Source: Meloidogyne chitwoodi
Taxonomy: Eukaryota > Nematoda > Chromadorea > Rhabditida > Meloidogynidae
Assembly (NCBI GenBank): GCA_015183035.1
Contig: JACZZP010000012.1
Location: forward strand, 1,674,001-1,738,000
DNA length: 64,000 nt
Direction: 5' to 3'
Shown here: positions 1 to 64,000 of the stretch, in pieces
How positions within the stretch are numbered: position 1 is the stretch's first letter
Layout of the letters: every line of letters starts with the position of its first letter
Notes under the pieces: generated by a model
What the model was told of the DNA's origin: nothing
Seen by the model: the letters and a program-made list of their open reading frames with translations, nothing else
Databases searched by the model: none
Made by a program: the position numbers and the translations under genes

Positions 1-2
1 AC

Positions 3-183
3 CACGATAAATACCAATATATGCAAATTCATTTGAATTCCTATATTCATTTATTTTTGATTTATATAAAACCTTTCTCTTTATAAAATTATTACTAATT
101 AAATCTACATCAACATTTATTTTTGTTTTAATTAATTTATCATCTATTTCAATTCCATCATTAGGAGTATAAACAATTAAATC
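3..183 (-). pseudogene. isolated exon 3 of a UGT-like gene copy (partial at window edge)
   Basis: Read on the minus strand, an acceptor (TTTTAG at 184-189) opens an exon starting DLIVYT. It ends with IYR one base before a donor at positions 2-1. This is the third exon of the family described at 774-9167, with the same entry phase (0), exit phase (1) and similar length. Intron 2 sequence typical of the family follows to about position 340. Exons 1 and 2 are absent: the 3' flank of the 774-9167 gene runs straight into this intron. The copy is therefore probably 5'-truncated. Later exons would lie outside the window. Confidence 0.7.
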
Positions 184-773
184 CTAAAATAAGATAAATA
201 GATATATGTATATATTTAAGAAAATAAGAGATTTAAATTTAAAAATATTTAATTTCAGTTCATTTTGAAAAAAAAACTTTTTTTATTAAAAAATCTAATC
301 TCATCATCTCAAATAGATGTTGATTAAATATCTTATATACCTATTTATATTATGGATGGAAATTAAACACATTTAAAAAAATAAAAAATTCTTTTGCATT
401 TTTCATGTTTTTTTTGCATTTTTACTTTTATAAAAATACATATAAAAACAAATGTTTTTATATAATCTAATTAATAATTAAAAACACTCTAATTTCAATA
501 AAAAAAAGTTTAATAAAAATAAAGTTTATTATCTAAAAGAAATGATTGGGGGAATATATGCAGAGAAAGTGGAAATGACGGTCAACATAAATAAATAAAT
601 AAATAAAATATTCTGAATATCAGAAAATATATAAATTGGTAAATAAATAGTACTTAAAAGTGATGATTAGGTTTACTAGTAGAGTTGTAAGAATAATAAA
701 AAGTTTTCGATAAAAGCAAGTTAAATAAAGATAAATTTAAATAAAAACTCAAAACTCATTCTTCTCTTTTTCT
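184..773. other. non-coding spacer between two UGT-like copies
   Basis: No gene seen. Positions 184 to about 340 resemble intron 2 of the UGT-like family. From about 360 to 773 the sequence is the 3' flank of the neighbouring minus-strand UGT-like gene, including its conserved downstream element at 541-590. Confidence 0.6.
541..590 (-). other. conserved 3'-flank element of UGT-like genes, copy 1
   Basis: Reads GTTGACCGTCATTTCCACTT followed by TCTCTGCATATATTCCCCC on the minus strand, about 190 bases past the stop codon of the UGT-like gene. Four plus-strand copies (34551, 41499, 49033, 53929) match almost base for base, and a fifth (46880) is diverged. It is better conserved than the DNA around it. 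Function unknown: possibly a 3' UTR or termination element or a small RNA. Confidence 0.6.
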
Positions 774-3700
774 TTAAATATCTTCATCAATCTTTTCTAA
801 AAAATGTTCTTTTATCATACCATTGTTCATTTCATTATGAATTTTGTTTCTTAATTCATTAGCAGCTATATGATATTTACTATTATAATGACCATTTTTA
901 CTAAAATTTATTTTATTTTTTAAATTTTATTTTAAATTTACTTACTCTTTTTTTAATAATTTATTTAGAGCATTTTTAAAATCTTTACCAAAATTTTTAT
1001 TCATTTTTTTCTTAATAAATGAATATCCTTTTACATAAATACCAATACTTTTTTGTTCAATAAAAGAAGAATTATAGAATTGGTCATATTCAAAGGGAAT
1101 ACAAATTAATGGAACACCAGCATACATTGCCTATTTAATTAATTATTTATTTATTTGAAAAGGTAAATGTAGTTGGCTATCTACCTTTTGAAGAGGAAAA
1201 TTTTAAAGGTAGGGTTTAAATTAAAAAAAATAAATAATTATTTAATGATTAAAATAAATAATTAAAATTTATATTTTTAATCACTTGTATTTTTAATTTA
1301 TTTATTGAAAAATCATTCTTTTTCAATACCTTTACACAAAAAGCGTTTGCAGTTTGCAAGCACTCTTTGCCTTTTTGGCGTTAGGAAAATTGCACGCTTA
1401 TTTTTCCTTTTCAATTATGGTATGCCCTTTGGCACATAGAGGGAAAAAGGAAAGAAAATTATTAAATTACCGCCAATAATAACCATTGAGCCACTTTATG
1501 TTTATATCGCTACCACAGTTGAGGCAGATCATTTTAGTCTTCTATAGTCGGAAACCTTGTAGATATTCAATAATTAAAATTTGGGATTTTTCTTTGATTC
1601 AATATCGATTTGATCGTCGAAAAATGGAATCCAGAATTTTCTTCCGAGGATTTATTAGTTGGGTAAGTAAAGGAATTTAATGAAAATGTTTAAAAAATTC
1701 TACTGTCATATTTAACTTATAAAACGAAGCCATGTCCCAAATTTATAATCTGATCCTTTATAAAATAAAAATATTTTTACTTAATAATTTTCTTTTCTTT
1801 TTTCCCTCTATGTGCCAAAGGGCATACCATAATTGAAAAGGAAAAATAAGCGTGCAATTTTCCTAACGCCAAAAATGCAAAGAGCGCTTGCGAACTGCAA
1901 ATGTCGTTTGCGTAAAGGTAGATAGCCAACTACACATTTACCATTTGAAAATATATTTTTAAATAAAATTAAGGCAAAAGGTTTCTTTTTTGTCTTAATT
2001 ATTTTTAATTGAAAAATATCTCTTTGGATCACATAAATGAAATCAGTTTTTCTAGATCCTGAATTCTGTTTTGGATTTTCTCGGTTCTCGTTATCGAGTT
2101 TTCGAGTTTCGGTCAAACTCGATCTCGGGTTTATTAAAACCAGTATGACAAACTCTAGTATTTTAAAATAATAATTAATAGATAAATTGGTTATAATATT
2201 TAATTTTATTATAAATAACCAGCGTAGGTATGCTCAGATCAGTGTATAAAATTATGGGGAAAATTAATAACATGGGGAACATTAAAAAATACTTTAGGGA
2301 GACGCGCCGAGGGAATTGAAAATATTTTGGGCGTTGAAAGCCTGCGGCTTTGAAAGGGTCCTAGCAGGGATTTTTGCTTGGAATATGTGCGTCATGAGCG
2401 GTGTGAAGTTGTGGTGGGTTAAAAGTGGTGGTGGAAGCAAAAGAGGTGGTGTAACCCTCCGGCGTTTGAGGGCCTTCGGCCCTCAAACGCCCCGCTAAAG
2501 TTTGGAAATTTTGTGGTGGGTTAAAAGTCGTGTGGGTGCCGAAGTGGTGGTGCAACCCTCCTGCGTTTGAGGGCCTTTGGCCCTCAAACGCCCCGCTAAA
2601 GTTTGGAAAGGTGTAGTGGGTTAGAAGTCGTGGTGGGTGCCAAAGTGGTGGTGCAACCCTCCGGCGTTTGAGGGCCTTCGGCCCTCAAACGCCCAGTGAA
2701 CCACCTCAACCGAAACTTTAACCCCCCGCAACTTGGTCAAAGTTGATCCAAAAATTTTACAAAAAATATTTTTGAGCTCCTCTCATCAAGGTCTTTCAAA
2801 TTATATATAATTTGGTCCCCATACTTTAATTTTGTAGTAGGCCATTTTGGCTCTCAAAATTTGGATAGGATTTTATGCCCAAATTTTCAAAAAATCATAA
2901 CTTTTTCAAAAGTAACATTTTTTGATGATGTTAAACTGATTATAGATTTTAAAAAATATGCCTGATTTAATAAAAATACTTTAAATCCAGACCCATGGCA
3001 AAAAAACCGAAAATTTTTCGAAAAACCGAAAATTTTCGAATTTTCAGATTTTTGACCCTATGTACCCCTAAACTTTACATTTTTAAAAAAATTTTCATTC
3101 ATAAAATAGCTATTTTTTTTCTTTATTTAATAACATTTGTTTCATTTCAATCCGAGCAAAACTCGTAAAGTTAAGGTGGATTGGAAATTTTGGAAAATAT
3201 TCCAACAGGGGTACCCCTATGGAAAAATTTTGAAAAATTTTTTTCGTAAAAATGACTTATATAGGGTAAAAACACTCCCTGAAAACAAATCCGAAGTCAG
3301 AAAATTTTTTAAAAAATTTTCGCAAAAGTTACGGTCAAAAAACCGTCAGAGTCCGAATCACTTTTCGGACTCTAACTCACTGAGACTCAAGTGGACCCAC
3401 AACAATTCTTATGTTTTTCGGACCCCAGAACATGCTATACACGTGGGCTGGTAAAATCGGGTTTTGCTCTCCGATTTCAAAAATTGACTCAGTGACCACC
3501 ACTTTTTGACTCAAATCACCCCAATCACTCATACCAGACTCAAGTGGCTCCCAGATTTTTGCAGCCTACACTTGTGGCTACAAATGCCTCAACTGCACCC
3601 AAAACTCCCGACTTCACTTTCGCACTCAAAAAAGCAATTTAATATTCAATCGGCCATTTCAGTGCCGCACTCAAGTTCGGCACCAAAATGACCTTGCTCA

Positions 3701-6700
3701 ATGAATTCCACATAGCCGATTACCCATTATCCCCGGACAATTCCGACTTATTTTTATTTGTGATTCAAACAGCCATTTCAGTGCCGCACTGAACCTCCGT
3801 ACAAAAACAACCTCTCCAATTGAACTCCCAACAGCTTATTACCCATTATCCCATCAACGAATGCAAAATATTTTTAAATTATATCGCATTCGGCCATTTG
3901 AGTGCCACACTCAAACTCGGCACCGAAATAACCCATCCCAAAAAATTCCCCGTAGATGTTTACCCATTATCCCTCCCAAACATTTCCCACTATATCCCTC
4001 CGTTCTCTTAATAGCATTTGCAAGTGTTGGTCACTAAGGGAAACTTTGGACAAAATGCCAGCATTTAAAAAGGGTTGATTCAGCAAAACGCCACGTAGAC
4101 TTGAGATTTTTAGAAAAAATTTTTTTATTCGATATCTACTAATCGTGGGCCATCCCCCTCCAAGCAGAAGTTTTCCGCTATCTCCTCCCGTTCACGAGAT
4201 AGATCCGGAGCGGGGCTGTTTCGTCGGGAAGAAACCCCCGCAACAAAAAGTTCATATTTTTCCCAGATGCCCCACCAAAAGTTCCCAGAAGTATGTTAAG
4301 GTTTCAGACAGGTCCCACTATCCATAAAGGCTGTAGACTTTTTTGTAGACTTTTTTTACGAAACACTAAACTATTATAGTTAAGTTAATTAGTGACCGGC
4401 GCCGGACCGGACCCGGCCGGATTTTTCTGGAGTCCGGGTCCCAAATCCAGGTTTTTTCAATATTTCCGGACTAATTCCGGGCAGGACTAAATCCCGAAAA
4501 GTCCGGCCGGGTCCGGTCCGGCTCAAGCTTAAAAATCTCTAGTCCGGAATCGGACCCGGCTTTTTTACCCGGACAAAACCGGACTTGGTCTGGCTTCAAA
4601 AGTTTTGATATTTTTAAATTTTATTTTTTGGCATAATGTTAAAAATGTGTAAAACGGCAGAGAAATAAAAAAAATAGCAGCGTTGACTTGTATTTCATAC
4701 ATAAAAATATGTGGATATGCCTTTTTGTTCAGTTTAATTTCTCTTTTTTAAATTTTCAAAAATAAAAATTAAACTTTAAAATTTTCTTCTGGAAATAATA
4801 TGATGAATTTTTGGCAATTAGAAGGCAATAAATTAAAACAAATTTGCCTGCGGCGCTAAAAAATGTGAATTTTTTGCAACTAGAGTTAAATTTATTTCAA
4901 AAATTTTCGCCTGCGGCGCTGAAAAGGCCCTAAATTTTTTTAAATTTATCCATTCCTAAAATCCAACTCTTATACGGTTCTCTAAAAATCTTGTAAACCG
5001 TTAACCGGGGAAAAAATATAGATTTGAGCAAAAAAAATATTTTTAAAATAAAATATGGAACGTAATTTTAGTTGGAAAATTTTTTACTTATGTACTTTTA
5101 AATAAGAATTTTTGTACTTTTATTTTTGTTGATCCCAGCCCTGATTTAGAGACTATAGTTTAGCATAAAATATTCCAAATTGGTCTATTTGAGAAAACTA
5201 AGAGATGAATTTGATTATAGGAGGTCCAATCTTACACCAGAAAATTCTGAATATTTGATTTTTTTAACAAAGCAATCCCACAATTGAATTACTCTTATTA
5301 ATAACATTTTATTTTTGCTTATTTTGAAAATATAAGTTTTTTTACCAATATTTTTACATTTTTTGAAAAATTAATAAAAAATCAAGTCCGGTCCAGAATC
5401 CGGCTAATTTCAGCCAGAGTCCGGATTTGTAAAAGTCCGGACTAATTCCGGACCTGGATTAATCCCGAAAAATCCGGCCGGATCCGGTCCGGCTCTACTC
5501 ACAAAACCAAAATCCGGTCCGGAAGTCCGGAAAAATCGATTTTTCCGGTCACTATAAATAATATTAGTATTAAAATATAAATAATATAATAAAAGAATTA
5601 TTTTAAGAAAAATTATAATTAAAAAATCAACTAGTGTATTTATTATTTTATTTATTTAAAATTATATTAAAAATAATAATACCTCATTCAAACTATTCTG
5701 TCCACAATGAGAAATAAATAATTTTGTATTTTGTTTAACTTATAATTTAAATTTAATATTTTAATTAATTAAAAATAAATAAAAATAAATACATAATATT
5801 TTTTGTTGATTAACATGTCCTTCTAAAATTTCAATTTTTTTTTTCGAATATTTTTCTGGTAAATATTTTTTATTTATTCTTAATTTAAATAAACAGTTTT
5901 TATGATTTCCAAAAGCATTAAACATTTGCTTAATAGCACCAACATCTCTTAATGTACTAAAGTTTCGATCTATTTTAACAGTACCAAAAGATAGATAAAC
6001 AACACAAGAATGCTTAAAATTATTATTTTTATATTTTATTTATTTAATTAAAATTAAAAAACCAACAAAAACTTTCAATATTAAGAAATTTCCCCTAATA
6101 ATTTTGATTTGGTGCTCCCTTTATCTTTTAATTTTGATGATTTTTTAAAAAAAGTTTTTTTTCTAATAAAACAAAAATATCATAATTATTTTATTTTGAA
6201 ATCTCTCAAACCATTGACTTAATAAATTTTTTATTTTATAAAATTTACATCATTTGGTGTTAATTCCTTCTCTTTTGTTAATATTCCTTTATCTTCAACA
6301 AGAATACCACCAATATAAATAATTTTATCATTTTTAGGAAAATCTTCAAAAATTCCAAATTTATTTTGATTAATAAAATGATATTTAATTTTTTTAAATA
6401 AATCAACAAAATTAGGAGGTTCATTTATTCCTTTTATATTTTTATTTTCAAATAAATCATCGTATAGTTTTGGAACTATTGTAGTATAAATTTCATTAAT
6501 TCCTTCAGCTAATTTTTCTTGTTTTTCTTTATTTTCTTTATATCTTTCAGAATTTATATTACAAATTCCTTTTTCTTTATCCCAATCTCCTGGTTCAGCA
6601 TAATTAAAAGCTATAAAAATAAAATACCTATTTTTAAAATTATTTAATTATTTTAATGCCTGATAAAAACAATAAAATTATTTATTTTTGACCCAGTTAA

Positions 6701-9167
6701 TTGAAGAAATAATTATTATTTAAATGGATAAATACATAAAAGCAAAATAAATAATTTTATTAATAAAAAATAATATAAATAATTTAAATTAAATATTTTA
6801 AATAATTTAACTCACAAAATACTACTAAATTAACAAAAAATTAACTAAAAATATCTTTTAAATAATTTAAAAAATTACCAGGTATTTTATAAATTTTTTC
6901 ATCATTAATATTTAAAAATTGAAGATATTGTGGAGTAAATATACTAGGAAAAGCATTAAAAGTATTTTTAATGTTTAAAGCTTCAAAAACAGCAAAAGAA
7001 CCATTCATATCATCAAATTCAGCAATTCCAATATCATAACTTTGTTTTTTAAGATAATCAAAAATACCAATTTGTTTATTTCCAATTTCAACTTTTTGAT
7101 TTTTCATCATTATTTCTTTAAAAAAATAAATTTTTAATAATAAATAAAATAAATTTTTTTTTAATTTACTAAAATAATTAAAAATATAAAATTAAAATAT
7201 ATTTTTTTAACAAATATTTCTGTTTAATTAAATTTTATAAAACTTTACCATAATAAATACCAACATATTTATAATCTGATGAATGTTTATATTTTATCAG
7301 TAGTTCTTCAGGATCTAGATATCCATTATCAAATCTAGACGTATTTATTTCTACTTTAATAAATTTTACATTTATTTTAATTCTTTTAATTCTGCTAGAA
7401 TGATAGTAGACAATTAAATCCTGAAAAGATAAAATAAGGAATTTAAATTTAATGATCCTATCTATTATGTATTTTCATTACAATTAAAACACAAAATAAT
7501 TTGTTTTGAAAAATTATGTCAAAAGGAATAACTGAAACCTAAGAAAGGCCGGATATCCAAAAATCGAATATCCGGTAATTCTCCAAGAATAGACAACCTT
7601 ATTTTTAGTCAAAATTTAATTCCATCAACTTAAATCAGAGAGAGAGAAAATACATATATAAAGGTATTTAAAATTATATAGGATTTTAAATAAAGAAAAA
7701 TGTATAATTTAAAATTTGGAATAGCACAAGTACATAAATATTATAAATAATATTTAAGTATATTTATTATAATATTTTTAAATATTACATACCACAGTAT
7801 TGTATTTTCCTCTTAAAAGTTTGACCAAAGTAGTCTAAAAATTTAATATTATAATTAAATTATTTTTTAAATATATTTTAAATAATAATAAAATTAAATA
7901 AAGGAAATCTTCTAAAATAGACATGGGGAAATTAATTTTTTGGAAATTGTGTAGTTTAAGGATAAAAAACATACATTCACAGAAATAAATAGAAATGCGT
8001 GAACTTTATATCATTCGAAAGAGCTCGTCGAGCTGAGCCTAATGGAACTACTATCATTGTCCAACATTAAATATTAGCCGAGATACAGGTCCCTGAATAT
8101 CAAAAAACCATAGAGGGGAGTAAGCTCCTCTAAGTGATTACCGCGGCTGCTCGCATAAACTTTGATATATTGGGGGTCTTTTATTATTTCTTTATTTTTA
8201 GGCTATGGCTAGTTGGTCTTCACACAAATTCGGAATTATTGAGGATGTTTGATCAAGAAAAATTAATTTTGCAGAAATAATTAAAGAGCAGCCGCGGTAA
8301 TCACATAGAGGATCTTACTCCCCTCTATGGTTTTTCAATTTTCAGGAACCTGTATCTCGGCCTTGAATTAAGACAACTGGCTAATTTTGGTATTATTCAA
8401 CTCAGCTCGACGAGCTTTTTCGATTGATCTATAGATCACGCATTTCTACCTATTTCTGTGAATGCATTTTTTACCTTAAACTACACAAGTTCTACTTTTT
8501 CAATCCTTCGGGTCAGATGTGTGCGAAACAGCAAATTTTTTCCCAACGAAACGAAAGACACAAAAATTGTTTAATTTTTTTCGTTACGAAACAAAACTAA
8601 GCTGAAAAATATCACGAACTTTACAAAACTACGAAACAAACGAAACGTTTCGCACACGTCTGCTTTGGGTGTTGAAAAAAATATTTAAAAAAGGTCTTTT
8701 ATATTTTTCCAATGTTTTACTAATATGTAATAGGTAGGTTATTTAAAATGTTTAAAGTAATTTAACTTATTAATTTTAAAAATATTAAAAAATATTAATT
8801 AAAAATTTACATTGAATTGCAAATGTGAGTAATGAAAATTATCACAAATATACAAAACTTTTTTATTTAATTTTTCCTCTTTAATTTCATCATTATCAGA
8901 ACATTCTTCAAAATCTTCTATTTCTTCATCTTTAAAAATTTCTTCTTCTTCTTCATCTACTACAATTTGCTTTCCTTTACGTTTTCTTTCTTTATCAGAA
9001 TTATATCCTTTTTCTTTTTCTTTCTTTCCAAGACAACTACAACCAACACCTCTTTTATATCTTCGAGAGATTACCTTTTCATTTTTAGGACATTTACAAT
9101 TTCTTCCAAAAGAAATATTAATAAAAATTAATAAAAATAATAAAATTAAAGTAATTAATTTATACAT
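774..9167 (-). CDS. secreted UDP-glycosyltransferase-like protein, intact copy
   Basis: Nine exons, all in phase: 9167-8811, 7834-7793, 7420-7249, 7115-6879, 6610-6249, 6012-5793, 5738-5683, 1130-946 and 900-774; 585 residues. Residues 1-20 form a signal peptide (MYKLITLILLFLLIF). Residues 21 to about 103 are a charged insert with Cys residues (RNCKCPKNE, GVGCSCLG, then an acidic run). The GT1 fold follows: an N-terminal strand with the YSH histidine near 114, NDKIIYIGGI in exon 5, SFGTV in exon 6, and the nucleotide-sugar signature LFISHCGQNSLNEAMYAG plus IPFEYDQ at about 472-505. Known UGTs end in a membrane anchor and cytosolic tail; this one stops at KIDEDI with neither, so a soluble secreted or ER-lumenal product is inferred. 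The start lies five bases after TTTTAG, a likely trans-splice acceptor. Intron 7 is 4.5 kb of repeats. The substrate cannot be told. Confidence 0.85.
1162..1942. mobile_element. Merlin-like foldback element in UGT intron 7
   Basis: Long terminal inverted repeats begin GGTAAATGTAGTTGGCTATC and extend about 290 bp on each side. A perfect 9-bp target duplication, ATTTGAAAA, lies at 1153-1161 and 1943-1951. The ends share the GGTAAATG start of the element at 28405-29001, which holds a transposase relic. I see no convincing transposase in the 270-bp centre. An 8-9 bp duplication fits the Merlin superfamily. Confidence 0.75.
2240..4340. repeat. GC-richer repetitive block inside UGT intron 7
   Basis: Unlike the surrounding DNA, this block is moderately GC-rich. 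It holds a short tandem array (2440-2700) and, at 3640-4000, three or so degenerate units sharing GCCATTTCAGTGCCGCAC and TTACCCATTATCC. Open frames of 60-105 codons occur (for example 3137-3454 and 3506-3691), but none shows a recognisable domain and they overlap the repeats. I read it as remnants of unknown repeats, not genes. Confidence 0.5.
2440..2700. repeat. tandem array with a palindromic core
   Basis: Three units of about 110-120 bp each contain GCGTTTGAGGGCC, a short centre and GGCCCTCAAACGC, a perfect hairpin. The hairpins are joined by CCGCTAAAGTTTGGAAA and GTGGTGGGTTAAAAGT. Unit-to-unit differences are single bases. Confidence 0.75.
4390..5554. mobile_element. hAT-like MITE with degenerate CCGG-rich arrays
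   Basis: The ends are the inverted repeats TAGTGACCGG (4390-4399) and CCGGTCACTA (5545-5554). Inside, both ends carry degenerate arrays of GGTCCGGC-type motifs, and the middle is AT-rich with the phrase CGCCTGCGGCGCT. The YAGNG start of the ends fits hAT elements. I could not find a clean 8-bp duplication, so the superfamily is inferred from its relatives at 15738, 27841 and 38971. Confidence 0.55.
7938..8505. mobile_element. foldback element in UGT intron 1
   Basis: Imperfect inverted repeats of about 250 bp: the left arm has GTGTAGTTTAAGG and AAAGAGCTCGTCGAGCTGAG, the right arm CTCAGCTCGACGAGCT and CCTTAAACTACAC. The inner phrase ACCATAGAGGGGAGTAAGCT is shared in part with the foldback element at 31369-31963, so the two belong to one superfamily. 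No coding content seen. Confidence 0.65.
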
Positions 9168-9286
9168 TTCTTCTAAAAAATTAATTTTATATAAATATTT
9201 TTAATTTAATAAATAGAAATACTTTTCGTTGGAGATTCTCTCTAGGTAATTCCTATATTTCTCTTGAATTACTATTATGCGTTTTT

Positions 9287-9826
9287 GGCTCTACTTCACT
9301 TTATGAGTCCAATCGAACATTATGAGTCCAACAAAAGTTTATGAGTCCAATCAAAATTTATGGCGTAATTAAAATTTTATGTGTTAAATCGAAACTATAA
9401 GGCAAATAAAATAATATCATGTGACGGGAAACTGAATTCTAACCTCTTCCATTAAATGTTGAAAAATTTTTTGATTTCCATGAAAGCGACGGAACATGTA
9501 TTGGTACAAATAGCTTTTTAGCATATTATGGTTTGTACCTTGTAAGTGACGGAGTGATTTCTTAAGAGCACCCCAGGAAGCCTCAATTCCCTGCGTGTGC
9601 ACTTGCCTGTCTGTTGGATCCACGAAAAATAGATAGGTTTAAAATAATAAATTTATCCTCTTCACTGAACGAATAAAAAATTTAAATTGCGTAAAAAATT
9701 TTGTTTGGACTCATAAATTTTGATAGGACTCATAAACTTTTGTTTGGACTCATATATTTTGTTTGGACTCATAAACTTTCATTGGACTCATAATGTTCGA
9801 TTGGACTCATAAAGTGAAGTAGAGCC
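9287..9826 (-). mobile_element. Merlin-type DNA transposon remnant with DDE transposase fragment
   Basis: Inverted repeats start GGCTCTACTTCACTTTATGA and are rich in ATGAGTCCAA. A perfect 8-bp target duplication, GCGTTTTT, lies at 9279-9286 and 9827-9834. On the minus strand, 9623-9417 encodes a fragment with HTQGIEASWGALKKSL and YQYMFRRF. This is the C-terminal part of an ISXO2/IS1016-like DDE transposase, the family that defines Merlin elements. The fragment is only 68 codons, so the copy cannot move on its own. It sits about 120 bp upstream of the UGT-like start codon. Confidence 0.8.
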
Positions 9827-9949
9827 GCGTTTTTTATAATAATTATGGGATTTTTAAATTTTAAAAACTTTAAAAAATTATAGGGAATTTTTAATAAAAT
9901 ATTTTAAATAAAATTTTAAAATTATTTTATAAAATAAAAAATGAAGAGT

Positions 9950-10195
9950 GAAGGGGGGAATATTTAAAACATTTACAGCCCCATGTCTTTCATATGGTCT
10001 CATGTGAATGTACTTATAAAGGAGAAAGAGTATTCATTTTAAATACTATTTATCTTCTTTTCCACCTGACTTTAGACTTTTTTATGCTACCAAAAAATTA
10101 ATGCATTAACTCACATCTCTTAATTAAACACAAAATAAATATAAAATTTTAAAAGGGCATTGGAAATTGATTTTTTAAAAAGATTTTTTTTAATT
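9950..10195 (-). promoter_or_regulatory. conserved UGT-family upstream block (for 774-9167)
   Basis: Read on the minus strand this holds TTTTGTGTTTAATTAAGAGA, TGAGTTAATGCATTAA, AAAGTCAGGTGGAAAAG, CATGAGACCATATGAAAGAC and ATGGGGCTGTAAATG in that order. The same order occurs upstream of the plus-strand copies. Conservation at the same relative place suggests promoter function. The Merlin element has since been inserted between this block and the start codon. Confidence 0.6.
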
Positions 10196-10233
10196 TTATA
10201 AAGTTTTTCAAAATTTTTTTAAATTATTTTAAG

Positions 10234-10335
10234 ACACATTGGAAAAACATGTTGACGATATTTTTGCTATTGCTCATAAATATCAGGTAGAATTGTTAAA
10301 ATATGAATGCGAACTTATTATGTCCAATTTTATTG
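10234..10335 (+). pseudogene. relic exon of a BTB-domain gene
   Basis: Between an acceptor (TTTTAAG) and a donor (GTAAGT) lies one open exon encoding [28 protein letters not shown] and SNFI. The pattern (LL/IF..A.KY....LK..CE) is the end of a BTB/POZ domain as in SPOP-like MATH-BTB proteins. No other exon of such a gene is visible, so this is probably a stranded fragment. A second, inverted copy lies at 42228-42329. Confidence 0.6.
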
Positions 10336-10424
10336 GTAAGTTTTAACATTTTTTAAATTAAATTTTCATTTCTATATTTTAAAAATTTTTAAAAAAATTA
10401 AAACATTTATTATCATTAATTATT

Positions 10425-10961
10425 AGAACTGCAGATTTTAGTTTTTTAACTATTTTTTTTTGCTGAATGTACAAGTCGAGATATGCACAAAAAACGTATA
10501 ATTGAGCAATAATTGTTGATTTGAACACAACTATTGGCAACTATTTTAACTATTTTGGCTTTTTAAACTATTTTGAACTATTTGGGATTTTTAGGGATTT
10601 TATTAACTATTTTGGCATTTTTTGCCAAAGTTCAGACAAAAAAATATCTTAAATATTGAAAAAAAGTCAAAAACGGTTCATGGCAGAAAATTATATAAAT
10701 GGAAGATCGTAAAAAATTTCTCTGACATTTTGTTTGTTTACCCTTAGTGACATTTTGTTTGTTTACCCTTAGTGACATTTTGTCTGTTTTCCCTTTGTGA
10801 CATTTTGTCAATTTTTTCCTTTGTGACATTTTGTCAATTTTTTCCTTTGTGACATTTTGTCAATTTTTTCCTTAATGACATTTTGTCAAAAGTTAAATAA
10901 GCCAAAATATTAAATTTTTAGCAACTATTTTGCATTTTTAGAAACTATAATCTGCAGCCCT
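10425..10961. mobile_element. TIR insertion between polyketide synthase 3' end and BTB relic
   Basis: Ends are the inverted repeats AGAACTGCAGATTTTAG and CTATAATCTGCAGCCCT. The interior repeats ACTATTTTGGC-like phrases and holds a minisatellite. The duplicated block at 42113-42329 lacks this stretch: there the polyketide synthase tail joins the BTB relic directly, so 42113 shows the empty site. No coding content. Confidence 0.6.
10725..10893. repeat. 25-26 bp minisatellite
   Basis: About 6.5 units beginning GACATTTTGT and continuing either TTGTTTACCCTTAGT or CAATTTTTTCCTTTGT. Two sub-types lie in two blocks, showing local duplication. The minus-strand frame through it is only a translation of the repeat. 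Confidence 0.85.
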
Positions 10962-10970
10962 ATTAATTAC

Positions 10971-11950
10971 TTAAAATTCAATAACTTTTACACACAATTC
11001 TTCCAATATTTCTTTATATTTTTCAAGACAATTTAAATCAAGAATACCTTCATGATCTACATTTTCACATTTAATTAAATAAAGTTTTTTAGTTAAACAA
11101 GACCATCCTCCATCTTTTGAGTCACCAATATAATCACTGATAATTAATTTAAAATAATTTATTAATATTAATTTATTACCTAAAAAATAATTTTGATTTT
11201 TTCTCTGCAGTAAAAAGCCAAATTTCCGGAGAAAATTCAATATTATTATTTGTATTGAATTTATGTTTACGTAAAAATTCTGCCAAAATTTCTGCACCAT
11301 TGGAAAGAGAATTACGCTGATGTGCTGGGAAATGTTTAAAAAGGTCCTTAAAATTAGTAAATATAAAAAAAGTTCAAAAAAATTAATTTTACCAAAACAA
11401 ATTCTTTAGCCTTTTTTGGATAAATTAATTCTTGACCAACAGCCCAAGAGTCAAACATTATAATAAGAGGAATTTTTAAAAAAAGAGAAGAATTTTCAAA
11501 ATATTTTTGATTAAAAATAAGAGAAATTTCTCGGGCAATAACTCCTCCCAAAGAATGACCAAGTAAAATTAATGATGGTTTTTCTTCTTCTTTTCCTTTG
11601 GAAGAAATTAAATAATTTTCAATCTGTTAAAAATTATTAAAAAATTATTTTTTAATTTAATTTTTTAACCTGTTCAGCATAATATTTAGCTAATTCTACC
11701 AAATTGAAAGTTTTATTTAATAAAAAAGATTCAAATTCTAATGGAAATTGAATACCAACAATATTTACCCATTTAGGTAAAATTTTAGCTAAATTTGTAT
11801 ATAAAAGTGCTGATCCACTAATTGGATGGAGACAAAAAATATTTAAAAATAATTTATTTTTATAAAGTGTTGTTCTCTTTTTAAGTGGTAAAAATATAGA
11901 AGAAGAAAATAAATTATTTTCTTTTTCTAATTTTGTTGTTTTTACTACTA
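10971..11950 (-). other. thioesterase domain of the polyketide synthase
   Basis: Four exons. The first strand reads [15 protein letters not shown], the nucleophile elbow is [15 protein letters not shown], and the general-base histidine lies in [10 protein letters not shown] near the end. These are the Ser and His of an alpha/beta-hydrolase thioesterase that releases the chain by hydrolysis or cyclisation. The protein ends [11 protein letters not shown] with the stop at 10971-10973. I see no ACP between the AT and this domain. Confidence 0.85.
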
Positions 11951-14900
11951 TAAAAAATATTAAAATAAAAAGAAATTAATTTATTATTTTATTATTTAAT
12001 TTATTGAGAGAATATGTATATTAATTACTTTGAGTTTTAAATGATTCAAATATTTCTTCTTCTTTCGAATGATTTAATTCTTTTAAAAATTCAATTAATT
12101 TATTATCCAATTTATTATTATAAGAATTAAATAATAAATCAAAATTAATTTGAAAACCATACTTTAAAAATTAAAAAAAATTATTTTTTTAAATTAAAAA
12201 AAAATATTTTAACCTGCCAAAGTTGAGCTATTGCTTTTAATAATTGTGGAGGTTCTTCTTCTTTTTCTCCAATTAATATTTTTCTTTCATTTTCCATTGT
12301 TTTAATAATTTTTATTTTTTTATTTTGTTCAATTCCAAATTCATTTTCTGTTTCATTTATTAAATTAGGTAAAATACTAGAAGGGCCAATTTCTAATAAA
12401 AGACGAATATTAGGAAAATCACGTAATAATCTAAATTAAAAAATTAATTTTTAAATTTATTTTATTTTAAAAATATTATTTCTAACGTTTTCAAGCAAAG
12501 ATCTAATCTCACAGGTTCAGATAATTGTTTTCCCAAATATTCAGCCAAATCCAAAGGTTGATTTAAAAGATTTCCATCCAAATTTGAAATTACATTTTTA
12601 ACATTTTTTTGTTTTGACCATTTTGTATTTTTATTAAATATTTGTTCAACAGAAAATTTAAAATCTTTAATAATTGGACCCATAAATTCATTAGAATGAT
12701 AGCCATAATTAATTTTTTCCAAAATTTTGGCAGATTTAATTTTTTGATTTTTTCCTTCTTTAAGAATTTTATTAGCAACATTTTCAATATTTGAGGGTAT
12801 TCCAACAATTACGGAAATACTGGGAGAGAGACGAGCAGATAAATAAACTTGTTGATGAATAAGTTGCTAAAAAATAAATTTAAAAAAATTAATTAATTAT
12901 TTTTTAATTAATTAATTAATTAAAATATATTTCTTACAAAATTTTCATTTTGTTCAATTTCATTTCGTATCATTAACATTTTTGCTGGTTTAGTCCCTTT
13001 TTCAATTAATTTTCCCCTTTTCCATAATAATTTAATTCCTTTATTTATATTAAAATATCCAGCAGCACATAATGCACAGATTTCACCAAAACTGTGTCCA
13101 AAAAATAATTTAATGTTTTTTAAATTACAAATTTTCAATAAAAAAAGCCAAAGTGATTGATAAATGGCAAAAAGTGAGCATTGAATAAATGAAGGGGATG
13201 ATGAAAAAATATTTTTTGAAAAAATTTCATTTTTATTTTCATCAATATTTGTTTCATTATTTTCTATTTGTTTGCAAATATCAACAATTTTATTATTTAA
13301 TGAAGGAAAAAGTTGTCGTTCAAGGAGAAACATACCGGGAAATTGAACTTAAATAAAAAAAGAAACTTAAGAAAAGATCAACTTAAAAAATATAAACAAA
13401 CACTCAACAATAATTATTTATTTATTACAATACAAAAATATTTACATAATGTCACACAAGAAAATAGGTACAATAAGAATCACACAAGAAAATTGGGGGC
13501 AATTACATACAATTTATACATATTTATGAGGGAATCCTATCACGTTTTGGCATCATCTGACTGCCGCTTACATGTTGTACTCGATCGGCAAGTTCTTTCG
13601 GCGCACCATCCCGTCTCCCTGGAACCATTCGCGGCGGAATTGCTTGGCTGCTCCCTCCGGTGTGTTGGTCCATTCGACAGTGACACGATCGTTGTTGGTC
13701 GCTTCCGCAGCCGGATCGAAGGCGTCACAAGAGATGGCGATATTGATGGCCTCCTTCGGGTCGAGAACACCATTTGGCGGGTCCATGTTCAGACGGCGAG
13801 GGTTGGTCGTCTTGAAGGCGAAGCCGATACGATGACCGCCAGAGTTGATCACCTTTAATTTAAAAAAGAATAATTATTAGTGGTTATCTTTAATTAAATA
13901 AAATAAATTCACCTTCATGTAGTAGGTGTGCTTGTCATCGAACGGAGCGTTGAAGATCACCTTCACGGCAGGCAAGGTCGTGATGTCGCCGGGTGGAACA
14001 GATGCCATCGTTGAGAAGAGTTGTTTTGTTGATGTTGTTGATTGGAGTTGAAGAAAGCTGGTTGATGATGAATGGACATTCGATCAAGTTTTTATAGTTC
14101 TCTTCTGTTCTAGAACTTTTTTTGGTATAAAAACCTGATTAATTACTCACTCATCATCAACCAGCTTTCTTCAACTCCAATCAACAACATCAACAAAACA
14201 ACTCTTCTCAACGATGGCATCTGTTCCACCCGGCGACATCACGACCTTGCCTGCCGTGAAGGTGATCTTCAACGCTCCGTTCGATGACAAGCACACCTAC
14301 TACATGAAGGTGAATTTATTTTATTTAATTAAAGATAACCACTAATAATTATTCTTTTTTAAATTAAAGGTGATCAACTCTGGCGGTCATCGTATCGGCT
14401 TCGCCTTCAAGACGACCAACCCTCGCCGTCTGAACATGGACCCGCCAAATGGTGTTCTCGACCCGAAGGAGGCCATCAATATCGCCATCTCTTGTGACGC
14501 CTTCGATCCGGCTGCGGAAGCGACCAACAACGATCGTGTCACTGTCGAATGGACCAACACACCGGAGGGAGCAGCCAAGCAATTCCGCCGCGAATGGTTC
14601 CAGGGAGACGGGATGGTGCGCCGAAAGAACTTGCCGATCGAGTACAACATGTAAGCGGCAGTCAGATGATGCCAAAACGTGATAGGATTCCCTCATAAAT
14701 ATGTATAAATTGTATGTAATTGCCCCCAATTTTCTTGTGTGATTCTTATTGTACCTATTTTCTTGTGTGACATTATGTAAATATTTTTGTATTGTAATAA
14801 ATAAATAATTATTATTGAGTGTTTGTTTATATTTTTTAAGTTGATCTTTTCTTGAAATTTAGTTGTGAGATTTTTGGATTTTTAGCTTAAATTGTTTTTT

Positions 14901-17900
14901 CTCTAATTTTTGCCCAACCATTATTTTTTTTAAATCTTGAAAGTTGTTATGTTAAATAGTTTCTTTTATTGAGATAATTCGGGAATAATTTTAAAAAATT
15001 CTGAAAAAATTCTGAGGTAATTCTAAATTAATTCTGAAATTATAAAAACTATTCTGATTACTCTTTTTTACATAATTGATAAATAAACTTACTTCCCTGT
15101 GGACCAAAAAACACAGCTAACTTTTCCTCATTATTATTTTCATAATTTTCTATAATAATGTCTTCATTATTAACTATTTTAAGCAATTCTTTATTTAATT
15201 CAATTAAATTTCTTGCCAATATAAATGCTCTAAAACGAAAATAATGTTCTAGGCGAAATAATAAAGTATTTGATAATTGGTCCAAATTTGGATTTTCCTA
15301 AAAATATTTTTTCAAATATTCACAAATAATTAAAAAATTACTTTTATAACATATTCTGCTAATTTAGAAGCAAAAAATTTTAAAGAATTTTTTGATTCTG
15401 CACTGAGAGGAAATAGACGGAATTTTGTAGCTTCTTTATTAAATAAAGGAGGAATATTATTTTGTTTATTTTCTTTTAAATAATTATTTTTAATTAAATT
15501 TTCATCAAATCTTTTAGCAATAACTCCTTCAATATTTATTAAACAATTTTTATCATTATCAAAAATATTAAAGCTTCCAACAGCTATAAAATTATTATTA
15601 TTTAATTTTGCTTCTCCTATACAATAAATATTAGAAGGAATTCTCTAAAAAAAATTAATTTTTAAAATAAAAAATTAAAAAGAAAATTGACTTTCGTTTT
15701 AAGAACACTTTAATATAGACAAATATAACCTGAGGACCAGTGATCGGAAAGTTCCAGTTCCAGTTCCGGAACTATGGAACTACAAATTTCTGGAACTGGT
15801 TCGGAACTGGAACCATGGAACTACCAAATTTTTGGAACTGGAACTGGCCCGGAACTAGTCCTTACCCCACAATAGTTCCGGAACTGGAACTGGAACTATG
15901 AAAATTAAAAATGCAGTTCCGGAACTGGAACTGCAAAAATTCAAAAACAAGTTCCGGAACTGGAACTAGTTCCGTGGAAATTTTGGAACTTTACGATCAC
16001 TGCTGAGGACTCTCGTTATAATTATACCGTAATATTTGTATTTATAAAGGGAGATAAATAATTTAAATGAAAGTAATAAAAGTAAATTAGTGGGTTTGCA
16101 ATATTTATAATTTTCAATAAATTTTCCCACGAAAAAAAACTTTAAAAATATTTATAATTTTTAATCAAAAAAATATTAATTTTTTAAAGCTTCGATAAGT
16201 TTTAAATTTTTAAATTCTTCACAACTAAAATTTTTTACCTTAAAATTATTTAAATAATTTATTTTAACTAAATCAATTGAAATAGGCAAATAAAAATATT
16301 CTTTTTCCATTTGATAAATACATAAAGCCAAAGTTTGTAATCCAAATTCAATTAATTTCCATTTTTGTTGTTTTTCATCAATTATCATTTTTGATTTAAT
16401 TTTTATTTTTTTATCTATTTTTTAAAAAATTAAATAAAAAAATAATTTTAAAATATTATACTTTTAATTTTATTTTCTAAAAAAACATTTGCTTCATCTA
16501 TAAATTGCATTTTTGGGCCATAATTAATTCCTTTATTTTTTATATTATTGTAAAATTCTTTAACATTAAAAATAATTGTTTGACCATTTATTTCAATTTT
16601 TTTGTTATTTTTAATTAATTCCCTAAAATATATTTTTTAAATTAAAAAATAAAAATAAAATAATAAACTTATTAAATAATTTTGAAATTATTTGACAAGA
16701 AGAAAAACAGCTTTTTTCTTTTTCTCCAAAATTTTGTTGTTTTTCTTCTACAATTAATTTTAATAAAAAACCTTCATAATCATTAATTATTTTATTTTTA
16801 TTTTTAATTATTTTTGAATTTTTCCAATCTGTTAAAAACATTTTTTGATTAAATTTAATTTCTTTAATTAATAAATTTTTATTTTCAAAATTATTTTCCG
16901 TCTCTAAGTTTTTTAAATAATAATTAATAAATTGTTCTATTTGAAAAGCTGCAGGTACTAAAGGTTGGTTAAATAATAAATGATTTTGACAATAAATTGA
17001 AATATTTTTATTTTGACTTTCAAAGGCTAAATTAATGTCCTTTAAGTTGTTTTTAATTAAAAAAGTATTTTTAGAATATTTTCTGTTTTCATCAAGTTCA
17101 AAACGTTCAAATAAATATTTTGCCAATTTTTCAATATTTCCTCTCTCAAAAAGGTCAATAATATTAATTTTAATTCCAAATAATTCCAATCTCTTATTTA
17201 AATCACTTTTTAATTGATAAAGTCTTAAAGAGTCTAATCCCATTTCCATAAAACCCAAAGATTTAAAATTTAAATTTTCTACAAAATTATTAATACTTTT
17301 TCCTTCCTCTTTAAAGTCTTCATTTAAGCTATAAATTTGTTTTAAAACTTGAGAGGTTATAATTTCTTCAAAATTTGGAATATTTTGTTTTATTGAATTA
17401 TTTAATTTTTGTAAATTTATTTTTTCTTCTTTAATATTTTTAAAATTATTTTTATTATTTTTAATTATTTTTTCTTCTTTTTGTTCTTCAATATCCTCAA
17501 ATCTTTTATAAAAATCTTCAAAATTTTCTTTTAATTTTTTCCAATCAAATTTTCCTATTAATAATTGTGTAGGTTGATATTTTAAAGCAATTTTAAAGCA
17601 ATAAAGAGCTAATTTAGTTGTTAGCCCAGTAAACCCTAGAGAATTGAGTAATTCATTAGTTCCTGGTTTACTAGCTGCCATACCGACCTTAATCAAAAGA
17701 AAATATTTTTTAAATTATTTTATATTAAAGTTAATAGGAAAAACATCAAATATAAACATAAAACTGATTTAATAATTTATTATAATTTTAATAATTTTTT
17801 TTTATTGAATTTTAGACTATTTTAGTCTCACAGAAGTTTAATTTTATTTTAAATTTTTTAAAAATTTTCTTTTTTACCTCCAACCAATTACCCCAATTCA

Positions 17901-20900
17901 AAACAGTCCCAGAATATCCATTTTCTTTTCTTTTGTGAATTAAAGCATCACAAAAAGCATTTGCCGCCGAATAAGCACTTTGCCCATTATTTGGTTGTAA
18001 AGAAGTTAAAGAAGAATTAATTATAAAATGAACAGGATTTAAATTATATAAACTAAATAAATAAATAATTAAATATTTTATTTAAAAAAAATACTTTAGT
18101 AAATAATCAATTAAAAATGCTCCTTCAGCTTTAGGTCCAACAACTTTACCCAAAGAAGAAGATTCCATTGCAGCCATTGGGGCATTTATTAAAATACCAG
18201 CAGAATGAATAATTCCATTTAATTGAAGCATTTCTGGCCTAATATGTAGAATATTAAATATATTTTTAATTAATTATTAAAAATCATCTCACATTTCAAA
18301 AATTTCTTTCATAATTTCAACATCAGTAACATTGCATAATTTAAGTTTAACACAACAATATTTATTCATTTGTTTAAAATAATTCCAAAATATATCATTT
18401 TTATTAGGTTTATTCCTTGCTAATAATATTAAATATTTTAATGAAGAAGAAAATTCTTTGGTCAGCCAATAAGCGATCTAATTAATTTAATTTTTAATTA
18501 ATTTAAAAATTATTTAATTTATATTTTAAGCAAAAATATAGTCAACTCTCGTTATAAAGAGATCCAGTAGGTGTTCCCTTTATCTGATATCCTAATATTT
18601 AGATTTGTTTTTTGAAGAGAAATTAAGGGAATGAAAGGTAAGTGTCCTTATAAGGAATATTCAATGTCCTTATAATTAGAATCAAATTAAGTAGAATATT
18701 TAAAAATTATTAAAAATAATTTTATGAATTTTCCCTTTTAAATATAAAAATTCAAACTTGTAATCCAATCCCTTTAGTTCCACCAGTAATAAGCCAAGTA
18801 CCTCTAGGTATCCATTCATCATTTTTATTAAATAAATTGTTATTTTCATTATTTAATTCTTTAAAAAAATTTTTAAAATAATATTCTTTTAAATTTATTG
18901 AATAAAATTCAAAAAAATCATTTCCCATTTCAAATTGAAAATTTTGAAAAAAATTGATAATAAAATTTAAAATAGGTAGTTGATTATTTTCTTTAATATT
19001 ATTAGTTGTTAATTTTAATATTATTTTTTGTTTTTTAATTATTAAAATAAAAATACGGCAAAGATATAAAATAGCATTTGAATAAATTTTTATTAAATTA
19101 ATTTGATCAGAAATTTTTAAATTTTTAGAATTTTGAAGAAAAATAATATTTAAATTAATAATTAAAGCCTTTAAAAATTAAATTTAAATTTTAAAAATAT
19201 TTTTTAATTTTTTCTTACCTTTTTTATTCCTTCTCCATTATAATTTAATTCTTCTTTTTCTTCTTCTTTTTGATAAATTTTTTCAAAAAGTTTAATTAAA
19301 TTTTCTTCAAAATTATTTTTATTTTTTAAATTTATTAAATATTTTATTATTTTTTCTTCTTTTTCTCTTTTTTTAATTTCAAAAATAATTTCAAAATTAT
19401 TTTTTATTAAAATTTTTATTAAAATATTGGGAGGATTCTCTGAAGATTTTTTAATTATTTTTTCTTTTTCTTCTCTAACAATAAAAATACATTCTTTAGC
19501 AGCTATTTTTAAAAACTTTTCTTCTTCTTTTAAATTTTTTTCTTCTTTTTTAATAAAATAATTTTCTTTAATTTTATTACTACAAATGTTTTTATTATTT
19601 TTAAGTTTTTTATTTACTATTTTATTTTTTTTATTATTATTTTTAGTTTTTTGTTCAACTTCTTTATCTTCTTCATCTGTTGATTCAAATTCTTTTTCCT
19701 CATATTCATCTTTTTTTTCTTTATCTTCATTTTCTTCATCGTTATAATTCCCTTTCTCTTCTTCTTCTTCATCATCGTCCTCTTCTTTATTCTTATCCCC
19801 TTTTTCATTTTCTTCTTTCTCTTCTTCATCATTCTCTTCCTCGTACTCCTTTTCATCATTTCCGTCTTTGTCCTCTTCTTCGTTATTCTCCTCTTCAGCA
19901 TCGTCCTCATCTTTATCTTCATCGTCATTCTCTTCATCTGTATCTTCCTCTTTTTCTTCATTCTCTTCCTCTTCCTCCTCATCTTCTTCTTTATTATTAT
20001 TTTCATCATCTTCATTCTCATCTTTATCCTCCTCTTCAACATTCTCTTCTTCTTCAATTTTATTATCAATCAATTCAATTAATTCATTTGCTCTTCCAAT
20101 CATAAAAATATCAGCTGGTGTTATCCCCTTTTTATTATTAATTTTAAATTTCTGATTAAATTCTTGTGATAAAGCCATTAAAGAAATTGAATCTAATCCT
20201 AATTGTGTTAAACTCATATCTAACCAATTTATTGGTAATTTAGCTGATGGAAGGGCAGAACATAAAATTTGACCAATTTGTTTAGTTAATTGTTTTTTAG
20301 AAGAATTATTAATTAAATTCTTTTAAAAAAATTTAATTAAATATTTTTTATAAATTTTATTAAATTAATTGTTCAAAAATAATTAAATTTATAAGTATAT
20401 TAAAAATTAATTAATTTTTAACTATTTTACCCCAAAAAATTAAATAATTTTAAATAAATTTTTTTCTTACATTTTTTTCAATTTTCATTGCTTTGCAATT
20501 ATTTTTTTGAATAAAATTTTGTTGATTAGAATAGTTAACTTTTTCCTTTTTTAATTCAAAAATAATAAAAATTTTGCCTTTTAAATCTAAAACTTTAACC
20601 AAATGAGAATTTTTTTGTTCATAAAAACGTAAAATATATTCTTTTTGTTTTCTTTAAAAATTAATAAATTATTTTATTAAATTAAAATTAATTAATTCAA
20701 ACCTTTCTTTAAATTCATCATCTTCATTATTAGGGAATACTTTAATTGTTTGAATTTCTTCAATTTTTTTTAAATAATTAAAATATTCAAATATCTTAAA
20801 ATTATTTTAAATTATTTTTAAAAAATATTAAAAAATAATAATAAAGAGGAGATAATCCTTTAATTTTATAATTTAAAAAATTTGAGGATGTGATTGTCTT

Positions 20901-23900
20901 CAATAGTCCATAAACGACACACAAGTGGGACAGTTTTAATTCTCCAACCTCCACTGCGCGTATTTTAGGCCCCGCGCAACCTCCACACAAGTGCAACATC
21001 CGAAGATGAGACTCAAACTCCAGGGCATTTGTATTTGTTTTTAGTTTTGTTTTTGTTTTTGTTTTTGTTTATTTGTTTTGTTTTATGCTTTCGATTAGTG
21101 CTTTGAGTCTAGACTCTAAGAGTTCATCGTCCGCACCCCACAAGGAATCGGCATAGACCTCAACACAGTGTCTAACGCACTACCACATCCATGCGAGTGT
21201 TAGAGAAATTTCTCTTATATATAATGCAAGGAAATTAATTTCTCTTTTCTTCGATGTGTTGTAAAACAAGTGGTTAGAGTAGATAATTAATATACTTACA
21301 CTCTTTTTTTGTTTTTCTTTTATTTTTCTCTGTTATTTTGTAATATTTCTAGTTTATTTATTTTTTAATATAAAAATTAATTTTAAATATTTTAAAATTT
21401 AAAAATTTAAAATTAAAACTAACTTGAACTAAAATATTTTCCATAATTTGTGAATTAAATAAAATTAATTTATTATTATTATCATTTTCTTCATTATTAT
21501 CTCCTTCATAATTATTATTTAAATATTTTTCCTTCTTTAAAAAATTATTTTCTTCTTTTTCTTTTTTATTTTTACTAAAATTAATTTTTTCTTCTTTTAA
21601 TTTTACTAAACAAATTAATTTTTTATTTTTATTTTTTTCTTCTCCCCAAATTTTAATTAAATTATTTTCTTCTTTTTTTAAAAAAATTTGTGTAATTAGC
21701 CATTGCTTTCCTTTTTTATTAATAAATTCTAAAATATTTAATTGCTCAAATTTAATTGAAATTGAATTTAATTTTAAATATTTATAGCCAATAGCTATTA
21801 TTAATTCAATTAATAGACCAATTATATGACAATTTATATTTAATGAATTATTTGATAACTGAAAAATATTTTTTTTTAATTATTTTTTAATTTTATAATA
21901 ATTAAAAATTAATACTAATTTTATATTAGCAAAAAACATTAATTTAAAGAAAGAGAAGATTAAAAAATATTTTTAAAAGGAAAAGCTGTGCAACGCAGAG
22001 AAAGTTAACTTACTCTGCGTTCTCTTCCTTTGCTTAACATTAATTACTCTTACATTTGGTTTTTTTAACATAACTTTTTTTAAAATTAAGATAAAAATAT
22101 AATCTAAATTTTAAAAAATAAATAATAAAATTAGACTTTATTAAAAAATAAAATTTTATAAAATTAGATTAATTTTTGATAAATTTATGGAAAAATTTTG
22201 AATAGAAGATCTACCCCCAATATTTTTAAATTTTCTTCTGAGAAAAAATAAAAAATTTTAAAAATTTTTTACCTTTGATAAAAGCCAAGGCATTCTTTTT
22301 GTACATAAAAGAGATTCAAATTGAATAAAATTATTATTATTATTATTTATAAAATTTCCTAAAAGAGGATGGCAACCAAAATTATTATTTAATTTCCAAG
22401 CATCTTTTAAAGTCCAAAAACGATTTTGTCTATCAAAAGAATATTTTGGTAATTTAATTAATTTTAAATAATTATTATTATTTATTATTGGATAAATTAT
22501 TTTCCAATTTAATTTAATTCCATTAGAATAACCAAAAGCTAAAAGTTGACATAAATCATTAGAATTATTTAAATAAGTAAATGAATATTCTTTTTTTGTT
22601 TTAAAAGGTCCAATAATTAATTTAGTATTATTTGATGAAATTGATAATAATTTATTATTTATTATATCTTTAAAAAATAATATTATTTTATTAAAATAAT
22701 ATTTTTATTGAACACTCAGTTTTATAAAAATATTTAAAAAATTTAATCTTATTATTTTAATTTAAATTTTTAAAAAAAGGTAGGTCTATATAAATCTTTC
22801 TCTACAATAACCTAAAAAGGTTTTCTTCTTAAAATATATACTTAAATAATATTTATATAATTGAACACTCAAGGGAAGTGTTCCCTTGAATTATCACTAG
22901 AACTACATAAATTCAACTTTAATTTAATTTTTAATTTAATTTAAATAAAATAAATTTAATACACTTACCTAATTCTTCTTCTTTCTCTTCATTATTTTCT
23001 ATTTTTTTAATTTCTTCAATAAATTTAATAATTTTATTTTTTGTCATTTTGTCTTCTTCCCAAATAATTTCTCTAAATAAATTAATTAATATTAAATTAT
23101 TATTTTTATTAATTATTTCATTTTCTTTTTTAATTAATCCAAAATCTTTTAATATTTTAAAACGTCCAAAAGTATCAGCTAATTTAATTATTGAATTGTC
23201 TAATTCTTTTATATTTTTATTATTTCCTTCAATTTTATTAATAATTAAATTAAATGCTTGTTTATAGGCATAAACTTGATTATATAAATTAAAAGACATT
23301 TTAGGCCAAAAACCAAAACAATAATTTATTGAAGTTATATTATTATTATCCTTTAAATTAATTAAATTAAATTATTTAATTAAATTTAAATTAATTTTAA
23401 ATATTTTTAAATATTTTAGAGGCAAATTTTGTTTACTTTTTTTTAACAAATATTTTAAATAATAAATGGTATCGAGATGTTGGACTGACACTGAGTTCGA
23501 ATTAGTATTTCTCTAGTTGTAGCCTTTAAACCGGTTTTTTTGTTTCTGGACTAAATAAATAAAAATCTGATTTATCTGGCCCTTCTCTATTCAAAAATTT
23601 CTAGTCCAGAATTAACCCAATAAATTTAATTTTAAAACAAAAAATTGAAATTTCTGTTTTTATTTAATTTAATAAAATATTAAAAAAATTATTTAAGATA
23701 CTACCTTTCTAACAATAATATTCTCTTCTTTTATTTCTTCACTTTCTTTATTCTCTTCAGGAAAAATTATAACGGCCCTAACATTTAATGGAGGATTTTT
23801 AAAATTATTATTATCAATTAAATTCCCTGCTGCCGCACAAATTTCATTAATTTTCCATTCTTTTTGATTTTTTATAAAATTTAGATATTTTTTTAAAATT

Positions 23901-26900
23901 TTATTCATTGAATATTCTGAATTAGCTGCTAAAGGTAATAATCTTTGCCATTTTTGAGAACTTTGTTTTTCCATTTGTTGGTGTAATTTTTTAATTTGTA
24001 TTGATTCAACTGATCTATCTAATGAAATAATGGCACAGGAGAGAGTCCCAGACACACCAAAGGAACTTACACCCGCAAATAATTTTTTCTTTGAAAAATT
24101 AAATTTTTTTTTTAATTTTTTGAGATAAAATGTCACTTACTCTATTTTTATTTAATTTAATTAATTCAGTTTTGACATTTGCTATTTTAATAGGCCATTT
24201 ATTTTCATTATTTCCTCTTCCATTTGCTTCCATTCCTTTTACAATTTGAGGATTAATTTGTTTAAAATTTGGTAGAGGAGGCATTTCCCCATATTTTAAT
24301 TGAAGAATTGCCTAAGAGAAAAAAATTATTTTTTACTTAAATAAATTCCACTATTACTTTCATAATACCCACAAGACCAGAAGCTGCTTCAGTATGTCCA
24401 ATATTAGCTTTTGCACTTCCTAACAAAACTTTTTGAGTAATTCCAACATTAGACAATGCCTTTGCCAATGCCAAAAATTCAATAGGATCGCCAAGGGCAG
24501 TTCCAGTCCCATGACATTCCCAACAGCAAAGTGATCGTTTCTGTTCTGAATTAAGCTTTTCAAGACATTTAATAATTAATTGTTTTTGTGATAATCCATT
24601 AGGAGCGCTCAATGCAGAGCTATGCCCATCATGTCCACATTCTATTGACTTTTAATTAATTAATTAATTTATTTAATTAAATTTTAAAAAATATTTAATT
24701 TTACTTCAATTACTCCCCAATGAGGTAATAATTCCAATTTATCAAAAGAAACACCTTCAATCATCATTACAACACAACCATCTCCTCTCCCATAACCATT
24801 AGCATCAACATCAAAAACTCGACAACAACCATCTTCTGACAACATACCAGCATTTGCACGTTGAGCTATTTTTAATTTTTAAAATATTTTTTTATAAATG
24901 ATTTTAAACTAATAATTTAAAAAATATTTATTTTTTTCTTAAACTTGGTGGTCATTTTACACTGGCTAGAGAAAAATCTCTCCTTTTAGCACACTATTTT
25001 TAATTTCTATGATTTTAATTAAATTATAACATTTAAATATAATTAAATTTTAAAATAATAATTTTAAATTAAAAAAATAAAAGTTTTTACCTAATCCTTT
25101 AGCTGTAAGGGTTAAATTAACCCCTCCAACTATTGCTCTAGGACATCTCCCTGTTTTTATTGCATCAACCGCTAATTGTAAAGCTACAAGAGAAGAAGAA
25201 CAAGCAGTGTCTAAAGAAAGTGTAGGTCCTCTAGAAAAACATTTTTTAAAGAAAAAAGAAAAAAATTCAAAAAAAATTTTACTTGCAATCCAAAAAATGT
25301 GCCAATCTTCCAGAAAATGCAGATGCCGCCGTTCCGAGCATTTGTAAAGCGTTTCCTTTTTGATCAGTTAATTCATAATATTCATTACTCATAAATCCAA
25401 TAAAAACTCCGCATTGTTCAATTTCTTTTTTCGAATTAAAATTTATTTGTTGTACACATTCCCAAGCACATTCAAGTAAAAGTCGTTGTTGAGGGTCTAA
25501 TGCTGAAGATTCCAAAGCTGATAAACCAAAAAAATTAGCATCGAAACGGGCCAAATCAAAATTAAGAAAATGGCCTCCTTCAACTTTAAAAAAGAGTAAA
25601 AAATAAATTAATTATAATTTAATATTTACTAGGAACATTTCCACCATTAAATTCTCCTTTAATTAATAAATTTCTTTCAATAATTCTATTTGCTGGTATT
25701 CTTTGATTAGTTGAACTACCTTCTTTTAAAAGTTTCCAAAATTGTTCAGGAGTGTTAATATTGCCAGGTAATCGACAAGCAATTGAACTAATAATTACTT
25801 CCAATTCATTTTTCTAAATTTTTAAAGAATTTATTTTTTGAATCTAAACCACAAGCCCTTCACTATTAATACTTAAGGGAAATACGACGAAAATTTCCCG
25901 CAACTAAAAAATTAAAAAATTTCCCTAATAACTTTTCAATAGACACCTTAGGGTAAATTATCCTATCTCCTTAATTACTAAAAGTCAATGTTACCCTATT
26001 TCTAATTTATTTAATATTCCCCTTTACTTTCAATTTACCTCACTAATTTTAAAAATTAAAAAAAAGTTTAAATATTTAATTTACTTTAATATTAATTTCT
26101 TTAATTTTTGTTTCATTAATTTCTTTATAATTTTTTTCATCAAACATTTGAAAAAGTAAATTTTCTCCAAACAATATTATTTCCCCTAAATTTTCTTCTT
26201 CTAACCAAAAATTGCCTAAAGGCTTCTTTTCATTTAAATTAACAGAAAAATACATTTTAATTTTATTTATTTCTCCAAAATCTTTTTTTAATAATTTTTG
26301 GCTAATGTAAAGTCTGCCAATTGAAAAAGGAACAAAAATTTGTTGATTTTTTGTTTTCTGAAATTTTAAAGAATTAATTTACTATTTTTTTTGCGCGAAG
26401 ATGTGTTTAATCTTTCGCACATAAGTTAGCTAATAATTTATTTAAAATTCTAAAATTTTGCAATAATATCAATTATAGTGTTAACTAATCATTATAAAAA
26501 TTACAGAATTTTTGGATTTATATTTTAAAAGTTATTTTCAAAAAACTCAGAATATCGACATTTTTTGAAAGTTTTTGGTTATAACTTCTGAAATAATTTA
26601 TCAAAAATTCTGAAATTTTTAGTAAAGTTAGATAACACATTTGAGGATTTTTAGGCAAATTTTCATAATTTTAGATTATCATTTGATTATTTTATGATCG
26701 CTCAACAAATTGTTGTTTGTCTTTTTTTAATTAATTATTAAAAAAAATAATTTTTTTACCAATTTATTTTCTTCTTTTTCTTCATTTTCTTTAATAAAAC
26801 AATAAATCATTGCTTGCCAAAGAGAATCCAATTTAATATCAATTAATTGTTTATTATTAATTTTAATATTATTATCTTCACATAATCCCCATATCTTTAA

Positions 26901-27449
26901 TTCACCCATTTCAAAGCCAATAGAATAACTAACAGATTTAACACTTTTAAATGATTTTCCAAAATTATAATTATATTTTTCTATTAAAAAATTATAAAAA
27001 TCTTTATGAAGAATTTTATAAGGAAAAGGAGGTTTTGGTGTTCTTGGAAGGGTAAAATCTAAAGAATTAAATTGTTCGGCAATAAATATATTTTTATCAG
27101 AATATTGAAGACAAATCTTTAAAAAATAAAATTTTTTTTTAAATTAAAATAAATAAATAAATAAATAGGTATATTTATTTACCTTAAATTCATCATTTTC
27201 TGAATTATTTAAAATAATTATCTTTTTTTCTAAAATAATATTATCTTCTTTCTCAAATAAAAATAAAGGTTTTAAAAAATAAATATTTTTTAAAATTATT
27301 TCTTTATTATTATTATTTAATAATGACCAAATAAATTTTAATAAAAGAGTAGAACCAGGCAAAACAGAAATATTATTATTATTATTAGATGGTTTATGTT
27401 CAAGTAAATAATTATTTATTTTAATTAAAATTATTTGTTTTTCTTCCAT
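10971..27449 (-). CDS. modular type I polyketide synthase
   Basis: About 33 exons and very roughly 3,300 residues by my exon sum; limits are approximate except around the MSP intron. Domain order is DH (27449-26090), KS (25815-23690), degenerate AT plus linker (23350-22400), DH (22400-20500), ACP (20320-20045), acidic linker, KR (19560-17570), ACP (17280-17060), DH (17000-15500), AT (15450-12230) and thioesterase (11950-10971). Catalytic motifs are intact: [17 protein letters not shown] and [21 protein letters not shown] and [19 protein letters not shown] and [26 protein letters not shown]. The product should be a short reduced or dehydrated acyl chain; its identity is unknown. C. elegans pks-1 is the natural comparison. 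The start at 27449 falls inside a DH domain, so an upstream exon or partner protein may be missing. It is not a normal animal fatty acid synthase: there is no ER domain and the order is wrong. Confidence 0.85.
13421..13426 (-). terminator. poly(A) signal of the left MSP gene
   Basis: AATAAA on the minus strand, mirror image of 14796-14801. It lies in sense orientation inside the polyketide synthase intron, about 75 bases before the next host exon, so it could end host transcripts early. Confidence 0.55.
13568..14008 (-). CDS. msp: major sperm protein (left copy)
   Basis: Two exons, 14008-13913 and 13852-13568, around a 60-bp intron, encode 126 residues, the normal MSP length. Diagnostic segments are [10 protein letters not shown] near the N-terminus, [50 protein letters not shown] and the end [16 protein letters not shown] then PIEYNM. 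MSP builds the filaments that drive the crawling of amoeboid nematode sperm and also acts as an oocyte signal. GC content is far above the surroundings. The gene lies inside a polyketide synthase intron on the same strand and is identical in protein to the copy at 14214-14654. It seems complete and functional; expression would be expected in the male or sperm-forming germ line. Confidence 0.95.
14089..14096 (-). promoter_or_regulatory. TATA box of the left MSP gene
   Basis: TATAAAAA on the minus strand, 81 bases before the ATG at 14008 and the exact mirror position of the box for the other copy. Confidence 0.6.
14126..14133 (+). promoter_or_regulatory. TATA box of the right MSP gene
   Basis: TATAAAAA, 81 bases before the ATG at 14214. 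The divergent promoters share a 205-bp interval between start codons. Confidence 0.6.
14214..14654 (+). CDS. msp: major sperm protein (right copy)
   Basis: Exons 14214-14309 and 14370-14654 with a 60-bp intron (GTGAAT...AAAG); 126 residues, identical to the left copy. The start is the first ATG after a C/A-rich leader and gives MASVPPGD, as in other MSPs. The product is the sperm motility protein of nematodes, an immunoglobulin-like fold that polymerises without bound nucleotide. The gene is antisense to the host polyketide synthase gene. A short intron in msp fits tylenchid nematodes, as C. elegans msp genes lack introns. Confidence 0.95.
14796..14801 (+). terminator. poly(A) signal of the right MSP gene
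   Basis: AATAAA 142 bases after the stop codon, followed by an AT-rich stretch; mirrored at 13421-13426. Confidence 0.55.
15738..16002. mobile_element. hAT-type MITE in a polyketide synthase intron
   Basis: Ends are CAGTGATCGGAAAGTTCC and its inverted match GGAACTTTACGATCACTG. A perfect 8-bp duplication, CTGAGGAC, flanks it (15730-15737 and 16003-16010). The inside is almost entirely degenerate repeats of GGAACTGGAACT type. The YAGNG ends and 8-bp duplication identify hAT. A related, incomplete copy lies at about 49165-49437. Confidence 0.85.
17060..17280 (-). other. second acyl carrier protein domain
   Basis: The segment [20 protein letters not shown] has the phosphopantetheine serine in MGLDSLRLY, followed by [19 protein letters not shown], the usual helix-4 pattern (DLFE....I..LA..L). 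Confidence 0.8.
17570..19560 (-). other. ketoreductase domain
   Basis: An N-terminal structural half (19560-18800) precedes the catalytic half. The NADPH-binding loop reads [15 protein letters not shown], then come [17 protein letters not shown] with the catalytic Ser, and [14 protein letters not shown] with the Tyr and Asn. All key residues are present, so an active reductase is expected. Confidence 0.8.
19680..20060 (-). repeat. acidic low-complexity linker (GAA/GAT-type tract)
   Basis: About 125 codons, almost all Glu, Asp, Asn or Lys, lie between the first ACP and the KR half-domain. The plus-strand shadow reads Ser/Leu/His-rich open frames, which are not genes. Such a flexible charged linker is unusually long for a polyketide synthase and probably grew by short-repeat expansion. 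Confidence 0.8.
20045..20320 (-). other. first acyl carrier protein domain
   Basis: [18 protein letters not shown] holds the phosphopantetheine attachment Ser, and [19 protein letters not shown] forms the following helices. It joins the acidic linker directly. Confidence 0.8.
20880..21330. mobile_element. GC-richer insertion in a polyketide synthase intron
   Basis: A 450-bp stretch differs sharply in composition from the intron around it, with a GTTTTT microsatellite at 21035-21085. On the minus strand it has phrases loosely like Pol III A and B boxes (GGTAGTGCGTTAG; GAGTTTGAGTCTC), so a tRNA-derived SINE is possible. I see no clear target duplication. Confidence 0.4.
22400..23350 (-). other. 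degenerate acyltransferase region after the KS
   Basis: The exon opening [20 protein letters not shown] resembles an AT start (F.GQG...M...LY). The end has the usual AT-DH linker ([17 protein letters not shown], then [13 protein letters not shown]). No GHSxGE motif occurs between, and the domain is shorter than normal, so this AT is probably inactive. The C-terminal AT would have to load extender units instead. Confidence 0.6.
23690..25815 (-). other. ketosynthase domain
   Basis: Begins [20 protein letters not shown]. The active-site Cys is in [15 protein letters not shown], and the two His are in [12 protein letters not shown] and [12 protein letters not shown]. It ends [15 protein letters not shown]. 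All three catalytic residues are present. Confidence 0.9.
26090..27449 (-). other. N-terminal dehydratase-like domain
   Basis: Reads [20 protein letters not shown], the hot-dog segment with the catalytic His, then [12 protein letters not shown] and [12 protein letters not shown] with the catalytic Asp position. The first strands of a normal DH domain are missing before the Met at 27449. Either the start is further upstream or the domain is truncated. Confidence 0.65.
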
Positions 27450-27840
27450 TTTATTTTATTTTTTTAAAAATAATGAAGAAATTTATTTTTATTTTTTTAT
27501 TTATTTTAAAGAAGATTCTCTTTCACAAAATGTCTAACTTATTTTTTAAAAAATATTAAAATAAGGCTAATTTATTTAATATTTTTTGGATAATATTTTT
27601 GAATTATTTTTGACATAAAAATAATAATAATGATAGACAATTTATTTTAAAAAAATAAAAGAAATTTATTTATAAAATAATTTAAAAAACATTTTTAAAT
27701 TTAAAATAATAAGAGTTGATCGAAGTAGAAAATATTGTCAAGCTGAATTACATTGTTGGATATGGGTAAAGGTGAAGTATAAAAGCCATTCTAACAGTTA
27801 ATCAAGTGGGCACGACCTGGCTTAGTCCCTGTCCCCCGTC

Positions 27841-28303
27841 TAGAGATAGGAATTTTGAAAAATCCTTGACCTGGATTCTGGATCTGGATTTTATTTATTG
27901 ACCTGGACCAGACTCTGGACCTGGAGTCAAGGAAAAATCCAGATCCAGAAAAAATCAAGGTTTTTTTGACCTGGATCCAGACCTGGATCTGGATTTTTTT
28001 TAAATTTTTAAAATATAAGAAAAAATGAAATATTATCATTAAAAATATTTATTATAAAATTTTTATCAAAATAATTTAACAAATCATCATCTAATACTTA
28101 TAATTTATCAATGGTAACTCTTTTTTCAAAAATATAATTAAGGTAAATTTTGAAAAAAATTTACTCCAGGAACTCCAGGTAAAAAATGGCGCAAACCTGG
28201 ATCTTGATCCTTGATTTTTTTTAAATTTATCGACCTGGACCAGAGTCTGGACTCTGGATCCAGGAAAAATCCAGGTCTGGATCCAGATCCAGTCCTATCT
28301 CTA
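27841..28303. mobile_element. hAT-type MITE
   Basis: Inverted ends TAGAGATAGGA and TCCTATCTCTA, with an 8-bp duplication CCCCCGTC at 27833-27840 and 28304-28311. The interior is degenerate repeats of GACCTGGATCCAG type at both ends with an AT-rich middle. Confidence 0.85.
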
Positions 28304-28404
28304 CCCCCGTCATCAGCACAAGACCAGTAACCGAGGACCTTTCCTTCGCTACCATTGTTACTATCTACTTTTATGATAAAGCGCTGTCGCTAGCTTTATT
28401 GTTG

Positions 28405-29001
28405 GGTAAATGTCCAGTTGAATCCCTACCTGTCCGCAAAAAGAATTCGCTCTTTCTTTTCTTCTCTTGCATTTATGGCGTTAGGAGAAGTGCACGCTTA
28501 TTTTTCCTTCTCCGCTATAATATGCCTTTGGCACTTGGAAAGAAAGGGATAAAATAATTAAAATTAATTAATAATAATGCGAATACTCGACAGATCGAAG
28601 CTTTTTGGAATAAATTAAGATTCAGAATTGTCTGTCAGATGAGACATATTACAGAAATTGAATTACCTAAATATTTGTCCTTTTACTGGTTCTTATCCCT
28701 TCATTATAATCCCATTAAAGGTTATTATCTCCCTGATATTTTTGAAATTTATTTGAGAATGTTGTCCAAAATTTATGTTCTTTGATTATTAATCTTTGAT
28801 CATTTATAAAATAAACATTTTTTCACTTTATTATTAATTAATTTTAATTATTTTACCCCTTCCTTTCCAAGTGCCTAAAGGCATATTACAGTGTAGAGGA
28901 AAAATAAGGGTGCACTTCTCCTAACGCCAAAAATGCAAGAGAAGAAAAGAATAGAGCGAATTCTCTTTGCGGACAGGTAGGACATCAACTGGACATTTAC
29001 C
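28405..29001 (+). mobile_element. Merlin-like foldback element with transposase relic
   Basis: Inverted ends begin GGTAAATGTCCAGTTGA. A perfect 9-bp duplication, TTATTGTTG, lies at 28396-28404 and 29002-29010. Inside, plus-strand codons spell NTRQIEAFWNKLRFR and LPKYLSFYWFLSLHYN, a broken C-terminal part of an ISXO2-like DDE transposase (compare 9417-9623). Both arms carry GGCGTTAGGAGAAGTGCAC, shared with the element at 1162-1942. Confidence 0.75.
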
Positions 29002-29154
29002 TTATTGTTGTTATTCTACGAACCTAACATACATAAACCTGAAAATAATTTTCTGATTAACCAATATTTTTTAAAAAGTTTTAAAATTATCTATTTTAAT
29101 ATATTTAATTTATAAATTAATTATAAAATTAATTTAAAATAAAAAAATCAATTT

Positions 29155-29400
29155 GCAATGCCCTTTTAAAATTTTATATTTATTTTGTGTTTAATTAAGA
29201 GATGTGAGTTAATGCATTAATTTTTGGTAATAGCTATAAAAAAGTCTAAAGTCAGGTGGAAAAGAAGATAAATATTTAAAATGAATGCCCTTTCTCCTTT
29301 ATACATTCACATGAGACCATATGAAAGACATGGGACTTGTAAATGTTTTAAATATCCCCTTCTCTCTTTATTTTTTATTTTATCAAATAAATTTAAAATT
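29155..29400 (+). promoter_or_regulatory. UGT-family upstream block, first copy for 29952
   Basis: Holds TTTTGTGTTTAATTAAGAGA, TGAGTTAATGCATTAA, AAAGTCAGGTGGAAAAG, CACATGAGACCATATGAAAG and ACATGGG in order. A second, more diverged copy follows at 29490-29740, so this promoter is internally duplicated. Confidence 0.6.
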
Positions 29401-29489
29401 TTATTTAAAATATTTTATTAAAAATTCCAAATAATTTTTTAAAGTTTTTAAAATTTAAAAATATTTAATTATTATAAAGAACCGCCTAA

Positions 29490-29740
29490 TTATTTTGTGT
29501 TTAATTAAGAGATGTGAATAATTACATTAACATTTTTGTAGTAGCTATAAAAAATATAGTCTAAATTCATATGAAACTACAAATAATAGAGTTGAGATAA
29601 AATGAATGAATGAATGCCCTTTATAGATTCACGTGAGATATTTAATAGATAATGTTAATTACTTGCTTTAAATATCCTCCTTTTCACTCTTCATTTTTAT
29701 TTTATTTTTTTAATAATTTTAAAATTTTATTTAAAATATT
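29490..29740 (+). promoter_or_regulatory. UGT-family upstream block, second diverged copy
   Basis: Repeats TTTTGTGTTTAATTAAGAGA, a diverged AGTCTAAATTCA, and TTCACGTGAGATATTT. It ends about 210 bases before the start codon at 29952. Confidence 0.5.
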
Positions 29741-30519
29741 TTTATTAATTCCCTTATATTTTTTAAAGTTTTTAAAATTTGAAAAATCAAATAATTATTA
29801 TAAAGAAGGTAACTTAGGTAATAGTAAGTAATCAAAGAAAATAGAAAATATTAAATGACTCTGAAAGAGTAAAAGCAATAAAAATATTCTTAAATAAAAT
29901 TTTCTTAATTAAAATTAATTTTATTTATTTAAAAATTAATTTTTAGAAGAAATGTATAAATTAATTTTTTACATTTTTTTATTTTTATTAATATTTATTT
30001 GTCATTATTCTGGAGGAACAGGCAAAAATCATGAAATTGGTCCTAAAAGACATAAAAAGAGAAGTGAACACTACTCTCAAGGAGAATCAAGTAATCCAGA
30101 GAAAGATAAAGGAAAACAAGTTTATAATCCAATCAAAGAGGAAAAAAATATTTTGTTTATATGTGATAATTTTTATTATAACATGTAATATTATATGTAA
30201 ATTTTAAATATTTTTTAATATTTTTAAAATTTATAATAAAATAAGAAAAATTATTTTAAGCATTTTAAAATAAAATACTTATAATAAAACACCTAAAAAA
30301 TAAAGGAACTCATTAAAAAAATTCAACCCTCTCCTAAAAATAATTGAAAAAATTAATTTCACCTGACTTATTTTAAAAGATTTATCTTTATTTAATAAAT
30401 AATTATAAAATAAAAATTAATAAAAATTTTTAAATTTTTAGACTATTTTGGTGAAGATTTTAAGGAAGAAATACGATATTGTGGTATGTAATATTTTTTT
30501 AATTTAATTTTTTTTAATT

Positions 30520-31000
30520 TGTTTATACTAGCGAAGTTGGTCGCCCTTCGGGCGTCCTTCTTCCCTACAAAAAAAATAAACAAAAAAATAAAATAACCTG
30601 ACCAATAAAGTCATCATACTAATAAACATTTCCAAAGAACAAAACAAAAACGTGAATAAACATAAAAGAACTTAAAAAAATAATAGGTCAAAACATTTTA
30701 AACCAAAACACTGACATTGATATAACACAACAACAGCTTAGCTCAAAGAACTAACGCCAACGAAGATACAAAAATAAAAAATATTAAGAGGTCGCCCACC
30801 CACCATCCCTGACCTCCATTACCGCCATAAAAGAACTACCACCAAACGGCGTTACCACAGCCATCACCGCCACTAAAGAATGATGAGAAAATAAGCGGTT
30901 TATATAGTACCAACTGTCAAAACTACTATAAAAAACCCATTTTCACTTCCCTCAATCATTTGTCTATAAAAGACAAACAAACAGACAAACTATTCTCAAT
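30520..31000. other. unclassified insertion in P1 intron 2
   Basis: Begins near a small hairpin (TCGCCCTTCGGGCG), then has C/A-rich DNA unlike the intron around it. Other UGT copies lack it. No terminal repeats or coding content seen. Confidence 0.35.
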
Positions 31001-31368
31001 TATATAATTAGATATTTCATAAACATTTGTGAGAGTTAATGGGATTAGAAAAGTTTTTGTTTTTTTAATTAAATGAAATTTTATCCAATTTTAAATTTAA
31101 ATCCTTCCTATTCTTTTATTTTAATTATCTTTTTAGGATTTAATTGTTTATACACATGAGAACGGAATTTATATAGATGATACATTTGCACATATTAAGG
31201 TTAAAATAAATACAGTTAATTCTCATCCTAGCGAAGAATATGAAAAAGAAATTAAGGATTATAAAAAGTCAGTCAAATATACTTTAGTTGGTATTTATAA
31301 AGGTAAATTTATTAAATTAATAATAAAATTTTTATTTTTGTATTAATTAATAAAAAAAGGTAAAACTG

Positions 31369-31963
31369 GCTTTGAGGGCCCAGACTCGAAATTGGACAAT
31401 ATATGTCATAAGAGCTCGTCAAGCTGAGTCGAACGACACCAAAATTAGCCCACGATCTCAATTCTAGGGCGAGATACAGCCCATGAAAATTGAAAAACCA
31501 TAGGGGGAGTAAGCTCCTCAATGTGATTACTGCCTGCACTTAAATTATTTTCACTGAATTAATTATTTTGTTGTAATTATAGCTGTAGAATAACGCATGT
31601 GTCAAAAGCCAACCAGAGATGGGCTCCCAAATGAAGAAGTCATAAAACACTCCCAATAGGTCCAAGTTTGACGTGTTTCCATAAAACTTTGATCCTTCAT
31701 AACTTTGTTCAAAATCGTGCAATCAAGACGATTTTTGTCTCATTCTATAGGTCTCGAAGAGCTCTTTCGAATGAGCTATCATACTCCTTTTTAAATTTTC
31801 CACCAAAAATGAGCTTACTCCCCCTAAGTTTTTAAATTTTCATTGGCTGTATCTCGCCCTAGAATTGAGATCGTGGGCTAATTTTGGTGTCGTTTGACTC
31901 AGCTTGACGAGCTCTTTCGAATGACATATATATTGTCCAATTTCGAGTCTGGGCCCTCAAAGC
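31369..31963. mobile_element. foldback element in P1 intron 3
   Basis: Long inverted repeats start GCTTTGAGGGCCCAGACTCG and end with the matching CGAGTCTGGGCCCTCAAAGC. Arms also share AGAGCTCGTCAAGCTGAGTC and GGGCGAGATACAGCC. It is related to the element at 7938-8505 through the CTCGTC-AGCTGAG phrase and the GGGGAGTAAGCTCCTC phrase. Confidence 0.75.
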
Positions 31964-34550
31964 AAATTTTTCCAAAATTAATTTTTTTTTGAAGAAATAA
32001 TAATTGAAAATCAAAAAGTCAATATTGGAAATAAAGAAGAAGGTATTTTTGATTATCTTAAAGAACAAAATTATGATATTGGAATTGCTGAATTTAATGA
32101 AATGTTTGGATCTTTTGCTGTTTTTGAAGCTTTAAAAATTAAAAATACTTTTAATATTTTACCTAGTGTATTCCCTCCACACTATCTTCCCTTTCTTGGA
32201 TTTAAAAATGAAGAAATTTTTAAAATACCTGGTAATTTTTAAATTATTTAAAAAAAATTTTTAGGCAATTTTTTAAAATTAAATTAGGTAGTAGTAATTT
32301 TATATTTTTATTTATGAGTTAAATTATTAATTTATACTTATAAATTAGATTTTTTTAAATTAAATATGAAATTACTTTTTATAATAGATATTAATATATT
32401 TGTCAATTTAATAAATTTTTCTTACATTAATTTAACAAAATTAATGTCATTTTATTGTTTTAATAATCCTTAAAAATAAATTAAATATTTAAAAAATATT
32501 TTATTTTTAAAGCATTTCTTTCTGCCGAACCAGGAGATTGGGACAAAAATAAAGGAATTTGTGATATAAATTCTGAAAGCTATGAAAGAAATAAAAAAGA
32601 AAATGAAAAACAAATTAACAATTTAATAAAGTTGTGTAATTTTAGTGCTCCAAAACTTTATGATAATTTATTTGAAAATAAAAAAATAGAAGGAATAAAT
32701 GAACCTCCTAATTTTGTTGATTTATTTAAAAAAATTAAATATCATTTTATTAATCAAAATAAATTTGGAATTTTTAAAGATTTTCCTAAAAATGATAAAA
32801 TTATTTATATTGGTGGTATTCTTGTTGAAGAAAAAGGAATTTTAATAAAAGAGAAAAAAAATCAACTTTATATAAAGTAAATTTTATTAAATAAATAAAA
32901 AAATTAAATTTAAAATAATTAAGAAATATCAGAATAATATATGTAATTCTGACATTTCTGTTTTTTAGTAAAAACTTTATTTAAAAGAATATTCTCTACA
33001 AGGGAATATAATCCAATGGCCTTTTCCTTAAAGAAACCATTTTTATAAAAAGTCATCAAAATTAAAAAATAAAATGAACACAAATTTAATCTGAAAATTG
33101 GTTAAAATTAGAGTTGATCGAGACCGAGAGTTTCGCCTATTTTTCAATCTCTGTCTCGTTTTTACCAGATCTCGGGCTCAGAACCGAGTCTCGATTCTTC
33201 GTCTTGGCGAGACAAAGACCAAATATACTCCTCCTAAAGATTGACTTTTTTTAATTTTTTATAGAATTAGACTTTAAATTGGAATTTTTGGCAGTTAATT
33301 AATCTTTTAAAAGTCTCGGTTTCCCTCGGATCTCGATTCAAATTTTGGTCTCGATCTCGTTTTTGTCTATATCGGTCTCGAGCAACCCTAACAATAAGAT
33401 AAATAAAATAAATTAATAAAATAAATTAAAGAATACTTGTAATGTTTTTGTATCATTTGGTACTGTTACTGATATTAATGGTGTGAATATATTAATTGCT
33501 TATTTAAAAAAGAATGAATTAATTGAACAAATGTTTGATGTTTTTTCAAATCATGATTGTAAATTTATGATAGGAATAAATAAAGAATATCTACCAGAAA
33601 AATATAAAGAAAATGAAAATTTTAGTATTTTTGACGATATTGATCAACAAGAAATATTATGTAATTATTTAATTTATTTTTAATTAATTTAAATTTTAAG
33701 CTAGAGAAAATACAAAATTATTTATTTCCCATTGTGGAATGAACAGTTTAAATGAGGTATTATTTTTAAATAAATTTTAAATAAATAAAATAATAAAAAA
33801 ATTAGTTGATTTTTTTAAATATTATTATATATTTTACAAGTAATAAAATTAAAATTACTTATAAATAAATTTGGGAAGCAATGTAATTTAAATTTTTTAA
33901 ATTTCTTCTTATCAAGAAAAGAAAAATTTTCAATTAAATATATTTCATTGAAAATTATTTTTTTTTTTTGATTTAATTTTATTAAAAAAATATATATTTA
34001 ATAATAATATAAATTTAAATAAATAATTAATTAAATAGGCAATGTATGCTGGTGTTCCATTACTTTGTATTCCATATGGAGGTGATCAATATTACAATGC
34101 ATCTCATGTTGAACAAAAAGGTATTGGAATTTATATAAGAGGATATTCATTTATTGAGAATAAAATAAATAAAAATTTTATAAAAGATCTTGAAGAAGCT
34201 CTAAATAAATTATTAACAAAAGAGTAAGTAAATTTAAAATAAATTTAAAAATTAAAATAAATTTTAGTAAAAATGATAATTATAATAGTAAATATCATAT
34301 TGCTACTAATGAATTAAGAAACAAAATTCATAAAGAAATAATAGACAATGGTATGATAATAAAACATTTTTTAAAAAAGATTGATGAAGATATTTAAAGA
34401 AAAAGAGAAGAATGAGTTTTGAGTTTTCCTTTATTTAACTTGCTTTGATTGAAAACTTTTTATTATTATTCTTTTAGCTCTAGATTTAATCCAAACTTTT
34501 TTAATTATTTTATATTCAGAATATTTTAGTTATTTATTTATTTACTAAAA

Positions 34551-34612
34551 GGATTTGACATTGTTGACCGTCATTTCCACTTTCTCTGCATATATTCCCC
34601 CGAGCATTTTTT
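34551..34612 (+). other. conserved 3'-flank element, copy 2
   Basis: GGATTTGACATTGTTGACCG, then TCATTTCCACTTTCTCTGCA, then TATATTCCCCCGAGC, about 155 bases after the P1 stop. Confidence 0.65.
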
Positions 34613-35330
34613 AGATAATAAACTTTATTTTGATTAAAATGTTTTTGATATTAGAGTGTTTTTTAATTATTAATTAGATTATATAAAAACATTTGTTTTT
34701 ATATGTATTTTTATAAAAGTAAAAATGCAAAAAACATGAAAAATACTAAAGTATTTTTTATTTTTTTAAATGTGTTTAATCTTTTACAGGGTCTAACACA
34801 ATAAATCCACTCTCTATACAACGACAGTTATAATAGAGTAATGTAATATCTTTTGGTAATTGAAAATTTGTTACTTTTCGTTATGTTGACAAATGTCCTC
34901 AAGTTTTTGTTAATAATATAGGTATATATATTTTGCTCAAAGATATAAAAAGAAATTAAAAAAGGATAGTCTTTGAGTCATAAAATCAACAATCTTTGCT
35001 TAAATTTCATAAACTTCTCTTCTTTTCACATCTTCGCCACGTTCATGACCCCGTCCCCGAAGTTTATCTGCCTCCGACACGATCCTCAACATGCTGTCCA
35101 CGTTGATCCCCGTTCCACGACATTTGCACCCCCGTTAAATAATTGTTTTTAAATTTAAAATAATAAGAGTTGATCGAGGGCCTTTAAGTGTTTTAACTGA
35201 TGAACATCTGATTAATAAACTTGAAAATAATTTTCTGATTAACCAATAATTTTTAAAAAAAGTTTTACAATTATATATTTTAATATATTTAATTTATTAA
35301 TTAAAAAAAAAAATCTTTAAAAAATCAATT

Positions 35331-35545
35331 TCCAATGCCCATTTAAAATTTTATATTTATTTTGTGTTTAATTAAGAGATGGGAGTTAATGCATTAATTT
35401 TTTGGTAGCATAAAAAATTCTAAAGTCAGGTGGAAAAGAAGATAAATATTTAGAGGGGAGGAAAATGAATGCCCTTTCTCTTTTATACACTCATATGAGA
35501 CCATATGAAAGACATGGGGCTGTAAATGTTTTAATATCCCCTTCA
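35331..35545 (+). promoter_or_regulatory. UGT-family upstream block for P2
   Basis: TTTTGTGTTTAATTAAGAGA, GGAGTTAATGCATTAA, AAAGTCAGGTGGAAAAG, CATATGAGACCATATGAAAG and ACATGGGGCTGTAAATG in the family order. Confidence 0.6.
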
Positions 35546-36867
35546 CTCTTCATTTTTTATTTTATAAAATAATTTTAAAATTTTCTTTAAAATATTTTAT
35601 TAAAAATTCCCTATAATTTTTTAAATTTTTTAAAATACTATAATTATGAGAAAGATAATAAATATCTTTACTCTTCATTCTTTACATTTACTTAATCATT
35701 TTAAAAAGTTTTTAAAATTTCAAAAATCCCATAATTAGTATAATAAGACGCCTAATAGTAATTTAAGAAAATAAAAAAAAAAGATTGTATAGAATTACTT
35801 TGTGAGGACTCTCCAAGGAAAATTGTTTCTATTTATTAAATAAAATATTTATATATAAAATTAATTTTATTTAAAATTAAATTTTTTAGAAGAAATGTTT
35901 AAATTAATTATTTTAATTTTCTTTTTATTTTTATTAATATTTCTTTTGGAAAAAAATTTAAATGTCCTAAAAATGGAAAAGGAAGAAATTTGTTTAATAG
36001 ACGAATTAAAAGAGGTCTTGGTTGTAATTGTTTTAAAGCTGGAAAAAATAAGGAAAAAGAAGAAGAAGATTCTAATATGAATATTGAAGACATTGAAAAA
36101 GGATTTAAAAAAATGTTAAAAGAACAAGAAGGAAAGCATGAAATAGATAATTATGGGAAAAATATTTATAAGGAATTCTCGCAACAATATCAAGGAGAAA
36201 CAAGTTATAAAGGGGAAAGTTCTTCTAAAGGAAAAGAAATTGCTTATTATAGTGAAATCGAAGAGGAAAAGCAAAATAAAAGAATTTTGTATATTTGTGA
36301 TAATTTTTATTATTCACATGTACAATTAAATGTAAATTTTTAATTTTAAAAAAAAAAATTTTATTAAAATTTATAATAAATTACCTTTTAAATAAACTAC
36401 GGAAAAAAAATAAAAAAACTCATTAAAATATTTTTTCACTTCCCCAAAAATATTAAAAAAATTAATTTCCCTTTGCCTTTTTATGTAGACTTGCTGTCTT
36501 TAATAAATAATTAAACTAAAAATAAATCAAAAATTAATTTAACTTTAATAATTAAAATTAAATTTAGACTAGTTTGGTCAAACTTTTAAGGGAAAAATAC
36601 AATACTGTGGTATGTAATATTTTTAAATTAATTAAATAAAAATACATATTTTTGTTAATTTTTAAATTTATTTTTTTTAGGATTTAATTGTCTACACTAA
36701 AGATAAAGGAATTAATATAAATATAGAATATTATTATTTAAAAATAGATAGATTTGATCAATTTCAGCAATATGAACCCCAAATTATTAAATATAAAGAT
36801 TCAGATGAATATAAATATGTTGGTATTTATCAGGGTAAATTTTTATAGAATATATATAAATAAGGCT

Positions 36868-37171
36868 CTACTTTATTTGTCCAATCGAACATTGTGAGTC
36901 CAATTAAGTCTTGTTAAGCAATTAAAGTCTCATTAATGTGTGTACTTGTACTGGACCTGGTCCCATTTCCGGGCCATTTTCCAGTTTTAAAATATTTAAA
37001 TTTCCAGTCGGTCCCTGTTTTATCCAGGTTTAATTAAAAAAACTGGAAAAGAGACCCTAAACTAGAACTGGGAATCATTCCAGTAATCATTTACATGAGA
37101 CTATAATTGCCTAACAAAAATTGTTTGGACTAGCAATGTTTGATTGGACTCATAAAGTAAAGTAAAGCCAT
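36868..37171. mobile_element. Merlin-type MITE in P2 intron 3
   Basis: Ends GGCTCTACTTTATTTGTCCA and the inverted TGGACTCATAAAGTAAAGTA then AAGCC match the TIRs of the 9287-9826 transposon. The centre contains TGGACCTGGTCCC-type repeats resembling the hAT MITEs, suggesting a nested insertion. No transposase. Confidence 0.65.
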
Positions 37172-39227
37172 AATATTTTTTTAATGAATTTTTGTTATTA
37201 AACATTAATTTTTATAAAAAAAAGAAATAATTACAAATAATCAACTTTTTGAACAACTCAAACAAAAAAATTATAATATTGGAATTGCTGAATTTGAAGT
37301 AATGGCTGGATCTTTTGCTTTATTTGAAGCTTTAGGAATTGAAAATACTTTTAATGTTTCAAGTACTGTATTCTTCCCAGAATATCTCCAATTTCTTGGA
37401 ATTAATGAGGAAGAAACTTTTAAAATACCAGGTAATTTTTTAAATTATTTAAAAAACTATTTTAGAGGCAATATTTTGATTAATTCAGTAGTATTTTAAG
37501 AGTTAAATTATTTTAAAATTAAAGTTAAATTATTTATTTATTATTTTTTAATTAAATAAAATATTAAAATTAATTTTTTTAATTTTTAAAATTATTTATT
37601 TTACTTTTTAATTAATTATTTCTTCCATTAATTAGAACAAAAATATTAAAATCATTTTGTTGTTTTTAATAATAATTCAACTAGGTATATTTATTAAAAA
37701 AAATATTTTTATTTTTAAAGAATTTTGTTCTGCCATACCAGGAGATTGGGACAAAAATAAAGGAATTTGTAATGAAAAATCTAAAAGATATAAAGAAAAT
37801 TCGGAAAATCAAGAAAAAGGCATCAAAAAACATTATAAAATTTTTAATGAAATTGTTCCAAAACTTTATGATAATTTATTTGAAAATAAAAAAATAGAAG
37901 GAATAAAAAAACCTAATTTTATTGAATTATTTAAAAAAAATTAAATATCATTTTGTTAATCAAAATAAATTTGGAATTTTTAAAGATTTTCCAAAAAATG
38001 ATAAAATTATTTATATTGGAGGTATTGTTGTTGAAGATAAAGGAATATTAACAAAAGAAAAAGAACAAAATGATGTAAATTTTATAAAATAAAAAATTAA
38101 ATAAATAAATTTAATTATCTATAGTCCTAGAGATGACAAGATAATATGATTCTAACATTTTTATTTTAAAAATAAGAATGAATATCTAATTACTTACCTT
38201 TAATATTATTTTTAAATTCCAACTATCTGATGGGCGTTGAACAAAATTTGGAATCTAACCCACAGAATCTCTTTACTTTTCCCTTTAGAAAAAACATTTT
38301 TTATAAAAATATTTATCAAATAAAAAAAAAAGAAAATGATGGGAGTCAAAGGGTTATTTCTGGAAAATTGTTATTAAAATTAAAACAAACCAATTCTCCA
38401 CTTTTTTAAAAAAATAAAATAATAAATAATAATTTAAAGGATTCTTGTGTTGTTTTTCTCTCTTTTGGTACTGTAAATATAGATGATATATTCGATGTAT
38501 TAATAAAGTATAATAATATTAAACAAATGTTTGATGCTTTTAAAAATAATAAACAATGTTTATTTAAATTAAGAATAAATAAAAAATATTTACCAAAAAA
38601 TTATTCAGAAAAGTTTTACGAAAATATTGAAATTTTAGAAAATCAAGTTAATCAACAAGAAATATTATGTATTTATTTAATTTAATTTAAAGCAATTAAT
38701 TTAAATTTTAAGCTGAACCAAATACAAAATTATTTATTTCTCATTGTGGAATGAACAGTTTGAATGAGGTATTTATTTATTATATTTAAATGTACATCTA
38801 TTTTAATGTTCTATTTAAATTTTTTATTTTTAATTTTCTAGAGGAATTTAGGAAATTTTGGTTATTTTGTGATATAAATTAAATATTTGACCCTTTTATC
38901 CATTGCCGTTTTATATTTTTTGATCCTTATTAAACCCTGGCAATATTACATATTTTCCTTGCCTATATATCAGGGTTGCATCGGGTTACCCGAAACCCGA
39001 TACCCGAAACCCGGCCTTTTTCGACCCGATGACCCGAAACCCGACCCGAGAAATTTTGGAAAACCCGACCCGGAAACCCGACCCGACCCTTTCAGCATTA
39101 CCCGATACCCGACATTATAAAAATTTTTTCCCTTCTCTTTCTCTTTACTTCTCTGACCTTTTGCATGAAGGAGAGAAAAAATAAATAAAAGAAAAATTTA
39201 TTCTTATTTTAAATATCTTTCTTATAA

Positions 39228-39300
39228 GTGCTTGTGGTTGAGTGGTTAGTAGCGTAGTCTACTATATAGGAAATCTGGGTTCGATTCCTACTGATGGATA
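39228..39300 (+). other. tRNA-like sequence, probably SINE-derived
   Basis: A-box-like TGGTTGAGTGGTTAG and a perfect B box GGTTCGATTCC at tRNA spacing. The stems pair poorly, so I do not call a functional tRNA. It lies inside the hAT element just before the LTR element. Confidence 0.45.
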
Positions 39301-39431
39301 AATAATTTCGTTTACATTAATTACCGTCTGATTTTATTTTTCGCTCGTTTTTCAAGTTTTAAATAAATTAAATGTTATGTCCGTATACTTGAGAAAGTAT
39401 ATGAGTGAATGGAAAATGACTATCAGAAGGT

Positions 39432-39504
39432 TGGATGGTGGCACAGTCGGTTGTGCTCTGGTTTGGGCTCATTCCACGATGGTTCGATTCCATCTCCCAT
39501 CCAC
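39432..39504 (+). other. tRNA-like unit in 5' LTR (A box, B box, T-run)
   Basis: A perfect 7-bp acceptor stem (TGGATGG with CCATCCA), a 4-bp D stem (GCAC/GTGC), a 5-bp T stem (GATGG/CCATC), A box TGGCACAGTCGG (39439-39450), B box GGTTCGATTCC (39481-39491) and a T5 terminator just after. The anticodon arm is short and unpaired, so it is not a normal tRNA gene. Confidence 0.65.
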
Positions 39505-40309
39505 ATTTTTCCGCAACATACGAAAGTGTTGAGTCCTTATCTTTGATTTAAAAATATGATTTATTTATTTTTACATTTCCCATCAATTTGAATATTTACA
39601 ACATTTGTTTCCATTTCTAAGTTTGCCCTTCTTTATGTTTTTTAATTATTTATTCTAAAAACTTTGTTATCTAATTTTCCCTTCTAAATAACTTATTTCT
39701 TTAAGCATCCTTTTAAATAATTTCTTTCTAAACTTTTCCTATCATTGTAAATCATTTCCTTTATAGAACTTTCCTATGTTAATTTATCATGTATTCCCGC
39801 CCTTTTCCTTCCACTATAAATAGGCTTTAACTTTCACCTATAATTGTCATATTTGAACTGACTTTTAATATAAACAAAGATCCTCATTAATTTGAGAGTT
39901 AAGTAGAAGTTTAAATAATAAATAGAACCAGGGATATAATAATGGTGCCACGACCCGCTCAGGCATTGCCTGAGAGGAGATCAGCGAACCTTCAAATGTT
40001 GCGATGATTTGACAAGCTTTCACTGTTGCGAAATGAGGAGAAGACCCTGTGGAAATGTCCTGAGCTGTGTGCGGGAATAAAATTAAGCCTGAGGTGTGAT
40101 GGGCTAGAGAAAATGCATAAGACGCGAGAGGCGCGGCATAATTCCACGAAAAAGGGTTTGTTTCTGTGTGCTCTCCAAACTTGAGTTCAGTGATTGTTAT
40201 AGAAGACAAGCAACAAGCGAGGACGCTTGATTTCATAAAGGTGAAAGGAGTGTTATGTCCGTATACTTGAGAAAGTATATGAGTGAATGAAAAATGACTA
40301 TCAGAGAGT

Positions 40310-40382
40310 TGGATGGTGGCACAGTCGGTTGTGCTCTGGTTTGGGCTCATTCCACGATGGTTCGATTCCATCTCCCATCCAC
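40310..40382 (+). other. tRNA-like unit in truncated 3' LTR
   Basis: Identical in A box, B box and stems to 39432-39504; followed by TTTT rather than T5. Confidence 0.65.
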
Positions 40383-41498
40383 AATTTTCCGCAACATACG
40401 AACATAATATTAAAAGCCCTAAATTTTCGCCTGTGGCGCTAAAAAAGGTGAATTTTTGGCAACTAAGGTGGAATAATTTTTTAAAATTTTTCGCCTGCGG
40501 CGCTAAATAGGGATTTTTTTTGTAAGAGGTTTTAACAAGTTTAAAAAATTTTTTGTCTTACTGAAATCAAAATTTTTTAAAAATTTTCGCCTGCGGCGCA
40601 AAAACACGGAATTTTTGACAATTAAAGAAAAAATATGCAAAATTTTCGCCTGCGGCACTAAAACTACCCGAAACCCGAAATTTATGAAAATCTACCCGAC
40701 CCGAAACCCGACCCGACATTCGAGCTCAACCCGAAACCCGAAACCCGACCCGAGGAAATTTCGGCGACCCGACCCGTAACCCGACCCGACACTCGAGGTC
40801 AACCCGGTGCAACCCTGCTATATATATATAGCCTCTCGTTTCTCGCAAAAATGCTTTTTATTTCATTTAGTATGTTATTGAGCAAGGGATATTTGTTAAT
40901 TAAAAATAATTATATGTAAAAAATATTTTTTTCCTTAATTTTAATAAAATATATTTAAATAATTAATTAATTAAGGCAATGTATGCTGGTGTTCCATTAC
41001 TTTGTATTCCATTTAAAGGTGATCAATTCTTTATTTCTTCTATTATTGAACAATTAAGCATTGGAATTTATGTAGGAGGATATTCACATATTAAGAAAAA
41101 AATGAATAAAAATTTTGGTAAAGATTTTAAAATTGCTCTCAAAAAATTATTAACAAAAGAGTAAGTAAATTTAATAAATAAAATTTAAAAAATAAAATAA
41201 ATTTTAGTCAAAATGATAATTATAATAGTCAATATCATATTGCTGCAGATAAACTGCGTAACGAAATTCTTAATGAAATGAAAAATGGTATGATGAAAGA
41301 ACATTTTTTAGAAAAGATTGATGAAAATATTTAAAGAAAAAGAGAAGAATGAGTTTTAAGTTTTTATTTAAATTTATCTTTATTTAACTTGCTTTTATCG
41401 AAAACTTTTTATTATTATCCTTTTAACCCTTTAGTATTTAAATACCTCTTTTTAAGTATTTTATATTTTCTGATATTCAGAATATTTTATTCATTTCA

Positions 41499-41562
41499 AG
41501 GATTTGACATTGTTGACCGTCATTTCCACTTTCTCGGCATATATTCCCCCGAGCATTTTTTA
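41499..41562 (+). other. conserved 3'-flank element, copy 3
   Basis: GGATTTGACATTGTTGACCG, TCATTTCCACTTTCTCGGCA, TATATTCCCCCGAGC: one base differs from the copy at 34551. About 165 bases after the P2 stop. Confidence 0.65.
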
Positions 41563-42112
41563 GATTATAAACTTTATTTTTATTAAACTTTTTTTATTGA
41601 AATTAGAGTGTTTTTTAATTATTAATGAGATTATATAAAAACATTTGTTTTTATATATTTTTGAACGCAAAAAATATGAAAAATACAAATGAATTTTTTA
41701 TTTTGAATTTATTATAAATGTGTTTACTCCTTTACGAGGGTTGACGCTGCACAATAAATCCAATTTCTACATATTTTATTTTTATTCTATATTTGGCACT
41801 AAATTTATAATCTAGTAACGTAATAATAATATCTTTTCAACAAATTAATAAAATTAAAAAAACATTTTTAATTTTAAAATAATAAGAGTTAATAGAAGTC
41901 GAGAATATTGTCAAGCTGAATTAAATAAACCTGAAAAGTTTTCTGATTAACCAATATTTAAAAAAAAGTTACAATTACCTATATATTTTAATATATATTT
42001 AATTTATAAATTAAAAAAATCAATTTAGAATGCCCTTTTAAAATTTAAAATATTTATTTTGTGTTTAATTAAAGAGATGTGAGTTAATGCCATTAAAATG
42101 TTGTTTGGAAGA

Positions 42113-42150
42113 ATTGTGTGAAAAAGTTATTGAATTTTAAGTAATAAATG
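42113..42150 (+). pseudogene. relic of the polyketide synthase 3' end
   Basis: Codes for LEELCEKVIEF and a stop, matching the real polyketide synthase C-terminus [11 protein letters not shown] at 10971-11003 on the other strand. The bases just after the stop also match. It shows that this block was copied from the polyketide synthase/UGT junction. Confidence 0.75.
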
Positions 42151-42227
42151 ATAATAAATATTATTTTAAAAGAATTATTTTTAAAATATAGAAATGAAAA
42201 TTTAATTTAAAAAATGTTAAAACTTAC

Positions 42228-42329
42228 CAATAAAATTGGACATAATAAGTTCGCATTCATATTTTAACAATTCTACCTGATATTTATGAGCAATAGCAAA
42301 AATATCGTCAACATGTTTTTTCAATATGT
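42228..42329 (-). pseudogene. second copy of the BTB relic exon
   Basis: Minus-strand match to 10234-10335 with the same splice sites (AAG acceptor, GTAAGT donor) and only a few changes; same order relative to the polyketide synthase tail and UGT block. Confidence 0.65.
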
Positions 42330-42389
42330 CTTAAAATAATTAAAAAAATTTTTTGAAAAACTTTATAAAAATAAAAAAAAATCTTTTAA

Positions 42390-42640
42390 AAAAATCAATT
42401 TAGAATGCCCTTTTAAAATTTAAAATATTTTTTGTGTTTAATTAAGAAATGTGAGTTAATGCATTAACTCTTTGTTAGTAGATATAAAAAAAGTCTAAAG
42501 TCAGGTGGAAAAGATAAATATTTAGAGGGGAGGTAAAGGGTAATATTTAAAATAAATGCCCTTTCTCCTTTATACATTTATATTAGACCATGTGAAAGAC
42601 ATGGGGCTTTAAATGTTTTAAATATCCCCTTCACTCTTCA
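42390..42640 (+). promoter_or_regulatory. UGT-family upstream block for P3
   Basis: TTTTGTGTTTAATTAAGAAA, TGAGTTAATGCATTAA, AAAGTCAGGTGGAAAAG and AGACATGGGGCTTTAAATG in family order. Confidence 0.6.
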
Positions 42641-42832
42641 CTCTTCATTTTTTATTTTATTAAATAATTTTAAAATTTTATTTAAAATATTTTATTAAAA
42701 ATTCCCTATAATTTTTTAAAGTTTTTAAAATCCTATAATTATGAGAAAGATTAAATCACAGAGATCTTTTAATATTAAAGAAAAGTATTAATTCTTTTTT
42801 AAAAAATTTTTATAAAATTAATTTTAGAAGAA

Positions 42833-45800
42833 ATGTATAAATTAATTTTTTACATTTTTTTATTTTTATTAATATTTATTTGTCATTATTCTGAAGAAAG
42901 TGGCAAAAATAATGAAAGTGATCATAAAAGTCAGAATAAGGGAAGTAAACACTACTCTCAAGGAGAATCAAGTAATCCAGAGAAAGATAAAGGAAAACAA
43001 GTTTATAATCCAATCAAAGAGGAAAAATTAAATAAAAAAGTTTTGTATATTTGTGATAATTTTTTCTTCTCCCATGTACAATTAAATGTAAATTTTTAAT
43101 ATTTTTAAAAATATTTTTAAAATTAATAAGAAAATTACAAAAACATTTTAAATTATAAGCTAATTCTGACATTGGAAATAAATACAGGAACTTTTTAAAA
43201 TATTTTTTTAAAAAAGAATTAAAAATAAGTTGACTTGGCCTATCTAAAAGATTTCCTTTATTTAATATAATTTTAATTTATAAAAATATAATTAAAAAAT
43301 AATTTAATTATAATTAAATTTAGACATATTTAGTCAATATTTTACGACAAAAATATACTGTGGTATGTAAATTTTTAAAATTTATTTTTTTATTATTAAT
43401 AATATGTATATTATCTATTTCTTCTTTTACATACTTGTCAAAAATTTTAAATTATATATATTTCTCTTTACTTTATTTAAATTTATCAAAGTATTTTTTA
43501 CCTTTATATTTTCTATGAATTTTATGGGATTAGATTTTAATTAAAAAAAAAAAGTTTTTTTGTTTTTTAAAGGGAATGTAAATAGACCTGTTAATTTATT
43601 CATTTTTAAGTTTAAATTATTTTTTTATAATTTTTTAGGATTTAATTGTTTACACTAAAAATGAAGGAATTAATATACTAGATTTAGAATTTATTAAATT
43701 AAAAATAGATTTACTTCGATTTAATATGTATCATCCAATTGAACCCCAAATTAATAAATATAAAGATTCACCTCAATATAGATATGTTGGTATTTATCAG
43801 GGTAAATTTTATAATAATTAAACAAATATTTGTTTAAAATAAAAATAATTTTTTTTCTAAAATTTTATATTTTTAATTCTTTTAAAAATAATTTTAATTT
43901 ATTTTATTTTAAAGAAATAATAACAAATCAAAAAGTTAAAATTGGAAATGAACAAATTGGTATTTTTGATTATCTTAAAGAGCAAGATTATAATATTGGA
44001 ATTGCTGAATTTGAAGTAATGGCTGGTTCTTTTGCTGTTTTTGAAGCTTTAAAAATTAAAAATACTTTTAATTGCAAATACTGTATTCTTCCCAGAACAT
44101 CTTCAATTTTTAGATGTTAATATTGAAGGCTTTAAAATACCTGGTAATTTTTTATTTTATTTAAAAAACATTTTTAGACAATTTTTGTTACTTAAATTGT
44201 TAGTAATTTTATATTTTTATTTGTGAGTTAAATTTTTAATTTAAATTATTTTTTTCAATAAAATTAAATTTTAAATTTATTTTTTTTTTTAATAAATTAA
44301 ATATTAAAAAATATTTTTATAGCTTTTATGTTTGCCAAACCAGGAGATTGGGACGAAGAAAAAGGAATTTGTAATATAAATTCTGAAAGATATAAAGAAA
44401 ATAAAGAAGAACATCTAAATGATTTTCAAGAAACTACTGAAATTTTTAAAGAAAGTGCTCCAAAACTTTATCAAAAATTATTCAAATATAAAAATATAGG
44501 AATAAATGAACCTCCTAATTTTGTTGAATTATTTAAAAATATTAAATATCATTTTGTTAATCAACATAAATTTGGAATTTTTAAAGATTTTCCTAAAAAT
44601 GATAAAATTATTTATATTGGTGGTATTCTTGTTGAAGATAAAGGAATTTTAACAAAAGAAAAGAAGGAATTAACACCAAATGATGTAAATTAAATTTAAA
44701 ATAAAAAATTAAATTTAAAATAATTAAGAAATGTTAGAATTATATTAGGTACTTGTACCCCTATCTTCCCCCACCCTTTTTCAATGCCGCACCTTTTTTT
44801 ATGCGCCGAAAAAATATTCTGGACTGCCTTGCTTGAAAGTGCCCCAAGAAAATTTTGATGCGTAAATATGTATACATTTATAAATTAATAAAAAAAAGAA
44901 AACAAAACAACAGAAATTAAAAAGGAGGCATAAAATTGTTAATCCCATTCAAAATATCATCAAATCCGCATTCCGGTCCCACATTTCTCACAGTTACGCT
45001 CTTGATGCAAAATCCCACGTTGTTGAAAAAATCTAATACTTCCTAATTAATGATCACCGTTTCCAATTTCATTAATATTACGAATTAATTGATCATAGTT
45101 CATTTTAATAATGTTTTTAATTTTTTACAAATTATGGCACAAATTAAAAGTAACGCTATCATTTAAAATTCAAATTTACCACGCCTTTACACATCAAAAT
45201 TTTCTTGGGGCACTTTCAAGAAAGGCAGTCCAGAATATTTTTTCGGCGCATAAAAAAAAGGTGCGGCATTGAAGAAGGGTGGGGGAAGATAGGGGTACAA
45301 GTACCTAATATAATTCTAACATTTCTTTATTTGAAAAAATTATTTAAAAATAAGAACTTTTCATTATCTTTAATTTTATTTTTAAATAATCTCTAGTATC
45401 AGGCGAGCCCTGTGAATTGGGAATCCAATCTAACGTAACTTTTCCTCCTAAAAAGAAATATTTTTTTATAAAAAAATTATCAAAATTAAAAAAAATAGGG
45501 AAGGGGAGTACCAATTAAAGGAGGTTGTTTCTGTAAATTTATTAAAAATAATTTAAGTATTCTTGTGTTGTTTTTCTCTCTTTTGGTACTGTTAATATAG
45601 ATGAAATCTTCAATAAATTAACACAGAATAAAAATATTGAACAAATGTTTGATGCTTTTGTAAATAATAAAAAATGTTTATTTAAATTAAGAATAAATAA
45701 ACAATATTTACCGACAAAATATTCGGAAAAGTTTTACGAAAATAATATTTGGGAAAATATTGTAATTTTAGAAAATCAAGTTAATCAACAAGAAATATTA

Positions 45801-46484
45801 TGTATTTATTTAATTTAATTAATTAATTAATAAGTAAAATAATTTAATTTAAATTTTAAGCTAAAGAAAATACAAAATTATTTATTTCTCACTGTGGAGT
45901 GAACAGTTTGAATGAAGTATTATTTTTTAAATAAAAATTTTAAATAAATTAATAAAAAGGGGCAAAAGTTTATAAATAATTCTTTAGCAATATTATTATA
46001 TTTTTGCAATAAAATAAATTTTAACAGCTGGATTTAAATGTTTTATAAACTCAAATTTCATATTTATGTGATCATAAAAATATATTTTCTAATTAAAAAT
46101 AATTCAAAAAAAAAATTTACTAATAAAAAATAATTAATTTAATTAAGGCAATATATGCTGGTGTTATATTACTTTGTATACCATTTAGAGGTGATCAATT
46201 TTATAATTCTTCTATTATTGAACAACTTGGTATTGGAATTTATGTAGGAGGTTATTCACGTATTAATAGAAAAATGAATAAAAATTTTGGAAAAGATTTT
46301 AAAAATGCTCTAAATAAATTATTAACCAAAAAGTAAGTAAATTTAATAAAATAAATATTTTTTTTAATTTATTAGTAAATATCAACTTGCTGCAGAAGAA
46401 CTAAGAAACAAAGTTCATTATGAAATGAAAGAAAATGGAATGATAAAAAATATTTTTTTAAAAAAGATTGCTAAAATTAATTAA
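42833..46484 (+). pseudogene. UGT-like copy P3, one frameshift
   Basis: Nine exons. Signal peptide MYKLIFYIFLFLLIF, a hydrophilic insert with SQGESSNPEKDKGKQ nearly identical to P1, then VLYICDNFFFSHVQLN. Exon 4 lacks two bases after KNTFN compared with P2, so the frame shifts and stops at 44120; all other exons are open. Motifs: FAKPGDWDEEKG, SFGTVNID, LFISHCGVNSLNEAIYAG. In exon 8 the conserved GVPL has become GVIL, and the C-terminus (KKIAKIN) differs from its relatives, so selection on it seems relaxed. Intron 5 holds a 560-bp foldback element. If the two-base loss is an assembly error the gene could be intact. Confidence 0.7.
44747..45306. mobile_element. foldback element in P3 intron 5
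   Basis: Long inverted repeats start AGGTACTTGTACCCCTATCT and share GGACTGCCTT and GTGCCCCAAGAAAATTTTGA. It sits at the exact centre of a small palindrome that is present without insertion in other copies of this intron. No coding content. Confidence 0.75.
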
Positions 46485-46879
46485 AGAAAAGAAGATTTTT
46501 GAGTTTTATTTAAAAAAAAATTTTTAAAGTGAATGTTTTAAAATTTAAAAAAGAAATATTACATATTTTCTTTAATTGAATGACAGTCTTTATTTATTTA
46601 AATAACAGCTATTTAAAAATATAAATGACTGATATTTAATTTAGAGAAAATATTGTAATTATTTAAATTTAAAATTTTCACCTAAAAATTTTTTCCTTTC
46701 TTTATTTTTTCCTTAAGACACATTTTCTAACAATTTATCTTCTGATTTTTCCCTATTATTTTTTTTTAAATTTTTTTATGTAAAATTACTATTCTTTTTA
46801 GACCTATTATTACATTTAATCACCAATTTACATTTTCCTAGATTTTATAATTAGATTATTTTATATTTATTTATCAAAA

Positions 46880-46945
46880 GGATCTGACATTGTTGATCGT
46901 CAGTTCTAAGTTCTTTTCATTTATTCCCCCGAGAAATTTGTTTGA
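46880..46945 (+). other. diverged 3'-flank element, copy 4
   Basis: GGATCTGACATTGTTGATCG, then CAGTTCTAAGTTC and TTATTCCCCCGAG. Same layout as the other copies but with about ten changes. Confidence 0.5.
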
Positions 46946-47029
46946 GTATAAACTTTATCTTTTGAGATTAGTATTTTTTAAGCTTTAATGAAATTTTGAA
47001 CAAAAAACTGTACTTTTCTGTTTTTATGG

Positions 47030-47345
47030 TAAAATAGGGGAATAAAAAGATTATTCAAACACTCTGAGTCATAGTTATTAATCATTAATTTTATAAGTTT
47101 CACGCCCAATTTTTCTGGCCCATAAAAGGGAAATAGAATACCAACTAAGAGCTTCAGTTCTCACTAATTTCCCACCAGCTTAGAGTTGGTGTTTCACTTC
47201 CCCAACCTTTATTATATTTTATTTGTTGAATAAAACTTTAAAAGAAAAGCCTTTTTCTTTATTTTTGGCGGGCCAACCGAACTCCGGGAGTTGGATTCGT
47301 CCAACTCTCGGGGCCCAACGGTTTGGCGATACCCCATAAAACTCT
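47030..47345 (+). mobile_element. possible solo LTR or 5' LTR fragment
   Basis: A composition shift, an AATAAA-containing stretch (47228) and, after TTTATTTT, TGGCGGGCCAACCG followed by a hairpin-rich GC stretch (CTCCGGGAGTTGG). That resembles an LTR end with a primer-binding site. There is no second LTR or coding region, so this is tentative. Confidence 0.3.
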
Positions 47346-47476
47346 GACAAATTATTGAAAGTTATCTACCTATATATTAATTTCTTTGGAAAAAAGATGC
47401 AAAAATAGAATTTGATTTATTTGACAATATTGTAGCAAAAATTTATTTGTTTTATGTTTCCAAAATAATTAATAAC

Positions 47477-47513
47477 GAGTGTTTAGGAGCCGCTTCGCGG
47501 CTCCTAAACACTC
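47477..47513. repeat. perfect 17-bp stem hairpin
   Basis: GAGTGTTTAGGAGCCGC, loop TTC, then the exact complement, followed by TTTTT. GC content in the stem is far above the neighbourhood. Function unknown. Confidence 0.8.
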
Positions 47514-47948
47514 TTTTTAAGTTTTAAAAAACTTATACATAAAAAATATTTTTAAATATAATTAAAAAAAAATTAAAATTTTAGTATTTTTAATATTTAT
47601 TTTTTAAATTAAAGGTAAAAAAATTAATAACGAAGTATTTTTTAATACCTATATAAAATTCAAAAAAAAAAAATATTTATCTTCCTCAAGGAATAATTGG
47701 TATCGTAAATATAAACTTGGCCTCTTTTTTACTCAGTCAAGTAAAACCTCATTTATAAGTCAATTCTTCGGACAGATAAAAAAAGTTTTGAATTTACGAT
47801 GGTCCTTAAGTATAATAGAGATAATACACTGCAAAAAGTTGCAACTGAATAAGATTTTGATTAGTTTTTTAAATATTTTATTATTAAAATTTTTAAAAAA
47901 TAATTTTTATTTAAGTAATCTTAATATTCAAATTATCTTTATTTTAAG

Positions 47949-48656
47949 AATTATAATTGTATTATTTTTGTTTCATTTGGATCAATTAAAATAACTGGAG
48001 ATTTAATGAATTTTAATATTGAAATAATGCTTAATGTTTTTAAAAATTATATAAATTGCCATTTTAAAGTTAGAATAGGAGACCTTATTTGATAAATAAT
48101 TTTGAAAATGAAAACATAGAATTTCTGGGATTTGTTAATCAACAAAAAATATTAGGTATAATTTTTAATTAAAATATATTTTAAATTTTATTTAATTTTT
48201 AGCAGAAGAAAATTTAAAATTATTTATTTCTCAATGTGGAATGAATAGTTTTAATGAGGTTTTTTTATTTTTAAATAAAGATTTAAAAATATTAAAAGGC
48301 AGTCTATGCTGGTGTTCCTTTAATTTGTATTCCATCTATTAACTCTGATCAATATTATATTTCCTCTCTTGTCGAATATTTAGGTATTGGTATTTATGTA
48401 AATCATTATTTATTAGACGACGATGATAATATTATTTCTGATTTTGGTAATGATCTTTCCAATGCTATTTATGAAATAATTGAACCAAAGTAATTAAATT
48501 AAAAATATTTTTAAAAAATAAAAATATTTATTTTTTAGTAGTAATTATCAAAATGCAGCAAAACAATGGAGAGAATATATTCTCAATGATTTCAAAAACA
48601 GCCCTTGGATCAAGGATTATTTTCTTGAAAAAATTAACGAAGTCATTGAAGATTAA
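47949..48656 (+). pseudogene. UGT-like copy P4, 5'-truncated relic
   Basis: Only exons 6-9 are left. Exon 6 reads CIIFVSFGSIKITGDLMN and hits a stop at VRIGDLI. Exon 7 gives LFISQCGMNSFNE, where the His of the family HCG motif has become Gln. Exon 8 gives AVYAGVPLICIP and SDQYYISSLVEYLGIGIYV, with an acidic DDDDN patch; exon 9 ends KINEVIED. It is the most diverged member, so it was probably copied early and has long been non-functional. Confidence 0.75.
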
Positions 48657-49032
48657 TTTTCTGATGCACAAACAAGAAGAAAACTTGTGTGGATTTTTAT
48701 TATTTTTTTAAAGATTTTCTTGTGCAGAGTTGTCTAAATTTAAATTAAATTTTTAAGAAAAATTAAAATATGTAAAAAAATATAAAATTAAATGTGGCAA
48801 CTCTATTTGGGTTTTATTAATTTATCTTTATTTTTAACAAAATTATTTTAGAAAAGAGCAATTAAATTGTTGAGATATATTTTAGTTTATATAATAGTAG
48901 TTATAGTCTGTCGCGGCTAAACTTTTTAGTATAATCATTTTAGCTCTACTAGTACATTTAATCCCAACTTTTTTAAGTATTTTATATTTTCTGATATTTA
49001 GAATATTTTATTTATTTATTTATTTACTAAAA

Positions 49033-49095
49033 GGATTTGACATTGTTGACCGTCATTTCCACTTTCTCTGCATATATTCCCCCAATCATTTCTTT
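49033..49095 (+). other. conserved 3'-flank element, copy 5
   Basis: GGATTTGACATTGTTGACCG, TCATTTCCACTTTCTCTGCA, TATATTCCCCCAATCATT; it shares the CAATCATT ending with the minus-strand copy at 541-590. Confidence 0.65.
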
Positions 49096-49164
49096 TAGAT
49101 TATAAACTTTATTTTTATTAAACTTTTTTATTGAGATTAGTGTTTTTTAATTATTAATGAGATT

Positions 49165-49437
49165 AGGAGCTGGAACTGCGGAACTGGTTGATTCCTGGAA
49201 CCGGTTTGGAACTGGAACTATGGAACTGCCAAATTCTGGAACTGGTTTGGAACTGGAACTGTGGAACTACCAAATTTTTGGAACTGGAACGGGTTCCAGA
49301 ACCGGTTCCTCACCCCACAATATTTCCGAATAGTTCCGGAACTGGAACTGAAACTATGAAAATTAAAAACAAAAACCAGTTCCGGAACTGGAACCGGTTC
49401 CAGTGGAAATTTTGGAACTTTTGCATCACTAGTTGTC
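49165..49437. mobile_element. hAT-like MITE, GGAACTGGAACT family
   Basis: Internal degenerate GGAACTGGAACT repeats and right end GGAACTTTTGCATCACTA match the MITE at 15738-16002. The left end is not clean and I see no target duplication, so the copy is probably incomplete. Confidence 0.6.
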
Positions 49438-49724
49438 ACATCCTACTAGTACAGATAGCTAATGAAAATATAAAAATAAAAAAGATGTTCCTCTATCTTC
49501 CTTGACTTCTCTTACCGCTATTATAGCTACGCAGCGTGTAAAAGGTTATCGAATTCGAGAGCTTCTTCGAGGGCCTCTTCCATTTTCCAATTTCGTTTAG
49601 GAACCGAGATCAAGAGTCTTAACACATAATCTCGGTGATGAAAAGTTTTAAAATTATATTTTAATATATTTAATTTATAAATTAAATATTAAAATAAAAT
49701 TTAAAAAACAATTTCCAATTCCCT

Positions 49725-49990
49725 TTTAAAATTTTATATTTATTTTGTGTTTAATTAAGAGATGGGAGTTAATGCCATTTACTTTTTGGTAGTATGTATT
49801 TAAAGTCAGGCGGAAAAGATAAATATTTAGAGGGGAGGAAAATGAATGCCCTTTCTCCTTTATACACTCATATGAGAGACTATGGAAAGAAAATGTTCAG
49901 TACTATTTTAAATATCCCCTCCTTTAGACGTTCACATGAGACTATGTGAAAGACATGGGTGCAGTACTTAATTTAATTTCCCCTCCTCTT
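49725..49990 (+). promoter_or_regulatory. UGT-family upstream block for P5
   Basis: TTTTGTGTTTAATTAAGAGA, GGAGTTAATGCCATT, AAAGTCAGGCGGAAAAG. The CATGAGAC...GAAAGACATGGG part occurs twice (about 49865 and 49930). Confidence 0.6.
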
Positions 49991-50232
49991 CTCTCTTCAT
50001 TTTTTATTTTATCAAATAATTTTAAAATTTTATTTAAAATATTTTATTAAATTCCCTATAATTTTTAAAGTTTTAAAATTTCAAAAATCTCTAATTATTA
50101 TAAAGGACCCGCCTATAAGTAAAATAATCCAATAAATTAAAAAAAGAGGAGGACAGGAACTCTGAAAGAAATTTATTAAATAAAATATTTATTTAAAATT
50201 AATTTTATTTAAAAATTAATTTTTTAGAAGAA

Positions 50233-53200
50233 ATGTATAAATTAATTATTTTAATTTTCTTTTTATTAATTTTTATTAATATTTCTTTTGGAAGAAATTG
50301 TAAATGTCCTAAAAATGAAAGAAAATTAATTCAACGTTGGTATAAAAGAGGTTTATGTAATTGTTCTAAAGAAGAAGAATTTAAACATCGTAAAGGAAAA
50401 GAACATGTAAAAGAAGAAAGTGATGTTGAAGAGTTTTCTGATAATGATGAAATTAAAGAGGAAAAATTAAAGAAAAATGTTTTGTACATTTGTGATAATT
50501 TTTTCTACTCACATGTACAATTAAATGTAAATTTTTAATTAATATTTTTAAAATTAATAAAAATAACCTTAAACATTTTAAAACACTAAAATATTTTTTT
50601 CAACCTTCGCCTATAAATTAATTGAAAAATTAATTATCCCCTCTCATATTTTAGAAATTTTCTTTTATTTAATAAATAATTAAAATACAAATAAACACAA
50701 AATAATTTAATTAAGTTAATTAAATTTAGACTACTTTGGTCAAAATTTTAAAGGAACAATACAATACTGTGGTATTTAATATTTATTTTTTAATTAATTT
50801 ATTTTTTACTACATAATAAATATATTTATTTTTTAAATGTATATATTAATTTCATCAGAATCTGTTTGGGTTACTGGGATTAGATTTTAATTTTAAAAAA
50901 GTTTTTCTTTAAATGAAATTAAATTTTATCCAATTTTTAAATTTAAACATAACCTTTTTAGGATTTTATTGTTTACACAAATGAGATTGGAGAAGAAATA
51001 GATAAATCATTAGAACCTATTAATATTATAATAAATACAGTTAATACTCCATTTATTAATGGATACATACAATATGAAAAAGCAATTATTGATTATAAAA
51101 TTACGAATGAATATTCGTATGGCGGTATTTATTATGGTAAATTTTATTAAATTCAAAGAAATATTTAAATTCTTTTATTATTAAATTTTTTTATTAAAAA
51201 TTAATTTTTTTAAGAAATAATAACAAATCAAAAAGTTATAATTGGAAATAAAGAAGAGCATATTTTTGATTATCTTAAAAAACAAGAATATAATATTGGA
51301 ATTGCTGAATTTAATCAAATTGCGGGAGCTTTTGCTGTTTTTGAAGCTTTAGAAATTAAAAATACTTTTAATGTTTCACCTAGTATATTTATTCCACAAT
51401 ATCTTCAATTTCTTGGAATTAAAAATGAAGAAATTTATAAAATACCTGGTAATTTTTTAAATTATTTAAAAGACATTTTTAGTTAATTTTTTGTTAATTT
51501 AGTAGATTATATGAGTTAAATTCTTAATTTATAAATTAGGTATTTTTTAAAATTAAATATGAAATTAATTTTTTTAAATTTAATTATATTAATGGGATCA
51601 ACCCAGAAGATCGAAACCCAAAAGATCGAAAAGATCGAATGAAAACAATTTGTGAACTTGCCAGTTCGGTCAAATCTCTTAAAACACTCCTTGTAGGTCC
51701 AAGTTTGCACGAAAACCAACTGGCCATGGGCTCCCAAATGGAGAAGTGATAAAACATTCCTTGTAGGTCCAAGTTTGAATGGGACCAAATTGTTTTAAGA
51801 GATTTGACCGAACTGGCAAGTTCACAAATTGTTTTCATGCGATCTTCGATCTTTTGGGTTCCGATCTTTTGGGTTACGATCTTTTGGGTTTCGATCTTCT
51901 GGGGTGGACCCATATTAATATATTTATGTAATTGTTTGTTTAATAAATTTTTCTTACATTGATTTGGCAAATTATATCATCTTATTGTTTTAATCATCCT
52001 TAAAAATAAATTAAATATTTTAAAAAATATTTTATTTTTATAGCTTTTAATTTTGCCAAACCAGGAGATTGGGACGAAGTAAAAGGAATTTGTAATCTAA
52101 ATTCTAAAAGATATAAAGAAAATAAAAAACAACAAGAAGAAGACATTGAAAAGTATTATCAACTTCTTACTAAATATGCTTCAACACTTTACGAAAATTT
52201 AACCTACTATTATAAAAATATAGAAGGAATAAAAAAACCTAATTTTGTTGAATTATTTAAAAAAATTAAATATCATTTTGTTAATCAAAATATTTATGGA
52301 AAATTAGAAACTTTTCCTAAAAATGATAAAATTATTTATATTGGTGGTATTCTTGTTGAAGAAAAAGAAATTTTAATAAAAAAGAAGGAATTAACACCAA
52401 ATGATGTAAATTTTATTAAATAAAAAATTAAATTAAAAAATTAATGGGAGAGATGTCAGAATAATATAATTCTAACATTTCTGTTTTTTATTTAAAAATT
52501 ATATTAAAAAAATATTCTTAATTTTCTCTAATATTATTTTTAAATTTAAACTTTGGGAGTTGGTGATGTTTTCAAGGGAATATAATCTCAAAGGCCTTAT
52601 TTATTTACTTTTATGCGTCCAATGAAAGTATATGAGTCCAAACAATATTTGTCAAGCAATTAAATTCTTATTAAGTGATTATGTGAATGGGTTCCGATCG
52701 TTGTTTTCTGATCCCATTCTTTTATAATTACTTAAATGATCTTTAATTGATTGACAAATCTGCAACTCTAGTTAAAAATAGTCTCTTAGCCAATGCTCCT
52801 CCACTTTTAATAAATAAAATAAATTAATAATTTAAAGGAAACTTGTAATGTTTTTGTCTCATTTGGTACTGTTAAAAGTATTGATGTAAATATTTTAAAT
52901 ACAGTCTTTAATTATTTAACTAACTTTGATCTTATTACAAATTTTTTTGATGTTTTTGCAAAGTATAAATGTATATTTAATATAAGAATAGATAAAACAC
53001 AATATGTACCAAAAGAATATTTGGTACCGAATAATATTAAATTGAAGTACAACTTTGTTGATCAACAAGAAATATTATGTATTTATTTAATTATTTTTTA
53101 TTTAAAAATATTTAATTTAAATTTTAAGCTGAACCAAATACAAAATTATTTATTTCTCATTGTGGAATGAACGGTTTGATTGAGGTATTATTTTTAATAA

Positions 53201-53752
53201 AATTAATTTTATAAATAAAATTAATTTTTTGAATTATAAACCTTCACGTTTACAATTTTCGATTTAGAGGAATTCAGGAAATTTTGAATTATTATTTAAA
53301 AATTTAATTTTAAATTCAAATTTTATTTATCTGATCTTGAAAGGGATATTTTACAATTAAATATATTTTATAAAAAATTAATTTTTTCCTTAATTTTATT
53401 TTAAAAATTAATTAAATAGGCAATGTATGCAGGTGTTCCATTACTTTGTATTCCATTTAGAGGTGATCAACGCTACAATGCATCTCATGTTGAACAATTA
53501 GGAATTGGAATTTATTTAACGATACATACTATAAATTTTATAAAAGATCTTGAAGAGGCTCTAAATAAATTATTAACAAAAGAGTAAGTAAATTTAATAA
53601 AATTTAAAAATAAAATAAATTTTAGTGAAAATGGTAATTATAATAGTAAATATCATATAGCTGCAAATGAAAAGCGAAAAGATATTCATAAAGAAATGAA
53701 CAATGGTATGATAAAAGAACATTTTTTAAAAAAGATTGATGAAGATATTTAA
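50233..53752 (+). CDS. secreted UDP-glycosyltransferase-like protein, intact copy P5
   Basis: Nine in-phase exons: 50233-50526, 50730-50771, 50962-51136, 51215-51448, 52044-52405, 52838-53078, 53129-53184, 53420-53583 and 53626-53752; 564 residues. Signal peptide MYKLIILIFFLLIFINISFG, then a short insert with Cys (RNCKCPKNE, GLCNCSKEEE) and an acidic end, then VLYICDNFFYSHVQLN. Later motifs are AKPGDWDEVKG, NDKIIYIGGILVEEKE, VFVSFGTVKSID and the signature LFISHCGMNGLIEAMYAG plus IPFRGDQRYNAS. The C-terminus is KIDEDI without a membrane helix. With the minus-strand gene at 774-9167 it is one of two copies I can read through completely. The start follows TTTTAGAAGAA, a likely trans-splice site. 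The UGT fold is clear; donor sugar, acceptor and any effector role are unknown. Confidence 0.85.
51593..51912. mobile_element. foldback element in P5 intron 4
   Basis: Inverted ends TGGGATCAACCCAGAAGATC and the matching GATCTTCTGGGGTGGACCCA, with internal repeats of GATCTTTTGGGTT. Flanking TATTAA on both sides may be a target duplication. Confidence 0.7.
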
Positions 53753-55389
53753 AGAAAAAAAGAAGACATTTTTGAGTTTTATTTAAATTTTCCTTTATTT
53801 CAATTGCTTTGATTGAAAAACTTTTTATTATCATCCCTTTTAGTCCTATTAGTACATTTAATCCAAACTTTTTAATTATTTTAAATATTTTCTGATATTC
53901 AGTTTATTTTATTTATTTATTTACTAAAAGGATTTGACATTGTTGACCGTCATTTCCACTTTCTCTGCATATATTCCCCCGAACATTTCTTTTAGATTAT
54001 AAACTTTATTTTTATTAAACTTTTTTATTGATATTAGAGTGTTTTTAATTATTAATGAGATTACATAAAAACATTTGTTTTTATATATTTTTGTTTTTCT
54101 TATATATTTTGAAAATACAAAAATACATTTTTTGGAGTAAAAAAACATCAAAAATAAAAAACAATTTTTTATTTTGTGTTTTATATGTGTTTTTCGAGTA
54201 TTTTTATTTTTTATATTGTTCCTTTACTGATATCTTCCACTTAAACATTTTCCGCTTAACAAAAGTACGAGCTTTTTAACGTTGAAACCATCAAAACAAA
54301 TGAACAGTTTTAGGTCATTAAAAGGTCAAATAATTGCAACAGCAATTATTTAAATAAAAAATAATAACCAAGAATATTATTTAAAAATTCCCAAAGTGCT
54401 AATTATGTGTTCAGTCATTAATAAATATTTTTATTTCTTTTTTTATAAAAATACCGCCAATGCGCAGAGTGATTATGTAATTGAACGATTCTGGACGAAT
54501 AAATTTATTTGAAGGTATTTTTTTTAAAAAAAGGTATTTTCTTTGATTTCTCTTTTATTAATTTGCGATATCCTCTAATGACCTATTGGAAAGGAATAAA
54601 AAAATAAAAATATTGGCCTATATTAATTTTTTATTTTTTTTACCCACAAATTGGGTGTTTTCGCTTTCTTTTCTTCTTTTAAAAACATTCCGTGAAATTT
54701 GTGATTGGTCAAGCATAAAAAAATAAAATTTGGTTAATTTAATACTAAAATAAAATATAAAAAATATTTTTTATATTTTAATAAAATTTTAAATTATTTA
54801 TTTAATTTAAAAAATATTAAAAATACTGATTTTCTAATTATTTTAACAATTTTATCTATATGGAATTATAAAAAATATGACAAATTTAATTATTTTTGGT
54901 AAAAGAAAATATTATTTTTAAATAAAAAAATAAATATTTATTGTTTAAAAATAAAAAATAAAATAAAAACTTTAACTACGTAATTTACTCAATTTTATGG
55001 TTATTTAACGCAATATTAAATTGACAAAAAAAATATTTAAAGATGGCACATTTTTTTTCTTTTCCTTTTTAAAAACAATAAGTTAAAAATAAAAATTATT
55101 TTTTTATTTTTATTGGATTCTATAAAAACAAAAAAGTTTTTATTTTATCATAAATTTATAAAAATCGACCTTCCTTTTAATTTTTCAAATTTATTAAAAT
55201 TTTTATATTAAATATTTAAACTTTAACGTTCTTTTAATTCTCCTTTTTATTTATATAAACTGACAAAATATTAAAATTATTAAAAAAATTTTTTTAATAA
55301 TTTTAAAAATTAAATAAAAACATAAAAAATTAAAATTCTTTAATTTTATATTATTTATTAAAACAAAAAATTTGAAAAAAATATTTGTT
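53753..55389. other. 3' flank of the UGT array and intergenic DNA
   Basis: After the 3'-flank element at 53929-53990 I see only very AT-rich DNA. This is a convergent interval: P5 ends here from the left and the bHLH gene from the right. No gene or clear repeat. Confidence 0.6.
53929..53990 (+). other. conserved 3'-flank element, copy 6
   Basis: GGATTTGACATTGTTGACCG, TCATTTCCACTTTCTCTGCA, TATATTCCCCCGAAC. About 178 bases after the P5 stop. Confidence 0.65.
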
Positions 55390-56904
55390 TTATTTTTTAT
55401 AACTTTTTCTTTGCTTTTTTTTATTAAAAATATCTTCTTCTTTTTCTTCTTCACCTAAAGATTTACTTAAAATAGTAATATATTCTTGAGCACATAATAA
55501 AGTTTCAAATTTACTTAAACGACGACCTTCTTCTATATTTGAAGGCAAAACATTTCTTAACTTAATTAAAATTAATTAATTAATTTAATTTAAAATATTT
55601 AATTTAATTTTACTTTTTCAAATGCTTTATTTAAATGATTCATTCTTCTTCTTTCTCTAGCATTGGCTGCCTTAAAATAATATTTTAAATTATTAAATTA
55701 TTAAAATATTAAAAATAAAATTAAAATTTAATTTATAATTAAAATAAAAAATTGTAATTTTTTAAATATTTTTAAATATCCCAAGATATATTTTTAAAGA
55801 TATTTAATTTCTATTTTTAAAATTTATCTCGTTATTTGAGCATTAACTTTCCCGTAAATAAAAAAAATTAAAAAAAAAATAAATTGAAAAAATTGGATTT
55901 ATATTTCTTTAATTTAATTAAAATTTAAATAATTTTATTTTAAATAATTTAATTAATTTCTTACTTCTCTACGTAATCTTAATAATTGTGGACTTGGTGT
56001 TTTATAACGTCTATTATTATTATTATTATTTCTTCTTTCTCTTTCATTATTTATTCTTTTTAATTGTTTAATATTTTTATTTGATTGGTTAATTTGTATT
56101 AAATTATTTTCTGTACTTTTTAATGAATTTTTTTCATTTAATGAACTAAAAAAATTAAAAAGAATATTTTTTTGATTTTTTAAAAATTAAATAAAATTGT
56201 TCTATTTAATTTTAAAAATTTAGAAAAAAAAAATAAAAAAATATATTTTCTCAAATTTTTTTCTAAAAAAAATAATTTTTCTTTCAAAAAAATCCAATAA
56301 ATACATGAAAATATTTATTTATTTTTAAATAAATTTAAAAAAATTAAAAAAAATTTTTTACCTTTTTTGATTAGAAATTTTATTTTTTTAATTTTTTAAG
56401 ATTAATCTTTTATTAAATTAATTTTTTTAATTAATTAAAAAATTTTATTTACCTTATTTTTTGTCTTACTAAATTTTCTTCTTCTTGCAGTTGCTGATTA
56501 TATTTAATTTCATTATTTTCAAAAAATCCAAAAATTTTAGCCATTTCTGTTTTACCGCAATTATAATTAAATTCTTGCGGCCAAAAATATAAAGAATTAT
56601 TAAATGGCGGTTTTTCTACAAAAGAATTAATAAATGATGGAATTATTAAATTATGATGAGACATTTGGGTTTGAATAATTGATGAAGATTGTTTTTTTGG
56701 TATTATTTGTAAATTATTATTATTAAATGATGAATTATTAATATCTTAAATTTAATTTAAAATATATTTTTAAAATAAATGTTAATTTTATATATAAAAT
56801 AAATAAAAATTTAAATAATAAATTAAATTATTATAACCCTGTGAATTAGATGATTCATTCAAATTTAATAATTTTGGAGGGTAAGATGCTGAAGGCATTA
56901 ACAT
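55390..56904 (-). CDS. atonal-like bHLH transcription factor
   Basis: Five in-phase exons: 56904-56838, 56744-56453, 56145-55965, 55670-55614 and 55560-55390; about 255 residues. The N-terminal two-thirds is Asn/Ser-rich without known domains. The bHLH domain is C-terminal: basic region and helix 1 AANARERRRMNHLNKAF plus EKLRNVLP, a short loop SNIEEGRR, and helix 2 LSKFETLLCAQEYITILS. The ERRRM basic region and LSKFETL helix resemble atonal/lin-32 proneural factors, which bind E-boxes as dimers with a Daughterless/HLH-2 partner to specify neurons. A lysine-rich tail follows. Two Met codons compete for the start (56904 and 56898). Exon 2-3 joining was chosen because it keeps the frame; a tiny extra exon near 56370 cannot be excluded. 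Confidence 0.85.
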
Positions 56905-59900
56905 AATTTAATTTTAAATTAAACCTAAAAAAGTAACAAAATTTATTTAAAATATTTACTACAATTAATTCTAATTATAAGGACATAATTAAAAACATTC
57001 TAGAATATTCTTATAACGCGAATTTATTTTTAAAATTAATTTTATTTTTAAGAATAAGCTTAAACTGAATAAAATACAGTAGAAAAAAAATAAATAAATA
57101 AAATCCCATTACTACTACCTATTTTCATTTTTCTTAGGATAAATATTTTCTTTCATTTCTAACACGTTTAACTAACTAAAAAAGTCAAAAAAAAATATTA
57201 TTATTATGCTTGAGCTCATTTTAAATAATCTTTAAATTAATTGCCCTCGGATTTATAAGAGAGAGAGGAAATAAAGAAAAAGAAAAGAAGAGAAGAGAAA
57301 GCAACAGCTGTGGGGCTAAAAACAACAGACATACTAGAAGAAGGCAATAACGCCCATTTTATTTTTAGTGTGTGTGGCCCGCCCTTTTTTTACTTAAAAT
57401 TACCCTTTCCTTTTCTTAAAAAGTAAAATCAAGTCAGTAAAAAAATGATTTTTAAGCTATTAAAAGGATAAAAAATAAAAAATCTGTTTAATTTTTTTAC
57501 TACAATAAAATTCCCTAAAATTCACTCTTCTCCAATGTAAAGAAATGAGAGGAGTGTTATTAAATTTAAAAATTAATTACTTTTTTGAAAAGGAAATGTA
57601 ATAAATGTTGTATTATTTTGAAGGATATTACTGTGACTTTTATTTTTTTAAATTAATTTTTAATTTTTATTTTCTAATAAAAATATTTTGGAAAAAGAGA
57701 AAAAGAGATTTTGAATTAATTTATTTTTATTGAATTTAACCCCTTTTATTTAAATTCAACTAAAATCTCGTTATAAGGACACTTGTAAATAAGAATATCT
57801 TTGTTTATAAGAATATTTAACTTTGTTGGTCTGTCCTAACTATTTTCTAATAAATTTACTTAGAAAATCCAGTTATAAGGATAAACTCAATAAACTCATT
57901 TTGGATATACTTTTAATGGTAAGTCATCTTCTGTATAAACAAACAAAAATCTGTATTTTATTTTAAATTTATTTAATTTTCATTTTTAGTTTTTGTTTGT
58001 TATTAAGGTTATCAACTTGAATTAAATTTAACAATAAAACAGTTTTTCAAGCAAAAAAAATTATTTTTTAATTTAAAAATTAAAAATTTAAAATATTTAA
58101 TTAAATAAAATTATTAATTTTTAATTTGTTTAATATTTTTAAAAATATTTCTGTGCACAGTAATTCAAAAATGTTGCTATATTTTTAAATCTCAAGGGAA
58201 TTAATTGATATATATTTACGTACAAAAACAAGAAAATATCGCAAGGGAATTAAATAAATATATTAAATAAATATTCACACTTTTGTTTTTGATTTTATCT
58301 TCTTTAGTCACACTTTTTTTGATTTTTTTTTGGAGAAAAAAGTTTTTGGCTGATTTATGAGGACAAGTAGGTCAGCAATGAAGAAAAGAGGTAAATAATA
58401 ATAGACGCTCAAATATTTTTAAATAAATATGGCTTAGGCCAAATTAAATAAATTAAAAATTAATTTATTTATTTTTTAATTAAATACACAGTAATAAATA
58501 TTTTTTTTAATTAAATGAGTGCGCAGATTGGGAAGTTAAAACACAGATTTTAAAAAAATTAGAAAATAATAATTTATAAACGTGAAAAATATTTTAAATT
58601 TAACTAAAAAAATAATTTTAATTAAAAAAAAAGAATTTTTTTTTAATTTTTCAAGAAATTAATATTTTTTCTTTTATTTTTAAATTTATTTATTTACCAC
58701 ACACACATTTTATAACTTTTTAATATTTTACTCTTTATTACTCTATTTTTCCAACCTTTTTTTTAAACTTTTTTGTTCCAAGTTTTTTTTTTAATGCGGG
58801 AATATTATTTATTTATTATTTATATATTTATACCGCTTATATTAAACTTGAATTCTTCTACTTCTTCTTCTTTATTCAAGGATGAATAAGTGGATATATC
58901 TTTTCATTTCTTTTAGTCATTAAATAAGAATATATAAAAGAATTGAAGGATATTTTTTAAATAAAAAAAACTTTACGGCAATCCCCGCAATTGGAAAATA
59001 ATAAAAAAATAAAAAAAAGAAGCGGCAAAAAAATAAAGAAAAAAATCATTTTACGGCTTCATTGAGAAATAATAATAAATTTAATAGACTAAATAAAAAT
59101 GAAAAAAGAAAAAGTACAAGGTCTTTGGATTAAACTCTTTAAAAAGAAAAGTGTTTTTGCGCATTAAAATATATTTTTGTCTTTTTCTTTTGTAAAAAAA
59201 TAAATAAAAAAAGTTTTTTTTAACGAGAATTGACAAGAATTTTTTAATAAATTAATTAAAAAAATTTTTTTAATTTTTCCTATTCTTATAGATAAACATA
59301 ACTAAAAATTTAATTTTTTAATTAATTAAAAAATATGAGGAAACCTTATATTAAATATATAATTTAAAAAATAGAGATTAATTTAACAGAACTCTAATTT
59401 AATTAATTAATTTAATTATTTTTAAAATTAAATTAAAATTTAAGAATATTTATGACAATTATTGCATTAATTTAGCTCGTCTCCGAAAACTAAATTATCA
59501 GTTTTTGAATTTTATTCTCTTTTTATAATAAAATTTTAGCATTTTATTTTATTGTAAAAATGCCTAAAATATTTATAATTTAAAAATAAATATTTATTTA
59601 TTTTTAAATAAAAGTTTGCTTTTCCGCCTATATTTATATACCCCGTCCTCATATTAAAATATTTTAAACGCAATATTTAATCGCAAACAAAAAAAAGTAA
59701 ATAAATATAATGAAAACAAAGCGGCATTTAAAAATTAAAAAATAAAAAAAAGGATTAAATTGTTGAATAATAATACAAAAATGGCGCCAAAAATGCCGAA
59801 AAATAAGTGAAAATGGAGAAGTTTATAAAGCAAATTGTTTGAATAATATTTATATAAAAATGCCGACTATTTAAAAATTCTCAGATATTTGAGGGTATTT

Positions 59901-61290
59901 TTTGGCAATTATAAGCATTGATATTTGAGTAATACATTTACTAAAATTTTAGAAAATTAATAAAAATTATTTAAAAAATGAAAAAAAATTAAAAATATTT
60001 AGAGAATTGAAAACCATTATTTTTTGATTTTTTTTTTAATTTTTAGATTTATAAATAATCTTGAATATCATAATAAGGACACTAGAGGGATGCCCCACGG
60101 ATCTTATTACATCCAATTAATTATATTTAATTCACGTTTTTGTGAATAAAACATCGGTTAGGACAATTAAATGAGTGCCCTTATAACCATTGTATTTTAC
60201 TTAAATATAAAAAACAAAATTATTATTTTAATAAAATCACTTTAAATTCTCATTTTTAGATTAACTTAAATATTTCTATTGTTTTATTTAAATTATTATT
60301 AGATTAGTTTGTTGCCTATGGCTATTTAAGAGGAGAGTTTTACTGTAAATAAATTAATGCTGCGCATTAAGAGTAAATTAAAATATAAATAATGTTTTTA
60401 GAAGAGAGAGGAAAAGAACCATCACAGATTGACCTGTCAGATAATTTTTCTTCTAAATACAACATGTTTAAAGCCATTTTTCTCTCTGTTGGTGGGACCG
60501 AGAAGAAGAAAATATTTCTATAAAAATAACAATAGGAAAGAAAAATATTTTTTGGGCCCCATTAACAATATAAAAATGTAAATATTTTATTTAGACAGGT
60601 AAATGAATTAATATAATTTATAAAGAAATTAATAAAGAAAATTTCTCATTTTTTGTTTTTTTTGTAAAATGTAGGGCTTGTTTGCAGAGAATATTCTTAT
60701 TTATTTTTTTAATTATGTAATTGCTATAATATTGTTTAGAATAAATGAAAAATCTATTGAGAAAATAAAATTTTAATTTTTAATAACCGAGGGATGCTTG
60801 TAGGTATAAACTAGAGATCGGCCAAATTCAAATATTTGATCAAATTTTTTTCAAATTGTTTGATTTGATTTATTTTTGTAAAATCAAATAATTTTCATAA
60901 AATTTTGTTTTTTGACTGTATATTTTCATTTAAAAAATATTTTTTTAAATAAAATAAATATTTAAATACCTATGCCCTATATTAGATTAATTTTTTATAA
61001 ATATATGCTTTAATTTTTATTATATTTTAAAATTAAATTTTAATCTGACTTTTAATTTGTCCCAACTTTCATAAGATGTTTTCTCCCAACTTTCTCGTCA
61101 ACTGGATTCTCAGGATTTATGGATTGATCGATTTAGTGATCAAGAGAAAATTAGCTCTTACAATATTCTTTATTCTCTCTAATCCACATTTCCCATTTTC
61201 CCTTTTGTTTGGAGTTTGATTTTTTATTTATTATAATTTAAAAATTTCAACAAATTAAAAAAATTCAAGCTATAAAAATAGAAAAAATCT
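56905..61290. other. 4.4-kb AT-rich region upstream of the bHLH gene
   Basis: No open frame with recognisable content and no clear transposon ends. Phrases like CTCGTTATAAGGACAC (57766) and AATAAGGACACTAGAGGG (60071) recall pogo/Tigger-type terminal repeats, also seen near 18540, but I could not pair them. A developmental bHLH gene may need a long control region, so regulatory content is plausible. Confidence 0.5.
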
Positions 61291-62175
61291 TTAGGGATCA
61301 CAAGAACCATCACTCCAACCATCATACCATCTTTCCATTACTTTATTACAATCAAATAATTTTTTTCCAATTTTTGAATTCACTCTATTATGTGCTTCGC
61401 ACATCCATTGAGAAAACAAAATTCTATTATTAAGTATTGGTGGGTTCTTTTTTAAATCTAAGCGAAAATCGGCAGCACAATGTTCACATGGATAAGTCTA
61501 AATAAAATTAAAAATGAAAAGAATTGTTTTATTTAATTTAACCTTAGAAAGACTTGTCAGAAAGTCTTGAGCATTTCCTTTTTCTTCATCTGTTGGATTG
61601 TCTGAATAATAAACAGAAAATGTATGTAATAAATTCCAAGTTGACCTAAAAATAGATATTGGGTTAAAATATTCTGAAAAATTATTCACAATAATTTTTT
61701 TTGTGAAATTTTTTATTTCACAAGTAAATTTTTTTTGTTTTTTGAATGTGTACATGATTTTACTTGGGCAGTTTAAGTGGGGAAAAATTTTTAAAATGAG
61801 GTATACCAAAAAAATAAATCGGAATCTTGCTTCACAAACTTAATTAAAATTCACAATCACTCCCCCTCTGTCAACTTTCCCAAAACTAATTTAAAAAATT
61901 AAATATTCATATATTAACCTCCCAAGTTGGTCCTTATCCAATGGACAATCTCCTCTTCTGTGTTTTAATATTTGATTTTGTTGTTGCTTTCTTCTACTAC
62001 TCCATGATCCTTTTGTTTCTTCTTTTTTAAAATCATTTTCATTATTTTCTGTATTTATTTGTGTTGTATCATTGTTTGATTTATCCGTTGATTTTCGAGT
62101 AAATTTGAGCATATCTTCCCAACTAAAGCAAGCCTTACAAGGACGTCCAGTTGTTTCACGTACAGATTCATCCAT
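61291..62175 (-). CDS. Erv1/ALR-type FAD-linked sulfhydryl oxidase
   Basis: Three in-phase exons, 62175-61919, 61645-61543 and 61497-61291; 188 residues. Erv1/ALR re-oxidises Mia40 in the mitochondrial intermembrane space and so drives disulphide formation in imported proteins. Visible hallmarks: an N-terminal GRPCKACFSW (CxxC), a variable polar linker, RGDCPLDKDQLGRSTWNLLH, YYSDNPTDEEKG, the catalytic CxxC in TYPCEHCAADF, SQWMCEAHNRVNSKIGK for FAD binding, and the end LFDCNKVMERW then DGWSDGSCDP. All Cys positions of the family are kept. It lies 456 bases downstream of the uridine-cytidine kinase gene on the same strand. Confidence 0.93.
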
Positions 62176-62631
62176 TTTAAATATTTAAATAATTCCTTTC
62201 AATTTAAGAAAAAAGAAAATTTTGATAGATTTTTTTGATATTTCTTAAATTTAAAAAATAGGTAATTTAAAGCTCACAAGTTTAAAATAGTCGAAATATT
62301 ATTCATTGGAAAAAACAATTTCCTTTAATAAAATAATTAAGCTCTAAATATTTTATGCAAAAAATTATCAATAATCTCTAACAAATGACAAAAACAAATT
62401 CTTGAGTAGGGAGTAAAGAATTTTATAGTTGAATTAGCAAAATCTATTTTTATCACATCCACCTCTAGAGGAGTGCCTAAATAAAATTCTAAAATTTAAT
62501 CTTTTGCTAAATTCAGTATAAAATTATTCATATTAAATCTATTTAAGAATAAACAAAAATGTTAAAATAATAATTTTTCAGTTCAAAATAACTGATTATG
62601 CTCTATTCACTCTAAATTAAAATATCTCCAA
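62176..62631. other. spacer between kinase and oxidase genes
   Basis: 456 bases without an open frame. It is longer than the roughly 100-bp spacing usual inside nematode operons; no obvious U-rich trans-splicing element stands out. Confidence 0.5.
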
Positions 62632-63932
62632 TCAATCCATTTCTTTCTCAGAACTTTTTAAATGATTTTGTGACAAACTTTCATCGCTTTCCCTCGATTT
62701 AGAACGGCTTGGTGGTGAATGGATACGAAGAATATCATAGATATGTTGAACAATAAGATCTATGGCAACATTATTTTCTGCTCCACGAGGAATTATTACA
62801 TCAGCATATTTTTTTGTAGGTAGACAAAAATCCTCAAATGCCTTAAAGAGAAAAAATAATTATTAAATAAATAAAAAAATATATTCCTTAAATATATTTA
62901 TGTTAGAAGCGTAAAATGCTCACAAAGATTTAGGTAAAAAGGTAAAAAAAAAAAGAGAAAAATAACCGGTTTAACTAAAGTAAGGTATTGATGAAGTATA
63001 TGATTCAGTGGTCGACCCCACTCTGTTGTATCGCGTTCAACTAAAAATGTTAAAATATTAAATTTAAAAATAAAACCTCGTCTGGCAAGTCTAATATCTG
63101 GATCAGTGTCAACAAATCTTGAATTAATTTTTGACTAAAGAAAGAAAAGGAAAACAAACAATTTTAGATCAAACATGCTCCTTAGTTCCTGAAGATAAAT
63201 TTAAATAAATTTTTAAGATTAAAAAATCTAGAACCAAAAAAAAATATCAGAAAATCAAAAACCGAATTTCAAAAAATCCAAACATGTTTTAAATTTTCAA
63301 ATACCTTATCAAAGAAAATCAAAATTCCCTCAACCAGAATAACATCAGCTGCGTCAATATCTCGCCACCCTAGTCTAAAATTTAAAACTTTAAAAATACA
63401 AAAAATCAAGTTTGGAATAATTCTGGATTGAAAAAGCAAAAACGCCTTAAAAATTCAAAAAGATGGATTTCGACAAGTTGAATAAGAATTGATAGACTAA
63501 AGATAATCCCGAAATAAAAACCTTGAGTGTGTTTTGAAGTCATATAATGGAACCTGAGCAGGTTTGTATTGTTTTAAATTCCTCAAAGTACAAAGCATTG
63601 ATGTGTGTTCAAATGCATCGGGATGGTCAAAATTAAAATCTCCTCTCAATGCTCTAGCAAATTCTTCATTATTTACAAGATCGCGATAAAAGGAATCCTA
63701 AAAAAAGAAAAATGATCATCTAGAGAAAAAGGATAACTTGTGAAATTGCAATAACTCGCTTATGAACTCCATTTGAAGCAAGTCTATCGATAATCCTAGA
63801 GCAGACTGTAGACTAAATTTGTAGAAAATATACCCAGTTACAAAAGGGATAAAATCTCAAAATAAAATAGTTCTATCAGACCTTTCCTGAAGCGGTTCCT
63901 CCTGCAACGCCAATGATAAAGGGACAACGCAT
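62632..63932 (-). CDS. uck: uridine-cytidine kinase
   Basis: Seven in-phase exons: 63932-63882, 63812-63738, 63697-63522, 63374-63305, 63134-63077, 63040-62967 and 62841-62632; about 237 residues. The enzyme phosphorylates uridine and cytidine to UMP and CMP in pyrimidine salvage. The P-loop is [12 protein letters not shown], split by intron 1. Then come [54 protein letters not shown], and near the end [20 protein letters not shown] then [14 protein letters not shown]. The stretch between ILIFF and FVDTD is about four residues shorter than in human UCK2. A Ser-rich tail ends SSEKEMD. An in-frame TGA directly before the ATG supports the start. Confidence 0.93.
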
Positions 63933-64000
63933 TCACGAATCAAACTTTTCAACAAAAATCATATAAGTGTAAAAATATTTAAAATAAAAAAATATTTGCA

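What the first reader, a model, noticed from the sequence alone, without database searches (positions are those of the whole stretch)
13348..15092. Two MSP genes in a near-perfect palindrome inside a polyketide synthase intron
The intron splits the AT motif (GPQG | IQFPGM), with normal splice sites at 15092 and 13348. Inside are two complete msp genes, head to head, with 703-bp arms that differ by one base. Nested genes occur in nematodes, but a GC-rich germline gene pair forming a palindrome within a catalytic-domain exon gap is unusual. The arms stop only 21 bases before the host acceptor.
Basis: partly seen in the sequence, partly recalled or inferred. Interest (0 to 1): 0.88.

Follow-up and report, generated by a model that had tools for sequence, protein, structure and literature searches.

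The report
Palindromic sperm-gene pair inside an intron
A root-knot nematode carries two near-identical sperm-protein genes back to back as a palindrome inside an intron of a polyketide synthase gene; the same gene pair sits at four other places in the genome, and the two copies in a pair appear to be kept alike by copying from one to the other.

Summary
Two 126-aa major sperm protein (MSP) genes lie head to head in 703-bp arms with one difference, in a 1,745-bp intron that splits the AT motif of a polyketide synthase (PKS). A Meloidogyne enterolobii homologue reads straight across the junction, so the intron is well supported. The interpretation needs changing. The palindrome is not peculiar to this intron: the five close MSP pairs found in this genome are all head-to-head units of about 1.5 kb, and homology between loci stops near the palindrome ends. 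Only the placement in an intron looks particular. Each pair has two different core promoters, A and B, in the middle. A resembles A across loci, while gene bodies mostly resemble their own partner (99.8% here, at most 91.4% to any other locus). This conflict is the signature of arm-to-arm gene conversion, not of recent duplication or misassembly. Best reading: a duplicated, conversion-maintained, bidirectionally promoted sperm-gene cassette that landed in a PKS intron and is spliced out. MSP conversion, inverted pairs and nested genes are each known; the combination is a new variant. A regulatory role of the hairpin in PKS pre-mRNA is possible but untested.

The parts
13369..14071 (.). left arm of the palindrome (703 nt, 1 mismatch to the right arm)
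14151..14853 (.). right arm of the palindrome
14072..14150 (.). asymmetric centre: two unlike core promoters back to back (B-type to the left, A-type to the right)
14090..14096 (-). TATA box (TATAAAA on -) of the minus-strand msp gene, B-type core
14108..14116 (.). TTCTAGAAC element at the centre; TTCTAGAAC or TTCTTGAAC in 5 of 5 pairs
14126..14132 (+). TATA box of the plus-strand msp gene, A-type core (preceded by a T-run and GG)
13568..14008 (-). msp gene 1: exon 14008-13913, intron 13912-13853, exon 13852-13568; 126 aa
14214..14654 (+). msp gene 2: exon 14214-14309, intron 14310-14369, exon 14370-14654; 126 aa, same protein
14796..14801 (+). AATAAA downstream of the + msp gene (candidate polyadenylation signal)
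13417..13422 (-). AATAAA (on -) downstream of the - msp gene (candidate polyadenylation signal)
13348..15092 (-). host PKS intron of 1,745 nt, the longest of 33 in the crude gene model; about 260 nt without the palindrome
15093..15297 (-). PKS exon ending ...LAVFFGPQG, upstream half of the AT motif
12938..13347 (-). PKS exon beginning IQFPGM..., with the GHSFGE motif (AT active-site motif, recalled)
10996..27251 (-). host PKS gene, crude model of 34 exons, ends not determined: KS (about 25.8-24.3 kb), carrier (about 20.3 kb), KR (PF08659 match at about 18 kb), carrier (about 17.2 kb), AT (15.3-12.5 kb), thioesterase (about 11.8-11.4 kb)

Best explanation
The palindrome is a divergent MSP gene pair: two TATA boxes 29 bp apart would fire in opposite directions, and each gene runs outward to its own candidate polyadenylation signal (inferred from sequence). 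The pair behaves as one duplicating unit of about 1.5 kb; five copies were found and one sits in an intron of a multidomain PKS gene. In the pairs the transcribed parts are homogenised by gene conversion between the inverted arms, while the two core promoters at the centre keep an older A/B difference. The PKS pre-mRNA splices the whole unit out (the junction is shown at protein level by homologues, its use here is inferred). Most likely biological role: extra gene dosage of an abundant sperm protein, with conversion purging mutations. Shown: structure, A/B conflict, recurrence, protein-level junction. Inferred: expression, conversion as the process, dosage, absence of effect on the PKS.
For: Five pairs with the same head-to-head form and an alignable centre. 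Core promoter tree: the five A sides form one group (93/94, not starred); body tree: C4+ with C4- (100/98) and C5+ with C5- (100/100), and an A-side clade is rejected (AU p 1.9e-54). Perfect A/B split columns: 9 of 116 upstream (7 contiguous ones make one indel) and 0 of 715 in the body; of 16 orientation labellings only this one gives any. Within-pair identity of C4 is 100% in the intron and 99.5% in the 3' part, so selection on coding sequence alone does not explain it. Homology between loci ends 681-829 nt from the centre in 10 of 10 comparisons (hits over 300 nt, 2.5 kb each side). The 4 unpaired places are diverged, some with frame changes or missing parts. MSP conversion within clusters is inferred for Caenorhabditis (PMC5765362, passages).
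Against: The whole 100-bp upstream tree did not recover A against B (AU p 0.072 for holding the A sides together). The cut at column 60 that gives the clean core tree was chosen after seeing the alignment, no core branch is starred, and the AU tests against the C4 and C5 pairs in the core could not be run because rows were identical (only C10b was tested: p 6.5e-5). In the body C10c and C10d group A-with-A and B-with-B rather than within pair (AU p 0.020 against the C10c pair); I read this as a recent copy of a whole pair. The C5 pair is only 89.9% alike within itself. A head-to-head pair of more distant MSP-domain genes at C5:1916k is not homogenised at all (115 nt at 71%). No reads, RNA or other species' DNA were available, so insertion age and expression are not shown.
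Confidence: 0.82

Rival explanations
1. A single msp gene entered the intron and was duplicated in inverted orientation there very recently; the arms are alike because they are young, with no conversion.
For: One difference in 703 nt.
Against: The centre carries the same A and B core promoters as the 4 other pairs: over ungapped columns the C4+ upstream 100 bp is 100% identical to C5- but 91.2% to its own partner, and the core tree groups A sides across loci. The pair therefore predates its arms' similarity.
Confidence: 0.06
2. Assembly artefact (fold-back read or misjoin).
For: Artificial palindromes can come from erroneous scaffolding (PMC7953838, passage).
Against: Fold-back would also mirror the flanks, but pairing stops at the arm ends and the centre is asymmetric. 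The form recurs at 5 msp loci with locus-specific differences.
Confidence: 0.03
3. A foldback-type transposable element carrying msp genes, moved by a transposase.
For: Long inverted arms and unit ends with unrelated flanks. Foldback/Mutator elements (Tm1) exist in root-knot nematodes (PMC3169594, passages).
Against: No convincing target-site duplication at 6 loci: longest shared flank words 4-7 nt; two 7-nt words (L011, L012) were reached in 9 and 15 of 200 shuffles. The arms are genes with introns that end shortly after candidate polyadenylation signals. A transposase was not sought.
Confidence: 0.04
4. The nested palindrome has a regulatory job: transcription of the PKS makes a 700-bp intronic double-stranded RNA that feeds small-RNA silencing of msp outside the male germ line, or msp transcription interferes with the PKS.
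For: The intron RNA is predicted to fold into one near-perfect hairpin (-1401.8 kcal/mol, no shuffle control at this length). In C. elegans PKS-1 acts in the canal-associated neurons, a somatic tissue (PMC8363725, passages). A nested gene can induce its host in C. elegans (PMC12274878, passages).
Against: No expression or small-RNA data. The other 4 pairs show that the form does not depend on this host. One-to-one orthology with PKS-1 was not tested.
Confidence: 0.05

Closest known systems
MSP gene clusters of Caenorhabditis under gene conversion (Kasimatis and Phillips 2017, PMC5765362)
   Same: Hyper-conserved MSP, lineage-specific copies, within-cluster homogenisation attributed to conversion, movement around the genome (passages)
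   Different: There the paper infers movement of single genes followed by tandem duplication; here the unit is a dispersed divergent palindromic pair with two unlike core promoters, one copy nested in an intron
Adjacent inverted paralogues under conversion in C. elegans, e.g. hsp16 and hsp70 genes (review PMC3966223)
   Same: Inverted, closely spaced paralogues thought to be kept alike by conversion; flanks of the hsp16 modules diverged (passages)
   Different: Different gene family; here 5 copies of one unit were found, plus one pair of an MSP-domain gene
[quoted passage not shown]
   Same: Genes in inverted copies homogenised by arm-to-arm conversion (passage); that many are testis genes is recalled
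   Different: Much larger arms (recalled) on a non-recombining chromosome; here 0.7-kb arms, one gene each, chromosome type unknown
Nested genes in introns (567 opposite nested pairs in C. elegans, PMC12274878)
   Same: Protein-coding gene in an intron on the opposite strand (true of one of the two here; passages)
   Different: Here a pair, one on each strand, forming a palindrome

Membership tests
Major sperm protein gene | MSP domain over the whole protein, about 126 aa | tested here: met
   PF00635 residues 9-112, E 3.4e-23; aligned over 3-126 with 2bvu, 'major sperm protein, isoform alpha', E 1.7e-64; 99% to a M. enterolobii and 98% to a M. incognita entry
Major sperm protein gene | Single short intron early in the gene (ancestral state per PMC5765362) | tested here: met
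   60-nt intron after codon 32 in both copies
Major sperm protein gene | Sperm-limited expression | not testable with these tools
   no expression data
Inverted gene pair under concerted evolution | Paralogues in inverted orientation, more alike within than between loci | tested here: met
   C4 99.8% within, at most 91.4% to other loci; body tree 100/98. Met by C4, C5 and (93/91) C10b; C10c and C10d instead match each other side by side
Inverted gene pair under concerted evolution | Pair older than its arms' similarity | tested here: met
   A and B core promoters shared across 5 loci; full upstream tree weaker
Nested gene | Lies wholly within a spliced intron of a host gene | tested here: met
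   reading frame and homologue continuity across 15093/13347; RNA not available
Foldback / Mutator-like transposon (Tm1) | 8-10 bp target-site duplication (45 of 53 complete Tm1 elements, passage) | tested here: not met
Nematode PKS (PKS-1-like) | KS, AT, KR, carrier and thioesterase domains in one protein | tested here: met
   in one crude spliced model; nematode relatives P0122 (Panagrellus) and P0142 (M. enterolobii). One-to-one orthology with C. elegans pks-1 not tested

The most novel reading that the evidence does not exclude
The msp palindrome is a self-maintaining gene cassette that spreads through the genome as a unit, and the copy in the PKS intron has become an endogenous hairpin-RNA source: wherever the PKS is transcribed, the spliced intron folds into a 700-bp duplex that silences msp outside the male germ line.
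Probability: 0.06. Interest if true: 0.8.

Novelty: new variant of a known kind. Interest (0 to 1): 0.46.

Why it matters
The five pairs give a natural experiment on gene conversion: within about 1.5 kb each holds unconverted core promoters that record ancestry and converted gene bodies that do not, so conversion boundaries can be read closely. It offers a concrete mechanism for how MSP, described as among the most highly conserved genes identified (PMC5765362, abstract passage), stays uniform while its gene positions change. If the species reproduces partly without males, as some root-knot nematodes do (recalled), it would also be a test of how sperm genes escape decay. The nested copy makes a testable case of a long intronic inverted repeat in a biosynthetic gene.

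Tried and rejected
Target-site duplications as a trace of transposition: none convincing at 6 loci. A dispersed repeat seen by eye in the open frames of L009, L011 and L016 as a carrier: rejected, it is very common genome-wide (82 matches at the 40 scored of 330 candidate places). A tree of the full 100-bp upstream region: mixed, because the 5'UTR part is itself a mosaic in some pairs; split at column 60 after seeing the alignment. Whether the other pairs are also nested: L009 lies between matches to two different gene families facing each other (matrixin on +, astacin/CUB on -); L016 is suggestive from open frames only and its two frames tried gave no Pfam match; L010 (Myb on one side), L011 (no match) and L015 (kinase on one side) are unresolved. 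So that this is the only nested pair is not shown. The PKS model printed 35 exons; I dropped the last 22-nt one at the edge of the region, leaving 34 and 33 introns.

Literature: I saw no paper on palindromic or head-to-head msp pairs in the listings (5 of 5 listed; 20 of 156; 20 of 514; 1 of 1; 6 of 6; 10 of 138); this is an open-access library and most listed papers were not opened. Ward 1988 on C. elegans msp organisation was seen only as a reference, and a 2006 paper by Thomas on inverted concerted pairs is recalled; neither could be read. No claim of first report is made. For the papers cited I saw passages only.

The genome is a Meloidogyne by its MSP. That it is M. chitwoodi is my recollection from assembly size and contig number; only a reference-list mention of that draft genome was seen.
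Full report
What is there. The window is part of a 47.48-Mb, 30-contig assembly (C4:1674001-1738000) of a root-knot nematode: the MSP it encodes is 99% and 98% identical to Meloidogyne enterolobii and M. incognita entries. On the minus strand a multidomain polyketide synthase gene spans roughly 27.3-11.0 kb. A crude dynamic-programming gene model gives 34 exons (a 35th of 22 nt at the region's edge was dropped) and about 3,200 aa; gene ends were not determined. Pfam finds KS, two carrier domains, KR, AT and thioesterase. The model was trained on open frames of the same gene, so it is not independent evidence for each exon, but it chose the 15093/13347 junction with the palindrome left in. Independent support: M. 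enterolobii P0142 reads LAVFFSPQGVQFPGMF where the window reads [16 protein letters not shown], Panagrellus P0122 reads FFFAPQGIQYANM, and the match to the solved AT of CurL spans the junction; the Pfam AT match starts after it. The intron is the longest of 33 (1,745 nt; next 594). Without the 1,485-nt palindrome it would be about 260 nt.

The palindrome. The arms are 703 nt with one mismatch and 25 further nt with 8 mismatches. Each arm holds a complete msp gene: 96-nt exon, 60-nt intron, 285-nt exon, 126 aa. The genes point outward. Between their ATGs lie 205 nt, with two TATA boxes 29 nt apart and a TTCTAGAAC element between them.

The same unit elsewhere. A PF00635 scan gave 31 matches in the genome, and DNA search with one arm gave 15 matches at 14 places (counts are lower bounds). 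Ten of the 14 places are copies matching at least 98% (713 bases) or, for one, 724 with gaps, of the query length, and they form 5 head-to-head pairs: C4 (this one), C10 at about 989.6, 1180.3 and 1201.8 kb (called C10b, C10c, C10d), and C5 at 697.5 kb. Four pairs encode the identical 126-aa protein; the C5 pair encodes two different 123-aa variants. The 4 remaining places (C10:656k, C8:423k, C2:181k, C10:722k) show no partner in the roughly 10 kb fetched around each and are diverged, some with a displaced exon, frame change or missing parts. In 10 of 10 comparisons between pairs the homology stops 681-829 nt from the centre, close to the ends of the palindrome, so the pair is the unit that was copied. 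A separate MSP-domain gene pair on C12 has the same form with 652-nt arms without a difference. Against generality: another head-to-head pair of MSP-domain genes, at C5:1916k, is not homogenised (115 nt at 71%).

Why gene conversion. In all five pairs one side has an A-type core (T-run, GG, TATAAAA) and the other a B-type core. With the five pairs oriented by this, 9 of 116 upstream columns split perfectly A against B (7 contiguous columns of one indel, 2 substitutions) and 0 of 715 body columns do. Of 16 possible orientation labellings only this one gives any such column. In the core (columns 1-60) mean identity is 90.5% A to A, 83.8% B to B, 76.6% A to B at different loci, and 67.4-78.9% within pairs. 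In the body it is 99.8% within C4, 98.4% within C10c and C10d, 97.6% within C10b and 89.9% within C5, against means of 90.0-91.3% between loci. The core tree puts the five A sides together (93/94); the body tree puts C4+ with C4- (100/98), C5+ with C5- (100/100) and C10b+ with C10b- (93/91), and rejects an A-side clade (AU p 1.9e-54). Intron and 3' sequence are as alike as the exons within C4 (100% and 99.5%), so coding constraint is not the reason. Against this reading: the full upstream tree does not recover A and B (AU p 0.072 for holding A together), because the 5'UTR is itself a mosaic (C5+ has a B core followed by a UTR like the C10 A sides); the cut at column 60 was made after looking; no core branch is starred; and in the core the test against a within-pair clade could be run for C10b only (p 6.5e-5), the C4 and C5 tests returning errors. 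The C10c and C10d bodies group A with A and B with B (AU p 0.020 against the C10c pair); I take these as a whole-pair duplication about 21 kb apart (98.3% over 1,574 nt in inverted orientation) that has not been re-homogenised since.

Function and effect on the host. Most likely the pair supplies sperm protein from a bidirectional promoter, and the PKS splices it out; neither is shown by expression data. One msp gene lies on the host strand and one on the opposite strand. The RNA of the intron is predicted to form a single long hairpin (-1401.8 kcal/mol), which could recruit RNA editing or small-RNA pathways when the PKS is transcribed; this is inference without data. In C. elegans PKS-1 works in the canal-associated neurons (PMC8363725, passages), so host and guest may be expressed in different tissues, which would lessen interference; orthology with PKS-1 was not tested.

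What is known. MSP conversion within clusters and lineage-specific movement are described for Caenorhabditis (PMC5765362, passages), inverted paralogues under conversion for C. elegans heat-shock genes (PMC3966223, passages), and opposite nested genes by the hundreds in C. elegans (PMC12274878, passages). A survey of parthenogenetic animals listed 1 palindrome (26 genes) in M. incognita and 3 (38 genes) in M. arenaria, by collinear blocks of annotated genes and counting individual genes in palindromic arrangements (PMC7953838, passages); whether these include msp pairs the passages do not say. Hence a new variant of a known kind, with a new setting, rather than a new kind.

Noticed in passing
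window 15342-15644 (-): The M. enterolobii homologue P0142 carries a KS domain just before the AT linker; the window's gene model joins the two sides directly, and searches of the window and genome with P0142 matched that KS only to the gene's first KS. The gene seems to have lost a KS domain.
   Followed up: partly
L015 4326-5790 (C12 about 1196.5 kb): Head-to-head pair of an MSP-domain gene (117 aa) with 652-nt arms that do not differ at all and an asymmetric promoter centre.
   Followed up: partly
L017 4480-5474 (C5 about 1916.5 kb): Head-to-head pair of MSP-domain genes whose bodies are not alike (115 nt at 71%): the arrangement without homogenisation.
   Followed up: no
L013 and L014 (C30 about 754 kb and 725 kb): Two MSP-domain genes about 29 kb apart in opposite orientation in a block of about 1 kb, 92% identical.
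   Followed up: no
L009 and L010 (C10 about 1180 and 1202 kb): Two whole msp palindromes about 21 kb apart, 98.3% identical over 1,574 nt in inverted orientation: a recent duplication of a pair.
   Followed up: partly
window 14108-14116 and the centres of 4 other pairs: A TTCTAGAAC or TTCTTGAAC element between the two TATA boxes in 5 of 5 msp pairs; it resembles a heat-shock-type element (recalled), factor unknown.
   Followed up: no
window about 19.6-20.1 kb (-): Long Glu/Asp/Lys-rich stretch between the first carrier domain and the KR domain of the PKS model.
   Followed up: no
window 432-1149, 6140-7134, 9858-10428 and partners at about 29-54 kb: Several dispersed repeat families with inverted copies about 80-91% alike within the window.
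   Followed up: no
L009 8863-9062 and many places: A repeat of about 150 bp that also matches itself in reverse occurs very often in the genome (82 matches at the 40 scored of 330 candidate places).
   Followed up: no
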